Positions 1-64,000 of a DNA stretch of 64,000 nt are shown piece by piece. Both the position numbers and the translations under genes were made by a program. Origin of the DNA: Tsukamurella paurometabola DSM 20162 (GTDB lineage: Bacteria > Actinomycetota > Actinomycetes > Mycobacteriales > Mycobacteriaceae); assembly GCF_000092225.1 (NCBI RefSeq), contig NC_014158.1, forward strand, positions 1,054,001 to 1,118,000, in the 5' to 3' direction. How positions within the stretch are numbered: the stretch's first letter is position 1; the number at the start of each line of letters is the position of its first letter. The notes below the pieces were generated by a model. That model was not told the DNA's origin. It did no database searches and saw only the letters and a program-made list of their open reading frames with translations.

Positions 1-2
1 TC

Positions 3-857
3 GACGCGCTCTCGACGGCGGGTGTGCCCGTCTACGCCGATCGCGGTCGGTCCGGTGGCTACTCGCTCCTGCCCGGCTTCCGGACGGAGCTGATCGGACT
101 GAACCACGATGAGGCGCTCGCCCTGCTCACCGCGGGATCCCGCCGTGGGCAGCAGGTGTTCGGGCTGAGCGCGCCGCTGGCTTCGGCAATGCGCAAGGTG
201 GTGGATGCTCTCCCCGAGGGGCACCGTGAGAGCGTCGACGGCGCTGCCCAAAGGTTCTTGATCGAGCCTGAGACCGACCTACTGTCCCGCCGCGCGTTCA
301 CCGAAGACCTGGCCGACGGCGTGATGCGCGAGGTACGTAGGGCCGTGCTGACCGGCCGCAAGCTCCGCTTTGAATACGCGATCGGCGGCACGCCGGCCAA
401 TGCCAGAGTGGTCGACCCTATCGGCCTGGTCACCGTGAGAGACCGCACGTACCTCGTAGCCTCCAGATCCGGCGAAGATCGCACGTACCGCCTCTCACGC
501 ATGCTTCGAGCAGAGGCGCTCTCCGAGTCGGCGCAGCGCCCTGACCAGGTCGAGCTCGACCGAATCTGGGCCGAGCGCACCGCGCGATTCCTGTCGGAGG
601 GGCACATCTCGGTGACCGTCCGAGTTCGAATCTCACGACGGGAGGAACTCCTGGCCACTGCCCGGGCGGTCCGCGCCGAAGTGTGTGAGCCGGAAGGGTG
701 GGCGCGAATGGACGTGACCTTCGAAGATCTCCGTCATGCGGTGTGGGCGGTGTGGCAGCTCGACACGGAAGCGATCGTTCTGGCGCCGAACTCCCTCCGT
801 GAGGCTCTTCGCAACAGAGCCGCCCGGCTCGTCACGCAGTACGGCGCGGCGGAATGA
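3..857 (+). CDS. WYL-domain transcriptional regulator, 5' end outside window
   Basis: The reading frame is open from base 3, so the N-terminal winged helix-turn-helix lies upstream of the window. The visible part begins with the usual linker (GVPVYADRGRSGGYSLLPGF) that joins the HTH to the WYL domain. The WYL core follows at about residues 110-180 (RKLRFEYAIG, VVDPIGLV, RTYLVASRS, RTYRLSRM), with 'TYL' in the place of the canonical WYL. The rest is a WCX-type C-terminal extension. Family knowledge: WYL domains sense nucleic-acid or small-molecule ligands and control accessory or DNA-damage genes. The target here is unknown. Confidence 0.88.
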   Translation, partial: DALSTAGVPVYADRGRSGGYSLLPGFRTELIGLNHDEALALLTAGSRRGQQVFGLSAPLASAMRKVVDALPEGHRESVDGAAQRFLIEPETDLLSRRAFTEDLADGVMREVRRAVLTGRKLRFEYAIGGTPANARVVDPIGLVTVRDRTYLVASRSGEDRTYRLSRMLRAEALSESAQRPDQVELDRIWAERTARFLSEGHISVTVRVRISRREELLATARAVRAEVCEPEGWARMDVTFEDLRHAVWAVWQLDTEAIVLAPNSLREALRNRAARLVTQYGAAE

Positions 858-935
858 CTCCGCGCCCGGCGCCGGACTCCGGGGCGCGTGAAGATTGCTC
901 GATCGGAGTGCTGCCGGTCTGATCGGTCCGCGACG

Positions 936-1253
936 TCAGGCCATCGACCAGGTCCAGGCCGATACGAAGCCCGCGATCGAAGCGGCACTGACGCTACTGA
1001 CCAAGGTCGCAAGAACAACGATCGACACCGCGATCAGACCAGTGAGCACATAACCAACGACAAGACCCGCGACTGCGAGTCCGCGACTGCGCTCGCCGGA
1101 CCGGTTGATCTGTCGCAGCGCTATGTGCCCAAGAACGATTCCCAGTGGGGCACAAATGATGCCGGCAATGAGAGCACCGATCGCCAACCCGTTCGTGGAG
1201 GAGGACTTCGCCGGCGGATACTGCGATTGCTCGATCCACTGTGGTGCAGCCAC
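936..1253 (-). CDS. DUF4190-type small membrane protein
   Basis: A 105-residue protein starting at a GTG. A short polar N-terminus rich in Gln, Tyr, Pro and Ser is followed by two hydrophobic spans (about residues 22-45 and 63-90). Between them is the loop GHIALRQINRSGERSRGLA, which is the hallmark of DUF4190 proteins (G-x-x-AL-x-QI, then rGra-A). Function unknown; likely an inner-membrane protein of two to three helices. It stands alone, convergent with the WYL regulator, with no operon partner in reach. Confidence 0.8.
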   Translation of the reverse strand: MAAPQWIEQSQYPPAKSSSTNGLAIGALIAGIICAPLGIVLGHIALRQINRSGERSRGLAVAGLVVGYVLTGLIAVSIVVLATLVSSVSAASIAGFVSAWTWSMA

Positions 1254-1439
1254 GTATCCCCCCCAAGGTCGACGGACTTTCGCGTCACGAGAATACTCAT
1301 GCCTTGTCGTTCGCGTCTCGCGTATTGCTATAGCGCTACCTACACCGGGTGCCTTCGCTGAGGACGGGGCGTGTGCATTGCAGAGTGTGCGTCAGGAATG
1401 TGCTTGCCGCGTCCATTTCTTCCCCGGGCGGAAGGAAGG

Positions 1440-1844
1440 TCAATCGCCGCTGAGGCCGGTGGCCTTGCGGAGGTGACTGACGCCGGGAAGCCGGTTGACG
1501 CCCTTCTGGACATCGGTGAGCTTATTGGTCACCTCGACCAGCGGCGGCAGTACCGCGTCGAGGGTGTTGAGGGCGGGATCGGCGACAGCGGTCATCCGCT
1601 CGACCCGGTCGATCACGTTGTTCGCCCGTTCGATCATGTCGGCCATCGCCAGCATCATCTTCGGCAACTCGGAGATCAGCTCGATGGTGTCGGGCGGAAT
1701 GGTGCTCAGCTTGCCCACACTGTTCACGGTGCGCCCGGTGTTGTCCATCGCGCGAGTGGCAGCGGAACGCACCGAATCGACCAGACCGGTCATCGAATCC
1801 GAGATCGATGGGGGAACCTTCTCGGGCTCCTTCTTCTTCGCCAT
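1440..1844 (-). CDS. conserved hypothetical protein, amphipathic helical
   Basis: A 134-residue protein starting at ATG with a lysine-rich N-terminus (MAKKKEPEKVPP). The rest is predicted long amphipathic helix (about residues 15-125) with regularly spaced hydrophobics: DSMTGLVDSVRSAAT, ELPKMMLAMADMIERA, VIDRVERM. I recognise no catalytic motif. The pattern resembles small actinobacterial proteins that associate with the membrane or form coiled coils. It precedes a second small gene and accA3 on the same strand, but spacings of tens of bases make co-transcription only possible. Function unknown. Confidence 0.72.
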   Translation of the reverse strand: MAKKKEPEKVPPSISDSMTGLVDSVRSAATRAMDNTGRTVNSVGKLSTIPPDTIELISELPKMMLAMADMIERANNVIDRVERMTAVADPALNTLDAVLPPLVEVTNKLTDVQKGVNRLPGVSHLRKATGLSGD

Positions 1845-1900
1845 GCACAGATCATCGCGCGCAGCCGCGCTGAGCGTGGGGAATTCGCTAGAGCGAAATC

Positions 1901-2128
1901 TCAGAGAGAGGCGCCGAAGCGCGCCACCGCATCACGGGCGGTGCGCAGTCCCTCGGAATCGGGGCCATCGACGGAGATCTCGCCCGACGGGTACAGGGTG
2001 ACCTCGCCGGTCGAATCCCCGGTGGTGTTCACCCGGACGGCCCAGGCATAGGCCTCGTCGGCCGACCAGGCGTCGGGGCGCAGTTCCGTGAGGTACCACG
2101 CCCCGACGTTCAGTCCGATCGGCTCCAC
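1901..2128 (-). CDS. short conserved hypothetical protein downstream of accA3
   Basis: A 75-residue protein starting at a GTG nine bases after the accA3 stop codon, so probably the last gene of the accA3 transcript. The sequence reads as a small alpha/beta protein: a strand-rich middle (EAYAWAVRVNTTGD, GEVTLYPSGEISVDGP) and a helical end (GLRTARDAVARFGASL). No cysteines and no membrane segment. I do not recognise the family. The tight linkage suggests, but does not show, a role with the carboxylase. Confidence 0.7.
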   Translation of the reverse strand: MEPIGLNVGAWYLTELRPDAWSADEAYAWAVRVNTTGDSTGEVTLYPSGEISVDGPDSEGLRTARDAVARFGASL

Positions 2129-2137
2129 GAGCGGGTG

Positions 2138-3946
2138 CTACTCCGAGGACTTCAGCTCGAGCAGCACGGTGCCCTGGGTGACCGCGGTGCCGGGCTCGAC
2201 CGAGAGGCCCGTCACGATGCCGTCCTTATGGGCGGCCACGGGGTTCTCCATCTTCATGGCCTCGAGCACCACGACCAGATCGCCCGCCTTGACCTCCTGG
2301 CCCTCCTCGACGGAGACCTTCACGACGGTGCCCTGCATCGGCGCGGTGACCGAATCACCGGTCGCGGCGACGCCGGCATTGCGGTCACGGGTGCGCGGCT
2401 TGGGCTTGCGGCGGATCACGCCGGCGCCACCGGTGTTGCCGCCCCCGCCGCCGAGCGAGAGCTCGCCGGGCAGCGAGACCTCGACGCGGCGGCCGTCGAC
2501 GACGACGACCACGTTCTGGCGGGGGAGCGAATCGTCTTCCTCCAGCGCCTGGCCACCGGTGTACGGCTCGATCGGGTTCTCCCAATCGGTCTCGATCCAC
2601 TTGGTGTACACGTCGAACTTCTCACCGTCGCCGATGAAGGCGGGGTTGGACACGATGTGCCGGTGGAACGGGATGACCGTGGCGAGGCCCTCGACCTCGA
2701 ACTCGGCCAGCGCGCGCCGCGAGCGCTCGAGCGCCTCCTCGCGGGTCGCGCCGGTCACGATGAGCTTGGCCAGCATCGAGTCGAACTGGCCGCCGATCAC
2801 ATCGCCCTGATCCACACCGGAATCGACGCGGACGCCGGGGCCGGTGGGCTCGCGGTAGACGCTGATCGGGCCGGGGGCGGGCAGGAAGCCGCGGCCGGCG
2901 TCCTCGCCGTTGATCCGGAACTCGAAGCTGTGGCCGCGCGGAGTGGGATCCTCCGTGATCGTCAGTTCCTTGCCCTCGGCGATGCGGAACTGCTGGCGCA
3001 CCAGGTCGATGCCGGCGGTCTCCTCGGTGACCGGGTGCTCGACCTGCAGGCGGGTGTTCACCTCGAGGAAGCTGACCAGGCCGTCGGCCGCGACCAGGAA
3101 CTCGACGGTGCCGGCGCCGTAGTAGCCGGCCTCGCGGCAGATGTCCTTGGCGGACTGATGAATACGGGCGCGCTGCTCGTCGGTGAGGAAGGGCGCGGGA
3201 GCCTCCTCGACCAGCTTCTGGAAGCGGCGCTGCAGCGAGCAGTCGCGGGTACCGGCAACGACCACGTTGCCGTGCTGATCGGCGATGACCTGTGCCTCGA
3301 CGTGGCGGGCCTTGTCCAGGTAACGCTCCACGAAGCACTCGCCGCGACCGAAGGCGGCCACGGCCTCGCGGGTGGCCGACTCGAACAGCTCGGGGATCTC
3401 GTCGATGGTGTAGGCGACCTTCATACCGCGGCCGCCGCCACCGAACGCCGCCTTGATGGCGACCGGCACGCCGTACTCCTTGGCGAAGGCGACGACCTCG
3501 TCGGCGTCCTTGACCGGGTCCTTGGTGCCCGGGGCCATCGGTGCATTGGCGCGCTCGGCGATGTGCCGTGCGGTCACCTTGTCGCCGAGGTCGCGGATCG
3601 AGGACGGCGACGGGCCGATCCAGGTCAGGCCCGCATCGAGCACGGCCTGGGCGAAGTCGGCGTTCTCCGACAGGAAGCCGTAGCCGGGATGGACCGCGTC
3701 GGCTCCGGACTTCTTCGCCGCGTCCAGGATCTTGTCGAACACCAGGTACGACTCGGCGGAGGTCTGGCCGCCCAGGGCGAAGGCCTCATCGGCCAGGCGT
3801 ACGAACTTCGCGTTCGCATCCGGCTCGGCGTAGACGGCGACGCTGGTCAGGCCGGCGTCCCGGGCCGCCCGGATCACGCGGACCGCGATCTCACCGCGGT
3901 TGGCGATGAGCACCTTCTCGATCTTCTTCTCGGCGTGCGCTGCCAC
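2138..3946 (-). CDS. accA3: acyl-CoA carboxylase alpha subunit: biotin carboxylase plus biotin carrier
   Basis: The 602-residue alpha subunit carboxylates its own biotin with ATP and bicarbonate and hands the carboxyl group to beta subunits such as AccD5 (about 11.4 kb away in this window) to make malonyl- or methylmalonyl-CoA. The N-terminal carboxylase domain starts at [17 protein letters not shown]. The ATP-grasp glycine loop is [11 protein letters not shown] and the catalytic region [14 protein letters not shown]. The C-terminal biotinyl domain carries the acceptor lysine in EAMKMENP (Lys about 565). The GTG start has a GAGGAG ribosome site a few bases upstream. Length matches mycobacterial AccA3. 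Confidence 0.96.
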
Positions 3947-4026
3947 TCAATCTCCTCGTTCCAGGCTGCGCCGGGGTGGGCGCGCAGCCGTCTGTTACAC
4001 CCGTTGTCGGGCCAGGCTCCAGACGA

Positions 4027-4032
4027 AGTCTA
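4027..4032 (-). promoter_or_regulatory. candidate -10 box of accA3
   Basis: On the minus strand this reads TAGACT, a good actinobacterial -10 hexamer, 80 bases upstream of the accA3 GTG. No convincing -35 is visible. It is the best promoter candidate in the 130-base gap between accA3 and the upstream acyltransferase gene. Confidence 0.4.
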
Positions 4033-4075
4033 TGCCTCGCCCGCTGTGGCGCACGCGACAGTACCCCCGCAGTCG

Positions 4076-4093
4076 GGTTACCCACGGGTAACC
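4076..4093. promoter_or_regulatory. 18-bp palindrome upstream of accA3
   Basis: GGTTACCC-AC-GGGTAACC, with perfect 8-bp arms. It overlaps the stop codon of the PapA-like gene and lies 43 bases upstream of the candidate accA3 -10 box. As RNA the loop would be very tight, so a DNA-binding site is at least as likely as a terminator. Confidence 0.4.
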
Positions 4094-5538
4094 GTTGCGT
4101 CGCCGATCTCGGTCAACATCGACCGTAGCGCGCCGAGGTACAGCGTGAGGCTGCGGCGCGCGGTGTCGAAGCCGGGGAACCGGGCCGCGACGTGCAGTCC
4201 CGACGGGGTGCGCAGCATCCACAGATAGACGTCATCGAGGGAGTAGTCGCGTGAGCGCAGCGCACTCGCACCGCCGGCATCGTTGATCGCCGATCCGGGT
4301 GCCGACCGGGTGTCCATGAAGGACACGACGAAACGCGGCGGCGGGGCCTGGGCATGACCGGGCTCCTGCGCCAGCACCTCGCCGATCCGTAGGTAGGGCA
4401 GGGTGCTGCCGGTCTTCGAATGCCGCCACTGCTCCTGTGCCCGCTGGGCCAGCTCGCCGAAGGTGCGAGCGCCCGTGGTGTCGAGCCGGAACGGCGCGAT
4501 GCCCACGAACCAGCCGAGCGCCGCGATCCACTGCTCGGCGTCACGGGTGTGCCGGGTGACCGCGCAGCGGAAGATCGGACCGAAGCCGAGGTCGGTGTTG
4601 ATCTTCGCCATACAGGCGAGGACGCCGGTCACCAGGCTGGCACCGGCCTCGGAGCAGACCCGGGTGAAGTTGTTGGCCCGCTCGTCGTCGAGCAGGTGGA
4701 AGTTCAGGGCGTTCTGCGGCATCCGGGGCACACCGTCGGGATCGAGGGTGAGCGCGGCGAGGGTCTCGTCGGCGAGCACCTTGGCGCTGGGCGGCAGCAG
4801 TGGCATCGGGAACGGTGAGGGCTGATAGCCGGTCTCGGTGAGGTACTCGTCCCAGAGCATCGCGGCGGGATGGGCGGCGGTGGCCCGGTCGGCGGACTGC
4901 CGGTCGGTGTCCGAATAGTTGACGTAGCTACCCGCGGGGATCAGCTTCGGTTCGTCGCCGTGCACCGCCTGCCGATACAGTTCGCGCAGTTCGTACGGGC
5001 TCAGGATCAGCGAATAGCCGTCCAGCAGAGAGTGATCGGCGGCGAAGAAGAGGGTGAACGAGTCCTCGCGCGCCACGGTGGAGAACATGTATGCGGGCCA
5101 GGTCAGTGGGGCCGTCGCCCGGTCGAACTCGCCGAGCAGCTGTTCCGCGAGCGGTTCGGTGGAGTTGTACGTGCCCACCGTCTGCACCTTCAGATCGACG
5201 GTGTCGATCTGCGCGCTGCGCCGGCGCGGCGCACCGTCCTCCAGGAAGACGTGCGTGCGCAGCACCTCGTGCCGGTCGATCCAGGCCCGCAGCGCGGTGC
5301 GCAGGCCCGGGATCGACAGCGGCTCGTCGAATTCGACGCCCAGGCCCAACCAGGACTCGCGGCCGCCGTCGATGTGCCGGCGCCGCAGCACCGCCTCGGC
5401 GCCCCGCAGATGCGCCTCGTGCACGTGCGAGGTGGCCCGCGGGTCATCGCGCCACTGCGCCGCCGGCCCGGTCGTGGGGACCCAATTGCGGAGCTCGCCG
5501 GGGCGCAGCGGGTAGGCGTCGATCTCGGTGAACTGCAT
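4078..5538 (-). CDS. PapA2/PapA3-like acyltransferase (condensation fold)
   Basis: A 486-residue condensation-domain acyltransferase. The catalytic motif is DHSLLDG (HxxxDG; His at about residue 165). The layout, with a long N-terminus, FRCAVTRHTRDAEQW, ALGWFVGIAPFRL and FVVSFMDTRSAPGS, resembles mycobacterial PapA1/A2/A3, which acylate trehalose or sulfotrehalose. I chose ATG 5538 because the family sequence begins there; the open frame extends upstream only as low-complexity Arg/Pro. It follows sufE by 14 bases, so it is probably the end of the sseA-sufE transcript. In M. tuberculosis, as I recall, sufE is followed directly by accA3, so this gene looks inserted. Substrate unknown. Confidence 0.85.
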   Translation of the reverse strand: MQFTEIDAYPLRPGELRNWVPTTGPAAQWRDDPRATSHVHEAHLRGAEAVLRRRHIDGGRESWLGLGVEFDEPLSIPGLRTALRAWIDRHEVLRTHVFLEDGAPRRRSAQIDTVDLKVQTVGTYNSTEPLAEQLLGEFDRATAPLTWPAYMFSTVAREDSFTLFFAADHSLLDGYSLILSPYELRELYRQAVHGDEPKLIPAGSYVNYSDTDRQSADRATAAHPAAMLWDEYLTETGYQPSPFPMPLLPPSAKVLADETLAALTLDPDGVPRMPQNALNFHLLDDERANNFTRVCSEAGASLVTGVLACMAKINTDLGFGPIFRCAVTRHTRDAEQWIAALGWFVGIAPFRLDTTGARTFGELAQRAQEQWRHSKTGSTLPYLRIGEVLAQEPGHAQAPPPRFVVSFMDTRSAPGSAINDAGGASALRSRDYSLDDVYLWMLRTPSGLHVAARFPGFDTARRSLTLYLGALRSMLTEIGDATVTRG

Positions 5539-5552
5539 GGCTGCTCGCGAGA

Positions 5553-5987
5553 CTACGCCGCGAGGCGCCGCTTGATCCGCGTCAGCATCGCCGACATGCC
5601 ACGCAGGCGCAGCGGACTGACCACCGAGTCCAGCCCGAGGGCGTGGTGGAAATCGTCGGGCACCGCGGCGATGGCGGCGGCGGACTGCCCGTCGAGGCCC
5701 TGCGCCAGGATCGACGCGAAGCCGCGCGTGGTGGGAGCCTCGGGCGGGGCGCTGAAGTACAGCCGCACCGCCGCGGGATCCGAGGCGTCCACGTCGAGGA
5801 AGAGCGGCGACTGGCATTCCGGCACCGGTTCCATGGCGGCCGCGGTCAGGTGCTCCGGCAGCTCCGGCAGCTCCCGCGAGAACTCCAACAGCAGTTCGAG
5901 GCGGTCCGGCTCGCCGACAGCGGCGAAATCGTCGATGATCTCCTGCAGCGCGGCCGGGGTCGCGGCCCGGCCGTCCGCCGCGCTCAC
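5553..5987 (-). CDS. sufE: SufE family sulfur acceptor protein
   Basis: A 144-residue SufE/CsdE protein that takes persulfide sulfur from a cysteine desulfurase for Fe-S cluster assembly. The acceptor cysteine is in [10 protein letters not shown], matching the SufE VPGCQS motif. The N-terminal helix ([24 protein letters not shown]) and C-terminal [14 protein letters not shown] are typical. The start is taken as the GTG at 5987, overlapping the sseA stop codon by GTGA, which implies translational coupling. Longer open frame upstream runs inside sseA and is not SufE-like. Confidence 0.9.
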
Positions 5988-6877
5988 GAGCCCGGTACGG
6001 AGCCCGGCTCGGCGCCCCGCGTGATCGGTGCCCGCACGGTGTTGCCCCACTCGGTCCACGAGCCGTCGTAGTTCTTGACGTCGGTGAACCCCAGCAGGTG
6101 CGTCAGCACGAACCACGTGTGACTCGAACGCTCACCGATCCGGCAGTACGCCGTCACGGGAGCCGCCGGATCCAGATCGCCGTACACCGCGCTGAGCTCG
6201 GCGTGCGGCAGGAACCGTCCATCGGCGCGGGCGGCCTTGGCCCACGGGATCGACACAGCGGTGGGGATGTGGCCGCCGCGCAGCGCCCCCTCCTCCGGAT
6301 AGTCGGGCATATGCGTGCGCTCGCCCGTGTACTCCTGCGGTGACCGCACGTCGACGAGGGCACGGCGGCCCAGATCGGCCCGCACCTCGTCGGCGAACGC
6401 GCGGATCCGCGCGTCGTCGCGCTCGACCACCGGGTAGTCACTGCGTGGGTAGTCGGGGCGGTCCAGCGAGACATCGCGGCCGTCGCTGATCCACAGATCG
6501 CGGCCGCCGTCGAGCAGGCGCACGTCCGGATGGCCGAACAGGGTGAACACCCACAGCGCGTAGGCGGCCCACCAGTTCGACTTGTCGCCGTAGATCACCA
6601 CCGTGTCGTCGCGGTTGATGCCCTTGCTGCGCATCAATTCCGCGAAGGCCTCGCCGTCGATGTAGTCGCGGGTGACGGCGTCGTTGAGGTGCAGATGCCA
6701 ATCGACCTTCTGCGCCGTGGGGATGTGCCCGATGTCGTAGAGCAGCACGTCCTCATCGGACTCGATCACCTTCAGGCCCGGCACACCGAGGTGCCCGCTC
6801 AGCCAATCGGCGGTGACGAGGCGTTCGGGGTGCGCGTAGTCCTGCAGCTCGGGGCTGGGATCGGTCTCGATGGCCAC
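5984..6877 (-). CDS. sseA: thiosulfate sulfurtransferase, two-domain rhodanese
   Basis: A 297-residue tandem rhodanese. The inactive N-terminal domain (about residues 20-140, [31 protein letters not shown]) precedes the active C-terminal domain, whose loop [13 protein letters not shown] holds the catalytic cysteine. It moves sulfane sulfur from thiosulfate or related donors and is coupled to sufE by a GTGA overlap, so the pair probably feeds persulfide to Fe-S assembly. The start is the GTG at 6877; the open frame upstream lacks family similarity. It follows the acyltransferase cassette by 38 bases. Confidence 0.93.
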
Positions 6878-6915
6878 GCCCGCAAGCCTAGCGGTCGCGG
6901 AGGACGGGCGTCGGC

Positions 6916-8217
6916 TCAGACGGGGGAGCGGTGTACCAATTCCGCTACTGCACCGTCGACCACCGCCGACAGGTCCTCCGCGGCGGCGAGGTTGGTCGCC
7001 GCGAAGAGGGAGGTCTCGTCGTCGGTACCGGTCCATCCCACGTACAGGTACGGCGGACGGGGGCCGGTCTCCCTGCCGGGCAGGTTCGACCAGGCGAGGC
7101 GGAACCAGGCGCGATCGGCGGGGGTCCCATCCGGGGCACGGACCGGTGCGGGGAGCGCGCCCACGCCGGCGCAGGTGGTGACCGGGCGCGCAGGATCCGG
7201 CGGTGCATCGATCAACGCGGCGAGGGTGCGCCGGGGCAGCAGGGTGATGAGCGGACCGAAGACGTCGTAGCGGCCCTCGTCACCCAGGCCGGCGAGAGTC
7301 TGTTTGACCGAACCGCGCAGTGCCGCGATGCCTTCCGGACCGGCGCCCGGGTCGACGGTGATCTCGGCGTCGACGATCGCATTACCGCGTAGGTCACCGT
7401 CGGTGCGCCGGTTCACGGACAGGCCCAGTACGGCGGCACCGTCGGCGGGCTGCACCCAGCCCAGCGCGTCGGCGATCGCTCCCGTGACGCCGAACAGCAG
7501 GGTGGTCTCGGTACCGCCGAGTGCGGCGGCGCGGGCGGCGAGCGCGGTCCGGTCCAGGTGCGCGACGGTCCACCGGTCGGGCCCGACGGGGTGCGGCGGT
7601 GCCGCGGCGACGGACGGCGCCAGCCGGCCCTTCGCGAGCTTGGACGCCGCGGCGACGGCCCGTACGGCCGCGGGAAGCTGGCGGGCGGTCAGTGCGGCAT
7701 CGCGGGGCGCCGACCGCCACACCGGTGCGGCCTCCCGCGGGTAGGGCAGCTCCCGGGCCGTGCCCAGGGCGGCCTCGGCCGCAGCGGTGGCGGCGCCCAC
7801 ACCGTCGGCCAGGACGTGCGAGACCACCAGCGTCACAGCCGATCCGCCATCCGTGAGCGGGAGGACGCCGAGATGCCAGCCCGGCCCGGACCACGGGTCG
7901 ATCGGTACGGCGGCACGCTGGTCGACCCAGGTGTCGATCTCCTCCCGAGGCCGTGGCTGTGCCACCACAGCGATCTGCGGAGCGGCGGAACTGGCCACCC
8001 AGCGGTCGCGGCCGAAGGGAAGCGGGGAGGCGGCGACCCGGCGGCCGAGCAGGCCGCGGGCCAGTGCCCGCCGGAAGGTCTCCAGGCCTTCGAGGTCGAC
8101 GCCGTGGTCGTAGATCCAGACGATCTGAATCAGCGAGTTACGGCCCGTGGCACGGGTTCCCGCCGCCGCGCCCTGGTCGACGAAGGCAAGCAGATCGGTC
8201 GCCGCGGGTCGACTCAT
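6916..8217 (-). CDS. condensation-fold acyltransferase, last gene of glycolipid-type cassette
   Basis: A 433-residue protein of the condensation/WS-DGAT fold. The catalytic motif is SHVLADG (HxxxDG), near residue 135. The second half contains [20 protein letters not shown] and [15 protein letters not shown], resembling the nucleotide-free acyltransferase core, then [10 protein letters not shown] near the end. It differs clearly from the three PapA5-like genes upstream. It starts at an ATG that overlaps the previous stop by ATGA. No carrier or adenylation domain is present, so acyl-CoA is the likely donor. Acceptor unknown; by context a glycosylated lipid. Confidence 0.82.
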
Positions 8218-9473
8218 GCGGCCGCTCCCACGGGCTCGGTGAGCGCGGTCTCGATGCGGGAACGGATGCGCCGCACTGCCTCGTCGGTCAATGTGCCGGG
8301 GGCGTAACGGAGTTCGATCGAGAGCCGGCCGCCGAAGGTGAGAGCGTGATAGTGCAGCCCCACCAGCGGGGCGAGCGCCTCGGGCGGTGCACTGTGCACC
8401 AGTGCCCGGACCCGCTCGATATCGACCTCGGAGCTGGTGTGGAAGTCGAGCACCTCGACCCCCTCGGGGGTGGCCGGTTCCGGTATCGCGCCGATGTTGC
8501 TCAGCCGTACCGGCGCTCCGCCGGTCACCTGCACGCCTGCGGCGCCGGTGAGAGCGGCGGCGACGGTTCCGTCGGCGAGGTCGGACTTGAGCCGGTCCAG
8601 CACGATCCGGCCGATCTCCTCGGGCACGGCGTCACCGCGCACCGCGACCGGTGCCGTCGACGAGCCGGCGAAGTTCGTCACCGCTGCCGCCTCGACGGGG
8701 GGATCGCACCGTCCGCGCAGGTCGACGGGGCTGAACACGGCCATGCTCACCGCCTCCTCGGCGGGCCGGTCGAGTTCGGCCCGCTCGGCGGTCACGATCA
8801 GTCCGGCGAGCAGCCCGTGCACGCTCAGGCCCGCGGCCTTGGCGCGACGGCGCAGCGCATCGGTGGCGGCGGCGTCGATCTGGATCCGATCGAAGCCGAA
8901 GGCGCCGCCGTCGACCGTCGCCGCCGTGGGCACGACGCCCGCGGATTCGACCGCGGCTGCGGTGAATCTCGGTGCGCCGGAGACATCGCCGAGCCGGCCG
9001 GCCAGATCGAGCGGCGCCGCCGGCAGCTCGGTGACCGGCCCGGCGAAGGACGACGGGTCGGTGTACAGCTGCCACAGCCGTAGATTCAGGAAGAGCGCGT
9101 GCGCCCCGTCCGCGACGGCGTGGTTGACGCCCAGCGTCACCCGGTGCAGGTCGCCGTCCGAGACCAATTGCACCGCGGAGATACCCGTATCGGGCTGCAC
9201 GCCGAGGGCCACATCGCCCGCCACGAACGCACGCTCCTCGACCAGGATCGGGGCGGCGTCCTCGTCCACCGGGACGTCGGGGGTGACCAGGTCGAAACCG
9301 AACGCAGTGGCCTCGATCCGGCCGGTGAGCTCCGGGTACTCGCGGCGCAGCGCGGCGTAGGCGCGCGCCAGCCGGGCGGCATCGATCGGGCCGCGGGCGA
9401 GGAAGCTGCCGCTGGAGGTGGTGTTGGTGACCACGTACGGCACCTCCAGGGGAGTCAGTGCACGACGGGCCAT
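8214..9473 (-). CDS. PapA5-like acyltransferase
   Basis: A 419-residue protein with the catalytic motif NHAVADG (His about residue 130). Other PapA5-family marks are RALTPLEVPYVV at the N-terminus, VFSPVDLRGRCDPP, the RLKSDLADGTV segment, RLSNIGAIPEP and TFGGRLSIELRY at the C-terminus. In mycobacteria PapA5 esterifies diols with mycocerosic acids; here the partners are unknown. The ATG at 9473 lies one base after the glycosyltransferase stop, and the stop overlaps the next start by ATGA. Both facts place it firmly in the operon. Confidence 0.85.
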   Translation of the reverse strand: MARRALTPLEVPYVVTNTTSSGSFLARGPIDAARLARAYAALRREYPELTGRIEATAFGFDLVTPDVPVDEDAAPILVEERAFVAGDVALGVQPDTGISAVQLVSDGDLHRVTLGVNHAVADGAHALFLNLRLWQLYTDPSSFAGPVTELPAAPLDLAGRLGDVSGAPRFTAAAVESAGVVPTAATVDGGAFGFDRIQIDAAATDALRRRAKAAGLSVHGLLAGLIVTAERAELDRPAEEAVSMAVFSPVDLRGRCDPPVEAAAVTNFAGSSTAPVAVRGDAVPEEIGRIVLDRLKSDLADGTVAAALTGAAGVQVTGGAPVRLSNIGAIPEPATPEGVEVLDFHTSSEVDIERVRALVHSAPPEALAPLVGLHYHALTFGGRLSIELRYAPGTLTDEAVRRIRSRIETALTEPVGAAA

Positions 9474-9474
9474 C

Positions 9475-10863
9475 TCACACCTCCGCCGGGGCGAGCGGCA
9501 CCGGTGCCGGGGCCGTGAAGTCGACGGTGGCGGGTGCCGCGATGGTCTCGACCAGTCTGCCCGCGACATCGACCCCGTCGTCCTCGGCGATGGACTCGAT
9601 GATCAGCGCGGCCCGGCGGGCGGGGATGTCACCGAGGTCGATCAACGACGAGGTGCGCTGCGCGCGGCGGCGGGTGGCCGGATCGAGCAGCTTGTCGAAG
9701 GCGGCGTGCAACCGTTCCGGGGTGACGTTGCGCATCGGGAGGCAGGCGCCGACGCCGAGGTCGGTGACCCGCGCGCCCCAGAAGGGCTGATCGGCGAGCA
9801 CCGGGCAGATCAGGGTGGGCAGGCCGGCGCGCAGCGATGCGGCGGTGGTGCCGGCGCCGCCGTGGTGCACGGCGGCGGCGCAGTGCGGGAGTACCTCCGA
9901 GTGCACGACCTCGTTGACGACCCGCATGTGGTCGCCGAGGTCCTCACTGGTGAGATCGCTCCAGCCGGAGACGATGAGTCCGCGCCGGCCCCGCTCCTTG
10001 CAGACCTGCGCGAAGATGCGGGCCTTGCCGTCGGGGTCGGCGATCCGCATGCTGCCGAAGCCCCAGTAGATCGGCGCATCGCCGGCCTTGATCCAGTCCA
10101 TCAGGTCGGCGTCGGTGCGGGACTGCTTGCCCTCGCGCAGCCACGCGTCCGAGGGCACCTCCAGGAAACCGAGCATCGGCCGGGTGCGGCTGAACTCGGG
10201 CACCAGATCGGGGGTGAGGGCGGGGTCGTAGAGCTGCAGATCGACGATCTCGTGGGCGTCGCGGTTCTTCGCGCGCCGCGAGCGGTACGGCGCCTCGCCG
10301 ACCGACATGCGGTGGAAGTTGACGGCGGCGCGCACGTGCGTCCAGGTGAACGAGTCGCCGAGCGCCCAGGTGGCCCGCTTGACCATGCGCGGCGACCGCG
10401 ACAGCACATCGCTGGTCAACCCGGCCGGGGTGTACTGCGTCATCGGGTACACGCTGTTGGTGGTTCCAGGGAAGAATCGGTAGCTGATGATCGAGGCGCC
10501 GGTGCGGCGAGTGATGGGCAGCGCGAAATCGACCGCGTCCGAATGGGTCAGCACCACATCGGCGTCGCGGCACACGGTCTCGATCTCGTACGAGATGGTG
10601 GCGATGTTGCGCACCAGGAACCGGCCGTAGGCCCGCATCCGCTCCACCGGTCGGTGGATCACCTCGCGGTAGTCGTCGTCGTAGTCGGGGACGATCTCGT
10701 TGAGCCGGTGCGCGTCGATACCCGCGGAGCGGATCAGCTTCACCAGCGGATCACCCATCGCGGCGATCGTCACATCGTGCCCGCGGCTCTGCAGCGCCAG
10801 CCCGATCGCGATCGTGGGTTGGACATCGCCTCGGCTGCCCATAGCGAGGATGCACACCTTCAT
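9475..10863 (-). CDS. GT1 (MGT/UGT-like) glycosyltransferase
   Basis: A 462-residue glycosyltransferase with a GT-B fold. The N-terminus MKVCILAMGSRGDVQPTIAI is the acceptor-binding signature of the sterol/macrolide/glycopeptidolipid GT family. The C-terminal donor site has YWGFGSMRIADPDG, then HHGGAGTTAASLRAGLPTL and CPVLADQPFWGARV. The nearest known types are rtfA/gtf enzymes of mycobacterial glycopeptidolipids. It should add a hexose or deoxyhexose from a nucleotide sugar to a lipid or sugar acceptor. The start overlaps the upstream membrane gene by ATGA. Confidence 0.9.
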   Translation of the reverse strand: MKVCILAMGSRGDVQPTIAIGLALQSRGHDVTIAAMGDPLVKLIRSAGIDAHRLNEIVPDYDDDYREVIHRPVERMRAYGRFLVRNIATISYEIETVCRDADVVLTHSDAVDFALPITRRTGASIISYRFFPGTTNSVYPMTQYTPAGLTSDVLSRSPRMVKRATWALGDSFTWTHVRAAVNFHRMSVGEAPYRSRRAKNRDAHEIVDLQLYDPALTPDLVPEFSRTRPMLGFLEVPSDAWLREGKQSRTDADLMDWIKAGDAPIYWGFGSMRIADPDGKARIFAQVCKERGRRGLIVSGWSDLTSEDLGDHMRVVNEVVHSEVLPHCAAAVHHGGAGTTAASLRAGLPTLICPVLADQPFWGARVTDLGVGACLPMRNVTPERLHAAFDKLLDPATRRRAQRTSSLIDLGDIPARRAALIIESIAEDDGVDVAGRLVETIAAPATVDFTAPAPVPLAPAEV

Positions 10864-11564
10864 GATCGGTTCGTCCTTTCGACGTTCTTCGGTGACGGGG
10901 CCAGGGGACGGTCGTCAGTGGCAGTGGTAGCCAGCGCCGCCCGGACGGGGCGGAGCAGCAGCAGGGTGATCGGCGCGATCGGCACGGCGACCAGCAGGGG
11001 GATCACCTGACAGGCGACCACCGCGTAGTCGATGGGCAGGGCCAGCGCCGCGGTCACCGAGGCGCCGGTGCTCACGGCGACCGCGACCAGCCAGAGCGGG
11101 TCGATCGCGGAGACGGCGCGCACGGTGTCCGGCGCCACCCGCACCCGGCGGTTCCAGGCCTGCGCGCGCTCGGTGTCGCCGCGGACCGTGAGCCGCATGA
11201 TCAGGGTGGCCACCGCCCGGCGGCGCAGCACCAGGCCGGCGACGATCGCCACGAACATCAGGCCGCCGATGCTGGTCTCCACCAGCAGGATCACACGCGG
11301 GCTGCCCGAGATGGCGGCGGCCACGATGGAGCAGGCGAGCAGGGTGAGGGTGAAGATCTCCAGCGGATCGGTGGCACGCCGCCGGAACGTGCGCACCAGG
11401 ATCCGGGTGGCCACCACAGTGGTGCCCGCGAGCAGCGCGATCAGCTGGCCGACACCCACCAGGTAGCGCAGCGCGAAGTACACACCGAGCTGCAGGGCGA
11501 CATCGACCAGAAGCGCCACCGGCGGTGCCGGCGGCGACTCGGTGTCGGCGAGGGGAACGCTCAC
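10860..11564 (-). CDS. multi-pass membrane protein, VC0807-like
   Basis: A 234-residue integral membrane protein with about six hydrophobic spans (residues 16-40, 40-58, 70-85, 98-112, 150-170, 175-205). The loop RLTVRGDTERAQAWNRRV is typical of the VC0807/YciB-like family, from memory. No transporter signature is seen. GTGA and ATGA overlaps on both sides tie it between acyltransferase and glycosyltransferase genes. It may help move or organise the product at the membrane; that is inference. Confidence 0.75.
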   Translation of the reverse strand: MSVPLADTESPPAPPVALLVDVALQLGVYFALRYLVGVGQLIALLAGTTVVATRILVRTFRRRATDPLEIFTLTLLACSIVAAAISGSPRVILLVETSIGGLMFVAIVAGLVLRRRAVATLIMRLTVRGDTERAQAWNRRVRVAPDTVRAVSAIDPLWLVAVAVSTGASVTAALALPIDYAVVACQVIPLLVAVPIAPITLLLLRPVRAALATTATDDRPLAPSPKNVERTNRS

Positions 11565-12853
11565 GCGGCCGTCCCGACCTCGAGCAGCGCGTGCGCGCCG
11601 GCCTCGATGCGGCTCAGAATGCGGGTGCGGGCCTCGGCGCCGAGAGTTCCGGGGAGCACGCGCATCTCGATCGACAGGCGACCTCCGAAGGTGGAGATCA
11701 GGTAGGACGAGCCGATCGGGGCGGGCGGCGCACCGTCACCCTGCCAGGTGGCGGCGTACTCACGGATCCCGGCGGCACTGCGCACGATCTGCGAGTGGAA
11801 GTCCAGCACCTCCAGCGACCCGGGCACCGTGAGCGCGGGGAACTCGCCCAGGTTGCTGATCAGGACGGGCGGGCCGTGGCGGCGCGTCGCGAGGTCGGGC
11901 ATCGGGCTCACCGCGGTGCGCAGCACGGTTCCGTCGCGGACGTCGGAGCGGATGGTGTCGGCGACGATGCGAGCGATCGCCTCCACCGCATCGTCGCGCA
12001 CGGCGACGTAGGAGAAACCGCACAGCGCGGTCACCGAGCGCAGCGGGATGGGCGGATCGATGCGGCCACGGAAGTCCACCGGGGTGAGCAGCGCCAACGC
12101 CGCGTCGTCGTCGGATTCGGCGAGTTCCGCGCGGGCGATGAGGCCGCTCACCAGTGCGTGCGCGGAGAATCCGTGTGCGCGGGCGGTGGCCGCCAGGGCC
12201 GCGGTGGCGGCGGTATCGAAGCGGACGCGGATCGCGTCGTCGCTGTCCGGCGTCTGCGGTGCGGCGGGCTCGGCCGGAGCGGGGACGGCGCCGTGCCAGC
12301 TGGTGCCCGCCAGTCGCTCCTCGTAGTCGAGTTCGCCGGGGGTGTGCCCGCGGGCGGCCATGACCAGGTGTGGCTCGGACGGGAAGTCGCGGGCGGTGCG
12401 CACGATCGGGGTCGCGCCACTGGCGAAGGCGGTGTACAGCTCGAACAGGCGGGTCGCGATGGCCACGATGCCGGAGCCGTCGGTGGCGGCGTGGCTGGCC
12501 CAGAGGGTGAGGCGGTAGCTCTCGCCGAGGCCCGTGAGGGTGATGGCGGAGAGTTGCTCGCTGCCGACGAACCACGGTGGCGTCTGGTCGTAGCCGGTCC
12601 ACGGTGCGGCGACGTCCTGGAAGCCGATGGCGGAGGCCACCGCCGGATCGCCCGGGGCGAAGTGCGGTTTGCCGCCGAGCGTGACGATCCGGGCCGAGAG
12701 CACCGGGTACTCCTCGAGCAGAGCGCCGTAGGCCGCGCGCAGCGCCGTGCTGTCGACGGTGCCGCGCAGCTCGAAAGACGTGCCGATCACTTCGCGCGAG
12801 GTGGGGCGGACGAACGAGGCCTCCGAGAAGGTCAGTGCGCGGTAGGTCTGCAT
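11561..12853 (-). CDS. PapA5-like acyltransferase
   Basis: A 430-residue condensation-fold acyltransferase with catalytic SHAATDG (His about residue 120). It shares with its neighbours the PapA5-type signposts ALTFSEASFV, LTPVDFRGRIDPPIP, DTIRSDVRDGTV, LISNLGEFPAL and STFGGRLSIEMRV. ATG 12853 is preferred over the longer frame because family similarity begins there. It sits 22 bases after the first gene of the cassette. The several paralogs differ enough to suggest different positions or acyl chains rather than recent duplication. Confidence 0.85.
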   Translation of the reverse strand: MQTYRALTFSEASFVRPTSREVIGTSFELRGTVDSTALRAAYGALLEEYPVLSARIVTLGGKPHFAPGDPAVASAIGFQDVAAPWTGYDQTPPWFVGSEQLSAITLTGLGESYRLTLWASHAATDGSGIVAIATRLFELYTAFASGATPIVRTARDFPSEPHLVMAARGHTPGELDYEERLAGTSWHGAVPAPAEPAAPQTPDSDDAIRVRFDTAATAALAATARAHGFSAHALVSGLIARAELAESDDDAALALLTPVDFRGRIDPPIPLRSVTALCGFSYVAVRDDAVEAIARIVADTIRSDVRDGTVLRTAVSPMPDLATRRHGPPVLISNLGEFPALTVPGSLEVLDFHSQIVRSAAGIREYAATWQGDGAPPAPIGSSYLISTFGGRLSIEMRVLPGTLGAEARTRILSRIEAGAHALLEVGTAA

Positions 12854-12875
12854 GGCGTCTCCTGATTCGATCCGG

Positions 12876-14138
12876 TCACGCCGCGGGGGCGAGGCGGGCG
12901 GCGGCGTGGACGAGGGCGGTGATCCGGTCGGCGACGGCGGCGCGGGCGGCAGGGGAGGCGGTGCCGCCCAAGGTGATCGCTTCGATGCCGAGCCGGCCGC
13001 GGAAGGTCGAGGCCTGGAAGATAGTGGCCGACGGCGACGGGCGGCGCTCACCGCCCGGACCGTGCAGGGCCGTCGAATCCATCGAGATGATCGGGCGGAG
13101 ATGCTCGGCGACCACGTTCTCCGGGAGGTCGAGTGCGAGCGCGCCGAGGTTGCTCAGTACCACCGGCGGTTCGGCGGGGCCTGGAGCCGCGGGCGCGGCC
13201 AGCACATTGAGGCTGCGACCGGTGGCGACATCGGCACGCACGGCGTCGGCGACGGCGATGCCCACACCGATCGGATCGGCCAGGGCGGTCAGCTCGGGCG
13301 CGGCGAAGGAGGCGCCCACGAAGTTGGTGACCGCGGTGGGCGCCAGTGCGGGCTGCACCCGGCGGCGCAGGTCCACCAGCGTCATGGCGCCGATCCGGAT
13401 GGCATCGGCGGGATCGGCGTCCACGAAGCCCGACCGCTCAGCGCACAGCAGCACGCCGGAGAGCAGTGCGTTCACGCCCACACCGGTGGCGGCTGCCGCG
13501 AACCCCGCGGTGACCTCCTCGGAGAACCGCAGCGAGGCGACCTCGGGCAGGCGGGGCGAGGGCCCGGCCGGCAGGGTGGGGGCGGCGCCGAACCAGCGGA
13601 TGCCGTCGAGGCGATCGCGACCGGTATCGGTCCCGGTCGGTACGTCGCGCAGGATGTCCTGCGCGGAGGTGGGGAAATCATGCGGGGTGACTCGCTCGAT
13701 GGTGCGCGAGCCCACCAGGGCCGTGTAGTGCGACCAGAGCTGCGAGAGCAGGGTGAACAGGTAGGTACCGTCGCCGAGCGCGTGATTGACGGCCAGGCTG
13801 ACGCGGTGCCGGGCGTCGGCGGTGACCACGTGCAACCGGCCCAGCGCCGTCGCGGGATCGATCAGCGGCGTGGCGCCGACCGGAGGCAGGGCGTCGACCC
13901 ACTCGACGGTCAGGCGCGCGCCCGCAGCGTCGGCGGGCGCGGCGAAGACGAAGTCGTCCCCCTCGGGCAGGACGACGGCGTCGAGCGCGGGGTGCGCCGA
14001 ACGGAGCGCGGTGAACGCATCACTGAGGGCCGCGAGATCGAGGTCGCCGAGCAGGGTCAGCTCGAAGGCGACGGTGGTGGGGTAGGCGCCCACGAAGCCA
14101 CGCTCGGACGATGCGAGTCGGCGAAGCGGTGCGGTCAT
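12876..14138 (-). CDS. PapA5-like acyltransferase, first gene of the cassette
   Basis: A 420-residue condensation-fold acyltransferase. The catalytic motif is NHALGDG (His about residue 125). Signposts LTLVDLRRRVQP, DAVRADVATGRSLNV, VVLSNLGALAL and STFRGRLGIEAIT match the PapA5 group. The ATG at 14138 begins the conserved part (MTAPLRRLASSERGFVG). Upstream is a 289-base, relatively AT-rich gap that must hold the operon promoter. The six genes from here to 6916 overlap or nearly abut and read as one transcript. Confidence 0.85.
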   Translation of the reverse strand: MTAPLRRLASSERGFVGAYPTTVAFELTLLGDLDLAALSDAFTALRSAHPALDAVVLPEGDDFVFAAPADAAGARLTVEWVDALPPVGATPLIDPATALGRLHVVTADARHRVSLAVNHALGDGTYLFTLLSQLWSHYTALVGSRTIERVTPHDFPTSAQDILRDVPTGTDTGRDRLDGIRWFGAAPTLPAGPSPRLPEVASLRFSEEVTAGFAAAATGVGVNALLSGVLLCAERSGFVDADPADAIRIGAMTLVDLRRRVQPALAPTAVTNFVGASFAAPELTALADPIGVGIAVADAVRADVATGRSLNVLAAPAAPGPAEPPVVLSNLGALALDLPENVVAEHLRPIISMDSTALHGPGGERRPSPSATIFQASTFRGRLGIEAITLGGTASPAARAAVADRITALVHAAARLAPAA

Positions 14139-14427
14139 GGCGCGGTTCCTACCTGTAGGCGGTTCCTGGTGATGCCATGACGCTAAAACGCCGTCCATTC
14201 CTTTCGCGAGCCGAAAGAGTGGTGTCGATCGTCACTGTCATTCGGGGTTGACCCAGGTTGCGTTAACCGGCGCGAGTGCTGGTTCGGTGAATCTTCGCTG
14301 ACTGAACGGTGTTTTGTTACTCGCGAGTTGCTGAGTGTTCCGAGCTGGGGAAACGTTCTGGCTCCGTGGAGTTAACGCAATGCTTACGCATGAAACACGC
14401 CGAAACTGTGACGTCCGCCACCCCGCA
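14139..14427. promoter_or_regulatory. control region of the acyltransferase cassette with a 10-bp inverted repeat
   Basis: This gap between maf and the cassette is noticeably richer in A and T than its surroundings. TTGCGTTAAC (14258-14267) and its exact complement GTTAACGCAA (14371-14380) form an inverted repeat 103 bases apart. A possible minus-strand -10 (TAGCGT) lies at 14180-14185, about 40 bases before the first start codon. No gene is visible here. The paired sites could bind one regulator cooperatively, and AT-rich DNA of this kind is often bound by Lsr2. Confidence 0.45.
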
Positions 14428-15108
14428 TCACGCCGGATCCGGCACTCCCCGCCACAGGTCGACCACGCCGACCCCGAGTTCGCTCAACAGCCGGCGCATC
14501 AATGGCAATGAAATGCCGATCACCGAACTCGGGTCGCCGTCGATCCCCTCGATGAACCAGCCGCCGAGACCGTCCAGGGTGAACGCGCCCGCCACTTCGA
14601 GCGGTTCACCGGTGGCCACGTAGGCGTCGATCTCGGCGTCCGACGGTGCGCCGAATCGCAGCGTGGTACCGCCCGTGCCGGTGGCCTCGCGGGGCGGCGC
14701 ACCGTCGCCGTCGAGGAGCAGGACACAGTGGCCCGTCAGCAGGCGACCCGCGCGGCCGCGCATCGCGCCCCATCGCTCGCGGGCGACCGCCGGGGTGTGC
14801 GGCTTGCCGACTAGGGCTCCGCCGATCGAGAGCATCGAGTCGCAGCCCACGATCACGGTGCGACGGGCCCGCGCAGACGGATCGTCCGTGACCCGGGCGG
14901 CCACATCGTGGGCCTTGGCGCGAGCCAGCGCGGTCACCGCATCCTCATGCGCCGCATCGGATCCCAGTTCGGCGAGGATCGCATCCTCGTCGACCTGCGA
15001 GACGATCACGGCCGGTTCGACCCCGGCCGCGCGGAGCACGCCCAGACGCGCCGGCGAGGCCGACGCGAGCACCAGCCCGACCGGGCCGGTTACGAGCCCT
15101 TGGTCCAA
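14428..15108 (-). CDS. maf: Maf-family nucleotide pyrophosphatase
   Basis: A Maf/HAM1-like house-cleaning pyrophosphatase acting on non-canonical or modified NTPs. Motifs: VLASASPARLGVLRAAG at the N-terminus, VDED, VGCDSMLSIGGALVGKP with the catalytic Asp, GRAGRLLTGHCVLL, and the C-terminal FTLDGLGGWFIEGIDGDPSSV. The start is uncertain. The TTG at 15108 gives 226 residues, near the usual length and overlapping accE by 19 bases. The GTG at 15072 would begin at VLASASP and shorten the first strand. It ends the accD5-accE-maf transcript. Confidence 0.88.
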   Translation of the reverse strand: MDQGLVTGPVGLVLASASPARLGVLRAAGVEPAVIVSQVDEDAILAELGSDAAHEDAVTALARAKAHDVAARVTDDPSARARRTVIVGCDSMLSIGGALVGKPHTPAVARERWGAMRGRAGRLLTGHCVLLLDGDGAPPREATGTGGTTLRFGAPSDAEIDAYVATGEPLEVAGAFTLDGLGGWFIEGIDGDPSSVIGISLPLMRRLLSELGVGVVDLWRGVPDPA

Positions 15109-15365
15109 AACAGAGGGGTCTGGCTGGTGAAGGCGTTGGGACCGTTGAAGTACTGCGGCCGCAGGCGTTCCCGGGTGTCGCCCCACAGCGACTTCAGCTC
15201 GGCGGAACTCCGCGGAGCCGAACCCGACGCCGCGGCGAGCACCGTCACGATGGCGGCGACGTCGGCTGCCGACGGGTTGCCCCGCTCGAACCGGATCGCC
15301 GCGCGCAGCTTCTCCGCCTCGGCCTCGGGGACCTTCGCGGCCTCCACCGGCTTATCGGCGCTCAC
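15090..15365 (-). CDS. accE: acyl-CoA carboxylase epsilon subunit
   Basis: A 91-residue AccE protein. The recognisable part is [20 protein letters not shown] (the epsilon core RGNPSaeElAAL-x-vl), followed by [12 protein letters not shown]. It stabilises the complex between AccA3 and AccD5 and activates it. The GTG start overlaps the accD5 stop by GTGA, so accD5 and accE are translationally coupled, as the stoichiometric complex would require. Confidence 0.9.
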
Positions 15366-17011
15366 AGCGGGATGTTCCCGTGCTTCTTCGGCAGCGTGAT
15401 CGCCACCTTGCGCTCGAGCATGTTGAGCGCCGTCACGATCTGGCCGCGGGTGTGCGAGGGCGGGATCACCGCGTCGACGTAGCCGCGCTCGGCCGCCACG
15501 TACGGGTTGACCAGGGTGTCCTCGTACTCCTCCTGGAGCTTCAGGCGCAGGGCGTCGACGTCCTCGCCCTTCTCGGCGGCCTCGGCCAGCTCCTTGCGGT
15601 ACACGAAGCCGACGGCGCCCGAGGCGCCCATCACCGCGAACTGGGCGGTGGGCCACGCCAGGTTGATATCGGCGCCCATGTCCTTGCTGCCCATCACGCA
15701 GTACGCGCCGCCGTAGGCCTTGCGGGTGACCACGGTGATCTTCGGGACGGTGGCCTCGCCGTAGGCGTAGAGCAGCTTCGCACCGCGGCGGATGATGCCG
15801 TCGTACTCCTGGCCCGTACCCGGCAGGAAGCCGGGCACGTCGACCAGGGTGATGATCGGGATGTTGAAGGCATCGCAGAACCGCACGAAGCGCGCGGCCT
15901 TCTCCGAGGCGTCGATGTCGAGGCAACCGGCCAGCTGGGTGGGCTGGTTCGCCACCAGGCCCACGCTGCGGCCGTCGATCCGGCCGAAGCCCACGATGAT
16001 GTTCATCGCGCGCTGCGGCTGGATCTCGAGGAACTCGTCGTCGTCGAGCAGGCGGCGGATCACCTCGTGCATGTCGTACGGCTGGTTCGGCGAATCCGGG
16101 ATCAGCGTGTCGAGCTCGCGGTCCTCGTCGTTGACCGACTCCTCGATCGACCCGGTGAGCGGGTCGGTCGGCACGAAGCGCGGCGCCTCGGCGCGGTTGT
16201 TCGAGGGGAGGTAGGTCATCAGCTCGCGCACGTAGTCGAGTGCGTCCTGCTCGCCGGAGGCCACGTAGTGCGCGGTGCCCGACTTGCTCATGTGGGTCTG
16301 GGCGCCGCCCAGCTCCTCCTTGGTGACCTCCTCGCCGGTCACGGACTTGATCACGTCCGGGCCGGTGATGAACATCTGGCTCTCGTGATCGACCATGACC
16401 ACGAAGTCGGTGAGGGCGGGGGAGTACACGTGGCCACCGGCGGCCGCGCCCATGATCACCGAGATCTGCGGGATGACGCCCGACGCCTGGGTGTTGCGGA
16501 AGAAGATCTTCGAGTACAGGGCGAGCGAGACCACGCCCTCCTGGATGCGCGCGCCGGCACCGTCGATGATGCCCACCAGCGGGCGGCCGGTCTTAGTGGC
16601 CAGGTCCATGACCTTGACGATCTTGTCGCCGTAGACCTCGCCGAGCGAGCCGCCGAAGACGGTGGAGTCCTGGCTGAAGACGCACACCTCGCGGCCGTCG
16701 ATGGTGCCGTAGCCGGCCACCACGCCGTCGCCCACGGGGCGCTTGGCGCCCATGCCGAAGTTGGTGGAGCGGTGCTGCGCCAGCTTGTCGAGCTCGACGA
16801 AGGAACCCTCGTCGAGCAGCGCCAGGACGCGCTCGCGGGCGGTGAGGCGGCCCTTCTCGTGCACGCGGTCGATCGCGGCCTGCCCCATGGGGGCCAGGGC
16901 CTGCGCGTCACGCTTGCGGAAGTCGGCCAGCTTGCCAGCGGTGGTGTGGATGCTGGGCTCGGCGCCGTCAGCGCCGGGAGCCGCGCCGTCGGTGGTGGAG
17001 GCACTCGTCAT
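15362..17011 (-). CDS. accD5: propionyl/acyl-CoA carboxylase beta subunit
   Basis: A 549-residue carboxyltransferase that transfers the carboxyl group from AccA3-biotin to propionyl- or acetyl-CoA, giving methylmalonyl-CoA for methyl-branched lipids. The N-half holds [18 protein letters not shown] and the oxyanion loop [10 protein letters not shown]. The C-half holds [20 protein letters not shown], then [14 protein letters not shown]. Length equals that of mycobacterial AccD5 (548). ATG 17011 is preceded by TAGAGT and seven bases, so the mRNA is probably leaderless. It heads accD5-accE-maf. Confidence 0.96.
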
Positions 17012-17015
17012 ACCC

Positions 17016-17038
17016 CCGACTCTAACCAATAGAGTCGG
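17016..17038. promoter_or_regulatory. palindromic divergent promoter between accD5 and birA
   Basis: CCGACTCT-N7-AGAGTCGG, with perfect 8-bp arms. Each arm contains a -10 hexamer TAGAGT: on the minus strand (17019-17024) for accD5 and on the plus strand (17030-17035) for birA. A protein bound here would control the carboxylase and its biotin ligase together. Confidence 0.55.
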
Positions 17039-17106
17039 TGCCGAACTGCAGGGTCGCCTCACCGGCCGACACGCGCGATCCTGCCCGGGTGAAGGAGAGG
17101 GCCCCG

Positions 17107-17916
17107 ATGCTCCCCGATCAGGCGGCGATCGCCGCGGCCGTGCGCGGAACGCGCTGGTACGACGTGGCGGTGGTGCCGAGCACCGGTTCCACCAACGCCG
17201 ACCTCGCCGACGGGGTCCGCGCGGGCGACGAACCCGGGCGTGTACTCATCGCCGATGTGCAGACCGCGGGCCGCGGCCGACACCTGCGGCCCTGGTCCGC
17301 GCCCGCCGGCACCCAGCTCTCCATCTCCGTCACCGTCGCCGTCCCCGCCGCCGCGGCGCCGCGCGCCGGGTGGCTGTCCCTGGTGACCGGTGTGGCCGCG
17401 GTCCGCGCGGTCCGCGAGGAGACGGGCGTCGAGGCCGGGCTCAAGTGGCCCAACGACGTGCTGCTCAGCGCCGTCCCGGGCAAGCGCGGCGGCAAAGCGG
17501 CCGGCATCCTCTCCGAGCTCGCGACCGATCCGCACGGCGGCCTGGTCGCCGTGATCGGGACGGGCCTGAACACCACGCTCGCCGCCGCCGATGTGCCGGT
17601 GGAGACCGCGACCTCGCTGCTGCTCGCCGGCGCCGAGGATCCCGATCGCACCGCCCTCGCCATCGCCTACCTGCGTCATCTCGATGCGGGCCTGACCACG
17701 TGGGCGAGCGATCCCGCCGCCGCGCGGAGTGAGTACCTGGACGTCTGCGTCACCGTCGGGCAGCGGGTGACCGTCTCGCTCCCCGGCGACGAGACCCTGG
17801 TGGGCACCGCGGTCGATGTGGACGTGGAGGGCCGCATCGTGGTGGCCGACGACGACGGGCTCCGGCATGTGCTCTCTGCCGGTGACGTCACGCACCTGCG
17901 TCCCGCCCGCACCTAG
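17107..17916 (+). CDS. birA: biotin-[acetyl-CoA carboxylase] ligase
   Basis: A 269-residue biotin protein ligase that makes biotinyl-AMP and attaches biotin to Lys of AccA3. Motifs: STNADLADG, the biotinyl-AMP loop [25 protein letters not shown], and GTGLNTT. The C-terminal cap is [20 protein letters not shown]. It has no N-terminal HTH, so unlike E. coli BirA it is not itself a repressor. ATG 17107 is used because a GGAGAG site precedes it; the frame opens earlier without similarity. It is divergent from accD5. Confidence 0.93.
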
Positions 17917-17925
17917 GCTGCGCAC

Positions 17926-18474
17926 ATGGGCTTCCCGGACAAGGTGCTCGTCGACGACGAGCGGGTGCTGCTGCACATCCGTCCGCACGCCAAGCGGATG
18001 GTCGGGCCCGTGCTGGTGCTGTTCCTGGCATCGGCGCTCGCGGGCGTCGCCGGTGGCCTGGTGACGCGCGCGAACATCTCCGGCCAGACCGCAGGCTGGC
18101 TCAGCCTGGCCATCGTCGCCGTGTGGACGCTGATCGTCGGGTGGTGGACGGTGCGCCCCTGGGTGGTGCGGCGCGCCACCCACCTCGTGGTCACCGACCT
18201 GCGGATCATGTTCCGCGCGGGGATCCTGCGCCGCCGCGGCATCGATATCCCACTGCGCCGGATCAATTCGGTGCAGTACCACCAGCGGCTGGTCGACCGG
18301 GCGCTGCGCTCCGGGGTCCTCACCGTGGAATCCGCGGGCGACGATCCACTCGACTTCCCCGACGTCCCGCGCATCGCGGCGGTGCATGCGTTGCTGGTCG
18401 ATGCCCTCGATGACGCGGCCGACCGGGCCTCGGCGGAGTACGAGCGTCGCGGTGATCGGTGGCGGGCGGAGTAA
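17926..18474 (+). CDS. PH-domain (bPH2) membrane protein
   Basis: A 182-residue protein: short cytosolic N-terminus, two hydrophobic spans (about residues 28-47 and 58-77), then a bacterial pleckstrin-like domain (RATHLVVTDLRIMFRAGIL, IPLRRINSVQYHQRLVDRALRSG, LTVES). This is the conserved neighbour of birA in mycobacteria (Rv3278c-like). Function unknown. The birA stop TAG forms the first three bases of a TAGGCT -10 box (17914-17919) six bases before its ATG, so it probably has its own leaderless promoter. Confidence 0.85.
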   Translation: MGFPDKVLVDDERVLLHIRPHAKRMVGPVLVLFLASALAGVAGGLVTRANISGQTAGWLSLAIVAVWTLIVGWWTVRPWVVRRATHLVVTDLRIMFRAGILRRRGIDIPLRRINSVQYHQRLVDRALRSGVLTVESAGDDPLDFPDVPRIAAVHALLVDALDDAADRASAEYERRGDRWRAE

Positions 18475-18485
18475 CCTGGGCGGTC

Positions 18486-19178
18486 ATGACCACACGGGTT
18501 CTGCTGGCCGAGGACGACGAGGCGATCGCATCGCCGCTCGCGCGCGCTCTCACTCGCGAGGGATACGACGTCACGGTGGCCGCCACCGGCACCGATGCGG
18601 TGCGCCGCGCGCTGGACGAGGAGTTCGCGCTGCTCATCCTCGACCTGGGGCTGCCCGAGCTCGACGGGTTGGAGGTGTGCCGCGAAGTGCGGGCCGCACG
18701 GCCCGAGGTGGCGGTGCTCATGCTCACCGCGCGCACCGACGAGATGGACTTCGTGGTCGGCCTCGACGCCGGCGCGGACGACTACGTGGGCAAGCCCTTC
18801 CGGATGTTCGAGTTGATGGCCCGTACCCGGGCGCTGCTGCGGCGCAGCGCGCCCGCCCCGGACACCGGCGATGTGCTCGACGCGGGCGGAATCCGGCTCG
18901 ACGCCAAGGCGCGACGGGTCACGGTGGACGGGTCCGATGTGGCCCTGGCCAACAAGGAGTTCGAGCTGCTGCGCTTCCTCATGGAGCGTGCGGGCCAACT
19001 GCTCTCCCGCGAGGACATCCTCGCGGACGTGTGGGGCGACTCCGATCTGCGGGGATCGAAGACCCTCGATATGCACATCTCCTGGTTGCGCCGGAAGATC
19101 GGCGACGACACCGGGCCGCACGGCCCGCGGCGCATCGTCACCGTTCGCGGTGTCGGCTTCCGCTTCGACGCGGAGTAG
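18486..19178 (+). CDS. OmpR-family response regulator
   Basis: A 230-residue two-domain regulator. The receiver domain has EDDE, phospho-acceptor Asp in LLILDLGLPELDG, Thr in MLTAR and Lys in VGKPFRM. The winged-helix DNA-binding domain (about residues 135-228) has ANKEFELLRFLMERAG and TLDMHISWLRRKIGDD. ATG 18486 follows a TAACCT box (18472-18477) whose TAA is the stop codon of the PH-domain gene, again suggesting a leaderless start. Its likely kinase is the convergent gene just downstream. Confidence 0.92.
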   Translation: MTTRVLLAEDDEAIASPLARALTREGYDVTVAATGTDAVRRALDEEFALLILDLGLPELDGLEVCREVRAARPEVAVLMLTARTDEMDFVVGLDAGADDYVGKPFRMFELMARTRALLRRSAPAPDTGDVLDAGGIRLDAKARRVTVDGSDVALANKEFELLRFLMERAGQLLSREDILADVWGDSDLRGSKTLDMHISWLRRKIGDDTGPHGPRRIVTVRGVGFRFDAE

Positions 19179-19191
19179 GTCGCCCCGGAGC

Positions 19192-20478
19192 TCAGCGGGG
19201 TTCGGGCTCGCGCGGCGGCGCGGGGTTCTCGGGAGCGGTCGGCAGGAAGATGGCGAAGGTGGTGGGGCGCCGGCTCTGCAGCTGCAGGCGGCCACCGTCG
19301 CCCTCGATGAAGGCGCGGGCGAGCGCGAGGCCCACCCCGGTACCGTCGCCGCCGGAGACGCCGCGCCGGAAGATCCGTTGCGCGTCGGCGTCGGCGATGC
19401 CCGAGCCCTCGTCGGCCACCGTCACCAGCACCGTGTGCGCCCCGGCGGTGCCCAGCGTGACCGTCGCCGTTCCGGAGCCGTGGTCGCGCGCGTTGTCGAT
19501 GAGCACGGCCGTCGCCTCGCGGAGTCGTGCCGCGGTGGCCCACGCGATCAGCGGACCGTCGACCGCGTCGACCACCTGCAGTCGCCGGCCGAACCGCGCG
19601 AACGACGGCGCGAGGTCGGCGACCAGCGGTGTCAGCACGGCACGCACGTCCACCTCGGCCCGCGGATGCGAGACGGTCCGCGAGGCCTCGACCATCTCGG
19701 TGACCGATGCGGTGAGCCGGTCGACCTGATCGAGCGCGGCCTGTGCCTCGGCCACCACGGCGGGATCGTCGTGCAGGGTGAGCTCGTCGAGCCGGATGTG
19801 CACCGCGGTCAGGCGGCTGCGGAGTTGATGCGAGACCTCGCCGACGATCTGCCGCTCGCGCTGGAGCCGGTCGGCGATCTCGACGGTGGCGGCGTCGAGC
19901 ACATCGAGCACGCGATCGAGCTCCTCGATGCCGTGCCGCTGCGGATCGGCGCGGAAATCGCCGCGCGCGAGGCGCTGGGCGCGCTCGGCCACGTCTTGCA
20001 CGGGGTCGGCGACGCGGCTCGCGGTGATCGCGGCGACCACGAATCCGGCGGTGACCGCCAGCGCGATGACCACGGCCTCGATCGTCACGATCTGGTACTG
20101 CTCGGAGCGCACCTGCGCCATGGGCTTCTCGATGCGCAGCGTGCCGGCGTCGCCGAGGTTCAGGCTCTCCACCATGGGATCGGCGATCGGGGCGCCGATG
20201 GCCAGCTCGCGGGGCCGCCCCGCGGCGTCGGTGTAGTCGAGCACGAGGCGCCCGCCCTCGGGCACCAGGAGCCGGAGCTGATCGGCGGGAGGGTCACCGA
20301 CGCGGCCGGACTGCTCGCGGGACAGGACGTCTGAGGAAGCGCGCTGCAGCCGGTGCTGGAGATCGGTGCGGGCGGAGTTGTCCAGCCACAGCCACGTGGA
20401 GACCATCAGCGGCAGGCCGAGGAAGAGCACCGCCACCGCGACGACGGCGATGGTGGAACGGAGGATGCGCAGGCGCAC
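19192..20478 (-). CDS. sensor histidine kinase
   Basis: A 428-residue membrane kinase: TM1 (about residues 8-30), a short extracytoplasmic sensor of roughly 100 residues, TM2 (about 134-155), HAMP (SRVADPVQDVAERAQRLARG), then the phospho-acceptor helix with His in GEVSHQLRSRLTAV. The ATPase domain has the N box LIDNARDHG and G boxes DEGSGIAD and GTGVGLALARAFIEG. It ends 13 bases from the stop of the response regulator on the other strand. The convergent layout is unusual for a cognate pair. Confidence 0.9.
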   Translation of the reverse strand: MRLRILRSTIAVVAVAVLFLGLPLMVSTWLWLDNSARTDLQHRLQRASSDVLSREQSGRVGDPPADQLRLLVPEGGRLVLDYTDAAGRPRELAIGAPIADPMVESLNLGDAGTLRIEKPMAQVRSEQYQIVTIEAVVIALAVTAGFVVAAITASRVADPVQDVAERAQRLARGDFRADPQRHGIEELDRVLDVLDAATVEIADRLQRERQIVGEVSHQLRSRLTAVHIRLDELTLHDDPAVVAEAQAALDQVDRLTASVTEMVEASRTVSHPRAEVDVRAVLTPLVADLAPSFARFGRRLQVVDAVDGPLIAWATAARLREATAVLIDNARDHGSGTATVTLGTAGAHTVLVTVADEGSGIADADAQRIFRRGVSGGDGTGVGLALARAFIEGDGGRLQLQSRRPTTFAIFLPTAPENPAPPREPEPR

Positions 20479-20505
20479 GACGACCCCTGCCGGTGGTGCG
20501 GGGTG

Positions 20506-21060
20506 TTACCGCTCGGCGGCGGCGTCGCGCTCGGGGTCGGTCGCCTCGGCGGGAATGGACTCCTGCTCGGGGGCGTCGCTCATGTCCTCGGGGAAGGCCC
20601 AGCGGCGCAGCGCCCAGAAGCGGAAGGCCATCTGGAGCAGGTTGCCCACGATGTAGTTGAGCACGAAATCGACCACGATCAAGGTGGTCTTCGAATCGGT
20701 GGCGCGCAGGTTGAACACGTTGTTCGCGATGAAGATGGGGGCGGCCATGATCAGCACGCCGATGCCCGAGATCACGAAGAACAGCAGAGCCTCGTGGTGC
20801 CGCTCCCGACCGCCACGGTTCTTGAAGCTCCACTCCCGATTGAGGATGTAAGAGAGGATCACGGCGCAGACACCGGAGAAGATCTTGGCGACCGTCGGCT
20901 TCTCGTCGAGCACGGTGAACACCAGGCTGTAGAAGATGGCGAGGTCGAAGACGCAGGTGGTGGCACCGACGATCGCGAACTTGATCAGCTCGTGATGCTG
21001 CATGACGAGACCACGCAGGGGTGCCGGGGTGCGATCCATGATCGACTCGATGAAAGCCAC
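20506..21060 (-). CDS. GtrA-family membrane protein
   Basis: A 184-residue protein with four hydrophobic spans of the GtrA type: LIKFAIVGATTCVFDLAIFYSL, a second near AKIFSGVCAVILSYILNREWSF, a third after RHHEALLFFVISGIGVLI, and a fourth near VVDFVLNYIVGNLLQM. GtrA proteins act in polyprenyl-linked sugar flipping or export for wall and glycolipid assembly. The start is the GTG at 21060, seven bases after TAGACT (21068-21073, minus strand), so leaderless. It corresponds to Rv3277 next to purK in mycobacteria. Confidence 0.87.
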   Translation of the reverse strand: MAFIESIMDRTPAPLRGLVMQHHELIKFAIVGATTCVFDLAIFYSLVFTVLDEKPTVAKIFSGVCAVILSYILNREWSFKNRGGRERHHEALLFFVISGIGVLIMAAPIFIANNVFNLRATDSKTTLIVVDFVLNYIVGNLLQMAFRFWALRRWAFPEDMSDAPEQESIPAEATDPERDAAAER

Positions 21061-21167
21061 GACGGCCAGTCTAGCGGAACTACTGAGCATACCTTTGCGA
21101 GTGTGACCAGGTCGGACAGGGGGCCGCCCATGTTCGCTGCTGGCTGACGGCCTGCGATTATGGACCC

Positions 21168-22382
21168 ATGACAGGTGTGCGGAGGCCCGTGGTCGCGATG
21201 GTGGGCGGCGGACAGCTCGCGCGGATGACGCATCAGGCGGCGGTCGCGCTGGGGCAGAGCCTGCGGGTTCTCGCGGCCTCGCCCGACGAGCCGGCACCGC
21301 AGGTCGCGCCCGATGTGGTGCTGGGCGATCACGACGAGATCGACGATCTGCGCCGCGTGGCCACCGGAGCGCACGTGCTCACCTTCGACCATGAGGGTGT
21401 GCCCACGGAGCACCTGTTGGCCCTGCAAGCCGAGGGTGTCACCGTGAACCCGCCGCCGCAGGCGCTGCTGTACGCGCAGGACAAGCTGGCCATGCGGCGG
21501 CGCCTGGCCGAGTTGGGTGCGCCGGTGCCCGGGTATGCGGAGATAGAGTCGGTCGACGATGTGCGGGCGTTCTGGGAGCGGTACCCCGGTGCGGTGGTGC
21601 TCAAGGCCGTGCGCGGCGGGTACGACGGGCGCGGGGTGTGGCTGCCGGACTCGCTTGATGAGGCCCTTTCCGTGGCCGCTGCGCAGTTGGAGGCCGGGGT
21701 CTCGCTGCTGGCGGAACAGCGGGTGGAGTTGGCGCGGGAGCTGTCGGCGATGGTCGCCCGCTCCCCGTTCGGGCAGGGTGCCGCGTGGCCCGTGGTGGAG
21801 ACGGTGCAGCGCAATGGGCAGTGCGCGGTGGTGCTGGCGCCCGCGCCGGGGCTGTCGGACGACGAGGCGGCGTTCGCCGAATCGCTGGCGCTGCGGCTGG
21901 CGAACGAGCTGGGTGTGGTGGGTGTGATGGCGGTGGAGCTGTTCCAGACCCCGTCGGGCGAGATGCTGGTGAACGAGCTGGCGATGCGCCCGCACAACTC
22001 CGGGCACTGGTCGATGAACGGCTGCGTCACCAGCCAGTTCGAGCAGCATCTGCGGGCCGTGCTCGACTACCCGCTGGGCGACACCGCCGCGACCGCGCCG
22101 CTGACGGTAATGGCGAATGTGCTGGGGGCCCCGGTGAATCCGGAGATGAGTGTGGACGAGCGGCTGCACCATCTCATGGCGCGGATGCCCGAGGCGCACG
22201 TGCACATGTACGGCAAGGAGTTCCGGCCCGACCGCAAGGTGGGGCACATCAATATCGTCGGGGCTCTCGACGGTGACCGGGACGATCCCGCCTACGTGGC
22301 GGAGCTGCGGGAGCGAGCGGAACGCGCGGCGCACTGGATGGCGACCGCGGAGTGGACCGATGGATGGAGTGTGCATGGCTGA
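21168..22382 (+). CDS. purK: N5-carboxyaminoimidazole ribonucleotide synthase
   Basis: A 404-residue ATP-grasp enzyme that converts AIR, bicarbonate and ATP to N5-CAIR in purine synthesis. It starts [20 protein letters not shown], the PurK dinucleotide-type loop. The ATP-grasp core has [16 protein letters not shown] and the metal-binding [25 protein letters not shown] box (21156-21161) lies six bases before the ATG, so leaderless. It overlaps purE by eight bases. Confidence 0.95.
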
Positions 22383-22887
22383 GACTGCTGGTCCGCGTGT
22401 GGGGCTGATCATGGGCAGTGATTCCGACTGGCCCGTGATGGAGGCCGCTGCCGAGGCGCTCGCCGAATTCGGCGTGCGATTCGAGGTGGGGGTGGTCTCG
22501 GCGCATCGGACGCCGCAGCGGATGCTCGATTACGCCTCGGCTGCTGCGGGGCGGGGGATCGAGGTGATCATCGCCGGTGCCGGCGGTGCCGCGCACCTGC
22601 CCGGCATGGTCGCCTCCGCGACCCCGCTGCCCGTGATCGGCGTGCCCGTGCCGCTGAAGCACCTGGACGGGATGGATTCGCTGCTGTCGATCGTCCAGAT
22701 GCCCGCCGGGATTCCGGTGGCGACGGTGTCCGTCGGCGGCGCCCGCAACGCCGGCCTCCTGGCCGTGCGCATCCTGGGATCGGCCGACCCCTCCCTGCGG
22801 CAGCGGATGGTCGCGTTCCAGGACGGCCTGGAGAAGATGGTGCTCGCCAAGGATGAGGCGCTGCGCAAGAAACTCCTCGAAGGCTGA
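22375..22887 (+). CDS. purE: N5-carboxyaminoimidazole ribonucleotide mutase
   Basis: A 170-residue class I PurE that moves the carboxyl group of N5-CAIR to C4 to give CAIR. Motifs: [13 protein letters not shown] at the N-terminus, [12 protein letters not shown] with the catalytic His, and [17 protein letters not shown], followed by [22 protein letters not shown]. The ATG at 22375 lies inside the end of purK, so translation is coupled. Confidence 0.95.
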
Positions 22888-22909
22888 CCTGTCTCGCTAG
22901 CCTGAGCGC

Positions 22910-23566
22910 GTGAGCGGACAGGCGCGGGTACACAACTTCTCGATCTCTCTCGATGGCTTCGGCGCGGGCGAGGGGCAGAGTATGGAGACGCCGTTCGGGC
23001 ACGCCGACGGCGCGCTCATGCAGTGGTTCTTCGGCACCCGTAGGGGCGCCGCGATCCACGGCCTCGAGCCCGCAGCACTCGGTGTGGACGATGCCTTCGC
23101 CTCCGCATGGGGTGATGGGATCGGCGCCGAGATCATGGGCCGCAACAAGTTCGGCCCGCAGCGCGGTCCGTGGGAGGACGAGTCGTGGCGCGGCTGGTGG
23201 GGCGAGGAGACGCCCTTCAAGACCCCCGTCTTCGTACTCACGCACCACCCGCGGCCGTCCATCGAGATGGGCGATGGCACCGTCTTCCATTTCATCGACG
23301 CCTCACCTGCCGAGGCGCTGGCCCAGGCCCGCGAGGCCGCCGACGGGCTGGACGTGCGGATCGGCGGGGGAGTGGCGACGGTGCGCCAGTTCCTCGCCGC
23401 CGACCTCATCGACCACATGCACCTGGTGGAGGTGCCCATCGTGCTCGGCCGTGGCGAGCGGCTGTGGGACGGCCTCGAAGGGGTGCAGGAACGGTTCATC
23501 ATCGAATCGGTGGTGAGCCCGCAGAGCGGTGTGGTGCACCGCAGCTTCAGCCGCCTACCGCGCTAA
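22910..23566 (+). CDS. dihydrofolate-reductase-like (RibD C-terminal domain) protein
   Basis: A 218-residue protein of the RibD C-terminal/DHFR fold: NFSISLDGFGAGEGQSMETP at the start, IGAEIMGRNKFGPQRGPW, the NADPH loop DVRIGGGVATVRQFLAADL, and EVPIVLGRGERLWDGL near the end. Such proteins are NADPH-dependent reductases of unknown substrate, common in actinobacteria and separate from true folate or riboflavin enzymes. GTG 22910 follows TAGCCT (22898-22903) by six bases: leaderless. Convergent with the HNH gene. Confidence 0.88.
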   Translation: MSGQARVHNFSISLDGFGAGEGQSMETPFGHADGALMQWFFGTRRGAAIHGLEPAALGVDDAFASAWGDGIGAEIMGRNKFGPQRGPWEDESWRGWWGEETPFKTPVFVLTHHPRPSIEMGDGTVFHFIDASPAEALAQAREAADGLDVRIGGGVATVRQFLAADLIDHMHLVEVPIVLGRGERLWDGLEGVQERFIIESVVSPQSGVVHRSFSRLPR

Positions 23567-23604
23567 GCGGAACGATCGCCCTCCGAGTCGCCGCCGTCCG
23601 ACAG

Positions 23605-24306
23605 TCAGGCGGCGTCGGGTAGTGCATCCGGCGGCGCCCCGCGCCAGGTGTTGTCGGTGTCGTGTTCGTGCAGGAGTGTTTCGAGTAGGGGTGGGCCGTG
23701 GGGGCTGTCGAGGAGGGCGTCGATGTCGGTGTAGGTGGTGCCGATGCGGTCCTCGTACTGTTCCCGCAGGTCCTGCGTGCGCCATTGTCGGCGGAGTTGT
23801 TCGCGGGTGCGGTGCCAGCGTTCGAGGGCTTGGTAATACAGCTCGGCAGTGTGGTGGTTGTGGTTGACCTTGTGGGGGCCGGCGGTGGTGTTGCGGCGCC
23901 ACCCGATCCGCCCGGCGTACTCACCGGCGGGCACGACGATGGTCTCCATCCCGGACGGTGCGGGCGAGACTTTGCTGTGGTGGGCATCGCAGGCGAGGGT
24001 GAGGCCGGTGACGTCGGTGCGGCCGCCGTTCTGCCATTCGGTGACGTGATGCACCTGCGTCCGCGTCGCCGGCGCGTCACAGCCCGGTGCGGAGCAGCCC
24101 TTTTCGCTGCCGTAGAGCGCGATCCGCTGATCCGCGGTGGCGAGACGCTTCTCCCGCCCGAGGAACAGGGGGCGTTGGTGCAGGTCCAGGAGGAGGAAGT
24201 ATTTCGGGTTCGTCCCGGCCATGCGGATGGCGTCTGTGACCGACAGTCGTCCGCCGGTGGCGGTGGTCGCGATCCCGACCTCGGATTCGAGCTGATCGAT
24301 CCTCAT
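23605..24306 (-). CDS. HNH endonuclease half of a split DUF222-HNH (13E12-like) protein
   Basis: A 233-residue reading frame that continues a DUF222 protein. The HNH site is visible: CSAPGCDAP, TQVHHVTEWQNGG, DVTGLTLACDAHHSKV (paired Cys, HH, N and terminal CxxHH). Upstream, TNPKYFLLLDLHQRPLFLGR is the usual end of DUF222. It starts at an ATG that shares ATGA with the stop of the upstream frame, so it may be translated by coupling, or the two frames may be one gene broken by an indel. Family proteins are repetitive actinobacterial nucleases of uncertain role. Confidence 0.75.
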   Translation of the reverse strand: MRIDQLESEVGIATTATGGRLSVTDAIRMAGTNPKYFLLLDLHQRPLFLGREKRLATADQRIALYGSEKGCSAPGCDAPATRTQVHHVTEWQNGGRTDVTGLTLACDAHHSKVSPAPSGMETIVVPAGEYAGRIGWRRNTTAGPHKVNHNHHTAELYYQALERWHRTREQLRRQWRTQDLREQYEDRIGTTYTDIDALLDSPHGPPLLETLLHEHDTDNTWRGAPPDALPDAA

Positions 24307-25199
24307 GGTGTGATCGGAACGCACGGCAGTCCGCGATGCTGACCGAATTCGCCGGACGAGACCGCGACTCGCAGGGCGTGCGTCAACGCGTCGTGTTGGC
24401 GTTGGGCGAGGCTGCGGTGATCCCGCTGCGCCGCCTCCGAGAGTTCCTCGGCGGTGGCGCCCTCCGCGGGGCTGTCGGGGTCGTCCGGGTTGTGCACCCC
24501 GGGGCGGGCGTATTTCGCGAACACCGCTTCCATCAGTGCCCGGCATTCGGCGGAGAGGGTGCCGCCGAAGTCGGAGACCAGATTCTTATCCTGACAGCCG
24601 ATCTCCAACCCCCGGGCGCGGCGGGCCTTCTCCGGGTTCGGTTCCGCACCGTCGGGGTCGAGCAGCTCGATCGCTCGGCGGCCGACTTTGCCTACTTCTT
24701 CGGGGGTGACTTCCCGGGCGGCGGTCACCAGGATGTCTTCCAGAACGTCGGGCTTGTCCACACTGGGTGGGCAGGTGCGGAACACCTGCTCGATCGTCAG
24801 GGCGTGCCGTTCACTGATCGCCCCCTGCCGCTGCGCCGCCAACGTCAACGCGAACCGCGGCTGCGCAACACCACAGGGCAGGTGCTCGATCGCCCGGCCC
24901 CGCGCACCGGCAACCCGGTCGCGGGCTTCGGCGCCGGCGAGCCGTAACCGATCCACCAACATTTCCTTGAGGCCGGTGTAGCCGAGGCTGCCGGGCAGGC
25001 CCTGCTCGTGTGCGACCTGCACCAGCGCGTGCTGCGCCACCGGCACCTTCCGCACCGCAACTTCCAGCCGCGACAACGAGTCCAACACCTCCGGTGCGGA
25101 CAGCAGCACCGGATCCGCGGAGGCCAGGATTTCAGTGGCGTGTTCGAAGGCGGCGAGCGCATCCAAATACTGCGCTGACGTGCACACCGTCTCGGTCAT
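24303..25199 (-). CDS. DUF222 half of a split DUF222-HNH (13E12-like) protein
   Basis: A 298-residue helical protein typical of DUF222: LDSLSRLEVAVRKVPVAQHALVQVAHEQG, RDRVAGARGR, REVTPEEVGKVGRRAIELLDPDG, then LSAECRALMEAVFAKYARPG and RSLAQRQHDALTHALRVAVSSG. It ends at GLPCVPITP and a TGA, exactly where intact relatives run on into MRIDQLES and the HNH domain. Changing the frame by one base would fuse it to the next ORF. It has a strong AGGAGGGAGG ribosome site before ATG 25199. Confidence 0.78.
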   Translation of the reverse strand: MTETVCTSAQYLDALAAFEHATEILASADPVLLSAPEVLDSLSRLEVAVRKVPVAQHALVQVAHEQGLPGSLGYTGLKEMLVDRLRLAGAEARDRVAGARGRAIEHLPCGVAQPRFALTLAAQRQGAISERHALTIEQVFRTCPPSVDKPDVLEDILVTAAREVTPEEVGKVGRRAIELLDPDGAEPNPEKARRARGLEIGCQDKNLVSDFGGTLSAECRALMEAVFAKYARPGVHNPDDPDSPAEGATAEELSEAAQRDHRSLAQRQHDALTHALRVAVSSGEFGQHRGLPCVPITP

Positions 25200-25221
25200 C
25201 GCCGCCTCCCTCCTGCTTCCT

Positions 25222-25249
25222 ATTCTACTCGGAAGTTTCGAGACTGCAA
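25222..25249 (-). promoter_or_regulatory. promoter of the DUF222/HNH genes
   Basis: On the minus strand TTGCAG (25244-25249), a 16-base spacer and TAGAAT (25222-25227) lie about 23 bases before the ATG, followed by the AGGAGGGAGG ribosome site. This is one of the more canonical promoters in the window. Confidence 0.5.
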
Positions 25250-25412
25250 CACAATTCGAACACTATTTCTACGGTAGCAATGGGGCGATTGAGGCTCGCG
25301 GGGCTGCGGTGGCCGACCGAACATCGGGGAGGAAATGGTGCGATCGCCGGCGTCGCCGCGGCGGCTCTGTTCGACAAGTGTGGGTCGGCCTCGCTCGCCA
25401 GCGGGACTTCGG

Positions 25413-25537
25413 TCATGAGCGGTTGCGGGCCGACACCGAACGTCCTGACCCCGAAGAGGTTTCCAGCACCGTGGTGACCGGGGGCCGCCTGTCCTCGATG
25501 GTCACCCGGAAGGGATCGCTCGCACCGTCGACCAGAC
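25413..25537 (-). pseudogene. decayed 3' end of a second metallo-beta-lactamase-like gene
   Basis: Directly downstream of the metallo-beta-lactamase gene, bases 25473-25514 repeat its last coding segment (25553-25594) with 36 of 42 positions identical by eye. Read on the minus strand it gives DPFRVTIEDRRPPVTTV, against APFRVAFQDGRPAVTAA in the intact gene. No start or catalytic part is present, so it looks like the tail left after deletion between tandem copies. The rest of the 25200-25537 gap shows nothing else I can support beyond the DUF222 promoter. Confidence 0.45.
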
Positions 25538-26446
25538 TCAGGCGGGCGCCGCGGTGACCGCGGGCCGCCCGTCCTGGAATGCCACCCGGAAGGGTGCGTG
25601 CTCGGTGAAATGTGCTGGCAGCAGAAGGAGATCGTCGGCGGCGCACCGTTGCAACAACGACTCTCGGGTGGCGCGGGCCTGCTCCGGATCGGCGTCGCCG
25701 CCCTGCACGAGCTCCGGATGAAGCAACTGGATCGGGTGGTGGATCGCGTCACCGGCGATGATCGCTCCGCCCTCGGGCGTGAGGATCTCGACCGCGAGGT
25801 GACCTGCGGTGTGGCCGGGTGTCGCCCGCACCACCACTTCGGTGCCGTCATGCGCCGCGATCGCCTCGCCGTCGGCGACGGTGCGCCACCGCCCCTCTCG
25901 GAGCACGGGTTCCACGCTATCGGCATAGGTGCGTGCGAGATCGGCGAGAACGCCGTCGAGTTCGCCGCTCGCGGCGAGCTCCGTCAACCCGTCCAGGTCC
26001 GATGCCGCGAACAGGTAGGCGGCGTTGGGGAACGTGGGTACCCAGGTGTCGCCCCGAAGTCGGGTGTTCCAGCCGCAGTGATCGGGATGCAGATGTGTGC
26101 TGACCACGACATCCACGTCGTCGGGCGTCACGCCGGTGGCGGCGAGCCGCGCCAGGAAGTCGGTGTGGAACATGTGGTGCGGCAGCAGGTTCGGCCGCTC
26201 CTTGTCGTTTCCATTGCCGGTATCCACCACGATCACGGTCTCGCCCAGGCGGATCACGTAGGTGTGGATCGCCAGCAGCAGATCGCCGTTGTCCGGGTCG
26301 ATGTATCCGTCGCCCAACACAGCGCGCGCCTGTGCCGCCAGGCCATCGGGAATCGCCGGAAACAGGCCGGCGGGCGCGAACGCCCATCGATCCAGCTCCG
26401 TCACCTGATCCACCCGCGCAGCGCCGATCGTCGTCGAGAACGTCAT
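25538..26446 (-). CDS. MBL-fold metallohydrolase
   Basis: A 302-residue metallo-beta-lactamase-fold hydrolase. The metal site is STHLHPDHCGWN (HxHxDH), with later ligands in ATPGHTAGHLAVEI and IIAGDAIHHP. It resembles the AHL-lactonase/YtnP-like group of secondary-metabolite or lactone hydrolases; the substrate cannot be read. ATG 26446 is preceded by GACAAT and six bases, so a leaderless start is likely; a start 20 codons further up is possible. It is divergent from the XRE gene. Confidence 0.85.
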   Translation of the reverse strand: MTFSTTIGAARVDQVTELDRWAFAPAGLFPAIPDGLAAQARAVLGDGYIDPDNGDLLLAIHTYVIRLGETVIVVDTGNGNDKERPNLLPHHMFHTDFLARLAATGVTPDDVDVVVSTHLHPDHCGWNTRLRGDTWVPTFPNAAYLFAASDLDGLTELAASGELDGVLADLARTYADSVEPVLREGRWRTVADGEAIAAHDGTEVVVRATPGHTAGHLAVEILTPEGGAIIAGDAIHHPIQLLHPELVQGGDADPEQARATRESLLQRCAADDLLLLPAHFTEHAPFRVAFQDGRPAVTAAPA

Positions 26447-26753
26447 GACTGCATTGTCGAGCAGGCGGCGGATCGGCGCAGTGCAGTCGGCCGATGAACC
26501 GCTCACCCCATTCCGGTGAGCGGGTCACCGTCGCGCCTGCGGGCCGATCGAAGCCCCGTCAGTCGTGCCGGCGGGCGTCCCCCGTGTGGGCCCGTCGGTG
26601 CCGCGGGCGGGAACTCCGCCCATCCAGCACGCTACAGCAAGTTGCCACCGGTATCCACACTGGTCTGAACGCTGCTTGCATCCTGCAAACAGTGAGTGGA
26701 CTCGGTAGACTCGCTACGCGCATCGGCTGAGAAACCACGAGGGGAGGGATGGC
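26447..26753. promoter_or_regulatory. divergent control region with operator candidate before the XRE gene
   Basis: This 307-base gap serves the metallohydrolase (minus) and the XRE regulator (plus). It contains TTGCA-TCC-TGCAA (26676-26688), an inverted repeat 17 bases before a TAGACT -10 box (26706-26711), placing it around the -35 of the regulator gene. A GGGGAGGGA ribosome site (26741-26749) follows. The repeat may be the regulator's own operator. Nothing else is visible. Confidence 0.4.
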
Positions 26754-27131
26754 GTGAGTCAGGCATCGCCGTCGAGGCCGCTCTCGGAGCGGCTGCGATT
26801 CCTCTTCGACTACGTCTATCCGCGCGGCCGGGAGCCATTCACGCCCACCGAGGCGGTGGACGCGATCCGGCGCGCCGGCGGGTCCATGACCACGGGTCAT
26901 CTGAGCCAATTGATGTCGGGCAAGCGCGCGAATCCCGGTCTCGGTGTGCTCCTGGAACTCGCCGGTTTCTTCCACGTGCCGCTCGACTACTTCGCGGACG
27001 ACGAACTGAGCGAACAGATCCGGTCCGACATCATCGCCGGTGCCGCGGTCCGCGATTCGGGGAACCGGGGCGTCGCGGCCCGCCGCTACGACCCGTACCG
27101 CCGCTACGCCGAATGGACCGCCGGCTCGTAA
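26754..27131 (+). CDS. XRE-family transcriptional regulator
   Basis: A 125-residue single-domain DNA-binding protein. SERLRFLFDYVYPRGREPFTPTEAVDAIRRAG leads into the helix-turn-helix SMTTGHLSQLMSGKRANPGLGVLLELAGFFHVPLDYF, the XRE pattern with a C-terminal dimer helix. The layout resembles EspR-like actinobacterial regulators. GTG 26754 is chosen for the GGGGAGGGA site five bases before it. It converges on the PAP2/MAB_1171c/ImmA operon, and such trios often travel together, so it may regulate that operon. Confidence 0.88.
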   Translation: MSQASPSRPLSERLRFLFDYVYPRGREPFTPTEAVDAIRRAGGSMTTGHLSQLMSGKRANPGLGVLLELAGFFHVPLDYFADDELSEQIRSDIIAGAAVRDSGNRGVAARRYDPYRRYAEWTAGS

Positions 27132-27150
27132 AGATCTGCAGCCAGGGGCA

Positions 27151-27750
27151 TCACAGGATCGGCAGCGCCGCCGCGGCCGAGACCACGCCGCACACGAACC
27201 CCACCAGCACCTGCATCGGCGTGTGCGCCTTCAGTGTCACCCGCGACCAGCCGACAAGCGCCACCCACACGAGAAGCAGTAGCCACAGCCACGAGTGACC
27301 GGCCAGCGCCAAGAACACGACGATGCTCGTGGCCACCGCCACGTGCAAGCTGACCTTCCACTTCAGCGCCGCGGTGATCACCCCGGTCACCACCAGCGTG
27401 ACCACCCCGACCACGGTGAAAGCGATCACCACCGCGGGCGCCCCGGCCGCGATCTCCACGACCACACCGATCACCTGAATCGCCAGGATCAGCAACAGGA
27501 TCAGCGGCCGCTGCGAGCGATCCGAGACGTGATGATCGCCCCCGCCACGCACCTTCATCGCCCCGAAGATCAGCGCCATCGGCGCGATCGCCGTGAGCAG
27601 CGCCAGCACCACGCCCCACGCCACCGACCCGGCCAGTACGCCGACGGCGATGCTGCCCAGGATGTTCGACACCCACGGTGCGCCGACCTCGGTGATCACC
27701 TTCGCGACCCGCGTCGACGAGTCCTCCTGCGCGACCGTGCCGTCCGTCAC
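27151..27750 (-). CDS. PAP2-like membrane phosphatase
   Basis: A 199-residue protein with about six membrane spans. The C-terminal half keeps the PAP2 phosphatase frame: KVSLHVAVATSIVV (motif 2, S-x-H) and GWSRVTLKAHTPMQVLVG (motif 3, SRxxLxxHTxxQV). Motif 1 (KxxxxxxRP) is not clear, so activity is uncertain; Gln-Val replaces the Asp-Val common after the last His. The GTG at 27750 overlaps the upstream stop by GTGA. A start four codons earlier exists. Confidence 0.78.
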   Translation of the reverse strand: MTDGTVAQEDSSTRVAKVITEVGAPWVSNILGSIAVGVLAGSVAWGVVLALLTAIAPMALIFGAMKVRGGGDHHVSDRSQRPLILLLILAIQVIGVVVEIAAGAPAVVIAFTVVGVVTLVVTGVITAALKWKVSLHVAVATSIVVFLALAGHSWLWLLLLVWVALVGWSRVTLKAHTPMQVLVGFVCGVVSAAAALPIL

Positions 27751-28793
27751 TTCGTCCTCCACTCATCGGCGATGCTCTGCACCCAGTCCAGCGCGTCTGT
27801 TCCCTCCGGCGCCGCGAGGGCATCGATCGACATCGCCTCGGACCCCAGAGTCACCAGCCATGTGGCCACCTCGTCCGGGGTCCGGCGCGCACCGGCGGCG
27901 TCGATGCTCCGGGAGCGGCCCTCCATGTACAGCGCGTCGAGCACCTCGACCGATCGGTCCTCGGCCCGCTCGATCCGCGTCGCGCGCGACCAGGACTCCC
28001 GTTTCACGCCCGGCCACAGCGTGACCAGATAGTCGTGCAGACCGGTGATCCGGCGCAGCCCGCGGGTGGCGCGGATCCAGTCGTACACCGTGGAATAGAT
28101 GACGCCGCTGAGCAACCCGAGTGCTCCCGTGTACGCCAGGATCGGGGTGATGTCGAAGACGATCTGAGCGTCGCCGTGGACGTACGGCGCCGCTAATGCG
28201 TAGGTTCCGCGGATCGCCGCGTACACGGTGCTCACGGCCGCACCGATGCAGATGAGGATCACGCCGTAATCCCGCGGCGAGCGCACCATCTTCAGCAGCG
28301 GCACGAACACCAGGAAGATCGCGAACGCCGCTATCAGCGGGTAGATTTCGGACACCACGTAGGAGAGGCCGTATCCGCCGCCTTGTCGCACCGCGACCCG
28401 CTCGAGATCGGCATCGTCCATCACCGGCAGGCGCGGCCTCGCCGAGAAGAACAGGGCCGCCGCGGCGAGAAAACCGGTGGTCGCCAACCCGACGTGGATC
28501 GCGATCCACCGCCGCGCCTGCCCGACGAACGCCGGAATCGCCGCCGAGGCGACGATCGCGGCGCCCATCGCGGCGGCGGCGTCGGAAGCGAACTTCATCG
28601 GTACCGTGCCGTTGCCGATCACACCGTGCAGTGCCGATTCGACCGCAGCGATGTTGAGCGTGACGTGAGCGGCGAAGCCCCAGTAGAGAATCGCCTGGCC
28701 GAGCACCACCGGTGAGTAGCGCCCCGTCGACAGGCGCCAGAACCGCTGCGCCCCTACCGCCCACAGCACGGCGGCGAACACCATCGAGAACAT
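27747..28793 (-). CDS. MAB_1171c-like (DUF6545) integral membrane protein
   Basis: A 348-residue protein with about seven transmembrane helices in the first 240 residues (MVFAAVLWAVGAQRFWRL, VVLGQAILYWGFAAHVTLNI, AIHVGLATTGFLAAAALFF, YPLIAAFAIFLVFVPLLKMV and others), followed by a soluble tail with GLHDYLVTLWPGVKRESW and RTPDEVATWLVTLGSEAM. From memory this is the MAB_1171c family, often encoded beside XRE and ImmA/IrrE genes in actinobacteria. The 'transporter' label in that family is unproven. It begins three bases after the ImmA-like gene. Confidence 0.75.
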   Translation of the reverse strand: MFSMVFAAVLWAVGAQRFWRLSTGRYSPVVLGQAILYWGFAAHVTLNIAAVESALHGVIGNGTVPMKFASDAAAAMGAAIVASAAIPAFVGQARRWIAIHVGLATTGFLAAAALFFSARPRLPVMDDADLERVAVRQGGGYGLSYVVSEIYPLIAAFAIFLVFVPLLKMVRSPRDYGVILICIGAAVSTVYAAIRGTYALAAPYVHGDAQIVFDITPILAYTGALGLLSGVIYSTVYDWIRATRGLRRITGLHDYLVTLWPGVKRESWSRATRIERAEDRSVEVLDALYMEGRSRSIDAAGARRTPDEVATWLVTLGSEAMSIDALAAPEGTDALDWVQSIADEWRTK

Positions 28794-28796
28794 GAC

Positions 28797-29312
28797 CTAC
28801 CTCAGGAAATCGCTGAGCAGGATGGCGGATCGCGGATCGGCGACGCGCTGCGTCTGCCGCACCCTGCTCAGCAGCCGCCGGGCGAACATCTCCGCGGCCG
28901 CCTCCTCGGCGACCGCGCCCTGGTCCGACTCCCGACACAGCATGAACTCCACGACCTCGGCCGAGGGGCGGCCGGGCCCGAGCAACTCGGTGAGCTCGGT
29001 GCCACCGCGATGGCCGAGCAGCACGTGGCCCAGCTCGTGCGCGATGGTGTGTCCCTGCGAGGGCAGGCCGGACGGCACCATGATCACATCGTCGCCGGCC
29101 TTGGCGAGCCACCAGCCGAACACTCCGGCGGGCAGGTCATCGTCGAACTCGATCGACAGCGGGCGCCCCCGCATTCGCGCGGCGGCCGCCACCAGCCCGG
29201 TCAGGGTGCGCGCCTCCTCCGCGCTGCTCACCGCGAGCAGCCCGTTGAGGGCGGCATCGACGTCCTTCGGTGAGCATCCCGGTGCCCCGCGCCGACCTCG
29301 GCCTCTCGCCAT
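28797..29312 (-). CDS. ImmA/IrrE-type zinc metallopeptidase
   Basis: A 171-residue protein with the zinc motif HTIAHELGHVLLGHRG (HExxH) near residue 90 and a downstream acidic ligand segment EEAAAEMFARRLL. ImmA/IrrE proteases cleave XRE-type repressors, for example in mobile-element induction or DNA-damage response. The nearby XRE gene is therefore a possible target. ATG 29312 is preferred because GAAGGG lies eight bases upstream; a GTG six codons earlier is possible. First gene of a three-gene operon. Confidence 0.85.
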   Translation of the reverse strand: MARGRGRRGAPGCSPKDVDAALNGLLAVSSAEEARTLTGLVAAAARMRGRPLSIEFDDDLPAGVFGWWLAKAGDDVIMVPSGLPSQGHTIAHELGHVLLGHRGGTELTELLGPGRPSAEVVEFMLCRESDQGAVAEEAAAEMFARRLLSRVRQTQRVADPRSAILLSDFLR

Positions 29313-29328
29313 TCCCAGCCCTTCCCTC

Positions 29329-29339
29329 ACCTGTCAGGT
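29329..29339. promoter_or_regulatory. short palindrome before the ImmA-like gene
   Basis: ACCTG-T-CAGGT, a perfect 5-bp-arm dyad 16 bases upstream of the ATG at 29312. Its position overlaps the likely 5' leader, where an autorepressor could act. The XRE protein in this module is the obvious candidate. Confidence 0.35.
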
Positions 29340-29408
29340 AGCGATCGTAGCTAACGAATGCGGACATCGCGTCCTCGTCAACGCGACGAATCGGGCATCG
29401 GCGCCGAC

Positions 29409-29453
29409 GTTGTTCCCGGGAACAACCGACCGCGCGTTGTTCCCGGGAACAAC
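29409..29453. repeat. two perfect 18-bp palindromes, 27 bp centre to centre
   Basis: GTTGTTCCCGGGAACAAC occurs at 29409-29426 and again, identically, at 29436-29453; the match extends to CGA on the right of both. They lie in the divergent gap between the ImmA operon and fadE25, 54 bases upstream of the fadE25 -10 box. This has the form of a dual operator for a dimeric regulator. The regulator cannot be named. Confidence 0.7.
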
Positions 29454-29554
29454 CGATGGGGCCGCATCTAGTTACGGGCGACTAACTGACCCTGGTATCG
29501 GCCCGGATAGACTCATCTGCGGAAACGACCCGTACTTGCTGATGGAGGCCGTCA

Positions 29555-30715
29555 ATGGCAGGCAATCCCGACTTCGATCTGTTCCAGCTCCCCGAAGAGC
29601 ACGAGGAGCTGCGCACGGCGATCCGGGCGCTGGCGGAGCGCGATATCGCACCGCACGCCAAGGACGTCGATGAGAAGGAGCGGTTCCCGCAGGAGGCCCT
29701 CGACGCCCTGGTCGCCAGCGGCTTCAACGCCATCCATGTGCCCGAGGAGTACGGCGGTCAGGGTGCGGACTCCGTCGCCACCTGCATTGTGATCGAGGAG
29801 GTGGCCCGCGTCTGCGGCAGCTCCTCGCTGATCCCCGCCGTCAACAAGCTCGGCACCATGGGCCTGATCCTCAACGGCTCCGAGGAGCTCAAGCAGCACG
29901 TGCTCCCGTCGCTCGCCAGCGGCGAGGCCATGGCCTCCTACGCCCTCTCCGAGCGCGAGGCCGGCTCCGACGCCGCTTCGATGCGCACCCGCGCCCGCAA
30001 GGACGGCGACGACTGGGTGCTTAACGGCTCCAAGTGCTGGATCACCAACGGCGGCAAGTCCACCTGGTACACCGTCATGGCCGTCACCGACCCCGAGAAG
30101 GGCGCCAACGGCATCAGCTCGTTCATCGTGCACAAGGACGACCCCGGCTTCTCCGTCACCGGGTACGAGCACAAGCTCGGCATCAAGGGCAGCCCCACCG
30201 CCGAACTGGCCTTCGAGGAGTGCCGCATCCCCGCGATGCGCATGATCGGCGAGGAGGGCACCGGCTTCAAGACCGCGCTGCAGACCCTCGACCACACCCG
30301 CCCGACCATCGGCGCGCAGGCTGTCGGCATCGCGCAGGGGGCCCTCGACGTAGCGATCGACTACATCAAGGAGCGCAAGCAGTTCGGCACGTCGATCTCC
30401 GACTTCCAGGGCATCCAGTTCATGGTGGCCGATATGGCGATGCGCCTCGAGGCCGCCCGCCTCATGGTGTACACCGCCGCAGCCCGCGCCGAGCGCGGCG
30501 AGAAGAACCTCGGCTTCATCAGCTCCGCGTCGAAGTGCTTCGCCTCCGATGTCGCGATGGACGTCACCACCGACGCCGTCCAGTTGCTCGGCGGCGCCGG
30601 CTACACCCGCGACTTCCCGGTCGAGCGAATGATGCGCGACGCCAAGATCACTCAGATCTACGAGGGCACCAACCAGGTGCAGCGCGTCGTGATGAGCCGC
30701 CAGTTGCTGCGCTGA
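29555..30715 (+). CDS. fadE25: acyl-CoA dehydrogenase
   Basis: A 386-residue flavoenzyme of fatty-acid beta-oxidation, oxidising acyl-CoA to the 2-enoyl-CoA with electron-transfer flavoprotein as acceptor. Signatures: ALSEREAGSDAASMRTRA, DWVLNGSKCWITNGG (FAD and substrate site), HTRPTIGAQAVGIAQGALD, and QLLGGAGYTRDFPVERMMRD with the catalytic Glu in the following QIYEGTNQVQR. A GGAGG ribosome site precedes ATG 29555 and a TAGACT -10 box lies at 29508-29513. It is the conserved purE-side gene Rv3274c in mycobacteria. The twin palindromes upstream suggest regulation. Confidence 0.95.
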   Translation: MAGNPDFDLFQLPEEHEELRTAIRALAERDIAPHAKDVDEKERFPQEALDALVASGFNAIHVPEEYGGQGADSVATCIVIEEVARVCGSSSLIPAVNKLGTMGLILNGSEELKQHVLPSLASGEAMASYALSEREAGSDAASMRTRARKDGDDWVLNGSKCWITNGGKSTWYTVMAVTDPEKGANGISSFIVHKDDPGFSVTGYEHKLGIKGSPTAELAFEECRIPAMRMIGEEGTGFKTALQTLDHTRPTIGAQAVGIAQGALDVAIDYIKERKQFGTSISDFQGIQFMVADMAMRLEAARLMVYTAAARAERGEKNLGFISSASKCFASDVAMDVTTDAVQLLGGAGYTRDFPVERMMRDAKITQIYEGTNQVQRVVMSRQLLR

Positions 30716-30746
30716 TCGGCACCGAGTCGACCAAGATTCGATAACG

Positions 30747-30800
30747 ATTCGCCCCCGTCGTCCGGATCGGGCCTAGCCTGAACGGATGACGGGGGCGAAT
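30747..30800. promoter_or_regulatory. 13-bp perfect inverted repeat spanning a start codon
   Basis: ATTCGCCCCCGTC (30747-30759) and GACGGGGGCGAAT (30788-30800) are exact complements with 28 bases between. The right arm lies in codons 1-5 of the lipoprotein gene, and the -10 box TAGCCT is in the loop. Readthrough RNA from fadE25 would fold and hide the start codon, while the leaderless mRNA would carry only the right arm. Confidence 0.6.
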
Positions 30801-31385
30801 TCGTACTTCAGGACCATGACCGCGACGGCGACAGTGCTCGTCCTCGCCGCCTCCCTCAGCGCGTGCTTCGACAGCAAGCCGGTCACCGCCCCGTCGGGCG
30901 TGAAATCACCGCCCACCTCCACCGTCACCGTCACGGCCGCGCCGTCCGGTGCCACCACGACCACCGCACCCAGCGCGGCGACGACGACCGGATCGTCGGG
31001 CACCATGCTCGCCGACCTGCGGCTGGGCCGGCGCGACGACGGTGACCGGCTCGTCCTCCAGTTCACCGGCGCCGCACCGCCCTACCGGATCAGTCGCACC
31101 GCCGGACCCGTGGCCGACTGCGGCTCGGGCAACCCCGCTACCGGGCCGGGCGAATTCCTGGTGCTCACCGCGGAACCGGTCGCGATGATGGACGACGAGG
31201 GCCGGCCCGCCTACACGGGACCCGCCACCGTTGCCGGACCGGGCGGCGCCATCAGCCGCGCCGTGATCACCTGCCGGTTCGAGGCTCAGCTCCAGGTGGC
31301 CGTGCAGCTCACCGGGAACAACCAGCGCTACACCGATTCCACGCTCACCGGTCCGGGCCGGATCGTGGTGGACGTCAAGAACTAG
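30786..31385 (+). CDS. secreted lipoprotein with AMIN-like domain
   Basis: A 199-residue protein. The signal peptide ends in a lipobox (LAASLSAC, Cys 27), so it is lipid-anchored outside the membrane. A Thr/Ser/Pro linker (about residues 35-72) leads to a beta-rich domain: MLADLRLGRRDDGDRLVLQF, PYRISRTAGPV, and a closing LTGPGRIVVDVKN, which is the AMIN-like pattern. Two Cys (CGSG and TCRF) may pair. AMIN-type domains bind wall polymers. TAGCCT (30774-30779) lies six bases before the ATG, so the mRNA is leaderless. Confidence 0.85.
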   Translation: MTGANSYFRTMTATATVLVLAASLSACFDSKPVTAPSGVKSPPTSTVTVTAAPSGATTTTAPSAATTTGSSGTMLADLRLGRRDDGDRLVLQFTGAAPPYRISRTAGPVADCGSGNPATGPGEFLVLTAEPVAMMDDEGRPAYTGPATVAGPGGAISRAVITCRFEAQLQVAVQLTGNNQRYTDSTLTGPGRIVVDVKN

Positions 31386-31392
31386 GCGATAC

Positions 31393-32079
31393 TCACGCGA
31401 CCCGTGCGGTCGCCTTCTCCACGGAGAACTTCTCCATCAGCGTGTCCGGGTTCGGATTCGACACATGGATCACCGACGCGGGCGCCGCGAACGGGGCCAG
31501 CAGGCCGGCGTACACATCGTCGACGGTGCGCCACTGTCGGGTCGAGAGTACCCGGTCGCCCTTGGCGTACCCGGCCGAGGCCGCGAGCGCCGTGGAGCGG
31601 GCGAGCACGATCTCCACCGGATCGCCGTCGAATGCTGTTCCCGCGGAACCGGGTGTGAACGCATCACCGTGCCCGCGCACCTCGGTGGTGTAGTCGTCGA
31701 TCCCGGGCGGCAGATCGGGCACCGGCTGACCGAAGGCGTCCAGTCCCACCGCGAGGATCTCGTCACCGTCGGCGCTACCGAGCGCATCCGGTGCGGCGAA
31801 GGTGACCCGGCCCGATTCGGAGAACCGCACCTCGCACCCGGCCCACCACGCGCCGAACAGGATTCCCGCCGTCTGCCAGTGCGCCGGCAGCAGCACGCCC
31901 ACGGTATCGCCCGGCCCCACGCCGTACTGATCCCGAAGCAGGTTGCCGCACTTGGCCGCCCAATTGCCCAGTGTGATGGCCGAGAGACCCATCCGGGCAC
32001 CCGTGGCATCGTCGTACCAGGTGAACCGCGGGGTCGACGGGTCGGCCTCCACGATCGGCACCAGCAGCTGATCGGTCAC
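31393..32079 (-). CDS. TIGR03089-family protein (truncated AMP-ligase-like)
   Basis: A 228-residue protein resembling the N-terminal part of acyl-adenylate synthetases (FTWYDDATGARMGLSAITL, NWAAKCGNLLRDQYGVGPGD, VGVLLPAHWQTAGILFGAWWAG) but lacking the AMP-binding P-loop and the C-terminal lid. That is the TIGR03089 family, the Rv3268 neighbour of LCP genes. Catalysis is doubtful; it may bind a nucleotide or an envelope partner. The GTG start lies two bases after the LCP stop, so it is co-transcribed. Confidence 0.82.
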   Translation of the reverse strand: MTDQLLVPIVEADPSTPRFTWYDDATGARMGLSAITLGNWAAKCGNLLRDQYGVGPGDTVGVLLPAHWQTAGILFGAWWAGCEVRFSESGRVTFAAPDALGSADGDEILAVGLDAFGQPVPDLPPGIDDYTTEVRGHGDAFTPGSAGTAFDGDPVEIVLARSTALAASAGYAKGDRVLSTRQWRTVDDVYAGLLAPFAAPASVIHVSNPNPDTLMEKFSVEKATARVA

Positions 32080-32081
32080 GG

Positions 32082-33785
32082 TCAGTCCACGCACGGCACG
32101 CCCCCGTCCTGAGATGCGGTGTAACCCGGGCGGTTCAGCAGTGAGCTCACGCGCGCGGCCTCGCTCGGATCCATCGCCTCGGTCATCCCCGGCGGGATCG
32201 ACGTGGTGGTGCTCGCCGCGGTGCCCTCGGTATCACTCGACGATCCCGGCCCCTTGTAGCCGTCCTTGAGCAGCACCTTCACCCGGCCCTGCTGCACCGA
32301 CGAACTGGCGATCACGGGCAGGCCGCCGAGCAGCGCCGCCACCGCCTTCGCCGGCTGATCGTTCGCCGACGAGGCCAGCACCGCGCTCTTGCCGCTGGCC
32401 GACGACTCGGAGTTCGACGCATTGCCCGTGGTGCCCTGCTGGAACTTCTCGCCGGTGAGGAACGAGGAGACGCTGCTCGCCAGGCCCGGCGTGGAGCCGC
32501 CGTTCACCACGTCGACGGTGGTGGCCGCACGGTTCACCGAGGGCACGGCGGGCGCGCTGCTGGTGGTGGGCTTCGCGGAGGTGGCACCGGGCTTATCGCC
32601 GAGCAGCGAGCGGACGTAGGCCTGCACCTGCTTCGGATCGACCACCACCACGGACTGCTGCCCGTCATCGCTCCAGCCGTCATCGCGGACCACGGGCACC
32701 GTCGCGAACTTCACGCTGCCGGCCGAGAGGTTCGCGAGTTCTTTGGCGAAGTTCATCACGTCCCAGTTCGCGTCCAGCGTCACCGAGGTGGTGACCGCGT
32801 TCTGCAACTGGTTCACCTTGCTCGGATTGGTCAGCGTTCCGGCGGAGAGGATCTTGTTCGCCAGCGAGGCCATGAACACCTGCTGGCGGGTGATGCGATC
32901 CAGGTCGCCCCGCGGCAGGCCGTGCCGCTGCCGCACGAAGCTGAGCGCCTGCGGGCCCTTGAGCGTCTGCCTGCCGGCGCGGAACCGGGCGCCCGAGTAG
33001 GAGTCGTTCACCGGACGCTTGAGGCACACCTCCACGCCGCCCACGGCGTCGGTGAGGCGGGAGAAGCCGACCAGGCCGATCTCCGCGTAGTTGTCGACCG
33101 AGACACCGGTGAGGTTGGCGACGGTCTCGCGCAGCGCCTTGCGGCCCTCTTCGTTGCCGGCCTGAATCGCGTCCTTCTCGGACTTGCCCTCCGTCAGCAG
33201 TTTGTCGCGGGTCACGTTCGCGGCACCCGCGAAGGCCGAGTTGATCTTGCCCTTGCCCTGATCGGGAATCGCCACGTAGGCGTCACGGGGGATCGAGATC
33301 GCGGTCGCCGACTTCCCGTTGTTCGGAATGCGGATCAAGATGATCGTGTCGGTGTTGAGGGTGCCGTCGTCGACACCGGCGTTCAGCCGCGCCAATTCCT
33401 TCTCGGTGAGCGGATTGCCCTTGGCATCGGTCCGCGAATCCGTGCCCACCAACAGGATGTCGGTGGCGCCGTCGGGCTGCGAGTCGAGGCCGCCGGTGCG
33501 GGCGATATCGCCGCCCAGTTGGTAGAACTGCGTCCACGCGACGCCCGTGGCGATGAGCACGACGGCGGCCAGCAGGACGATCGCGGTCTTGCCGGTCCGA
33601 TGGATCCGGGCGCGAGCGGCATCGGACAGATCCGCCGCGCCGGGTACGCGGCGGGAGCCGGAAGCGCCGGTGGTGCCGTTCGCATCGGCACCCTCGTTCT
33701 CCGCGCGCACGCTGCGCCTGCGCCGAGGCGGCTTATCGCCGCCGCGGGAATGCCGCGCTCCGCGGGGACCAGGGCTGTCGCTCAC
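32082..33785 (-). CDS. LytR-CpsA-Psr (LCP) family wall-polymer ligase
   Basis: A 567-residue LCP protein that joins arabinogalactan or related polymers to peptidoglycan. Order: basic cytosolic tail (RGGDKPPRRRRSVR), one TM (TAIVLLAAVVLIATGVAW, about residue 75), the LCP domain (DILLVGTDSRTDA, ISIPRDAYVAIP, FVRQRHGLPRGDLDRITRQQ with the key Arg residues), a Ser/Thr/Ala linker, and a LytR_C domain (TVDVVNGGSTPGLASSVSSF). The GTG at 33785 is chosen for GAAGGAG six bases before it. It is divergent from rmlD, which makes the rhamnose of the linker unit. Like Rv3267. Confidence 0.92.
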   Translation of the reverse strand: MSDSPGPRGARHSRGGDKPPRRRRSVRAENEGADANGTTGASGSRRVPGAADLSDAARARIHRTGKTAIVLLAAVVLIATGVAWTQFYQLGGDIARTGGLDSQPDGATDILLVGTDSRTDAKGNPLTEKELARLNAGVDDGTLNTDTIILIRIPNNGKSATAISIPRDAYVAIPDQGKGKINSAFAGAANVTRDKLLTEGKSEKDAIQAGNEEGRKALRETVANLTGVSVDNYAEIGLVGFSRLTDAVGGVEVCLKRPVNDSYSGARFRAGRQTLKGPQALSFVRQRHGLPRGDLDRITRQQVFMASLANKILSAGTLTNPSKVNQLQNAVTTSVTLDANWDVMNFAKELANLSAGSVKFATVPVVRDDGWSDDGQQSVVVVDPKQVQAYVRSLLGDKPGATSAKPTTSSAPAVPSVNRAATTVDVVNGGSTPGLASSVSSFLTGEKFQQGTTGNASNSESSASGKSAVLASSANDQPAKAVAALLGGLPVIASSSVQQGRVKVLLKDGYKGPGSSSDTEGTAASTTTSIPPGMTEAMDPSEAARVSSLLNRPGYTASQDGGVPCVD

Positions 33786-33819
33786 CAACTCTCCTTCGTG
33801 CACACGTCGGTCGAGACTG

Positions 33820-33900
33820 CAGTATCGCAGGGCTCAGCCCGCGAGTCAGTATCGCAAGGTCCGCTGCGCGAACCAGTATCGCCAGGTCCGCTGCGCGAAC
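33820..33900. repeat. three tandem 27-bp repeats upstream of rmlD
   Basis: Units at 33820-33846, 33847-33873 and 33874-33900 all begin CAGTATCGC. Units two and three differ at one base (CAGTATCGCA/CAGG...CTGCGCGAAC); the first keeps the beginning and has diverged after it. The array fills the divergent gap between LCP and rmlD. It could hold regulator sites, or be a young repeat expansion. Confidence 0.65.
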
Positions 33901-33979
33901 CGTGGGTCACATTCCCATAACGGTACCGATGCTCCCTGGGAACACCGCCGCAGCACGCCGTCGCGTAGCCTTTTGCGAC

Positions 33980-34894
33980 GTGAACATCGTGATCACCGGC
34001 GCCGCCGGTCAGCTCGGATCCGCCCTGGTCGCGGCCGCCGCCGACCGCGGCCTGGCGGTACGCGGCCTCACCCGCGCCGATCTCGACGTGACCTCGTCAC
34101 AGGCGGTCGCCGCGCTCGACCTGGACGTCGACACGCTGCTCATCAACTGCGTCGCGCACACCGCCGTCGACGCCGCCGAGTCCGAACCCGACGCCGCCGC
34201 CCTGCTCAATGAGCGCGTCCCGGGCCGGCTCGCCCGGCGATGCGCACAGACCGGCGCCCGGCTCGTCCACATCTCCACCGACTACGTCTTCGGGCCCGCT
34301 CCCACGCCCGCGCATCCCTGGGAGCCCGGCGACCCGACCGGTCCCGCGAGCGTCTACGGCCGGACCAAGCTCGACGGTGAGCGCGCCGCCCGCGCCGCCG
34401 ACCCGCGCACCGTCGTGGTGCGCACGGCCTGGGTGTACACCGGACGCACCGCCGGCCCGGACGGGCACACGGCGTGGGCCCCCGACTTCGTCGGCACGAT
34501 GGGCCGCCTCGCCGACCAGGGTGCCGATCCGGCGGTGGTCGCCGACCAGACCGGCTCACCCACCTACGCCCCCGACCTCGCCGCCGGGCTCCTCGACCTG
34601 GCGGACCTGTTCAGTGCCGAGCCCGGCCGCCCCGGCACCGTCCTGCACGCCGCCGGCGGCGGCACGGCCACCTGGTTCGACGTGGCCCGCGGCGTCTTCG
34701 CCCGCACCGGTGCCGACCCCGAGCGGGTCACACCGTGCACCACGGCCGACTTCCCCCGCCCCGCGCCCCGCCCCGCCTATTCCGTGCTCTCGCCCGTCGC
34801 CTGGGCCGCCGCGGGCCTGACGCCCCTGCCCGACTGGCGCGACGCGCTGGACCGGGCGCTCGGAACGGCAGTACCCGACGACCCGGTAGCCTGA
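33980..34894 (+). CDS. rmlD: dTDP-4-dehydrorhamnose reductase
   Basis: A 304-residue short-chain reductase, last step of dTDP-L-rhamnose synthesis; rhamnose joins arabinogalactan to peptidoglycan. Signs: NIVITGAAGQLGSALV (NAD(P) loop), VAHTAVDAAESEP, HISTDYVFG and SVYGRTKLDGE (the YxxxK pair). GTG 33980 follows TAGCCT (33966-33971) by eight bases, so leaderless. The frame opens 26 codons earlier without similarity. Operon-like with wbbL and manC. Confidence 0.93.
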   Translation: MNIVITGAAGQLGSALVAAAADRGLAVRGLTRADLDVTSSQAVAALDLDVDTLLINCVAHTAVDAAESEPDAAALLNERVPGRLARRCAQTGARLVHISTDYVFGPAPTPAHPWEPGDPTGPASVYGRTKLDGERAARAADPRTVVVRTAWVYTGRTAGPDGHTAWAPDFVGTMGRLADQGADPAVVADQTGSPTYAPDLAAGLLDLADLFSAEPGRPGTVLHAAGGGTATWFDVARGVFARTGADPERVTPCTTADFPRPAPRPAYSVLSPVAWAAAGLTPLPDWRDALDRALGTAVPDDPVA

Positions 34895-34898
34895 CCGC

Positions 34899-35816
34899 GT
34901 GCCCGGTACCGACAACCCGACCCTCGCGCGCGCGATCACCCTCGCCGTGGTCACCGTCACCTACTCTCCGGGCGAGCACCTCGAGCACTTCCTGAGCAGC
35001 ATCGACGGTGCGTTCTCCGGCCCGACGCCGCAGGTGGTGATGGCCGACAACGGCTCGATCGACGGTTCCGTCGAGGCCGCCGCCGAGAACCACCCCGAGG
35101 CCGAGCTGCTGCGCACCGGCGCCAACCTCGGCTACGGCGGCGCCATCAATTACGCCGTCACTCGGCTGGACCAGAACCCCGATTTCCTGCTCATCAGCAA
35201 CCCCGATGTGGTCTTCGGCCCCGGCTCCATCGACGAACTCGTGGCCGCCGCGCACCGGCACCCCGACGCCGGCGCGCTCGGCCCGCTCATCCACGATCCC
35301 GACGGCACCGTGTACCCGTCGGCGCGCAGCGTCCCGAACCTGGTGTCCGGCATCGGGCACGCGCTGCTCGGCACCGTGTGGAAGTCGAACCCGTGGACCC
35401 GCGCCTACCAGCAGGCCCAGGCCGAGGTCATCGAACGCGAGGCGGGCTGGCTCTCGGGCTCCTGCCTACTGGTGCGGCCGGCCGCCTTCGAATCGATCGG
35501 CGGCTTCGACGACCGCTACTTCATGTACATGGAGGACGTCGACTTCGGCGACCGGCTCGCGCGCGCGGGTTGGCGCAACGTCTACGTCCCGTCGGCGGAG
35601 ATCGTGCACGCCAAGGGGCACGCGGCGGGCAAAGTGCCCGAGCTGATGCTCCCGGCGCACCACGAATCCGCCTACCGGTTCTTCGCCGACCGGCACCCCG
35701 GTCGGGCAGCCGCGCCCCTGCGCGCGGCGATGAAGGTGGGGCTCGCTGCGCGCTCGAAGATCAGCGTGCTCGCGGCCGTATCTGCGCGTCGCGCAACCGA
35801 GAAGGGGAGTAGATGA
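34899..35816 (+). CDS. wbbL: rhamnosyltransferase of the arabinogalactan linker
   Basis: A 305-residue GT2 glycosyltransferase, the likely dTDP-Rha:decaprenyl-PP-GlcNAc alpha-3-L-rhamnosyltransferase. Motifs: VVTVTYSPGEHLEHFL, MADNGSIDGSVEAA, LISNPDVVFG (metal-binding region), AGWLSGSCLLVRPAAFESIGGF and YFMYMEDVDFGDRLARAG. It begins at a GTG six bases after TAGCCT (34887-34892) at the end of rmlD, so it may have its own start site inside the operon. Stop overlaps manC by ATGA. Confidence 0.92.
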   Translation: MPGTDNPTLARAITLAVVTVTYSPGEHLEHFLSSIDGAFSGPTPQVVMADNGSIDGSVEAAAENHPEAELLRTGANLGYGGAINYAVTRLDQNPDFLLISNPDVVFGPGSIDELVAAAHRHPDAGALGPLIHDPDGTVYPSARSVPNLVSGIGHALLGTVWKSNPWTRAYQQAQAEVIEREAGWLSGSCLLVRPAAFESIGGFDDRYFMYMEDVDFGDRLARAGWRNVYVPSAEIVHAKGHAAGKVPELMLPAHHESAYRFFADRHPGRAAAPLRAAMKVGLAARSKISVLAAVSARRATEKGSR

Positions 35817-36904
35817 GCGAACCGGTGCAGGACCTCAGCGACGTCGAGGCCGTGATCCTGGTCGGCGGCAAGGGAACCCGGCTGCGTCCGTTGACCCTGT
35901 CGGCGCCCAAGCCGATGTTGCCCACCGCGGGCAAACCCTTCCTCACCCACCTGCTCTCCCGGATCCGCGACGCCGGAATCCGGCGCGTGGTGCTCGGCAC
36001 CTCGTTCAAGGCCGAGGTCTTCGAGGAGTACTTCGGCGACGGTTCCGAACTGGGGCTGGAGCTTTCGTACGTGGTGGAGACCGAGCCGCTGGGTACCGGC
36101 GGCGGCATCCGCAACGTGCTTCCCGCGCTGCGTGCCGACGACGTGCTCGTCTTCAACGGCGACGTCCTGGGCGGCAGCGATATCCGCGCCGTCGTCCAGA
36201 CCCACCGGGAAAAGAACGCCGACGTCACCATGCACCTGGTGCGCGTCCCCGACCCCCGCGCCTTCGGCTGCGTGCCCACCGACGCCGATGGCCGCGTCAC
36301 CGCCTTCCTGGAGAAGACCCAGGATCCGCCGACCGATCAGATCAACGCCGGCTGCTACGTCTTCAAGCGCTCGGTGATCGAGGAGATCCCCTCCGGCCGA
36401 CCGGTGTCCGTAGAACGCGAGGTGTTCCCCGCGCTGCTCAACGACGGCCGCAAGCTGTACGGCCACGTGGACTACGGCTACTGGCGCGATATGGGCACCC
36501 CGGAGGACTTCGTGGCCGGCAGCTCCGATCTGGTGCGCGGGATCGCGCCCTCGGCCGCCCTCGACGGTGCCCGCGGTGAATGCCTGATCCACCCCGGCGC
36601 CTCCGTCGCGCCCGGTGCGCTCGTGATCGGCGGCACCGTGGTCGGCCGCGGCGCCGAGATCGGCGCCGGGGCCCGGCTCGACGGTGCCGTGGTCTTCGAC
36701 GGTGTCCGGGTGGAGGCCGGCGCCATCGTCGAGCGCTCGATCATCGGCTTCGGCGCCCACATCGGGCCGCGGGCCCGCGTCCGCGACGCCGTGATCGGCG
36801 ACGGTGCGTCCATCGGGGCGCGCTGCGAACTGCTCGACGGGGTGCGGATCTGGCCCGGGGTCGAGCTCCCCGACGGTGGAGTGCGATTCTCCACCGATGT
36901 CTGA
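35813..36904 (+). CDS. manC: mannose-1-phosphate guanylyltransferase
   Basis: A 363-residue sugar nucleotidyltransferase making GDP-mannose for lipoarabinomannan, PIMs and glycoproteins. N-terminal loop VILVGGKGTRLRPLTLSAPKPMLP carries the signature GGxGTRLxPLT. VETEPLGTGGGIRNV and FNGDVLGG hold the metal Asp. From about residue 250 come left-handed beta-helix repeats (VAPGALVIGGTVVGRGAEIG). In mycobacteria this orthologue is annotated manB or manC depending on source. Overlaps neighbours by 4 and 8 bases, so translation is coupled. Confidence 0.92.
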   Translation: MSEPVQDLSDVEAVILVGGKGTRLRPLTLSAPKPMLPTAGKPFLTHLLSRIRDAGIRRVVLGTSFKAEVFEEYFGDGSELGLELSYVVETEPLGTGGGIRNVLPALRADDVLVFNGDVLGGSDIRAVVQTHREKNADVTMHLVRVPDPRAFGCVPTDADGRVTAFLEKTQDPPTDQINAGCYVFKRSVIEEIPSGRPVSVEREVFPALLNDGRKLYGHVDYGYWRDMGTPEDFVAGSSDLVRGIAPSAALDGARGECLIHPGASVAPGALVIGGTVVGRGAEIGAGARLDGAVVFDGVRVEAGAIVERSIIGFGAHIGPRARVRDAVIGDGASIGARCELLDGVRIWPGVELPDGGVRFSTDV

Positions 36905-37673
36905 GTACCAGCGGTACGTCGCGATCGGCGACTCCTTCACCGAGGGGGTCGGTGACCCCGATCCGACGGGCACCCACGAGTACCGCGGCTGGTCGGACCG
37001 TGTGGCCGAGGTGATGGCCGCGCGTGACCCGGAGTTCGGCTACGCCAACCTGGCGATCCGCGGCAAGAAGATGGGCCAGATCGTCGACGAGCAGCTCGAA
37101 CCCGCGCTCGCTCTGCGGCCCGATCTGGTGACCGTGTACGCCGGTGCCAACGATCTGATCCGCCCGCAGGTCGACATCGACGAGGTGATCGCGACCTACG
37201 ACGAGCTCATCGGCACGCTGATCGACGCGGGCTCCACGGTGCTGATGTGGACCGCCGCCGATAGCCACGGCAGCGGCATCTTCGGCGCGCTCCGCGGCCG
37301 GTTCGCCATCTACAACGAGCTGGTGCGCGAGATCGCCGAGCGGCGCGGCGCCCTGCTGCTCGACTACTGGCGCATGACGGAGTACCGCGACCTACGGATG
37401 TGGGAGTTCGATCGCATCCACATGTCCGAGCCCGGCCACCTGCGGATGGCCATCGAGGTGCTCGACGTGCTCGGCGTGCCGCATGCGCTGGAGAAGCCGG
37501 ACCTCGGCCCCGCGCCCGAGATCAGCGCCGCCGAGGACCGCGAGATCAAACGCAAATGGCGCCGCGACTTCGCCTACCCGTGGGTGGTGCGCCGGGTCCG
37601 CGGCATCTCCACCGGCGACGGCCTGCCGCCGAAGTACCCCACGCTGATGCGCCCCGTCGGCGTGGACGCCTGA
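36897..37673 (+). CDS. SGNH/GDSL hydrolase
   Basis: A 258-residue cytosolic SGNH hydrolase. Block I AIGDSFTEGVGD holds the nucleophile Ser, GKKMGQI the oxyanion Gly region, block III VYAGANDLIRP the Asn, and block V DRIHMSEPGH the Asp-His pair. It could be an esterase or deacylase on a glycan or lipid. It overlaps manC by eight bases, suggesting a link with mannoside or wall glycan modification; substrate unknown. Ends back-to-back with the methyltransferase gene. Confidence 0.88.
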   Translation: MSEYQRYVAIGDSFTEGVGDPDPTGTHEYRGWSDRVAEVMAARDPEFGYANLAIRGKKMGQIVDEQLEPALALRPDLVTVYAGANDLIRPQVDIDEVIATYDELIGTLIDAGSTVLMWTAADSHGSGIFGALRGRFAIYNELVREIAERRGALLLDYWRMTEYRDLRMWEFDRIHMSEPGHLRMAIEVLDVLGVPHALEKPDLGPAPEISAAEDREIKRKWRRDFAYPWVVRRVRGISTGDGLPPKYPTLMRPVGVDA

Positions 37674-38336
37674 TCAGCCCTCGTCGACGAAAGCCTTCGC
37701 GGCGGCCACCAGGCCGCCGGCCAGGGGGAGTACCACCGGAAGCAGAGACTCGTCCGCCGCGATGAGCTGCGTCGCCTCGCGCGCGGCGATCGCCTCGTCG
37801 TCGACCGCCTCCGGATCGGGCACCCGGTAGCCCGCATCGCCGAGGTTGACCACCAGCACACCGCCGGGGCGGAGCAGGCGCACCGCGTCGGCCACGTACC
37901 GGGGATGGTCGACGGGCTCACCGTCGATGAAGATCAGGTCGTAGGCCTCGTCGGCGAGCCGGGGCAGCACGTCGAGGGCGTGCCCGTTGATCAGCCGGGT
38001 GCGGTTGGCCGCCACCCCGGCCTGCTGGAAACCGATCTTCGCCGCGGCCTGGAACTCCTGCTCGGTCTCGATCGTGGTGAGCACCGAATCGGGGCGCATG
38101 CCCGAGAGCAGCCACAGCCCGCTGATCCCCGCGCCGGTACCCACCTCCACCACCGACTTCGCACCGCCCGCCGCGGCCAGCACCGACAGCAGCGCGCCCA
38201 CCGACGGGGCGACCGCGTCGACGCCCAGGTCGGCGGCTCGCTCCCGGGCCGATGCCATCGCCTCGTCCTCGACGATGGCGTTCTCGGCATAGGTCACCAG
38301 GGCGGATGTGGCGGCGGCGTTCGAGTCGTTGGACAC
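37674..38336 (-). CDS. SAM-dependent O-methyltransferase, Rv1220c-like
   Basis: A 220-residue class I methyltransferase of the catechol-O-methyltransferase group: SVVEVGTGAGISGLWLLSGM (SAM loop), TIETEQEFQAAAKI, LIFIDGEPVDHPRYVADAVRLL and the metal-binding GGVLVVNLGDAG. The same gene lies beside sigE in mycobacteria (Rv1220c). Divergent from sigE; substrate unknown. Confidence 0.9.
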   Translation of the reverse strand: MSNDSNAAATSALVTYAENAIVEDEAMASARERAADLGVDAVAPSVGALLSVLAAAGGAKSVVEVGTGAGISGLWLLSGMRPDSVLTTIETEQEFQAAAKIGFQQAGVAANRTRLINGHALDVLPRLADEAYDLIFIDGEPVDHPRYVADAVRLLRPGGVLVVNLGDAGYRVPDPEAVDDEAIAAREATQLIAADESLLPVVLPLAGGLVAAAKAFVDEG

Positions 38337-38509
38337 GGGAAAAGCCTAACCGGTCGCCTGCCCGTCACCGGACCGTGACGCGTTCGTGAGCAACAGCGAA
38401 GGATGCACAGGCAACACTCAGGGAGGAATCAGCACCACCACAACCCGCCACGGAAAGGTATCGGTCAGCGAGGAGCACCCGCCGCCCGATGTCCGGCCTG
38501 AACAAGACC

Positions 38510-38535
38510 GGAACAAAACGGGCGGTTCGGGAGTT
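38510..38535 (+). promoter_or_regulatory. candidate ECF-type promoter of sigE
   Basis: GGAAC (38510-38514), 18 bases, GTT (38533-38535), 49 bases before the sigE ATG. Spacing and boxes match the SigE/SigH type in mycobacteria (GGAAC-N18/19-GTT). The identical spacing recurs before rseA. Confidence 0.5.
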
Positions 38536-38583
38536 CTTGCAAGAGGAGCCCCGCCGCCCGGCGCGGGCACGAGGAGGAGAGCA

Positions 38584-39231
38584 ATGGCCCTGGCCCGAAA
38601 GGCCGGACCCCAGCACGAGCAGACGGCCCAGTACGCGATGTTCGACGATGAGCGCGCGACCGAGACCGCGGGCACCGCCGCATTCGATGCGACGGGTGAC
38701 CGCTCGGATATGCCGTCATGGGATGAGCTGGTCCGGGAGCACGCCGATCGCGTGTACCGGCTTGCCTACCGCCTCTCCGGCAACGCGCAGGACGCCGAAG
38801 ACCTCACGCAGGACACCTTCATCCGCGTCTTCCGCAGCCTGCAGAGCTACGAGCCCGGCACCTTCGAGGGCTGGCTGCACCGCATCACCACCAACCTGTT
38901 CCTGGACATGGTCCGACGCCGCAACCGCATCCGCATGGAGGCGCTGCCCGAGGACTACGAGCGGGTTCCCTCCGGTGATCCGGACCCGGGGCAGATCTAC
39001 GCCGACGCCAACCTCAATCCGCAGCTGCAGGTGGCGCTCGACGCGCTCTCGCCCGAGTTCCGTGCCGCCGTGGTGCTCGCCGACATCGAAGGCCTTTCCT
39101 ACGAAGAGGTCGCTGCCACGCTGGGCGTCAAGCTCGGCACCGTGCGCTCGCGCATCCACCGCGGCCGCAAGTCGATCCGCGAGGCGCTCGAGAATCAGGG
39201 CCTGACCAGCAGCGCATCGCTGGCCTACTGA
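38584..39231 (+). CDS. sigE: ECF sigma factor SigE
   Basis: A 215-residue extracytoplasmic-function sigma factor for envelope stress. Region 2: [37 protein letters not shown], then [19 protein letters not shown]; region 4: [21 protein letters not shown] and the recognition helix [16 protein letters not shown]. The shared segment [21 protein letters not shown] is near-identical to M. tuberculosis SigE. ATG 38584 has AGGAGGAGAG just upstream; a GTG at 38386 would add 66 residues of low similarity. Followed by rseA, htrA and tatB. Confidence 0.93.
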
Positions 39232-39255
39232 GCCCGGCCGAGCTCGTCACACTCG

Positions 39256-39281
39256 GGAACCGAAGCCTCGGTCCCTTCGTT
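39256..39281 (+). promoter_or_regulatory. second ECF-type promoter candidate, before rseA
   Basis: GGAAC (39256-39260), 18 bases, GTT (39279-39281), 70 bases before the rseA ATG. The same bases can fold as a hairpin (ACCGA-AGCC-TCGGT within GGGA/CCC), so a sigE terminator is an alternative reading. Confidence 0.45.
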
Positions 39282-39350
39282 GTCCGTACAGTGGCAGGTA
39301 GTGTGAAGACACGGTCACATCCACCGAGTACGGACGAGAGGGGAGGGGCG

Positions 39351-39740
39351 ATGGAGCACCTCAGCGGCAGCTTCAAGCGGGCCTTCGCCCGCCGCCCCGG
39401 CGAGTTCTCATCGACCGAGCACCTGGCCTTCGAGGCCGTGGTCGCCTTCGTCGATGGTGAGCTACGGATGAACGCGCATCTGCGCGCCGGCACCCACATC
39501 GCGCAGTGCCCGATGTGCGCGGCCGAGGTGGACGCGCAGCGCCAGGTGCGCAACACGCTCCGCGAGTCGGGCGAGATCAGCGTCCCGAACCGACTGCTCG
39601 GCCAGCTCGCGCAGATCCCCACCGAATGCTGCAAGCCCGGTGGCGCGGCGGCCCCGTTCGAGGGGTTCCCCACCTTCACCCCCGAGTCATCGCGACGCGA
39701 CGAGCGCAACAAGCGCGGTCGGCGGCGGAACGCTCGGTAG
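39351..39740 (+). CDS. rseA: zinc-binding anti-sigma factor
   Basis: A 129-residue anti-sigma factor of the ZAS type that holds SigE inactive until stress. The zinc motif is HIAQCPMCAAEV (HxxxCxxC) at about residues 49-56. The N-terminus (EHLAFEAVVAFVDGELRMNAH) binds sigma; a Cys pair TECC follows in the tail, with a basic end KRGRRR. No membrane span, so it is cytosolic, as in mycobacteria. ATG 39351 follows GGGAGGGG. In M. tuberculosis RseA is removed by ClpC1P2 after phosphorylation; that cannot be judged here. Confidence 0.9.
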   Translation: MEHLSGSFKRAFARRPGEFSSTEHLAFEAVVAFVDGELRMNAHLRAGTHIAQCPMCAAEVDAQRQVRNTLRESGEISVPNRLLGQLAQIPTECCKPGGAAAPFEGFPTFTPESSRRDERNKRGRRRNAR

Positions 39741-39750
39741 ATTTCCAGTC

Positions 39751-39856
39751 GTGACGTCTGACTCGAGCGGCCAGTCTCTTCCCCCCCGGCGATGGGGAGC
39801 GCCCGCGGCTCGCACCGCGGCCCACGCACCGCCCGTCGGTCTCCGAGGGCGAGCAG
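39751..39856 (+). other. probable out-of-frame N-terminus of htrA, with C7 tract
   Basis: GTG 39751, ten bases after rseA, starts VTSDSSGQSLPP, like the known HtrA N-terminus VTSDQ. After seven C residues (39781-39787) the frame is wrong. With six C the frame would run on as GDGERPRLAPRPTHRPSVSE into FGRPDGVAGSF, closely matching mycobacterial HtrA (RLAPRP, FGRPSGV). Either a base is extra in this sequence or the tract is a slippage switch. Confidence 0.7.
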
Positions 39857-41251
39857 GTGGTCTTCGGCAGGCCCGACGGCGTGGCCGGATCGTTCGAGCC
39901 CAAGGGCCGCGCGGTCGACGGTGCGCGGCCGCAGCCCCGCGCCGCCGCACCGGACCCGGTGCTGACCGAGGCCTTCTCCCGCCCGCCCGGCAGCGTCGAC
40001 ACGTTGCAGCGCGATCCCTACGCCGGTTCCCTCGAACCGGAGCCCGAGGAGGAGCCGAAGGATCCGTGGCGCGATACCGACAGCGCCGCCTCGCTCGGTG
40101 AGCCGGGCCTCGACGCGCCGCCTCGGCCCGAACCGCAGCCCGATCCCGACAAGCTCGGCGTCAGCGATGTGCTCTTCGGCCGCCGCATCGCCCCCACAGC
40201 GCTCATCGTGCTGGGCTCGCTGGCACTGGTGATCGGCCTGGTCGGCGGCCTGCTGGGCGGCGCCATCGGCCGGATCACGGGCACCACCATCGAGAAGCTC
40301 ACCGACAGCCGGGTTGCGCTGCCGGTCGACGATGCGAAGATCCCCGACCAGGGCCCCTACGCCGAACTCGCCGCCAAGCTGGCCGCCAGCGTGGTCACGC
40401 TGGAGATCACCACCAAGACCGACGGCTCGCTCGGGTCGGGGTCGATCATCGACAGCCGCGGCGGCTACATCATCACCAACCACCACGTGGTCGACATGGC
40501 GGAGTCGAGCAAGGATTCCAAGATCGAGGTGGTGTTCTCGACCGGTCGCCGCGTGCCGGCCAAACTCGTCGGCTCCGACCCCGGCACCGATATCGCCGTG
40601 GTCAAGGTCGACGTCGACGGTCTCCAGCAGATCACCATCGGCGACTCCGATCAGCTCGTTCCCGGACAGGACGTGGTCGCGATCGGCTCGCCCCGCGGAC
40701 TGCGCCAGACGGTGACCACCGGCGTCGTCTCCGCCGTGCACCGGCCCGTGCTGGAGCCGCCGCAGGGCCCCGGCCCGCTGGTGGTCTTCGACGCCGTGCA
40801 GACGGATGCATCGATCAACCCCGGTAACTCCGGCGGCCCGCTCATCGACCTCAAGGGCGGGCAGATCGGGATGAACACCCTCATCCGCACCGAATCGGGT
40901 GGCTCGGAGGGCCTCGGCTTCGCGATCTCCTCGAACGTCTTCCAGCCGATCGCGCAGTCGATCATCCGCGGCGAGAAGGTGGTGCACGCCGACCTCGGGC
41001 TGAACGGCAAGATGAACTTCAACGACGATGCCAGCGGCCTTCGCGTCGAGAACGTCAAGAAGGGCGGCGCCGCCGAGCGCGCGGGAATCCGCGAGGGCGA
41101 CGTGATCACCAAGGTCGGCGACAAGGAGGTCGTCGACTACGCGACCCTCGCCGTCGAGATCCGCACCGTGGGGGTGGGCAACGAGACCACACTCACCGTC
41201 GCGCGGGACGGCCGACAGGTACCGATCAAGGTGACGCCCGGCCCGGCCTGA
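39857..41251 (+). CDS. htrA: HtrA-type periplasmic serine protease, uninterrupted part
   Basis: Trypsin-like protease/chaperone for envelope quality control. From GTG 39857 it reads 464 residues: disordered cytosolic part (DPWRDTDSAASLGEP), one TM (PTALIVLGSLALVIGLVGGLL), protease domain with His in ITNHHVVD, Asp in GTDIAVVKV and Ser in INPGNSGGPL, then a PDZ domain (LRVENVKKGGAAERAGIREGD). The true start is probably GTG 39751, separated by a frame change at a C7 tract. Downstream of sigE-rseA and upstream of tatB, as in mycobacteria (Rv1223). Confidence 0.9.
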   Translation: MVFGRPDGVAGSFEPKGRAVDGARPQPRAAAPDPVLTEAFSRPPGSVDTLQRDPYAGSLEPEPEEEPKDPWRDTDSAASLGEPGLDAPPRPEPQPDPDKLGVSDVLFGRRIAPTALIVLGSLALVIGLVGGLLGGAIGRITGTTIEKLTDSRVALPVDDAKIPDQGPYAELAAKLAASVVTLEITTKTDGSLGSGSIIDSRGGYIITNHHVVDMAESSKDSKIEVVFSTGRRVPAKLVGSDPGTDIAVVKVDVDGLQQITIGDSDQLVPGQDVVAIGSPRGLRQTVTTGVVSAVHRPVLEPPQGPGPLVVFDAVQTDASINPGNSGGPLIDLKGGQIGMNTLIRTESGGSEGLGFAISSNVFQPIAQSIIRGEKVVHADLGLNGKMNFNDDASGLRVENVKKGGAAERAGIREGDVITKVGDKEVVDYATLAVEIRTVGVGNETTLTVARDGRQVPIKVTPGPA

Positions 41252-41276
41252 CGACGAACCCCGCTACCATGGCAGG

Positions 41277-41756
41277 GTGTTCTCGAATCTCGGTATGGGG
41301 GAGATCCTCATGCTGGTCGTGGTGGGCCTGGTGATCCTGGGCCCGGAGCGACTGCCGGGCGCCGTGAATTGGTTCTTCACGGCGCTGCGCCAGGTGCGCG
41401 AATACGCCACCGGCGCGACTCAGCAGCTCAAAGACGATATGGGCTCGGATTTCGACTCCATCCGCGAGCCGCTGCAACAGATCCAGAATCTGCGGGGCAT
41501 GACGCCCACCGCCATCGTCACCAAGCACCTGCTCAACGGTGACGACACCGTGATCCGCCAGATGGGCGACCAGGTGCGCTCGACCGCCGATTCCCTCAAC
41601 GTGTCGAAGATCATCAACGGCACGGTCTCGTCGCCCGCGCCGGCCGTGGACACCACGCCGCTCGAAGTCCCCGCGGGCCCCATGCCCACGATGCCGCGCA
41701 TCCACGAACCGCTCACCCCCGGCGAACGCCCGCCCTTCGACCCCGACGCCACCTAG
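41277..41756 (+). CDS. tatB: Sec-independent translocase subunit TatB
   Basis: A 159-residue TatB: one N-terminal TM hairpin (NLGMGEILMLVVVGLVILGPERLP), the FGxxE-like Gly-Pro-Glu turn, an amphipathic helix (FFTALRQVREYATGATQQL), and a Pro-rich acidic tail. It binds twin-arginine signal peptides with TatC. GTG 41277 lies six bases after TACCAT (41265-41270), hence leaderless. Same place as Rv1224 after htrA. Confidence 0.92.
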   Translation: MFSNLGMGEILMLVVVGLVILGPERLPGAVNWFFTALRQVREYATGATQQLKDDMGSDFDSIREPLQQIQNLRGMTPTAIVTKHLLNGDDTVIRQMGDQVRSTADSLNVSKIINGTVSSPAPAVDTTPLEVPAGPMPTMPRIHEPLTPGERPPFDPDAT

Positions 41757-41909
41757 AACCACTCCCGCACCCGGAACACGTCGTCGCCCCACGCGCGCGG
41801 GCCGCGAGAGCGCGAATCAGGAGCGGATGGCCTGTGGATATCGCGGATCCTGTGGATGAATCACGCGTGGCGGCAGAAACGGGCAGTGCGGCGGCGTTGA
41901 CTGTCGCAC

Positions 41910-42824
41910 ATGGGGGAGATGGTTCCGCGGGCGCACCTGCTCGCCACCGGATGGTCCAGTGATCGGTTGACCAACGCCGTGCGCAGCGGTGAGCTGTACC
42001 GGCCGGCGCCGGGGTGGTACAGCGCAGCGAAGTCCGAAACCGAGTGGGAGCGGTACCGGACCACTGTGATCGCTACGGCGCGGCGGCGAGGCGGAGTCGT
42101 CAGCCACGAGAGCGCGGCGGTGTTGCACGGCATCCCGTACTTGCGACCGCGCCGCAATCAGGTACACCTGACGATCGACCGACCGAGCGGCGGCGGTGTT
42201 CGGGCGCATGTGTACCTGCATCCCAGGCCGCTCCGTCCGGACGATACGTGCACCGTCGGCGGTGTCGCGGTCACGAGCCGCGCACGCACGGCCATCGATG
42301 TGGCGATGACCGGTGATCTTGAGCGGGCGGTGTGCGCGATCGACGCCGTGCGGCTGGTGCCACGCGTGCTCGAGCCCGGGCATCCGAAGCCCACGGCGCT
42401 GGAAGAGCTCGCGGAGTGTCTCGAGTTCCTGGGCCGTCGACGGGGAGTCGCGGTGGCGCGGCGTGCCGTTGAGTTATCGGTGACCTGCAGCGAGTCGCCC
42501 GGTGAATCGTGGTCTCGGGTGCAGATGCACAGTTGGGGTTTGCCGACGCCGCAGTTGCAGGTCGAGCACCGGATCGATGGTGCGACGTACTTCACCGACT
42601 TCGAATGGGGCCGGGTCGCGGGTGAATTCGACGGCCGTGGCAAGTACGGCGTGGATACCCGCCTGCGGGAGCACGCGCTGGAGCGGGAGAAGGAACGGCA
42701 GGAGGCCTTCGAAGCTGCCGGGTTCGAGGTGATCCGATGGGGGTGGCGGGTACTGGCCAGGCCCGGCCGTTTGCGGGACTTGCTGCTGCCTGCGTTGAGC
42801 CGGCACGGCGTAGTCAGCGCCTAG
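41910..42824 (+). CDS. AbiEi-like protein with endonuclease-like C-terminus
   Basis: A 304-residue protein. The N-terminus is a winged helix of the AbiEi antitoxin type (VPRAHLLATGWSSDRLTNAV, SGELYRPAPGWY), the middle VVSHESAAVLHGIPYL and TSRARTAIDVAM, and the end DUF559/PD-(D/E)XK-like (YFTDFEWGRVAGEFDGRGKYG, EKERQEAFEAAGFEVIRWGW). Such proteins are common in actinobacteria without an AbiEii partner, and none is adjacent here. Toxin-antitoxin function is therefore unproven. A second reading is a Vsr-like nuclease. Confidence 0.8.
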   Translation: MGEMVPRAHLLATGWSSDRLTNAVRSGELYRPAPGWYSAAKSETEWERYRTTVIATARRRGGVVSHESAAVLHGIPYLRPRRNQVHLTIDRPSGGGVRAHVYLHPRPLRPDDTCTVGGVAVTSRARTAIDVAMTGDLERAVCAIDAVRLVPRVLEPGHPKPTALEELAECLEFLGRRRGVAVARRAVELSVTCSESPGESWSRVQMHSWGLPTPQLQVEHRIDGATYFTDFEWGRVAGEFDGRGKYGVDTRLREHALEREKERQEAFEAAGFEVIRWGWRVLARPGRLRDLLLPALSRHGVVSA

Positions 42825-42828
42825 GTAC

Positions 42829-42890
42829 CCGCACCCGTTTCGCGTTTGCGCACCTCGCGTGAAGGGCGCGGCAGCGCGCAACGGGTGCGG
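42829..42890. terminator. inverted repeat between convergent genes
   Basis: CCGCACCCGTT (42829-42839) and AACGGGTGCGG (42880-42890) pair perfectly, enclosing further GC-rich sequence. Placed between two convergent genes it should act in both directions. No T-tract, as is usual in high-GC actinobacteria. Confidence 0.5.
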
Positions 42891-42921
42891 ATGGCGCTCC
42901 GGCAGCGGGAGGAACGGTGCA

Positions 42922-43320
42922 TCAACCGGGCAGCCACATGCCGAGGCTGCGCGGAGCGGTCTCGACGAAGCCGAGACGGCGGTACAGCGGGCGACCGGGC
43001 TCATCGGCCATGAGCGTGATGTAGGGGTCTTCCGGTGCATGCGTACGGATCTCGGCGAGCAACCATTCCAGGATCGCCCGCCCGATACCGCGGCCCTGGA
43101 ACGCGGGCAGGGTGGCCATATCGGCGATGTGGAAGTACCAGCCACCGTCGCCCAGGATGCGACCCATCGCCACCACCTCGCCGTCGACCATCGCGTGACA
43201 CCAGCGCCAGCTGTTCGCCAGCGCGCCCTCGGCCTGCGCGGCGGTCCGCGGAGAGAGCCCCGAATCCGCCCGCAGTCGAAGGTAGTCCGCCATCGGCGGA
43301 GCGGAGGGGATCAGGTTCAC
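42922..43320 (-). CDS. GNAT-family N-acetyltransferase
   Basis: A 132-residue acetyltransferase: VVAMGRILGDGGWYFHIADMATLPAFQGRGIGRAI contains the acetyl-CoA loop (QGRGIG), followed by the helix AILEWLLAEI and the typical end PLYRRLGFVETAP. Acceptor unknown; could be a small molecule or protein N-terminus. The GTG start overlaps the mrp stop by GTGA, so it is co-translated with mrp. Confidence 0.88.
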   Translation of the reverse strand: MNLIPSAPPMADYLRLRADSGLSPRTAAQAEGALANSWRWCHAMVDGEVVAMGRILGDGGWYFHIADMATLPAFQGRGIGRAILEWLLAEIRTHAPEDPYITLMADEPGRPLYRRLGFVETAPRSLGMWLPG

Positions 43321-44453
43321 AGGTGGCGGGTGGTATCGATGCCGAGGCTCATACCGGCGAGGCCGCGTTTGCGCACCGCCAACTTCTCCGCGATGGAGCG
43401 CAGTGCGGAACCGGTGGGCGAGTCGGGATCGGAGAGCACCACGGGGGTGCCCGCGTCACCGGCCTCGCGGAGCTGAGGATCGAGTGGGATCTGGCCCAGC
43501 AGTGGCACATCGGCGCCGACGGCGCGGGTGAGCCGAGCGGCGACCTGCTCGCCACCACCAGAGCCGAAGACGTCCATCACGGTCCCGTCGGGCAGGGTCA
43601 GCCCGGCCATGTTCTCGATCACGCCGGCCACCCGCTGGCGGGTCTGCAGGGCGATGGCGCCGGCCCGCTCGGCCACTTCGGCGGCCGCGGTCTGCGGCGT
43701 GGTCACCACCAGGATCTCCGCGCCGGGGATGAGCTGCGCGATGGAGATCGCGACATCGCCGGTACCGGGGGGCAGGTCGAGGAGCAGCACGTCCAGATCG
43801 CCCCAGAACACGTCGGCCAGGAACTGCTGCAGCGCGCGGTGCAGCATCGGGCCGCGCCACACCACGGGGGTATTCCCGCTGGTGAACATCGCTACCGAGA
43901 TCACCTTCACGCCGTGCGCCTGCGGCGGCATGATCATCGAATCCACCTGGGTGGGCCGCGCATCGGTACCCATCATCCGCGGCACCGAGTGACCGTAGAT
44001 GTCGGCGTCCAGCACACCCACCGACAGCCCCCGTGCCGCCATCGCGGCGGCCAGGTTCACCGTCACCGAGCTCTTGCCGACGCCGCCCTTGCCGGACGCG
44101 ACGGCATAGACGCGGGTCAGCGAACCCGGCTGTGCGAACGGGATCACCGGCTCGGCCTTGTCGCCGCGCACCGTCTTCCGCAGTTCGGCGCGCTGCTCAT
44201 CGTTCATCACATCGAGCTCGACGCGCACTGCGCCGGTGCCGGGCACGTCGGCCACCGCCGCCTGCACGCGGTCCACGATCTGGGTGCGCATGGGGCAGGC
44301 GGAGGTGGTCAGGTACACCTCGACGTCCACCGACGAGTCGGATTGCACCGCGACCGACTTCACCATCCCCAGATCGGTGATCGGCTTCCCGATCTCGGGG
44401 TCGTTCACGGTGGCCAGGGCCGACCGGATCGCGTCTTCCGTTACCGCAGTCAT
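43317..44453 (-). CDS. mrp: Mrp/ApbC-type Fe-S cluster carrier ATPase
   Basis: A 378-residue protein: an N-terminal MIP18/DUF59 domain (ATVNDPEIGKPITDLGMV, TTSACPM) and a P-loop ATPase (VASGKGGVGKSSVTVNLA, VLDADIYGHSVPRMMG, LLLDLPPGTGDV). It loads Fe-S clusters onto target enzymes. The usual CxxC pair of many Mrp proteins is not obvious around residue 280 (GVIENMAGLTLPDG), as in some actinobacterial members. Lies near htrA-tatB as in mycobacteria (Rv1229c). Confidence 0.92.
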   Translation of the reverse strand: MTAVTEDAIRSALATVNDPEIGKPITDLGMVKSVAVQSDSSVDVEVYLTTSACPMRTQIVDRVQAAVADVPGTGAVRVELDVMNDEQRAELRKTVRGDKAEPVIPFAQPGSLTRVYAVASGKGGVGKSSVTVNLAAAMAARGLSVGVLDADIYGHSVPRMMGTDARPTQVDSMIMPPQAHGVKVISVAMFTSGNTPVVWRGPMLHRALQQFLADVFWGDLDVLLLDLPPGTGDVAISIAQLIPGAEILVVTTPQTAAAEVAERAGAIALQTRQRVAGVIENMAGLTLPDGTVMDVFGSGGGEQVAARLTRAVGADVPLLGQIPLDPQLREAGDAGTPVVLSDPDSPTGSALRSIAEKLAVRKRGLAGMSLGIDTTRHL

Positions 44454-44487
44454 AGCCGTTCCATGGTATCGGTGCCGGGAAATCGGC

Positions 44488-45759
44488 CTAGCGCGGCCGC
44501 ACCGGGACCGACGGTGACGGCGGTGCCGGCATCACCGGAGCGCTCGACGGTGCCGGTCGCCGGGCCGACGGTGCCGGGGTCCGCGCCGCGCTCGACGACG
44601 GTGCAGGCCGGGACGACGGTGCCGGTTGGGACGACGGTGCCGGTTGGGACGACGGTGCTGCGGCAGTGGACGGACAGTCCACGACTGTGGTGACCGCGGC
44701 CGCTGGCGGGGACGCCGGGGCCGCGGGCCCCGAGGGCCGCGGGCTCCCGCCCGGTCGCGCCGTGGAACTCGGCACGGTGGTGCGCAGTGCCGGGGAGCTC
44801 GGCCCGGTGGAACGGGGTGCCGACGAACCCGGTACGGCGGAACGGGGCGCCGTCGAACTCGGTACCGCCGAGGACGGAGACGAACCCGGCGGGACGGATG
44901 GGGGAGACGAGGCTCCGGGCCGGGACAGCGGGGCACCGTCGGGTCGGCCGCACCCGACCACGACCACCCGGGCCGGCGGGAGCGGTGTGGGCAGCGCCGA
45001 CGGCGGCGCGACGGGTGCGGTCATGTCCGGGATGCCGCCGACGGGGATCGCCCGGTCCCGATACGCCTTCGACCACGCCACCACGTTGTCCACGTACGGC
45101 ACCGATGCGTTGTAGGCGAACACCGCGATCCGCTGGGCCGGCTCGGCGGCCAGGCCGGACGCACTGGAACACAGGTACCGTGCGGCGCCGTACGCGGCGT
45201 CGCGCAGGTTGTTCACGTCGGCGGCACCGTCGCCGTTCGCGTCCCCGCCGAACAGTGCCCAGGTGGTCGGGAGGAACTGCATCGGTCCGAGCGCGCGGGC
45301 GAATCCGGTGCCGGCGCGGATCACGGCGTTGCCGGGCAGCGTGCCGTCGAGCAGTGGACCTTCGATCGGGGTGAGTGTGCGACCGGTCGCATCCACGTTG
45401 CCGCCGTCGGCGTGTCCGGATTCGATGCGCCCGACCGCGGCCACCAGGTTCCATTCGATGCCGCACGCGGGGGCCTCCAGCGCCATGCGATCAGCGGCGA
45501 GCTGATAGGCCGCGTACGCCGCGCCGGGAATGCCCAGGGGGCCGGGCGGGAGCTGCACCGCCTCCGGCTTCGGCGGCGCGGGCACATGGCGCACCGGCCG
45601 CGCAGCCGTCGGGGAGGCCACCACCGGGGCGGGTGCGGCCACCGGGGCCGGGGAACTCGGCGCGGCGATCGGGTGCGACGGTGCGCTGTCCGCGCCCGAG
45701 ACCCCGAGCAGTGCCACGGCGAAGGCCGCCGAAGCGGCGCCGGCACCGAGAACTCGCAC
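44488..45759 (-). CDS. secreted lytic transglycosylase with Pro/Ser-rich tail
   Basis: A 423-residue exported protein: signal peptide (ASAAFAVALLGVSGADSA), Pro/Ala linker, then an MltB-like transglycosylase domain with catalytic Glu in AAVGRIESGHADGG, followed by GPMQFLPTTWALFGGDANGDG and AYGAARYLCSSASGLA. From about residue 255 the tail is repetitive Pro/Ser (SSQPAP repeated), likely a wall-spanning spacer. It cleaves peptidoglycan glycan strands. Counterpart of Rv1230c beside mrp. Confidence 0.88.
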   Translation of the reverse strand: MRVLGAGAASAAFAVALLGVSGADSAPSHPIAAPSSPAPVAAPAPVVASPTAARPVRHVPAPPKPEAVQLPPGPLGIPGAAYAAYQLAADRMALEAPACGIEWNLVAAVGRIESGHADGGNVDATGRTLTPIEGPLLDGTLPGNAVIRAGTGFARALGPMQFLPTTWALFGGDANGDGAADVNNLRDAAYGAARYLCSSASGLAAEPAQRIAVFAYNASVPYVDNVVAWSKAYRDRAIPVGGIPDMTAPVAPPSALPTPLPPARVVVVGCGRPDGAPLSRPGASSPPSVPPGSSPSSAVPSSTAPRSAVPGSSAPRSTGPSSPALRTTVPSSTARPGGSPRPSGPAAPASPPAAAVTTVVDCPSTAAAPSSQPAPSSQPAPSSRPAPSSSAARTPAPSARRPAPSSAPVMPAPPSPSVPVRPR

Positions 45760-45845
45760 GTCGCCCCCTCTCGTGCGTGGTCACATCCCCTGAAAGCGGG
45801 ACGTTACTGCGCGGCGCGAGAGACGGATGGGACTTCAGAGACTTC

Positions 45846-46487
45846 TTAGGAAGGGTTCGCGATCGCGTCGGCCAGGAGCTCCGGCGCATCGTCGACGCCG
45901 TGCACCCGCCACGGCGACACCCACTGTGCGGCGGCCAGCCCGGCGTAGACCGCGCCGGTCCGCGCCTGGAGCCCGGCGTCCTTCTCGTAGACGTCGCGGG
46001 CGCGCGTGGCATCGTGCGCCTCGCGTCCTTTCGCCCGCGCCGCGGCCACGGCGACCGGCACGTCGAGGTACACCTGCAGGTCGGGTACCGGTACGCCGAA
46101 CCGCTCGAACTCCAGCTCGCGCACCCAGGTGGCGACCGCACCGTGGGCGTCCTCGCCGAGCCGGGCCGCGCTGTACGCCGCCGACGAGGCCGCGTACCGA
46201 TCCAGCAGCACCACGTCGTGCCCGGCGAGCAGGCCGCGGATCTCGTCCGCGGCGCCCCGCCGGTCCAGCGCGAACAGCAAGCCCATCCCGTACACCGATG
46301 CGGTCGCGTCACCGTGTCCACCGTGCAGTGCCTCGGCCGCGAGATCGGCGTGGATCGACCGGCCGTACCGCGGGAAGGCGAGCGCCGCGACCGTCAATCC
46401 GCGGTCCGTGAGCCGCTGCGTCACGGCGCGGGTCAGCGTGTTCTTCCCCGCCCCGTCTAGCCCTTCGACGGCCACCAGAGTTCCCAT
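45846..46487 (-). CDS. tmk: thymidylate kinase
   Basis: A 213-residue kinase phosphorylating dTMP to dTDP. The P-loop is VEGLDGAGKNTL, with Asn in place of the more usual Ser/Thr after Lys, as M. tuberculosis has Arg there. Further marks are LAFPRYGRS, LLDRYAASSAAYSAARLG (DR(Y/H) motif) and the lid with AKGREAHDATRARDVYEKD. ATG 46487 begins the conserved sequence. Sits just before mtrA, divergent, as in mycobacteria. Confidence 0.93.
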   Translation of the reverse strand: MGTLVAVEGLDGAGKNTLTRAVTQRLTDRGLTVAALAFPRYGRSIHADLAAEALHGGHGDATASVYGMGLLFALDRRGAADEIRGLLAGHDVVLLDRYAASSAAYSAARLGEDAHGAVATWVRELEFERFGVPVPDLQVYLDVPVAVAAARAKGREAHDATRARDVYEKDAGLQARTGAVYAGLAAAQWVSPWRVHGVDDAPELLADAIANPS

Positions 46488-46539
46488 AGGCGGCAATGCT
46501 AGGTGTCGCAGCGGCGCGAACTTTGTCCGCGGTGACAAT

Positions 46540-47226
46540 ATGGACAGCATGAAACCCCGCATCCTGGTGATCGACGACGATCCGGCGCTGGCGGAGATGC
46601 TGACCATCGTGCTGCGCAACGAGGGCTTCGACTCCATGGTGGTCGGTGACGGCACGCAGGCGCTCGGCGCCGCCCGCGAGTTCCGGCCCGACCTGGTGCT
46701 GCTCGACCTCATGCTGCCCGGTATGAACGGCATCGACGTGGCCCGCGTGCTGCGCGCCGACTCCAACGTGCCGATCGTGATGCTGACCGCGAAGGCCGAC
46801 ACCGTCGACGTGGTGCTCGGACTCGAATCCGGTGCCGACGACTACGTGATCAAGCCGTTCAAGCCGAAGGAGCTGGTGGCGCGGGTGCGTGCCCGGCTGC
46901 GTCGCACCGCCGACGAGCCCAGCGAGTTGCTCTCCATCGGCAACGTGATCATCGACGTCCCCGCGCACAAGGTCACCCGTGACGGCGAGGTCGTGCCGCT
47001 CACCCCCACCGAGTTCGACCTGCTGGTCACGATGGCCCGCAAGCCGCGCCAGGTGTTCACCCGCGACGTGCTGCTCGAACAGGTGTGGGGTTACCGGCAC
47101 CCGGCCGACACCCGGCTGGTCAACGTCCACATCCAGCGTCTGCGCGCGAAGATCGAGAAGGATCCGGAGAACCCGGAGATCGTGCTCACGCTGAGGGGAG
47201 TCGGCTACAAGGCCGGTCCGGCGTGA
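46540..47226 (+). CDS. mtrA: essential response regulator MtrA
   Basis: A 228-residue OmpR-type regulator of cell-wall and division genes. Receiver: [16 protein letters not shown], Asp in [39 protein letters not shown]-binding domain: [20 protein letters not shown] and [16 protein letters not shown]. Same length as M. tuberculosis MtrA (228) and near-identical in the DNA-binding part. ATG 46540 is chosen for that length; another ATG lies three codons in. First gene of mtrA-mtrB-lpqB. Confidence 0.96.
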
Positions 47227-47245
47227 GGCGCATCGTGAGCAGCGC

Positions 47246-48910
47246 ATGGTGAAGCGTCCCCGCCTGCAGGACTTGCGCGATCTGCCGCGCGATCCCCGTG
47301 ATCTCCTCGCCGAGCTGGCCCGGTTCGCCGGACAGTCGCTCGCCTACGCCGGGCGGGTGTGGCGCCGTTCATTGCAGTGGCGGGTCGTCACCTCCACACT
47401 CGCCTTGAGCCTGACGGTGTTGTTGCTGCTGGGCTTCGTGCTCATGTCGCAGCTGACCAACCAGCTCATCCAAGCCAAACTCAATGCCGGCCAGGAGGAG
47501 ACCGCGCGGGTCAAGCAGATCGTGGAGCTGGCGCTCAGCCGCGCAGAGCCCCGCACCGAGGGCGTCGAGGCCTCGTTGCGGCAGGTCCGCGCGACCTTGG
47601 TCAATCAGGGTTCGGAGATCACCCCGTCGGCCGCCCGGTCGGGCAGTTACGACCCGGTGCTCATCGTCCCGCACGGCGCCGGGCGGACCCCGACGGTCGT
47701 GGGCTCCGAGAGCGAGGTCCCGCAGACGCTGCAGACCTTCGTGCGCAGCGGACAGACCGCCTACCAGCACGCCACGGTCACCGACAGCACGGGCCGGTAC
47801 GGCAAGGTGCTGGTGATCGGCACCCCCGTGCAGTCGTCGATCCAGGGGCTGGAGCTGTACCTGGTCTTCCCGCTGGCGCAGGAGGAGAACACCCTGAGCC
47901 TGATGCAGCGCACGCTGCTCACCGGCGCCGTGGTGCTGCTGGTGCTGCTGGCCGCGGTGAGCCTGCTGGTCGCGCGGCAGGTGGTGCTGCCCGTCCGGTC
48001 GGCCTCGCGGATCGCGGTGCGGTTCGCCGAGGGCCGGCTCAAGGAGCGGATGCCGGTGCGCGGCGAGGACGACATCGCGCGCCTGGCGATGAGCTTCAAC
48101 GATATGGCCGAATCGCTCTCGAAGCAGATCAGTCAGCTGGAGGAGTTCGGAAACCTCCAGCGCCAGTTCACCTCCGATGTCTCGCATGAGCTGCGCACCC
48201 CGCTCACCACGGTCCGGATGGCGGCCGACATGATCGCCGATTCCGCCGACGAGCTCGACCCCGGACTGCGCCGTACCACCGAACTCATGGTCACCGAGTT
48301 GGACCGGTTCGAGCTGCTACTGGCCGAACTGCTGGAGATCTCCCGACACGATGCGGGCGTCGCCGAACTGCACTCGGAGAAGATCGACATCGAGGTACCG
48401 ATCACCGCGGCCGTGTCCACGGTGCGTCACCTCGCCGATGAGTCCGACACCGAGCTCATCGTGGACCTGCCGGACGATCCGGTGATCGTGGACGCCGATG
48501 CCCGCCGGGTCGAGCGGGTGCTGCGCAACCTGCTCGCGAACGCGATCGACCACAGCGAGGGCAAGCCCGTCATCCTCACCATGCGGGCCGACGACGATGC
48601 CGTCGCGGTCACCGTCCGCGACTACGGCGTGGGCCTGCGTCCCGGCGAGGAGAAGCTGGTGTTCAACCGATTCTGGCGCTCCGACCCGTCGCGGGTGCGC
48701 CGCTCCGGTGGCACCGGGCTGGGCTTGGCGATCAGTATCGAGGACGCGCGGCTGCACAGCGGCCGCCTTGAGGCCTGGGGCGAGCCCGGCAACGGCGCCT
48801 GCTTCCGGCTCACGCTGCCGCGCGAGCGCGGCAGCCGGGTGCTGGTGAGTCCCTTGCCGCTGAAACCCACGTTCCGGCGTCCCGCGACGGAGGGAGACGA
48901 CGATGCGTGA
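47246..48910 (+). CDS. mtrB: sensor histidine kinase MtrB
   Basis: A 554-residue kinase, partner of MtrA. TM1 (about residues 46-69, [21 protein letters not shown]), an extracytoplasmic domain of some 150 residues, TM2 ([20 protein letters not shown]), HAMP ([22 protein letters not shown]), phospho-acceptor His in [17 protein letters not shown] box [12 protein letters not shown], and G boxes [11 protein letters not shown] and [13 protein letters not shown]. Begins 20 bases after mtrA. Confidence 0.95.
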
Positions 48911-50687
48911 ATCCCGGATCATGCGGCTGCTGGCCGCGGTCCTCGCCGTGAGCCTCGTCGTGTCCGGCTGCGCGACCATCCCGGAGAGCTCGAATCCGCG
49001 GGTGATCGGCGATCTGGGCGCGCAGCAGGCGGTGGACCGCAACATCACTCCGCGCAAGGATGCGGCGCCCGAGGCGATCGTCCGCGACTTCCTCAAGGCC
49101 AATGCGATGGCGGACAACAACTACGCCGCGTCGCGCAAGTTCCTGGTGCCGGCTGCGGCGTGGCAGGTGCCGCAGCAGGCGGTGGTGGTCAAGAACATCG
49201 ACGTGCTGCCCACCGAGCGCACCACCGACCTGATCAAGGCGACGATCCGCGCGCAGGCCACCGGTTTCCTCGGGCCCGACGGCACGTTCGAACCCACCAC
49301 CCAGTCGATCACGCAGAACGTGCAACTGGTGCAGACCGACGGGCAGTGGCGGATCCAGGGCATCAGCTCGGTCGGCGAGACCCCGATGCTGGTGATCGAC
49401 ACCGAGCAGTTCCGTTCGGTCTACAACCGCTATCTTTTGTACTTCCCGGATCCGACCGGCCGCACGCTGGTGCCGGACGCGCGCTGGTTGGCCAGCCCCC
49501 GAGCCAAGTTGCCCGCCGATCTGCTCATGCTGCTGGTGCGCGGCCCGCGGTCGAGCCTGGTGGGCGCGGTGTTCAATCCGTTCGGTAACACCGCTGCGGT
49601 GCGGGGACCGATCACCGATGCGCAGGGCGCACAGCGTGATCCGGGGGTCGGCTACGCCGGCGTGCGGGTCGATTTCACCGGCTTGCCACGGATGGATCCC
49701 GATGTGGGCCGGCTGCTCGCCGGGCAGGTGGTGTGGACCCTGGCCGGCGCCGATGTGCAGGGGCCCTATGTGATCACCGTCGATGGCACGGCGATCGACG
49801 ACAAACACCAGGCCGGATGGAACCCGAACGACGTGGCCTCCAGCAGCCCGAACGCCTCGTCGGATCTGGCGGTGGGGCTGCACGGCGTGCTCGACGGCAG
49901 GTTCGTGAAGGTGTCCGGGGCGGCGGTCACCCCGGTCGCGGGGCCGCTCGGCGAGAGCACCGCGATCCGCTCGGTGGGTCTGTCGGCGTCGGGCCGGCAG
50001 GTGGCTGCGGTGCTCGACTCCGGTCCGCGCGGCGGCCCGGGTACCTCGCTGACCATCGGCCCGTACGGCGGCGTCCCCACCCAGGTACTCAGCGCGGGCG
50101 CGATGACCAGGCCGACCTGGATGCCCGACGATGCGACGGTGTGGACGGTGCTCGACGGCAACCGCGTGGTGCGGCTGCGGCAGGACCAGACCACCGGCGA
50201 GGTCACCTCCTCCGATGTGGATTCGGCTGAGGTCGCCGCGGCCGCGCCGGGGCCGATCACCGAACTGCGGCTGGCCCGCGACGGCGTGCGGGTCGCGCTC
50301 ATCGCGGGTGGGAAGGCATTGGTCGGCGTGGTCCTGACCAAGCCCGACGGGCAGTCCATGATCTCCCGCCTGCAGCAGGTGGTCACCGACCGTGACCTGG
50401 CGCCGTCGTCGATCGACTGGCAGACCGGCGACGCTTTCGTGGTCGGCCGCAGTACCACCGAATCGCCGGTGCTCACGGTGCACTACGACTACGGCGAATC
50501 GCTCGCCGTGCCCAGCCGCAACCTGTCGCCGCCGGTGTCCATGGTCGCCGCGTCGACCAGCCGGGTCTACGCCACCGATTCGTCCGGAGTGTGGAGCATC
50601 GGCGTCGGTACCGATTCGGGCGCGCAATACTGGAGTCAGGTGGATCGCCTGGCGGGGGGCCGGGCGAACCCGGTGCTGCCGGGGTAG
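48903..50687 (+). CDS. lpqB: MtrAB-associated lipoprotein LpqB
   Basis: A 594-residue lipoprotein: signal peptide with lipobox LVVSGC (Cys 23), two GerMN-like domains ([31 protein letters not shown]) and a C-terminal beta-propeller ([34 protein letters not shown]). It binds the MtrB sensor domain outside the membrane and tunes MtrA signalling. ATG overlaps the mtrB stop by eight bases. Confidence 0.94.
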
Positions 50688-50716
50688 CGGAGCCACCCGC
50701 GACGATCGGGGGAACG

Positions 50717-51385
50717 ATGCGGCCCGCACACGCGTTCCTGGGCGCCCTCGACGATCTGGTCGATCTGGCGATCCCGCGCACCTGCGGCGGCTGCGGTGCG
50801 CCGGGGGTGCGCTGGTGCGGGCGGTGCGAGGCGGCCCTGCACGACGTCCCCGCCCGGATCCGCAGCACCGTCGATACCGGGGTGCCGGTGTGGACGCTGG
50901 GCCGGTACGACGGTCCGCGGCGCTGTGCGGTGCTGCACCTCAAGGAGCGCGGCCGGGGCGACCTCGCGGAGCCGCTGGGGCGCGCGCTGGCGCACGGTGT
51001 GCTGCGCTTGCGGGCTTGGCACGAGGTGACCGACCCACTGGTCCTGGTGCCGGCGCCGACCACCCGATGGGCGGCGCGGCGGCGCGGGGGCGATGTGGTC
51101 ACCGCGGTCTGTCGTGCGGCGGCCCGCGCCGCCGCGCCGGTGTGCCCGATCGCGGTGGCGCCGGTGCTCCGCTCGGTGGGCCGGCCCGACTCGGTGGGGT
51201 TGAGTGCGGCCGCGCGGTCGGACCTCGCCGAGGGCACGGTGCGGCTGGTGCGTCGCCCGCCCGCGGGCGCCGTGGTCCTCGTCGACGACGTGATTACCAC
51301 GGGCGCAACGCTCGCCGAAGCGGCGGCGGTGCTCGCCCGCCGCGGGGTGGTCGTGGCGGCGGCGGTCACGATCGCGGCCGCGTGA
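50717..51385 (+). CDS. comF: ComF-like phosphoribosyltransferase-fold protein
   Basis: A 222-residue protein of the ComF/GntX group. N-terminal four-Cys zinc site (CGGCGAPGVRWCGRC), then LHLKERGRGDLAEPLG, and the PRPP-type loop VVLVDDVITTGATLAEAAAVL. Role in Gram-positive DNA uptake is known for ComFC; in this order it is conserved beside lpqB (Rv3242c) with no competence genes, so the job is unclear. ATG 50717 lies just after a GGGGGAA site. Confidence 0.9.
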   Translation: MRPAHAFLGALDDLVDLAIPRTCGGCGAPGVRWCGRCEAALHDVPARIRSTVDTGVPVWTLGRYDGPRRCAVLHLKERGRGDLAEPLGRALAHGVLRLRAWHEVTDPLVLVPAPTTRWAARRRGGDVVTAVCRAAARAAAPVCPIAVAPVLRSVGRPDSVGLSAAARSDLAEGTVRLVRRPPAGAVVLVDDVITTGATLAEAAAVLARRGVVVAAAVTIAAA

Positions 51386-51637
51386 AGACACGGTGAATTC
51401 AGAGTGCGCAAACGGTGGCGAGCCGGCGGCGACCGGGCTATGTTCGGGTACTACCAGCGAGCACCCGGATACGGTGCCCGACCGGTTCTACGGATCGGAG
51501 GTGATGTTCCACCCTCCTGGCGCCCGGCAAACCGCCCGGCGCAGAAGATCTGAGCCCGCAGACGTGAGCGCCGAAGTGGCGACGGACTGGTGATCCGATC
51601 GTGCGCACCGTGGGGGCCCGCATGAAAGGCATTCTCA
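51386..51637. promoter_or_regulatory. upstream region of hpf
   Basis: No gene is visible in these 252 bases. A TATGTT box at 51439-51444 may be the hpf -10, giving a leader of about 185 bases. An AAAGG ribosome site precedes the hpf ATG. Long leaders before hibernation-factor genes often carry regulation, but I see no clear structure. Confidence 0.3.
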
Positions 51638-52354
51638 ATGACCCTTCTTTCTTCCCGTGACACCAACCGCAATGGCGCGAGCACCGTCGAGGTGGATCCG
51701 TTCCGCGAACCCAGCCACATCGCTGACGAGCGCGACAAGGAGTACCTCACCCCCAACGCCCCCCTGGCCATCGACGGCCGGAACGTGGATGTGCCCGAGC
51801 ACTTCCGCGTCTACATCGGCGATAAGCTGGCGCGCCTCGAGAAGTTCCGCTCCACCATCACCCTGTTCGAGGTGAGCCTGTTCCACGAACCGAACCCGCG
51901 GCAGTCCAAGATCTGCCAGCGGCTCGAGCTCACCGTGCGCGGCAAGGGCGGCGTCGCCCGGGCCGAGGCCGCGGCCGACAACTTCTACGCCGCGTTCGAG
52001 ACCGCCCTCACCAAGGTGCAATCGCGCATCCGCAAGGCCTCCGATCGCAAGAAGGTGCACTACGGCAATCGCACGCCGGTGTCGGTCTCGGAGGCCACGG
52101 CCCCGTCCGCCCTCCCCGACGCATCGTCGGAGACCGACGACGATCCGTACGCGGCGCTGGTCGAGGACCACCTCCCCGGTCAGGTGGTGCGCATCAAGGA
52201 CCATCCGGGTACCCCGATGACGGTCGATGATGCGCTCTATCAGATGGAGTTGGTCGGTCACGACTTCTTCCTGTTCTTCGACAAGGAGACCGAGAAGCCG
52301 TCCGTGGTGTACCGCCGTAAGGCTTTCGACTACGGCCTCCTCCGCCTGACCTGA
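51638..52354 (+). CDS. hpf: long-form ribosome hibernation promoting factor
   Basis: A 238-residue protein that dimerises resting ribosomes. The N-terminal S30AE domain (AIDGRNVDVPEHFRVYIGDKL, ARLEKFRSTITLFEVSL, NFYAAFETALTKVQSRIRK) binds the 30S decoding region. A linker (about residues 140-180) leads to the dimerising tail (VVRIKDHPGTPMTVDDALYQMELVGHDFFLFFD). Conserved before secA1 (Rv3241c). Followed by a strong hairpin. Confidence 0.93.
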   Translation: MTLLSSRDTNRNGASTVEVDPFREPSHIADERDKEYLTPNAPLAIDGRNVDVPEHFRVYIGDKLARLEKFRSTITLFEVSLFHEPNPRQSKICQRLELTVRGKGGVARAEAAADNFYAAFETALTKVQSRIRKASDRKKVHYGNRTPVSVSEATAPSALPDASSETDDDPYAALVEDHLPGQVVRIKDHPGTPMTVDDALYQMELVGHDFFLFFDKETEKPSVVYRRKAFDYGLLRLT

Positions 52355-52370
52355 CGTTTCGCCTACGATG

Positions 52371-52401
52371 GATCCCGGTCGCCGTGACGGCGGCCGGGAT
52401 C
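52371..52401 (+). terminator. strong hairpin between hpf and secA
   Basis: GATCCCGG (52371-52378) pairs with CCGGGATC (52394-52401), with an inner CGCCG/CGGCG stem (52380-52384, 52388-52392); TTT follows. It ends hpf transcripts, or folds at the 5' end of secA mRNA if a TACGAT box just before it (52364-52369) is the secA -10. Confidence 0.6.
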
Positions 52402-52447
52402 TTTCCGCTTGCGGGATCCTCCGCGTGATTGAGATTGAGGTTGCTCA

Positions 52448-55201
<2,754 letters not shown>

Positions 55202-55218
55202 CGCGCAGCGCGGTACCC

Positions 55219-55244
55219 GGCCCGGCGGTCACTTGCCGCCGGGT
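55219..55244. terminator. secA terminator hairpin
   Basis: CCCGGCGG (55219-55226), seven-base loop, CCGCCGGG (55234-55241), then TTT on the plus strand. Its right half lies inside the last codons of the convergent plsC gene, so the two genes share the structure. Confidence 0.6.
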
Positions 55245-55912
55245 TTGGCGTATTCGGCCACCTGTTCCTGGCCGGTGTGCTTGCCGAGAATGTCCATCAG
55301 CTGATCGGTGGCGCGGCGCACGGAGGCCTCGTCGTCGGGGCTCGCGTCGCTCAGGTCGAGCGGGGGCAGCACGTCGACGGTGACCGGATCGCGCCGCCAG
55401 AAGTTCTTCAGTGTGCGGTTCTCGGTGTTGCACAAAGCGATCGGGATGATCGGGGTCCCGGTCGCCAGGGCGACGCGGACGGCGCCGGTCTTGCCCTTGT
55501 ACAGCCGGCCGTCGGGGGAGCGGGTGCCTTCCGGGTGGATACCCCACGCGCCGCCGTGCTCCACGATCTTCGTCGCGGCCTCCAGCGCGGGCGACGATGC
55601 CGCGCCGCCGCTGCGGTCGACGGGGATCTGTCCCATACCGGCGAAGAAGGTCTTCTTGGCCTTGCCCATCAACCCGGGCTGGGTGAAGTAGTCGGCCTTC
55701 GCCAGGAACATCACGGGCCGCCGCGCTGCGAGCACCACGTAGAACGAGTCCGAGACCGCGAGGTGGTTCGCCGCGAGAATCACTGCGCCCTTGCGCGGGA
55801 TGTAGTCCTGGCCGGTGATCCTGGGCCTGCCCCACGCCAGGAGCCCGGGACCGATGACGAGATGGCGGGCAACCCGGTAGCGGAACGCGGCGCGCAGCGA
55901 ACTGATCGACAT
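55229..55912 (-). CDS. 1-acyl-sn-glycerol-3-phosphate acyltransferase (PlsC-like)
   Basis: A 227-residue PlsC-family enzyme. Block I is AANHLAVSDSFYV (NHxxxxD; usually HxxxxD), block III HPEGTRSPDGRLYKGKTGAV, and PIIPIALC block IV. It should acylate lysophosphatidic acid or a related lysolipid at the membrane. ATG 55912 begins the family match (MSISSLRAAFRYRVARHLV). It stands between secA and the lipid genes downstream. Confidence 0.9.
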   Translation of the reverse strand: MSISSLRAAFRYRVARHLVIGPGLLAWGRPRITGQDYIPRKGAVILAANHLAVSDSFYVVLAARRPVMFLAKADYFTQPGLMGKAKKTFFAGMGQIPVDRSGGAASSPALEAATKIVEHGGAWGIHPEGTRSPDGRLYKGKTGAVRVALATGTPIIPIALCNTENRTLKNFWRRDPVTVDVLPPLDLSDASPDDEASVRRATDQLMDILGKHTGQEQVAEYAKPGGK

Positions 55913-55997
55913 GCCCCTGTGTACCGCTCGGTCGGGTCGTGGCGGGCGGGTTCGGGCGAACCGGTGCCGCACCGACACCGAAGCATGCGGCGCCGCG

Positions 55998-56618
55998 TCA
56001 CGCGGCCGTGGTGAAAGCGACCCAGCGCCATCGTCCGGAAGTGGACTCCACTCGTCCGGCGGCGGCGAGGATCCGGTCGCCGCGGCTGTAGGTGAGGAAC
56101 ACCTCGGCACCGATCTCGGGATCGTCGGTGCGGGGACGGGGCCGGGGTGCCAGCACACGCGGCGCGGCGACGTGCACGCGGCCCCAACCGGTCACCTGCG
56201 CGGCCTCGGCCTCGGCGAGTACCCGCAGCACATCGACCACGGTGCCCGAGGCGATCGCCGTGAGGTGCTTCGCAGGCCGGCGCCGCTCCAGTACTTCGAA
56301 GAGCGGCCGCAGCGTGGACAGGACGAATCGGCGCGCGTCCGGGTGCACCGCGGCCACCGGTCCGGCCGGTGCCGGGGCGAGCGTGCCCTCGGTCCGGCGT
56401 GCGGCGGGTGGCGCCGGGACGGGCGGCGCCGGGGGTGCGGGATCGCGACGCGCACCGAACGGCACCGCCGCGGGCTCGGCGTTCGGTGCGCGGAGGATGC
56501 CGAATCCGGACCAGGACGGATCGGCCGCGATCTCGGTTGCACGCTGCGGTGTGCAGTGCCGTGTGCGCGTTCCGCCACCTGGCGCGACGATGATTGCCCC
56601 CATATCGGTTAGACGCAT
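55998..56618 (-). CDS. Rv3235-like protein
   Basis: A 206-residue protein with a Pro/Ala-rich, disordered middle (about residues 60-90) and a folded C-terminal half: RRFVLSTLRPLFEVLERRRPAKHLTAIASGTVVDVLRVL, RVHVAAPRVLAPR, DDPEIGAEVFLTYSRGDRILAAAGRVE, RWRWVAFTTA. This is the Rv3235 family (DUF6459 in my memory), conserved near secA1 and tgs3. Function unknown. Divergent from the Tgs-like gene. Confidence 0.82.
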   Translation of the reverse strand: MRLTDMGAIIVAPGGGTRTRHCTPQRATEIAADPSWSGFGILRAPNAEPAAVPFGARRDPAPPAPPVPAPPAARRTEGTLAPAPAGPVAAVHPDARRFVLSTLRPLFEVLERRRPAKHLTAIASGTVVDVLRVLAEAEAAQVTGWGRVHVAAPRVLAPRPRPRTDDPEIGAEVFLTYSRGDRILAAAGRVESTSGRWRWVAFTTAA

Positions 56619-56713
56619 CAGGGCGGCGTCAGGATCCCACCGGGCGGCGGGCCGCTCAGCGTATGCTGACGCGGAAAACGCGACGGAGCAGGTGCAACGG
56701 TGGGGAGGCGTGG

Positions 56714-58120
56714 ATGAAGGGCAGGCTCGGCCAGTCCGATGCGGAGTTCTACGCGCTGGAGGACTCGACGACGCCCACGCACGTCGGGTCGCTCGCCATC
56801 ATGCAGCGCCCGGCCGGGGGATTCGACTACGAACATCTGCTCGCGGCGATCGAAGAGCGGCCGGCCGAGGTGCCGCGGTACCGGCAGAAGGTGCGCAGCG
56901 TGCCGCTGGGTATCGCGCGGCCGGTGTGGGTGGAGGACCGCGACTTCGACATCACCTACCACGTGCGGGTGTCCGCGCTGCCGCAGCCGGGCAGCGACGA
57001 TCAGCTCCACGATCTGGTGGCCCGGTTGAACTCGCGGCCCTTGGACCGGGAGCGGCCGCTGTGGGAGGTGTACCTCATCGAGGGTCTGGGCGGAGACCGG
57101 CTGGCGGTGTTCACCAAGACCCACCTCGCGCTCGTCGACGGTCGTGCCAACGTCGACCTGATGCAGTTGCTGCTCACCTCCGATCCGCGCCGTCCCGAGC
57201 CGCCCGAGGACCTGTGGATGGGGCAGCACGAGCCGAGCGACGGCGAGCTGGTGATGGGTGCGGTGATCGATCTGCTGTCCCGCCCGGCGCGGACCGCATC
57301 GATGATCCAGGCGATGGTGGGCGAGGTCGCGGACTCGATCGGCGGCCTGCAGGAGAACGCCGCCGATGTGATCGAGCGGGCATCGAGTCTGGTGCGTGCG
57401 CGTACCGCGGTGACGCCGGTGCGCTCGCTCAACGTGCCGATCTCGCGGAGCCGCAGGTTCGCGGTGGCCACGATGGATCTCGACGAATTCCGGCGGCTGC
57501 GCGCGGCGTTCGGCTGCACCGTCAACGATCTTCTGCTGTCGGTGGTGGCGGGCGGCCTACGCACCTGGCTGATCTCGCGAGGGGAGCCGATCAGTGCCGG
57601 TACCGAGGTGCGGGTGCTGGAACCGATCGCGGTCGATGATGTGGGCTTGGGCGTGGGCGAGCAGGTACGGGCGTACATCGTCCGGCTACCGGTCGCCGAG
57701 GGCAATGCGGTGGTGCGGATGCGGCAGATCGCGCACGGTGCCGCGGCGCAGGTGGACCGGAACCGTCAGGTGGCGGCGCGGGCCCTCGCGACCAGCGGCG
57801 GCTTCACCCCGTCCACCCTGCACGCGCTGGGCGCGCGCACCGCGATGAGCGTCTCGCCGCGCTCGTTCAACATCCTGGTGACCAATGCTCCGGGCCCGCA
57901 GACACCGGTCTTCCTGGCCGGAGTCGAGGTCGAGCAGGTGTACCCGGTGCCTCCGCTCATCGCGAACCAAGTGGTGTCGATCGGCATCACGTCGTACAAC
58001 GGAAAGGTGTACTTCGGTCTCAATGCCGACCGTGATGGCATGTGGGACGTGATCTCGATGACCGAATTCCTCTACGAGGCGCTGGATGAGCTGGCGTCGT
58101 CAGCGAAAGGCGATCGATGA
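56714..58120 (+). CDS. WS/DGAT-type acyltransferase with altered active-site motif
   Basis: A 468-residue protein of the wax ester synthase/diacylglycerol acyltransferase family (Tgs3-like by position). It begins MKGRLGQSDAEFYALEDSTT and has RYRQKVRSVPLGIARPVWV, FDITYHVR, and the C-terminal SNxPGP-like VTNAPGPQTPVFLAG. The normal HHxxxDG motif reads HLALVDG: the first His and DG remain, the second, catalytic His is Leu. Activity on triacylglycerol is therefore doubtful. ATG 56714 follows GGGGAGGCG; TATGCT at 56662-56667 is a possible -10. Confidence 0.88.
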   Translation: MKGRLGQSDAEFYALEDSTTPTHVGSLAIMQRPAGGFDYEHLLAAIEERPAEVPRYRQKVRSVPLGIARPVWVEDRDFDITYHVRVSALPQPGSDDQLHDLVARLNSRPLDRERPLWEVYLIEGLGGDRLAVFTKTHLALVDGRANVDLMQLLLTSDPRRPEPPEDLWMGQHEPSDGELVMGAVIDLLSRPARTASMIQAMVGEVADSIGGLQENAADVIERASSLVRARTAVTPVRSLNVPISRSRRFAVATMDLDEFRRLRAAFGCTVNDLLLSVVAGGLRTWLISRGEPISAGTEVRVLEPIAVDDVGLGVGEQVRAYIVRLPVAEGNAVVRMRQIAHGAAAQVDRNRQVAARALATSGGFTPSTLHALGARTAMSVSPRSFNILVTNAPGPQTPVFLAGVEVEQVYPVPPLIANQVVSIGITSYNGKVYFGLNADRDGMWDVISMTEFLYEALDELASSAKGDR

Positions 58121-58650
58121 CAGTCCGGGTGTACGTGCCCTCCACTCTGGCCGGCCTGCAGGTGCTGCAGCGCGATGGCGAGCTGTTCCCGTTGGGCGGC
58201 ACGGTGTTCGGTGTGACGCCCGCGCTGCGCGAGGCGTATACGGCGGGCGACGAGGAGGAGTTGGCCGAGGCGGCGATGCGCCACGCCGCGCGGGCCTCCC
58301 TGCGCCTGCTGGCCGTCGACGACGAGGATGCGCCGGCCGCGGCGCCGGACGGAGCGGACCCGGATCCCGTTCGCCGCGTAGTGATCACGGTCGACGTGCC
58401 GGCCGCGAAGGAGCGCCCCGATCTCGATGATGCGGTGCTCAAGGTGAGCGAGCCGATCCGGCTCAAGGACGTGCTCGCCGTGCACGTGGACGTCTCGGAG
58501 GCGGAGCCGGCGGTGACCCGTGCGGCGCAGGTGGTCGATGCCGCGGATCTGGGCGACGAGGACGCCGAGCTGGCGGTCGGCGATGCCGAGGATCACGATC
58601 TGGCCTGGTATGCGACGCAGGAACTGCCGTTCCTGCTCGAACTGCTGTGA
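58117..58650 (+). CDS. conserved hypothetical protein, Rv3231c-like (DUF6912 type)
   Basis: A 177-residue acidic protein: strand-rich start VRVYVPSTLAGLQVLQRDGEL, ALREAYTAGDEEELAEAAMRHAARASLRLLA, RRVVITVDVPAA, and a typical end EDHDLAWYATQELPFLLELL. Conserved with the tgs/desA3 region in mycobacteria (Rv3231c-like). It is ATGA-coupled to the Tgs-like gene. Function unknown; no catalytic motif stands out. Confidence 0.85.
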   Translation: MTVRVYVPSTLAGLQVLQRDGELFPLGGTVFGVTPALREAYTAGDEEELAEAAMRHAARASLRLLAVDDEDAPAAAPDGADPDPVRRVVITVDVPAAKERPDLDDAVLKVSEPIRLKDVLAVHVDVSEAEPAVTRAAQVVDAADLGDEDAELAVGDAEDHDLAWYATQELPFLLELL

Positions 58651-58714
58651 CCCGGGTCCGGCCGGCTTTCCGGAGCCGCTGTTGGCGCGCGACGGTTTGG
58701 TAGGGTGCGGAAAA

Positions 58715-58756
58715 ATGATGACGGGTACTGCGACGATGGGCCGATTCGACCAGTGA
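58715..58756 (+). CDS. 13-residue leader peptide candidate
   Basis: ATG 58715 opens MMTGTATMGRFDQ and stops at TGA 58754-58756, which shares GTGA with the GTG start of the next gene. A TAGGGT box (58701-58706) lies eight bases before, so the leader would be the first codon of a leaderless mRNA and its translation would carry ribosomes to the next start. Too short to judge by similarity. Confidence 0.45.
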   Translation: MMTGTATMGRFDQ

Positions 58757-59349
58757 GCACGACGACCACAGACGGTGACCACGCCGACCGGGCCCCGTCG
58801 CAGACGCCGCGCTCGCAGCCGTCGGTGACCACCACGGTCACGGTCACGGTGCTCGTGATGGCCCTGCTCGCCGCCGCGGTCGCCTTTGGCCTGCTGTGGA
58901 ATTCGCAGCGTGAGGAGCTCGACCGCCGGAATGCGGCGAACGCCGACCGGATGCACGCGGAGAAGGTCGCGGCGGACTACGCCGTCGCCACGTCGACCTT
59001 CGACTACCGCGATCTGGGGCCGTGGCGCGTGGCGCTCACCACGGGCGTCTCGCCCGAGCTGAAGGCGAAACTGGAAGCCTCGGTGGGCGCGATCTCTCAG
59101 CTCATGCAGCCGTTGCAATGGGTCTCCAAGGGCACGCTGCTCGATTCGGTCACCCGGTCTCAGGCGGGTGAGGTGTACGTCGTGGCGGTGTACATCAGCA
59201 CGCAGACCAGCACCGTGCAGTCGCCGAACCAGGAACCGAAGCCCGCGTCCTTCACCATCACGTTGGACAAGGGCAAGGACTGGCAGCTGACCGAGGTCGG
59301 TTCGGATCTCCAGCCGGTGGGCGGGGGAGCGGCCACCCCGCCGCGCTGA
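58753..59349 (+). CDS. single-pass membrane protein, Mce-associated type
   Basis: A 198-residue protein: Thr/Ser-rich cytosolic start, one TM (VTTTVTVTVLVMALLAAAVAFGLLW, about residues 25-49), a short helix (REELDRRNAANADRMHAEKVAADYAVATSTFDY) and an NTF2-like outer domain (ELKAKLEASVGAISQLM, VYVVAVYISTQTSTVQSP). This is the layout of Mce-associated proteins, though no mce genes are in the window. GTG 58753 overlaps a possible leader peptide; an earlier GTG at 58705 is in frame. Confidence 0.82.
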   Translation: MSTTTTDGDHADRAPSQTPRSQPSVTTTVTVTVLVMALLAAAVAFGLLWNSQREELDRRNAANADRMHAEKVAADYAVATSTFDYRDLGPWRVALTTGVSPELKAKLEASVGAISQLMQPLQWVSKGTLLDSVTRSQAGEVYVVAVYISTQTSTVQSPNQEPKPASFTITLDKGKDWQLTEVGSDLQPVGGGAATPPR

Positions 59350-59374
59350 CGGCGGAGAACCGGGACGATCAGCC

Positions 59375-59401
59375 TGGGACAAGTTCACAGGAATTGTCCC
59401 A
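59375..59401. promoter_or_regulatory. operator upstream of the desaturase reductase
   Basis: TGGGACAA, 11 bases, TTGTCCCA: perfect 8-bp arms. The outer TGGGAC-N15-GTCCCA recurs with identical spacing at 62547-62573. It ends 16 bases before the TAGTCT -10 box (59418-59423), so it covers the -35 region. Confidence 0.65.
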
Positions 59402-59430
59402 TCGGCCTGCGGCCCTCTAGTCTCAGCGGC

Positions 59431-60576
59431 ATGAGCAATTCGTTCCGTGCTTTCCGTGACTGGCTCGAAGCCCCGGCCAAGAACGTCTCCGCCGAGCATC
59501 CGCGTACCAATCTGGTGCGCGGTGCGGTGGCACGGCTGACCACCCCGCTGCTGCCCGACGACTACCTGCACCTGATCAACCCGCTCTGGTCGGCGCGTGA
59601 GCTGCGCGGCAAGATCGTCGGCGTCCAGCAGGAGACCGACGAATCGGTGACGCTCACCATCGAGACCGGCTGGGGCTTCAACACCAAGTACGAAGCCGGC
59701 CAGTACGTGGGCATCGGCGTGCTCGTCGGAGGCAAGTGGACCTGGCGCTCATACTCGCTCACCTCGGTTCCCGATATGGGGACCGGCCGCGGCCCGCGCG
59801 AGGTGTCGATCACCGTGAAGGCCATGAGCGAGGGCTTCCTGTCGAACCATCTCGTCTCGGGCGTCTCCGAGGGCACCATCGTGCGGTTGCAGGCACCGTC
59901 GGGCGATTTCACTCTGCCCAACCCGCTGCCGCCGAAGGTCCTGTTCCTCACCGCGGGCAGCGGCATCACCCCGGTGATGGCCATGCTGCGCACCCTGGAG
60001 CGCCGCGGTATCCCCGCCGGCACCGACATCGTGGCCGTGCACTCCGCCCCGAACGCCGATGCAGCGCTGTTCCGTGACGAGCTCGAGGCCTTCGACGCCA
60101 ATCACGACAACGTGACCGTGCAGCTGAGGTACACCCGCGACGCGGGCCGGCTCACGCCACAGAATCTCGGTGAGGTGGTCCCGGACTGGCAGGACCGGCA
60201 GACCTGGATCTGCGGCCCCGGCGTCTTCCTCAACGACATGGAGGTGGCCTGGAAGGACCGCGGTATCGAGTCGCGCCTGCATCAGGAGCGGTTCACCGTC
60301 GAGCGTGCCGATGTCTCGGCCTCGGGCGGCGATGTCACCTTCCTCAAGGCGGGCAAGACCACCGAGGTCGACGGTGCCACCACGCTGCTGGAGGCGGGCG
60401 AGGCCGCGGGTGTGCAGATGCCGTTCGGTTGCCGCATGGGCATCTGTCAGACCTGCGTGGTGCAGCTCGCCGACGGTCAGGTCCGCGATCTCCGCAGTGG
60501 CGATCTGCACACCGAGGGCGAGCGCATCCAGACCTGTATCTCGGTGGCGGTGGGAGACTGCTCGCTCGACGTCTGA
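59431..60576 (+). CDS. FAD/2Fe-2S oxidoreductase, electron donor to desaturase
   Basis: A 381-residue reductase like Rv3230c, which feeds NADPH electrons to the DesA3 desaturase. FAD site WRSYSLTSVPD, NAD(P) site LTAGSGITPVMAMLRTLE, and a C-terminal plant-type 2Fe-2S domain with Cys in CRMGICQTC and a later Cys in RIQTCISVA. ATG 59431 is seven bases after TAGTCT, so leaderless. It lies directly before the first desaturase gene but has its own operator. Confidence 0.93.
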   Translation: MSNSFRAFRDWLEAPAKNVSAEHPRTNLVRGAVARLTTPLLPDDYLHLINPLWSARELRGKIVGVQQETDESVTLTIETGWGFNTKYEAGQYVGIGVLVGGKWTWRSYSLTSVPDMGTGRGPREVSITVKAMSEGFLSNHLVSGVSEGTIVRLQAPSGDFTLPNPLPPKVLFLTAGSGITPVMAMLRTLERRGIPAGTDIVAVHSAPNADAALFRDELEAFDANHDNVTVQLRYTRDAGRLTPQNLGEVVPDWQDRQTWICGPGVFLNDMEVAWKDRGIESRLHQERFTVERADVSASGGDVTFLKAGKTTEVDGATTLLEAGEAAGVQMPFGCRMGICQTCVVQLADGQVRDLRSGDLHTEGERIQTCISVAVGDCSLDV

Positions 60577-60607
60577 CCGGGGGCTTTCGCCAGGTCGATC
60601 ACATGCG

Positions 60608-60645
60608 TTGACAGCCTACGGCGCCGTAACTTACGGTTGCGTAGG
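60608..60645 (+). promoter_or_regulatory. promoter and nested dyad before the first desaturase
   Basis: TTGACA (60608-60613), 18 bases, TACGGT (60632-60637). Across the spacer and -10 runs a nested dyad centred on 60630: CCTACG-N3-CCGTAA-C-TTACGG-N3-CGTAGG (60615-60645). Its overlap with the -10 fits repression, for example by a TetR-type lipid sensor. Confidence 0.65.
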
Positions 60646-60684
60646 TTAGAGACGGCTTCGACCGACCACGAAGGACGGCCCCGC

Positions 60685-61941
60685 ATGGCGATCACCGACA
60701 TCCCCGAGTACGCGCACCTCACGGACGCGGACGTGGAGGCGTTGGGGGCCGAGCTCGACGCGATCCGGCGCGATATCGAGGCCGTCCGCGGCGAGTCGGA
60801 CGTCCGATACCTGCAGCGCACCATCGCGGCGCAGCGCGGTCTGGAGGTGGCGGGCCGACTGATGCTGCTGGGCGCGCACAAGCGCGGCTTCTGGTGGGGG
60901 TCGGCGCTCTCGCTGGGGCTGGCGAAGATCATCGAGAACATGGAGCTCGGGCACAACATCATGCACGGGCAGTGGGACTGGATGAACGATCCCGAGGTGC
61001 ACTCGACCACATGGGAGTGGGACAACGCCGGCACCTCCCGGCTGTGGAAGCACACCCACAATTACGTGCACCACAAGTACACCAACGTCCTCGATATGGA
61101 CGACGACGTGGGCTACAAGACGCTCCGCGTGACCCGAGACCAGCCGTGGACCCCGTTCAACGCCGGAAACCTGGTCTACAACACGCTTTTGATGCTGCTC
61201 TTCGAGTACGGCGTGGCGATCCAGCACCTTGAGCTCGGGCGTGCCGCCACCAAGTGGAACAAGCCCTGGTTCGACCGCGCGGGTTTCAAGGCCGACGCCG
61301 CCGACGTGGGCCGCAAGATCGGCCGGCAGGCGCTCAAGGACTACGCGGCCTCGCCTCTGGTGGGCGTCCCGTTCGGCGGCAAGCGCGGCTGGCGTACGGC
61401 GCTCACCGCCACGATCACCGCCAATGTGATCCGCAACGTGTGGACCAACGCGGTGATCTTCTGCGGCCACTTCCCTGACGGTGCCGAGAAGTTCACCAAG
61501 CAGGACGTCGATAACGAGACGCAGGCGCAGTGGTACCTGCGCCAGATGCTGGGCAGTGCCAACCTCTCCGGCGGCCCGGTGATCGACTTCCTCTCGGGCA
61601 ATCTGAGCTACCAGATCGAGCATCACCTGTTTCCCGACCTGCCGTCGAACCGGTTGGCGGAGATCGGCGTTCGCGTGCGCGCGCTCTGCGAGAAGTACGA
61701 CCTGCCGTACACGATCGGCCCGCTGCACGTGCAGTACTACAAGTCCTGGCGCACCATCGCCAAGCTGTCGCTCCCGGACAAGTACCTGCGCGACACCGCC
61801 GACGACGCCCCCGAGACCGCGAGCGAGGCGATGTTCGCGGGCACCGAATTCGCGCAGCCGCGGCTCGATGAGCGCACCGGCCGCCGGTTCGGCCTCAAGG
61901 CCGCTCGCGAGGCGGTCCACGCCCTGCGCGGCCGTCGCTGA
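60685..61941 (+). CDS. membrane fatty-acyl-CoA desaturase, DesA3-type (copy 1)
   Basis: A 418-residue di-iron desaturase. His boxes: ELGHNIMHGQWDWM, HNYVHHKYTN and YQIEHHLFPDLPSNR. In mycobacteria DesA3 makes oleoyl-CoA from stearoyl-CoA with the Rv3230c reductase, whose homologue precedes this gene. Regiospecificity here is not readable. Weak hydrophobic spans near residues 70-90 and 155-175. ATG 60685 lies after GAAGGA. Closely related to copy 2. Confidence 0.92.
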   Translation: MAITDIPEYAHLTDADVEALGAELDAIRRDIEAVRGESDVRYLQRTIAAQRGLEVAGRLMLLGAHKRGFWWGSALSLGLAKIIENMELGHNIMHGQWDWMNDPEVHSTTWEWDNAGTSRLWKHTHNYVHHKYTNVLDMDDDVGYKTLRVTRDQPWTPFNAGNLVYNTLLMLLFEYGVAIQHLELGRAATKWNKPWFDRAGFKADAADVGRKIGRQALKDYAASPLVGVPFGGKRGWRTALTATITANVIRNVWTNAVIFCGHFPDGAEKFTKQDVDNETQAQWYLRQMLGSANLSGGPVIDFLSGNLSYQIEHHLFPDLPSNRLAEIGVRVRALCEKYDLPYTIGPLHVQYYKSWRTIAKLSLPDKYLRDTADDAPETASEAMFAGTEFAQPRLDERTGRRFGLKAAREAVHALRGRR

Positions 61942-61953
61942 CGCCGCAGCCGA

Positions 61954-61987
61954 GCCCGCCCGGGCACCGTGACGGTGCGCGGCGGGC
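61954..61987. terminator. nested hairpin between convergent genes
   Basis: GCCCGCC (61954-61960) pairs with GGCGGGC (61981-61987), and inside it GCACCG-TGA-CGGTGC (61964-61978). It separates the first desaturase from the convergent secreted-protein gene and should stop transcripts from both sides. Confidence 0.55.
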
Positions 61988-62005
61988 CCGGGGCGGCGAT
62001 GTGTC

Positions 62006-62371
62006 CTACTTGCCGCCGAACATCTGATCCAGCTTCGCGAAATCCTCCTGCGCGGAGCCGCTCGCCCGGGTGCCGGCGTCGGTGTTGATCAGTGCCTTGC
62101 GCTGCTCCAGCGTCAGGCCGGGCTCGGTGAAGGGATCCACCGGCAGGCAGGCGGCGTCCCGGTCGGCCTTGATCGTGCCATCGGGGTTGATGAACGCCGT
62201 GCACTTGGGGAGGTTGTCGGCAGCCGGAGCGGCGGCAGCCGTTCCGCTGCCCGGCTCGGCGTTCGCGGTGCCGGTGAGCGCGAACCCGCCGATCACGGCG
62301 CCCGCGGCGACGGCCGAACCGGCCACGGCGGTGAGGATGCGGGTGCGGGGCGAGGTAGTGGTGGTACGCAT
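62006..62371 (-). CDS. small secreted protein
   Basis: A 121-residue protein with a Sec signal peptide (MRTTTTSPRTRILTAVAGSA, then a hydrophobic run ending TGTANA, cleavage after Ala 40). The mature part has two Cys (PKCTAF and AACLPVD) that could pair, and helical sequence EPGLTLEQRKALINT and EDFAKLDQMFGGK. I do not recognise the family. AGAAGGAGAA precedes the ATG. It sits between two desaturase genes on the opposite strand. Confidence 0.8.
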   Translation of the reverse strand: MRTTTTSPRTRILTAVAGSAVAAGAVIGGFALTGTANAEPGSGTAAAAPAADNLPKCTAFINPDGTIKADRDAACLPVDPFTEPGLTLEQRKALINTDAGTRASGSAQEDFAKLDQMFGGK

Positions 62372-62546
62372 GCTGCGTTCTCCTTCTGTAGGTGACTGCC
62401 GCACGGTGTTTGCGACATCACCCACAGTGCTGAGCGCATGTCCCAGCCCGGAACCAGCCACGTCCCGGAACCGACGCAAGTCGGCGCCTGTGCGGTGTGA
62501 CCGACCTGCGACGAGTGCGCGTCCGCGATGTGACATGGACCCCACG

Positions 62547-62573
62547 TGGGACAACAATCGTGATTTCGTCCCA
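62547..62573. promoter_or_regulatory. operator upstream of the second desaturase
   Basis: TGGGAC-N15-GTCCCA, extended to CGTGGGAC/GTCCCACG (62545-62575). Left half TGGGACAA equals that of the reductase operator. A TACTCT box (62583-62588) nine bases downstream is the likely -10. Confidence 0.65.
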
Positions 62574-62646
62574 CGGGGCTGTTACTCTCGACATCGTTCG
62601 AAGACGACGGCCGCCGCATGCGGTCTGACCGATTGGGGATCGCCTC

Positions 62647-63933
62647 GTGGCTATCACTGACATCGCGGAGTACGCGCACCTCACCGACGCCGACATCGAG
62701 GCGCTCGGTGCAGAGTTGGACGCGCTGCGTCGTGAGATCGAGGAGAGCCGCGGCGAGGAGGATGCCAAGTACATCCGCCGCGTCATCAAGAGCCAGCGCG
62801 TCGCCGAGACCGCCGGTCGCGTCTTCGGCCTGGCCGCCGGCATGAAGGGGTGGAAGGGCAAGGCCGCGTGGGCCGCCTCCGCCGCGTGCCTGTCGTACGC
62901 CAAGGTCATTGAGAACAACGAGCTCGGCCACAACATCATGCACGGCCAGTGGGACTGGATGAACGATCCGGAGATCCACTCGGCCAACTGGGAGTGGGAC
63001 TCCGCCTCGGACGGCAAGTTCTGGCGCCACACCCACAACTACATGCACCACAAGTACACCAACGTCACCGATATGGACGACGACATCGGCTACGGCATCC
63101 TGCGCGTCACGCGCGATCAGCCGTGGGAGCCGTACATGCTGTTCAACCCGGTGTACAACGTGATCCTGGCGACCGGCTTCCAGTACGGCAAGGCCGTCCA
63201 GCACCTCGAGCTGATGAACGCGATGAAGGCCATGTTCAACGGCGGTGAGCAGTACGCCAACTACGACTGGCCCGAGTTCCGCCGGCGCCTGAAGATCGTG
63301 CTCACCAAGATCGGCAAGCAGACCGCCAAGGACTACGTCCTGTTCCCGGCCATGGCCGTCCCGTTCACCGGCGCCCGCGGCTACAAGAAGGCGGCATCGG
63401 CCAACTACGTCGCCAACACCGTGCGCGACGTGTGGGACCACATGACCATCTTCTGCGGTCATTTCCCGGACGACGCCGAGAAGTTCACCATCGAGGACAT
63501 CGACAACGAGACCCTCCCCGAGTGGTACCTGCGCCAGATGCTGGGCACCGCGAACTTCGAGGGCAGCAACGCCCTGCACTTCATCTCCGGCCACCTGGGC
63601 CGGCAGATCGAGCACCACCTGTACCCGGACCTGCCGTCGAACCGGTACAACTACCTCGCGGCGCGGGTCCAGGAGATCTGTGAGAAGTACGACCTGCCGT
63701 ACAACACGGGGTCGATCTGGCGGCAGTACGCGGAGTCGTGGCGCACGATCATCAAGCTGTCGCTGCCCGACAAGTACCTCAAGGCCACCGTCGACGATGC
63801 GCCCGAGACCCACTCGAACAAGCGCTTCTACGACGAGACCGGCGTGACCACCGTGGTCAAGGGCGAGATCGACGCCGAGGGCAACCGTCGTGGCCTGCGC
63901 AGCCACGTCCAGGAGTTGGCGGCGAGCAAGTAG
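62647..63933 (+). CDS. membrane fatty-acyl-CoA desaturase, DesA3-type (copy 2)
   Basis: A 428-residue paralogue of copy 1, sharing the start AITDIxEYAHLTDADxEALGAELDA and the His boxes ELGHNIMHGQWDWM, HNYMHHKYTN and RQIEHHLYPDLPSNR. It differs most in the middle (about residues 180-230) and tail, so substrate or position may differ. GTG 62647 follows a GGGGATC site. Separate operator from copy 1, so the two are controlled differently. Confidence 0.92.
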   Translation: MAITDIAEYAHLTDADIEALGAELDALRREIEESRGEEDAKYIRRVIKSQRVAETAGRVFGLAAGMKGWKGKAAWAASAACLSYAKVIENNELGHNIMHGQWDWMNDPEIHSANWEWDSASDGKFWRHTHNYMHHKYTNVTDMDDDIGYGILRVTRDQPWEPYMLFNPVYNVILATGFQYGKAVQHLELMNAMKAMFNGGEQYANYDWPEFRRRLKIVLTKIGKQTAKDYVLFPAMAVPFTGARGYKKAASANYVANTVRDVWDHMTIFCGHFPDDAEKFTIEDIDNETLPEWYLRQMLGTANFEGSNALHFISGHLGRQIEHHLYPDLPSNRYNYLAARVQEICEKYDLPYNTGSIWRQYAESWRTIIKLSLPDKYLKATVDDAPETHSNKRFYDETGVTTVVKGEIDAEGNRRGLRSHVQELAASK

Positions 63934-63972
63934 CGGGCGAGATCGCAGCGCACACGGCGTAGCCTTAGAGAC

Positions 63973-64000
63973 GTGGCTATCACAGATGTCGGCGAGTACG
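63973..64000 (+). CDS. start of a third desaturase paralogue, cut by the window
   Basis: GTG 63973 opens (M)AITDVGEY, nearly the same nine residues as copies 1 and 2 (MAITDIPEY, MAITDIAEY). TAGCCT (63960-63965) lies seven bases before it, so it has its own leaderless promoter, with no TGGGAC operator in the 39-base gap. Only nine codons are visible, so identity rests on this signature. Confidence 0.65.

Follow-up and report, generated by a model that had tools for sequence, protein, structure and literature searches.

What does a compact run of acyltransferase and glycosyltransferase genes make in Tsukamurella paurometabola, and why does it lie inside an acyl-CoA carboxylase locus? We addressed this question in a 64-kb window, the whole stretch of DNA analyzed, and in the corresponding loci of related genomes. 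The operon probably acylates and glycosylates a cell-envelope lipid. Judged from its context, the likeliest product is a trehalose or oligosaccharide lipid that is glycosylated and carries several acyl groups, which agrees with the glycolipid proposed in a first-pass annotation made from the sequence alone.

A six-gene operon beside condA

The cassette spans positions 6916-14138 and consists of six tightly packed genes, all on the minus strand (Table 1). Reading from the ATG of g6 at position 14138, which was taken from the sequence, the successive junctions are a 22-bp gap (g6 to g5), a 4-bp GTGA overlap (g5 to g4), a 4-bp ATGA overlap (g4 to g3), a 1-bp gap (g3 to g2) and a second 4-bp ATGA overlap (g2 to g1), matching the coordinates and junctions of the first-pass annotation. 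Upstream of g6, the intergenic region contains blocks conserved in an alignment of nine Tsukamurella sequences, and in Gordonia effusa, too, inspection by eye showed GTGACGAT and CTTAG blocks ahead of g6. Of 16 Tsukamurella genomes, 11 have the complete cassette with the same gene order, and dN/dS values of 0.04-0.28 (six cassette genes, five species pairs) indicate purifying selection on all six genes; together, these observations make the arrangement more than chance.

Table 1 Features of the cassette and its flanks, by position in the window
Feature	Position	Strand	Assignment and evidence
accA3	2138..3946	-	acyl-CoA carboxylase alpha subunit; T. tyrosinosolvens positional annotation
condA	4078..5538	-	PapA2-like condensation-type acyltransferase between sufE and accA3; PF00668 74.3 bits; motif HSLLDG
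sufE	5553..5987	-	flank; PF02657
sseA	5984..6877	-	rhodanese/sulfurtransferase; PF00581
g1	6916..8217	-	divergent condensation-fold acyltransferase (predicted); sub-threshold PF03007; motif HVLADG
g2	8214..9473	-	PapA5-like acyltransferase; PapA_C PF16911 204.8 bits; motif HAVADG
g3	9475..10863	-	GT-B glycosyltransferase (GT1/GT28 type); PF06722 69.2 bits; GSRGDVQP and HHGGAGTT
g4	10860..11564	-	VC0807-family membrane protein; NF041646 100.1 bits; six predicted TM helices (hydropathy)
g5	11561..12853	-	PapA5-like acyltransferase; PapA_C PF16911 190.5 bits; motif HAATDG
g6	12876..14138	-	PapA5-like acyltransferase; PapA_C PF16911 157.2 bits; motif HALGDG; first operon gene
maf-g6 intergenic region	14139..14427	-	conserved blocks across Tsukamurella; candidate promoter/operator
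maf	14428..15108	-	flank; PF02545; start approximate
accE	15090..15365	-	carboxylase epsilon subunit; T. tyrosinosolvens positional annotation
accD5	15362..17011	-	acyl-CoA carboxylase beta subunit; T. tyrosinosolvens positional annotation

We take the outer flanks to be accA3 and accD5; the T. tyrosinosolvens gene at the accA3 position is annotated as acetyl/propionyl/methylcrotonyl-CoA carboxylase subunit alpha. The first-pass count of four acyltransferases holds for the operon, but the locus contains five, as condA had been missed. The closest solved relative of condA is PapA2 (6aef, E = 4.5e-28; next match, 3.3e-6), a trehalose-2-sulfate acyltransferase, and its sequence marks it as a PapA1/2/3-type, putative trehalose acyltransferase. 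It is found at the same position in all 16 Tsukamurella genomes, including two in which the cassette site is empty.

The gene products called in the 64-kb window are at most 917 aa long; the window thus holds no modular PKS/NRPS, as the first reading had it, and no phthiocerol-type PKS linked to the cassette. By the families found, the cassette also contains no sugar-nucleotide, fatty-acid-activation or known exporter genes, which counts against the explanation favored below.

Enzyme families of the cassette

The three acyltransferases g2, g5 and g6 carry PapA_C above its 30-bit gathering score together with a catalytic HxxxDG, which is kept in 12 of 12 genomes for each gene, G. effusa included. 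They share 28.5-36.6% pairwise identity over aligned parts, and the best solved match of g2 is PapA5 (1q9j, E = 8e-13), a phthiocerol/phthiodiolone dimycocerosyl transferase. While domain and motif are common to PapA5 and the trio, the three proteins score 192.8, 176.1 and 169 bits, far under the 396-bit NCBIfam cut-off of the PapA5 subfamily and lower still against the equivalogs. Because these cut-offs are missed, the three are, by sequence, PapA5-like, as the first-pass annotation had called them, rather than PapA5.

The fourth acyltransferase of the operon, g1, had been set apart as a different condensation-fold enzyme, and its predicted structure bears this out. Against WS_DGAT_cat (PF03007) it scored 17.6 bits, under the cut-off of 23.6 and hence outside the WS/DGAT family, compared to 246.4 bits for a true WS/DGAT elsewhere in the same window. 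In a Foldseek search, its AF2 model (pLDDT 69.9, pTM 0.75) matched 222 structures with E of at most 0.001 (best E = 2e-13; TM about 0.4-0.6), and those listed were mostly condensation-fold enzymes. HxxxDG is kept in 11 of 11 Tsukamurella genomes, so that all four enzymes retain the motif as first noted; the modeled fold and this motif place g1 in the condensation / CoA-dependent acyltransferase superfamily. On a point of nomenclature, two listings name structure chain 8s6l differently, as a dimycocerosyl transferase and as AzeD dehydratase; none of the arguments here depends on this chain.

The remaining two genes, initially described as a glycosyltransferase and a membrane protein, could be assigned to families. 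Its Pfam domains (EryCIII-like_C and GT28) and the motifs GSRGDVQP, HHGGAGTT and DQP[FY]W, present in 12 of 12 genomes, identify g3 as a GT-B glycosyltransferase of the GT1/GT28 type; we take HHGGAGTT to be the donor site, and the motif roles (donor or base) are likewise presumed. Its solved relatives are GtfA/GtfB and sterol 3-beta-glucosyltransferases, which resemble it in the GSRGD N-terminus and HHGGAGTT, but the cassette operon, unlike GtfA/GtfB-type systems, has no peptide or polyketide core gene. The glycosyltransferases of glycopeptidolipids and phenolic glycolipids are further known systems close to g3. The membrane protein g4 belongs to the NCBIfam VC0807 family (NF041646, cut-off 65 bits), a name not found in the literature searched; its AF2 model is all-helical (pLDDT 79), and a fold search for resemblance to solved transporters gave no usable match.

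Distribution in Tsukamurella and Gordonia effusa

An intact cassette is present at the same site in T. tyrosinosolvens NCTC13231, and T. pseudospumae JCM 13375 (L036) carries it as well; T. ocularis is another species with the PapA5-like module. The two Tsukamurella genomes with an empty site and condA still present are G010 and G012, the latter being sister to T. pseudospumae. Two others, G006 and G009, have Condensation-type PapA genes beside a relic of g5 that lacks HxxxDG; the alternative PapA of G006 belongs to PF00668, with PapA2 as its closest solved structure (E = 1.1e-34). A search of plasmid DNA matched, apart from T. tyrosinosolvens, 12 records, over just 1-2% of the query. A basal genome (G011) has a divergent g1/g2 pair, which, along with the g5 relic, suggests that the cassette is old within the genus.

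Outside Tsukamurella, G. effusa carries five of the cassette genes, without g1, at a different place that lacks condA, which is found on another contig. Based on trees and composition, this set was apparently acquired by horizontal transfer. Because the five genes lie away from condA, trehalose need not be the acceptor, which counts against the explanation favored below.

Four profile searches scored the 4 to 7 top candidates in each genome of an even sample, a design that can overlook rare carriers, G. effusa for example. Class-wide, the g5 profile (E 1e-30) detected 2 of 394 genomes, both Tsukamurella, and the VC0807 profile (1e-10) detected 9 of 394, with 7 outside Tsukamurella. Order-wide, the glycosyltransferase profile (1e-60) found 3 of 397 genomes, the third (G036) having a paralogue elsewhere, and the VC0807 profile (1e-20) found 2 of 397. 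Inspection by eye of about 3-3.5 kb around each of the seven non-Tsukamurella VC0807 genes revealed HAD, MFS, a GT4-like gene and others, and no PapA or GT1 gene.

A recurring locus in other genera

We read the accD5-maf-sseA-accA3 block in 52 non-Tsukamurella relatives. In eight (L108, L113, L121, L125, L140, L141, L149 and L155), maf and sseA are at most about 300 bp apart (tblastn extents), as expected if the cassette had been inserted between them, which was the first-pass view; in L125, a module lies on the other side of maf. Recent insertion was nevertheless rejected as the whole story, since other relatives hold an analogous module and the cassette looks old in the genus. Nine of the 52 have a trio version of the locus, comprising a GT1 homologous to g3, g1/WS-type proteins (9/9), three Condensation-type PapA genes and condA. 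Across the set, each of the 11 PapA-module loci (nine trios and two pairs) also has condA, versus 9 of the 41 others (Fisher's p = 2.8e-6, uncorrected for kinship, the 11 loci spanning five genus labels).

The window shares the same block, a GT1, several acyltransferases and condA with these loci, and differs from them in the family of the acyltransferase trio: PapA_C in the window versus PF00668 in G006 and the homologues elsewhere. Descent of the cassette glycosyltransferase from those of the equivalent locus was considered but is not borne out by the tree: the 12 cassette enzymes (clade support 100/100) and 14 locus enzymes form separate clades, with deep forks unresolved, and the cassette clade is not nested. 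Common descent of the glycosylation step therefore lacks tree support, which counts against the favored explanation. From trees and composition we infer that modules have been replaced, and regard the cassette as the form that this recurring locus, with its exchangeable acyltransferase module, takes in Tsukamurella.

Known systems and sugar lipids on record

Mycobacterial acyltrehalose and sulfolipid loci contain PapA1, PapA2 and PapA3 with Pks, FadD and MmpL. They resemble the present locus in having several condensation-type acyltransferases for a trehalose core, which is putative here, and condA is nearest PapA2 among solved structures; they differ in that the cassette window has no modular PKS and its trio is of the PapA_C type.

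Rhodococcus sp. I2R, which makes succinic saccharide esters, is described in the available part of its report as having papA3-papA1-papA3 followed, 1507 bp on, by another papA3 (PMC8396431). The authors named these four genes, which were the nearest homologues of TlsA, a trehalose lipid synthase (about 30% similarity), as putative sugar-ester lipid genes. Judged by the published coordinates rather than sequence, clustered acyltransferases and a gap that fits sseA-sufE recall the cassette locus, but the genes are PapA1/PapA3-type rather than PapA5-like, and those parts name no glycosyltransferase, VC0807 or g1-type gene alongside.

According to work cited in PMC4365757, the chemistry of Tsukamurella oligosaccharide esters dates back to 1998; in the accessible sections of that source, T. 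tyrosinosolvens DSM 44370 is reported to make a tetrasaccharide form as well as trisaccharide lipids in which two of the sugars carry two acyl groups apiece. Together with the cassette of NCTC13231, a second strain of that species, this strengthens the link to oligosaccharide lipids that the first-pass annotation had raised. No gene assignment for these esters was recognized in the literature, covered mostly at the level of titles and abstract openings. As far as the available text goes, T. pseudospumae strains other than JCM 13375 are reported to make trehalose diesters only (PMC9321207, PMC4365757); as JCM 13375 has the cassette, this counts against the favored explanation.

Likely product and alternative explanations

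On balance, and with moderate confidence, we favor the explanation that a glycolipid locus recurs in the accD5-accE-maf...sseA-sufE-accA3 block, with condA fixed and its neighboring module exchangeable, and that the cassette is its Tsukamurella form, making acylated oligosaccharide lipids. It draws on the similar enzyme content of this block in nine of the 52 other genomes, the presence of condA at all 11 PapA-module loci, the proximity of condA and the G006 enzyme to PapA2, purifying selection on the six genes and, within what the partial sources give, the T. tyrosinosolvens lipids (PMC4365757) and the I2R arrangement (PMC8396431). While condA would stay put in all 16 Tsukamurella genomes, the elaboration module beside it would be swapped between a Condensation-type (PapA2-related) form, seen in several genera and two Tsukamurella species, and the PapA5-like trio with g1, g3 and g4 of most Tsukamurella. 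Layout, families, motifs, conservation and position are observed, and the context then suggests a trehalose acceptor and an order of steps, sugar, acyl chains and role for g4: condA would start by acylating trehalose, once or more, with acyl-CoA as donor; g3 would add a further hexose; g6, g5, g2 and g1 would attach acyl chains of various lengths to the hydroxyls left free; and g4 may aid in holding or moving the lipid at the membrane. The products would be trisaccharide or tetrasaccharide lipids carrying about four acyl groups.

A bolder version is tentative: a self-contained module of three PapA5-like acyltransferases, the VC0807 protein and the glycosyltransferase would replace the Condensation-type PapA module at a conserved glycolipid locus, move as a whole, promoter region included, and make the tetra-acylated tri/tetrasaccharide lipids of Tsukamurella. 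In it, the six-helix VC0807 protein would be a factor of a new kind for glycolipid translocation or assembly.

It is rather unlikely that the product instead derives from an acceptor other than trehalose (a hydroxylated lipid, or a sterol-like or carotenoid alcohol), glycosylated by g3 and esterified on that sugar by the acyltransferases. The resemblance of g3 to enzymes for hydrophobic aglycones (GtfA/GtfB, sterol 3-beta-glucosyltransferases) and the survival of the five-gene unit away from condA in G. effusa fit such a product, but a PapA2-like gene is close by in all 16 Tsukamurella genomes and other genera have analogous modules in the same block.

We consider it less probable again that the cassette makes its own sugar esters on a head group built by g3, with condA serving a separate trehalose-diester pathway. 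The presence of condA in both empty-site genomes and in nine of 41 genomes without a PapA module, and the trehalose diesters described for four Tsukamurella species in the accessible part of PMC4365757, would be explained, but not its occurrence at every PapA-module locus of other genera. That the cassette tailors a PDIM-, PGL- or GPL-like polyketide or peptide synthesized by genes at another genomic site, with a polyketide diol as the substrate of the PapA5-like enzymes, is very improbable: PapA_C is indeed the family of PapA5, but all three enzymes lie under the PapA5 cut-offs, and no modular PKS/NRPS was found in the window or seen by eye beside the five G. effusa genes.

Under the favored explanation, the six genes and condA are a concrete candidate set for the Tsukamurella oligosaccharide esters, and VC0807-family proteins gain a functional context from the cassette. 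The two empty-site species are natural knock-outs, and the two with a Condensation-type PapA module and g5 relic are a natural swap; if G012 is T. spumae, the cassette would be dispensable for plain trehalose diesters. Across related genera, the accD5-accA3 block is one place to look for sugar-ester lipid genes.

Structure and gene families of the cassette

The T. paurometabola genome comprises 4,479,724 bases in two contigs, the window being C1:1054001-1118000. Here the minus strand carries accD5, accE, maf, the cassette genes g6, g5, g4, g3, g2 and g1, sseA, sufE, condA and accA3, in which accD5, accE and accA3 are names that we take to apply to the carboxylase subunit genes. The six cassette genes have the identity, order and spacing described in the first-pass annotation: g6 and g5 are 22 bp apart, g3 and g2 are 1 bp apart, and the genes at the other three junctions overlap by 4 bp.

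Three cassette proteins (g6, g5 and g2) matched Pfam PapA_C well over the cut-off. Because their pairwise identities over aligned parts are just 37% (g2/g5), 29% (g2/g6) and 30% (g5/g6), sequence comparison identifies them as old paralogues rather than fresh duplicates. The glycosyltransferase (GT) g3 has Pfam domains of GT-B type, and g4 belongs to the NCBIfam VC0807 family, with six predicted membrane helices. The fourth acyltransferase, g1, had been called a different, condensation-fold enzyme, and this is borne out: it matched WS_DGAT_cat only below the cut-off, and its AlphaFold model (pLDDT 69.9) retrieved condensation-fold enzymes in Foldseek (E to 2e-13, TM ~0.4-0.6), so that all four are plausibly condensation-fold acyltransferases. 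As also claimed, each keeps HxxxDG (g1 in 11/11 genomes; g2, g5 and g6 in 12/12 genomes each).

The inventory of four acyltransferases in the cassette was correct but overlooked condA outside it, a Pfam Condensation-family protein; among solved structures, the trehalose-2-sulfate acyltransferase PapA2 is nearest to it (E 4.5e-28; runner-up 3.3e-6). PapA_C genes number four in T. paurometabola, three of them in the cassette, and the family was found in 0 of 14 control genomes. The fourth is very divergent from g2, g5 and g6, with a transposase-like reading frame nearby by eye. A few further genes of the window are tabulated.

Coordinates of the cassette and of other features discussed
Feature	Location	Coordinates	Strand
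PapA5-like cassette, g6 to g1	window	6916-14138	minus
condA	window	4078-5538	minus
True WS/DGAT	window	56714-58120	
Ferredoxin-reductase-type gene, upstream of both desaturase genes	window	59527-60576	
Fatty acid desaturase gene	window	60685-61941	
Fatty acid desaturase gene	window	62647-63933	
Fourth PapA_C gene	T. paurometabola locus L169 (C1 near 1719500)	~7497-8516	
Second VC0807 gene	T. paurometabola locus L178	C1:1996582-1997163	
Open frame of ~8.5 kb	genome G260, locus L119	2-8515	minus

Distribution and history within Tsukamurella

Of 16 Tsukamurella genomes, the query genome included, 11 have an orthologous GT (≥86% identity), and 13 had a GT match at 1e-30 when paralogues were counted. 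All 11 ortholog carriers have the six genes between maf and sseA in an unchanged order, and condA is in place in 16/16 genomes. T. tyrosinosolvens NCTC13231, whose accD5 is identical to that of genome G015, has the full cassette. Its 416-kb 'plasmid 9' (NZ_LR134451.1) bears this core block, with carboxylase subunits, Maf, the sulfurtransferase and purE, and so looks like a piece of chromosome filed as a plasmid.

Among the remaining genomes, the site is empty in G012 and G010, and in G011 a contig edge falls inside a g2-like gene (58%) adjoining a g1-like gene (55%). In G006 and G009 (loci L060 and L062), a g5-like remnant of 288-310 aa without HxxxDG shares the interval with genes for two Condensation-type PapA proteins and a third Condensation-type protein, for a GDSL hydrolase and an MFS transporter, and for a WS-like protein that matched nothing in Pfam (Pfam assignments were run on the G006 copies). 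One of the Condensation-type PapA proteins of G006, altPapA, likewise has PapA2 as its nearest solved structure (E 1.1e-34).

A tree built from four flanking proteins places G010 and G011 at the base and joins G012 and T. pseudospumae as sisters (100/100). G006 and G009 fall among cassette carriers with moderate support, G006 with T. sputi (93/94) and G009 at an open fork; the PapA5 set requires four changes on this tree. The remnant branches as the sister of all g5 sequences (100/99) in a g5 tree that carries a long-branch warning, and its dN/dS of 0.45 is the highest among ten genes compared between G006 and G009. Purifying selection acts on all six cassette genes (dN/dS 0.04-0.28, five species pairs). 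The simplest reading of these sequences is that the PapA5-like set came first and that some species lost it and others swapped it for a Condensation-type set; module replacement at the maf-sseA site is likely.

A recurring locus in other genera

Our family sample comprised 61 genomes, 55 of which, including three Tsukamurella, had sseA at E 1e-90. We read the accD5-maf-sseA-accA3 block, with genes located by tblastn and a few blocks truncated at contig ends, in 52 non-Tsukamurella genomes (20 + 32). Nine have three PapA homologues there together with one GT1 homologous to g3, or two (31-43% identity), and all nine have g1- or WS-type proteins. To the first-pass annotation the cassette looked inserted between maf and sseA; the set of these relatives occupies that interval in six of the nine (G481, G475, G505, G494, G405 and G315), lies before sseA in G498 and G175, where the fetched DNA ends short of maf, and lies between accD5 and maf in G082. 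In two further genomes of the 52 (G401 and G370), an MFS transporter accompanies two PapA-type genes. Additional genes include a GT2 gene and ABC exporter pair in locus L114 (Pfam), apparently the same in L115 and a GT2 in L125 (both by eye), and an esterase-family gene in L111. Upstream of its first PapA trio, G498 (L163) has another, which comes with separate GT1 and WS/g1-type genes.

A condA gene lies between sufE and accA3 in 11/11 PapA-module loci versus 9/41 others (p 2.8e-6, uncorrected for kinship, the 11 loci representing five genus labels). One of these nine, L142, scored as altPapA by BLAST and grouped with condA in the tree. In L119, where condA is present, an open frame with an NRPS-like N-terminus by eye starts next to sseA, on the other strand, and continues past the end of the DNA read. 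The cassette locus is a variant of an already known kind of locus; the original observation stands, and its interpretation holds in part and is extended.

An apparently transferred copy in Gordonia effusa

Eight of nine named loci related to the query are from Tsukamurella. Gordonia effusa NBRC 100432 carries g6-g5-g4-g3-g2, lacking g1, between Clp ATPase-like and PRC-barrel-like genes (named by eye). Identity to the query is 86% for its GT and 78% for its accD5, whereas inside Tsukamurella the order is reversed (accD5 94-98%, GT 86-94%). The G. effusa GT, g5, g6 and g2 branch next to those of T. paurometabola and the genomes closest to it (99/89, 98/94, 97/94 and 80/87, respectively), GC content is 65% in the unit versus 60 and 61% in the flanks, and a VC0807 gene was found at 1e-8 in 1/59 Gordonia genomes, namely G. 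effusa. The five-gene unit was apparently acquired by horizontal transfer. It probably moved with its own promoter, as blocks upstream of g6 conserved in nine Tsukamurella sequences are recognisable by eye in G. effusa. At the native maf-sseA site there are two Condensation-type genes and a WS-like one, and condA follows sufE, so both modules can coexist in one genome. Besides the five-gene unit, G. effusa has Condensation-type PapA homologues in two separate clusters (L074 and L075).

Proposed product

We recognised no published assignment of the cassette genes for Tsukamurella among titles and abstracts. Rhodococcus sp. I2R makes succinic saccharide esters and has three papA genes and then a fourth, the four being the closest homologues (~30% similarity) of TlsA, which has been implicated in succinoyl trehalose lipids (PMC8396431). 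Subtraction of that table's coordinates gives 1507 bp between the third and fourth, which would fit sseA-sufE between papA genes. A Rhodococcus NRPS cluster with papA3 near a glycosyltransferase was considered suggestive of trehalose esters (PMC13206832, 2026). Trehalose diesters are described from T. pulmonis, T. spumae, T. pseudospumae and T. tyrosinosolvens, and tri- and tetrasaccharide esters from T. tyrosinosolvens DSM 44370, including a trisaccharide in which two sugars each bear two acyls (PMC4365757). In T. pseudospumae IV19-045, the tsukalipids have stearate at C-2 together with a short acid (PMC9321207).

Against a multiply acylated, glycosylated trehalose lipid as the product, the cassette GTs and those of the loci in other genera form separate clades, the cassette-bearing species T. 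pseudospumae is reported with trehalose diesters, and the G. effusa unit persists away from condA. The match between four cassette acyltransferases and four acyl chains is suggestive only, and any role for g4 in the pathway is a guess. The second VC0807 genes of T. paurometabola and G008 (L177) each adjoin a GT2-like gene by eye, and that of T. paurometabola also has a TetR-like gene and a GT1 paralogue nearby (L003).

Given the PapA2-like neighbour, the parallel sets elsewhere and T. tyrosinosolvens chemistry, the likeliest product is a multiply acylated, glycosylated trehalose lipid, in which condA would begin by acylating trehalose, g3 would attach a hexose and g6, g5, g2 and g1 would complete the esters.
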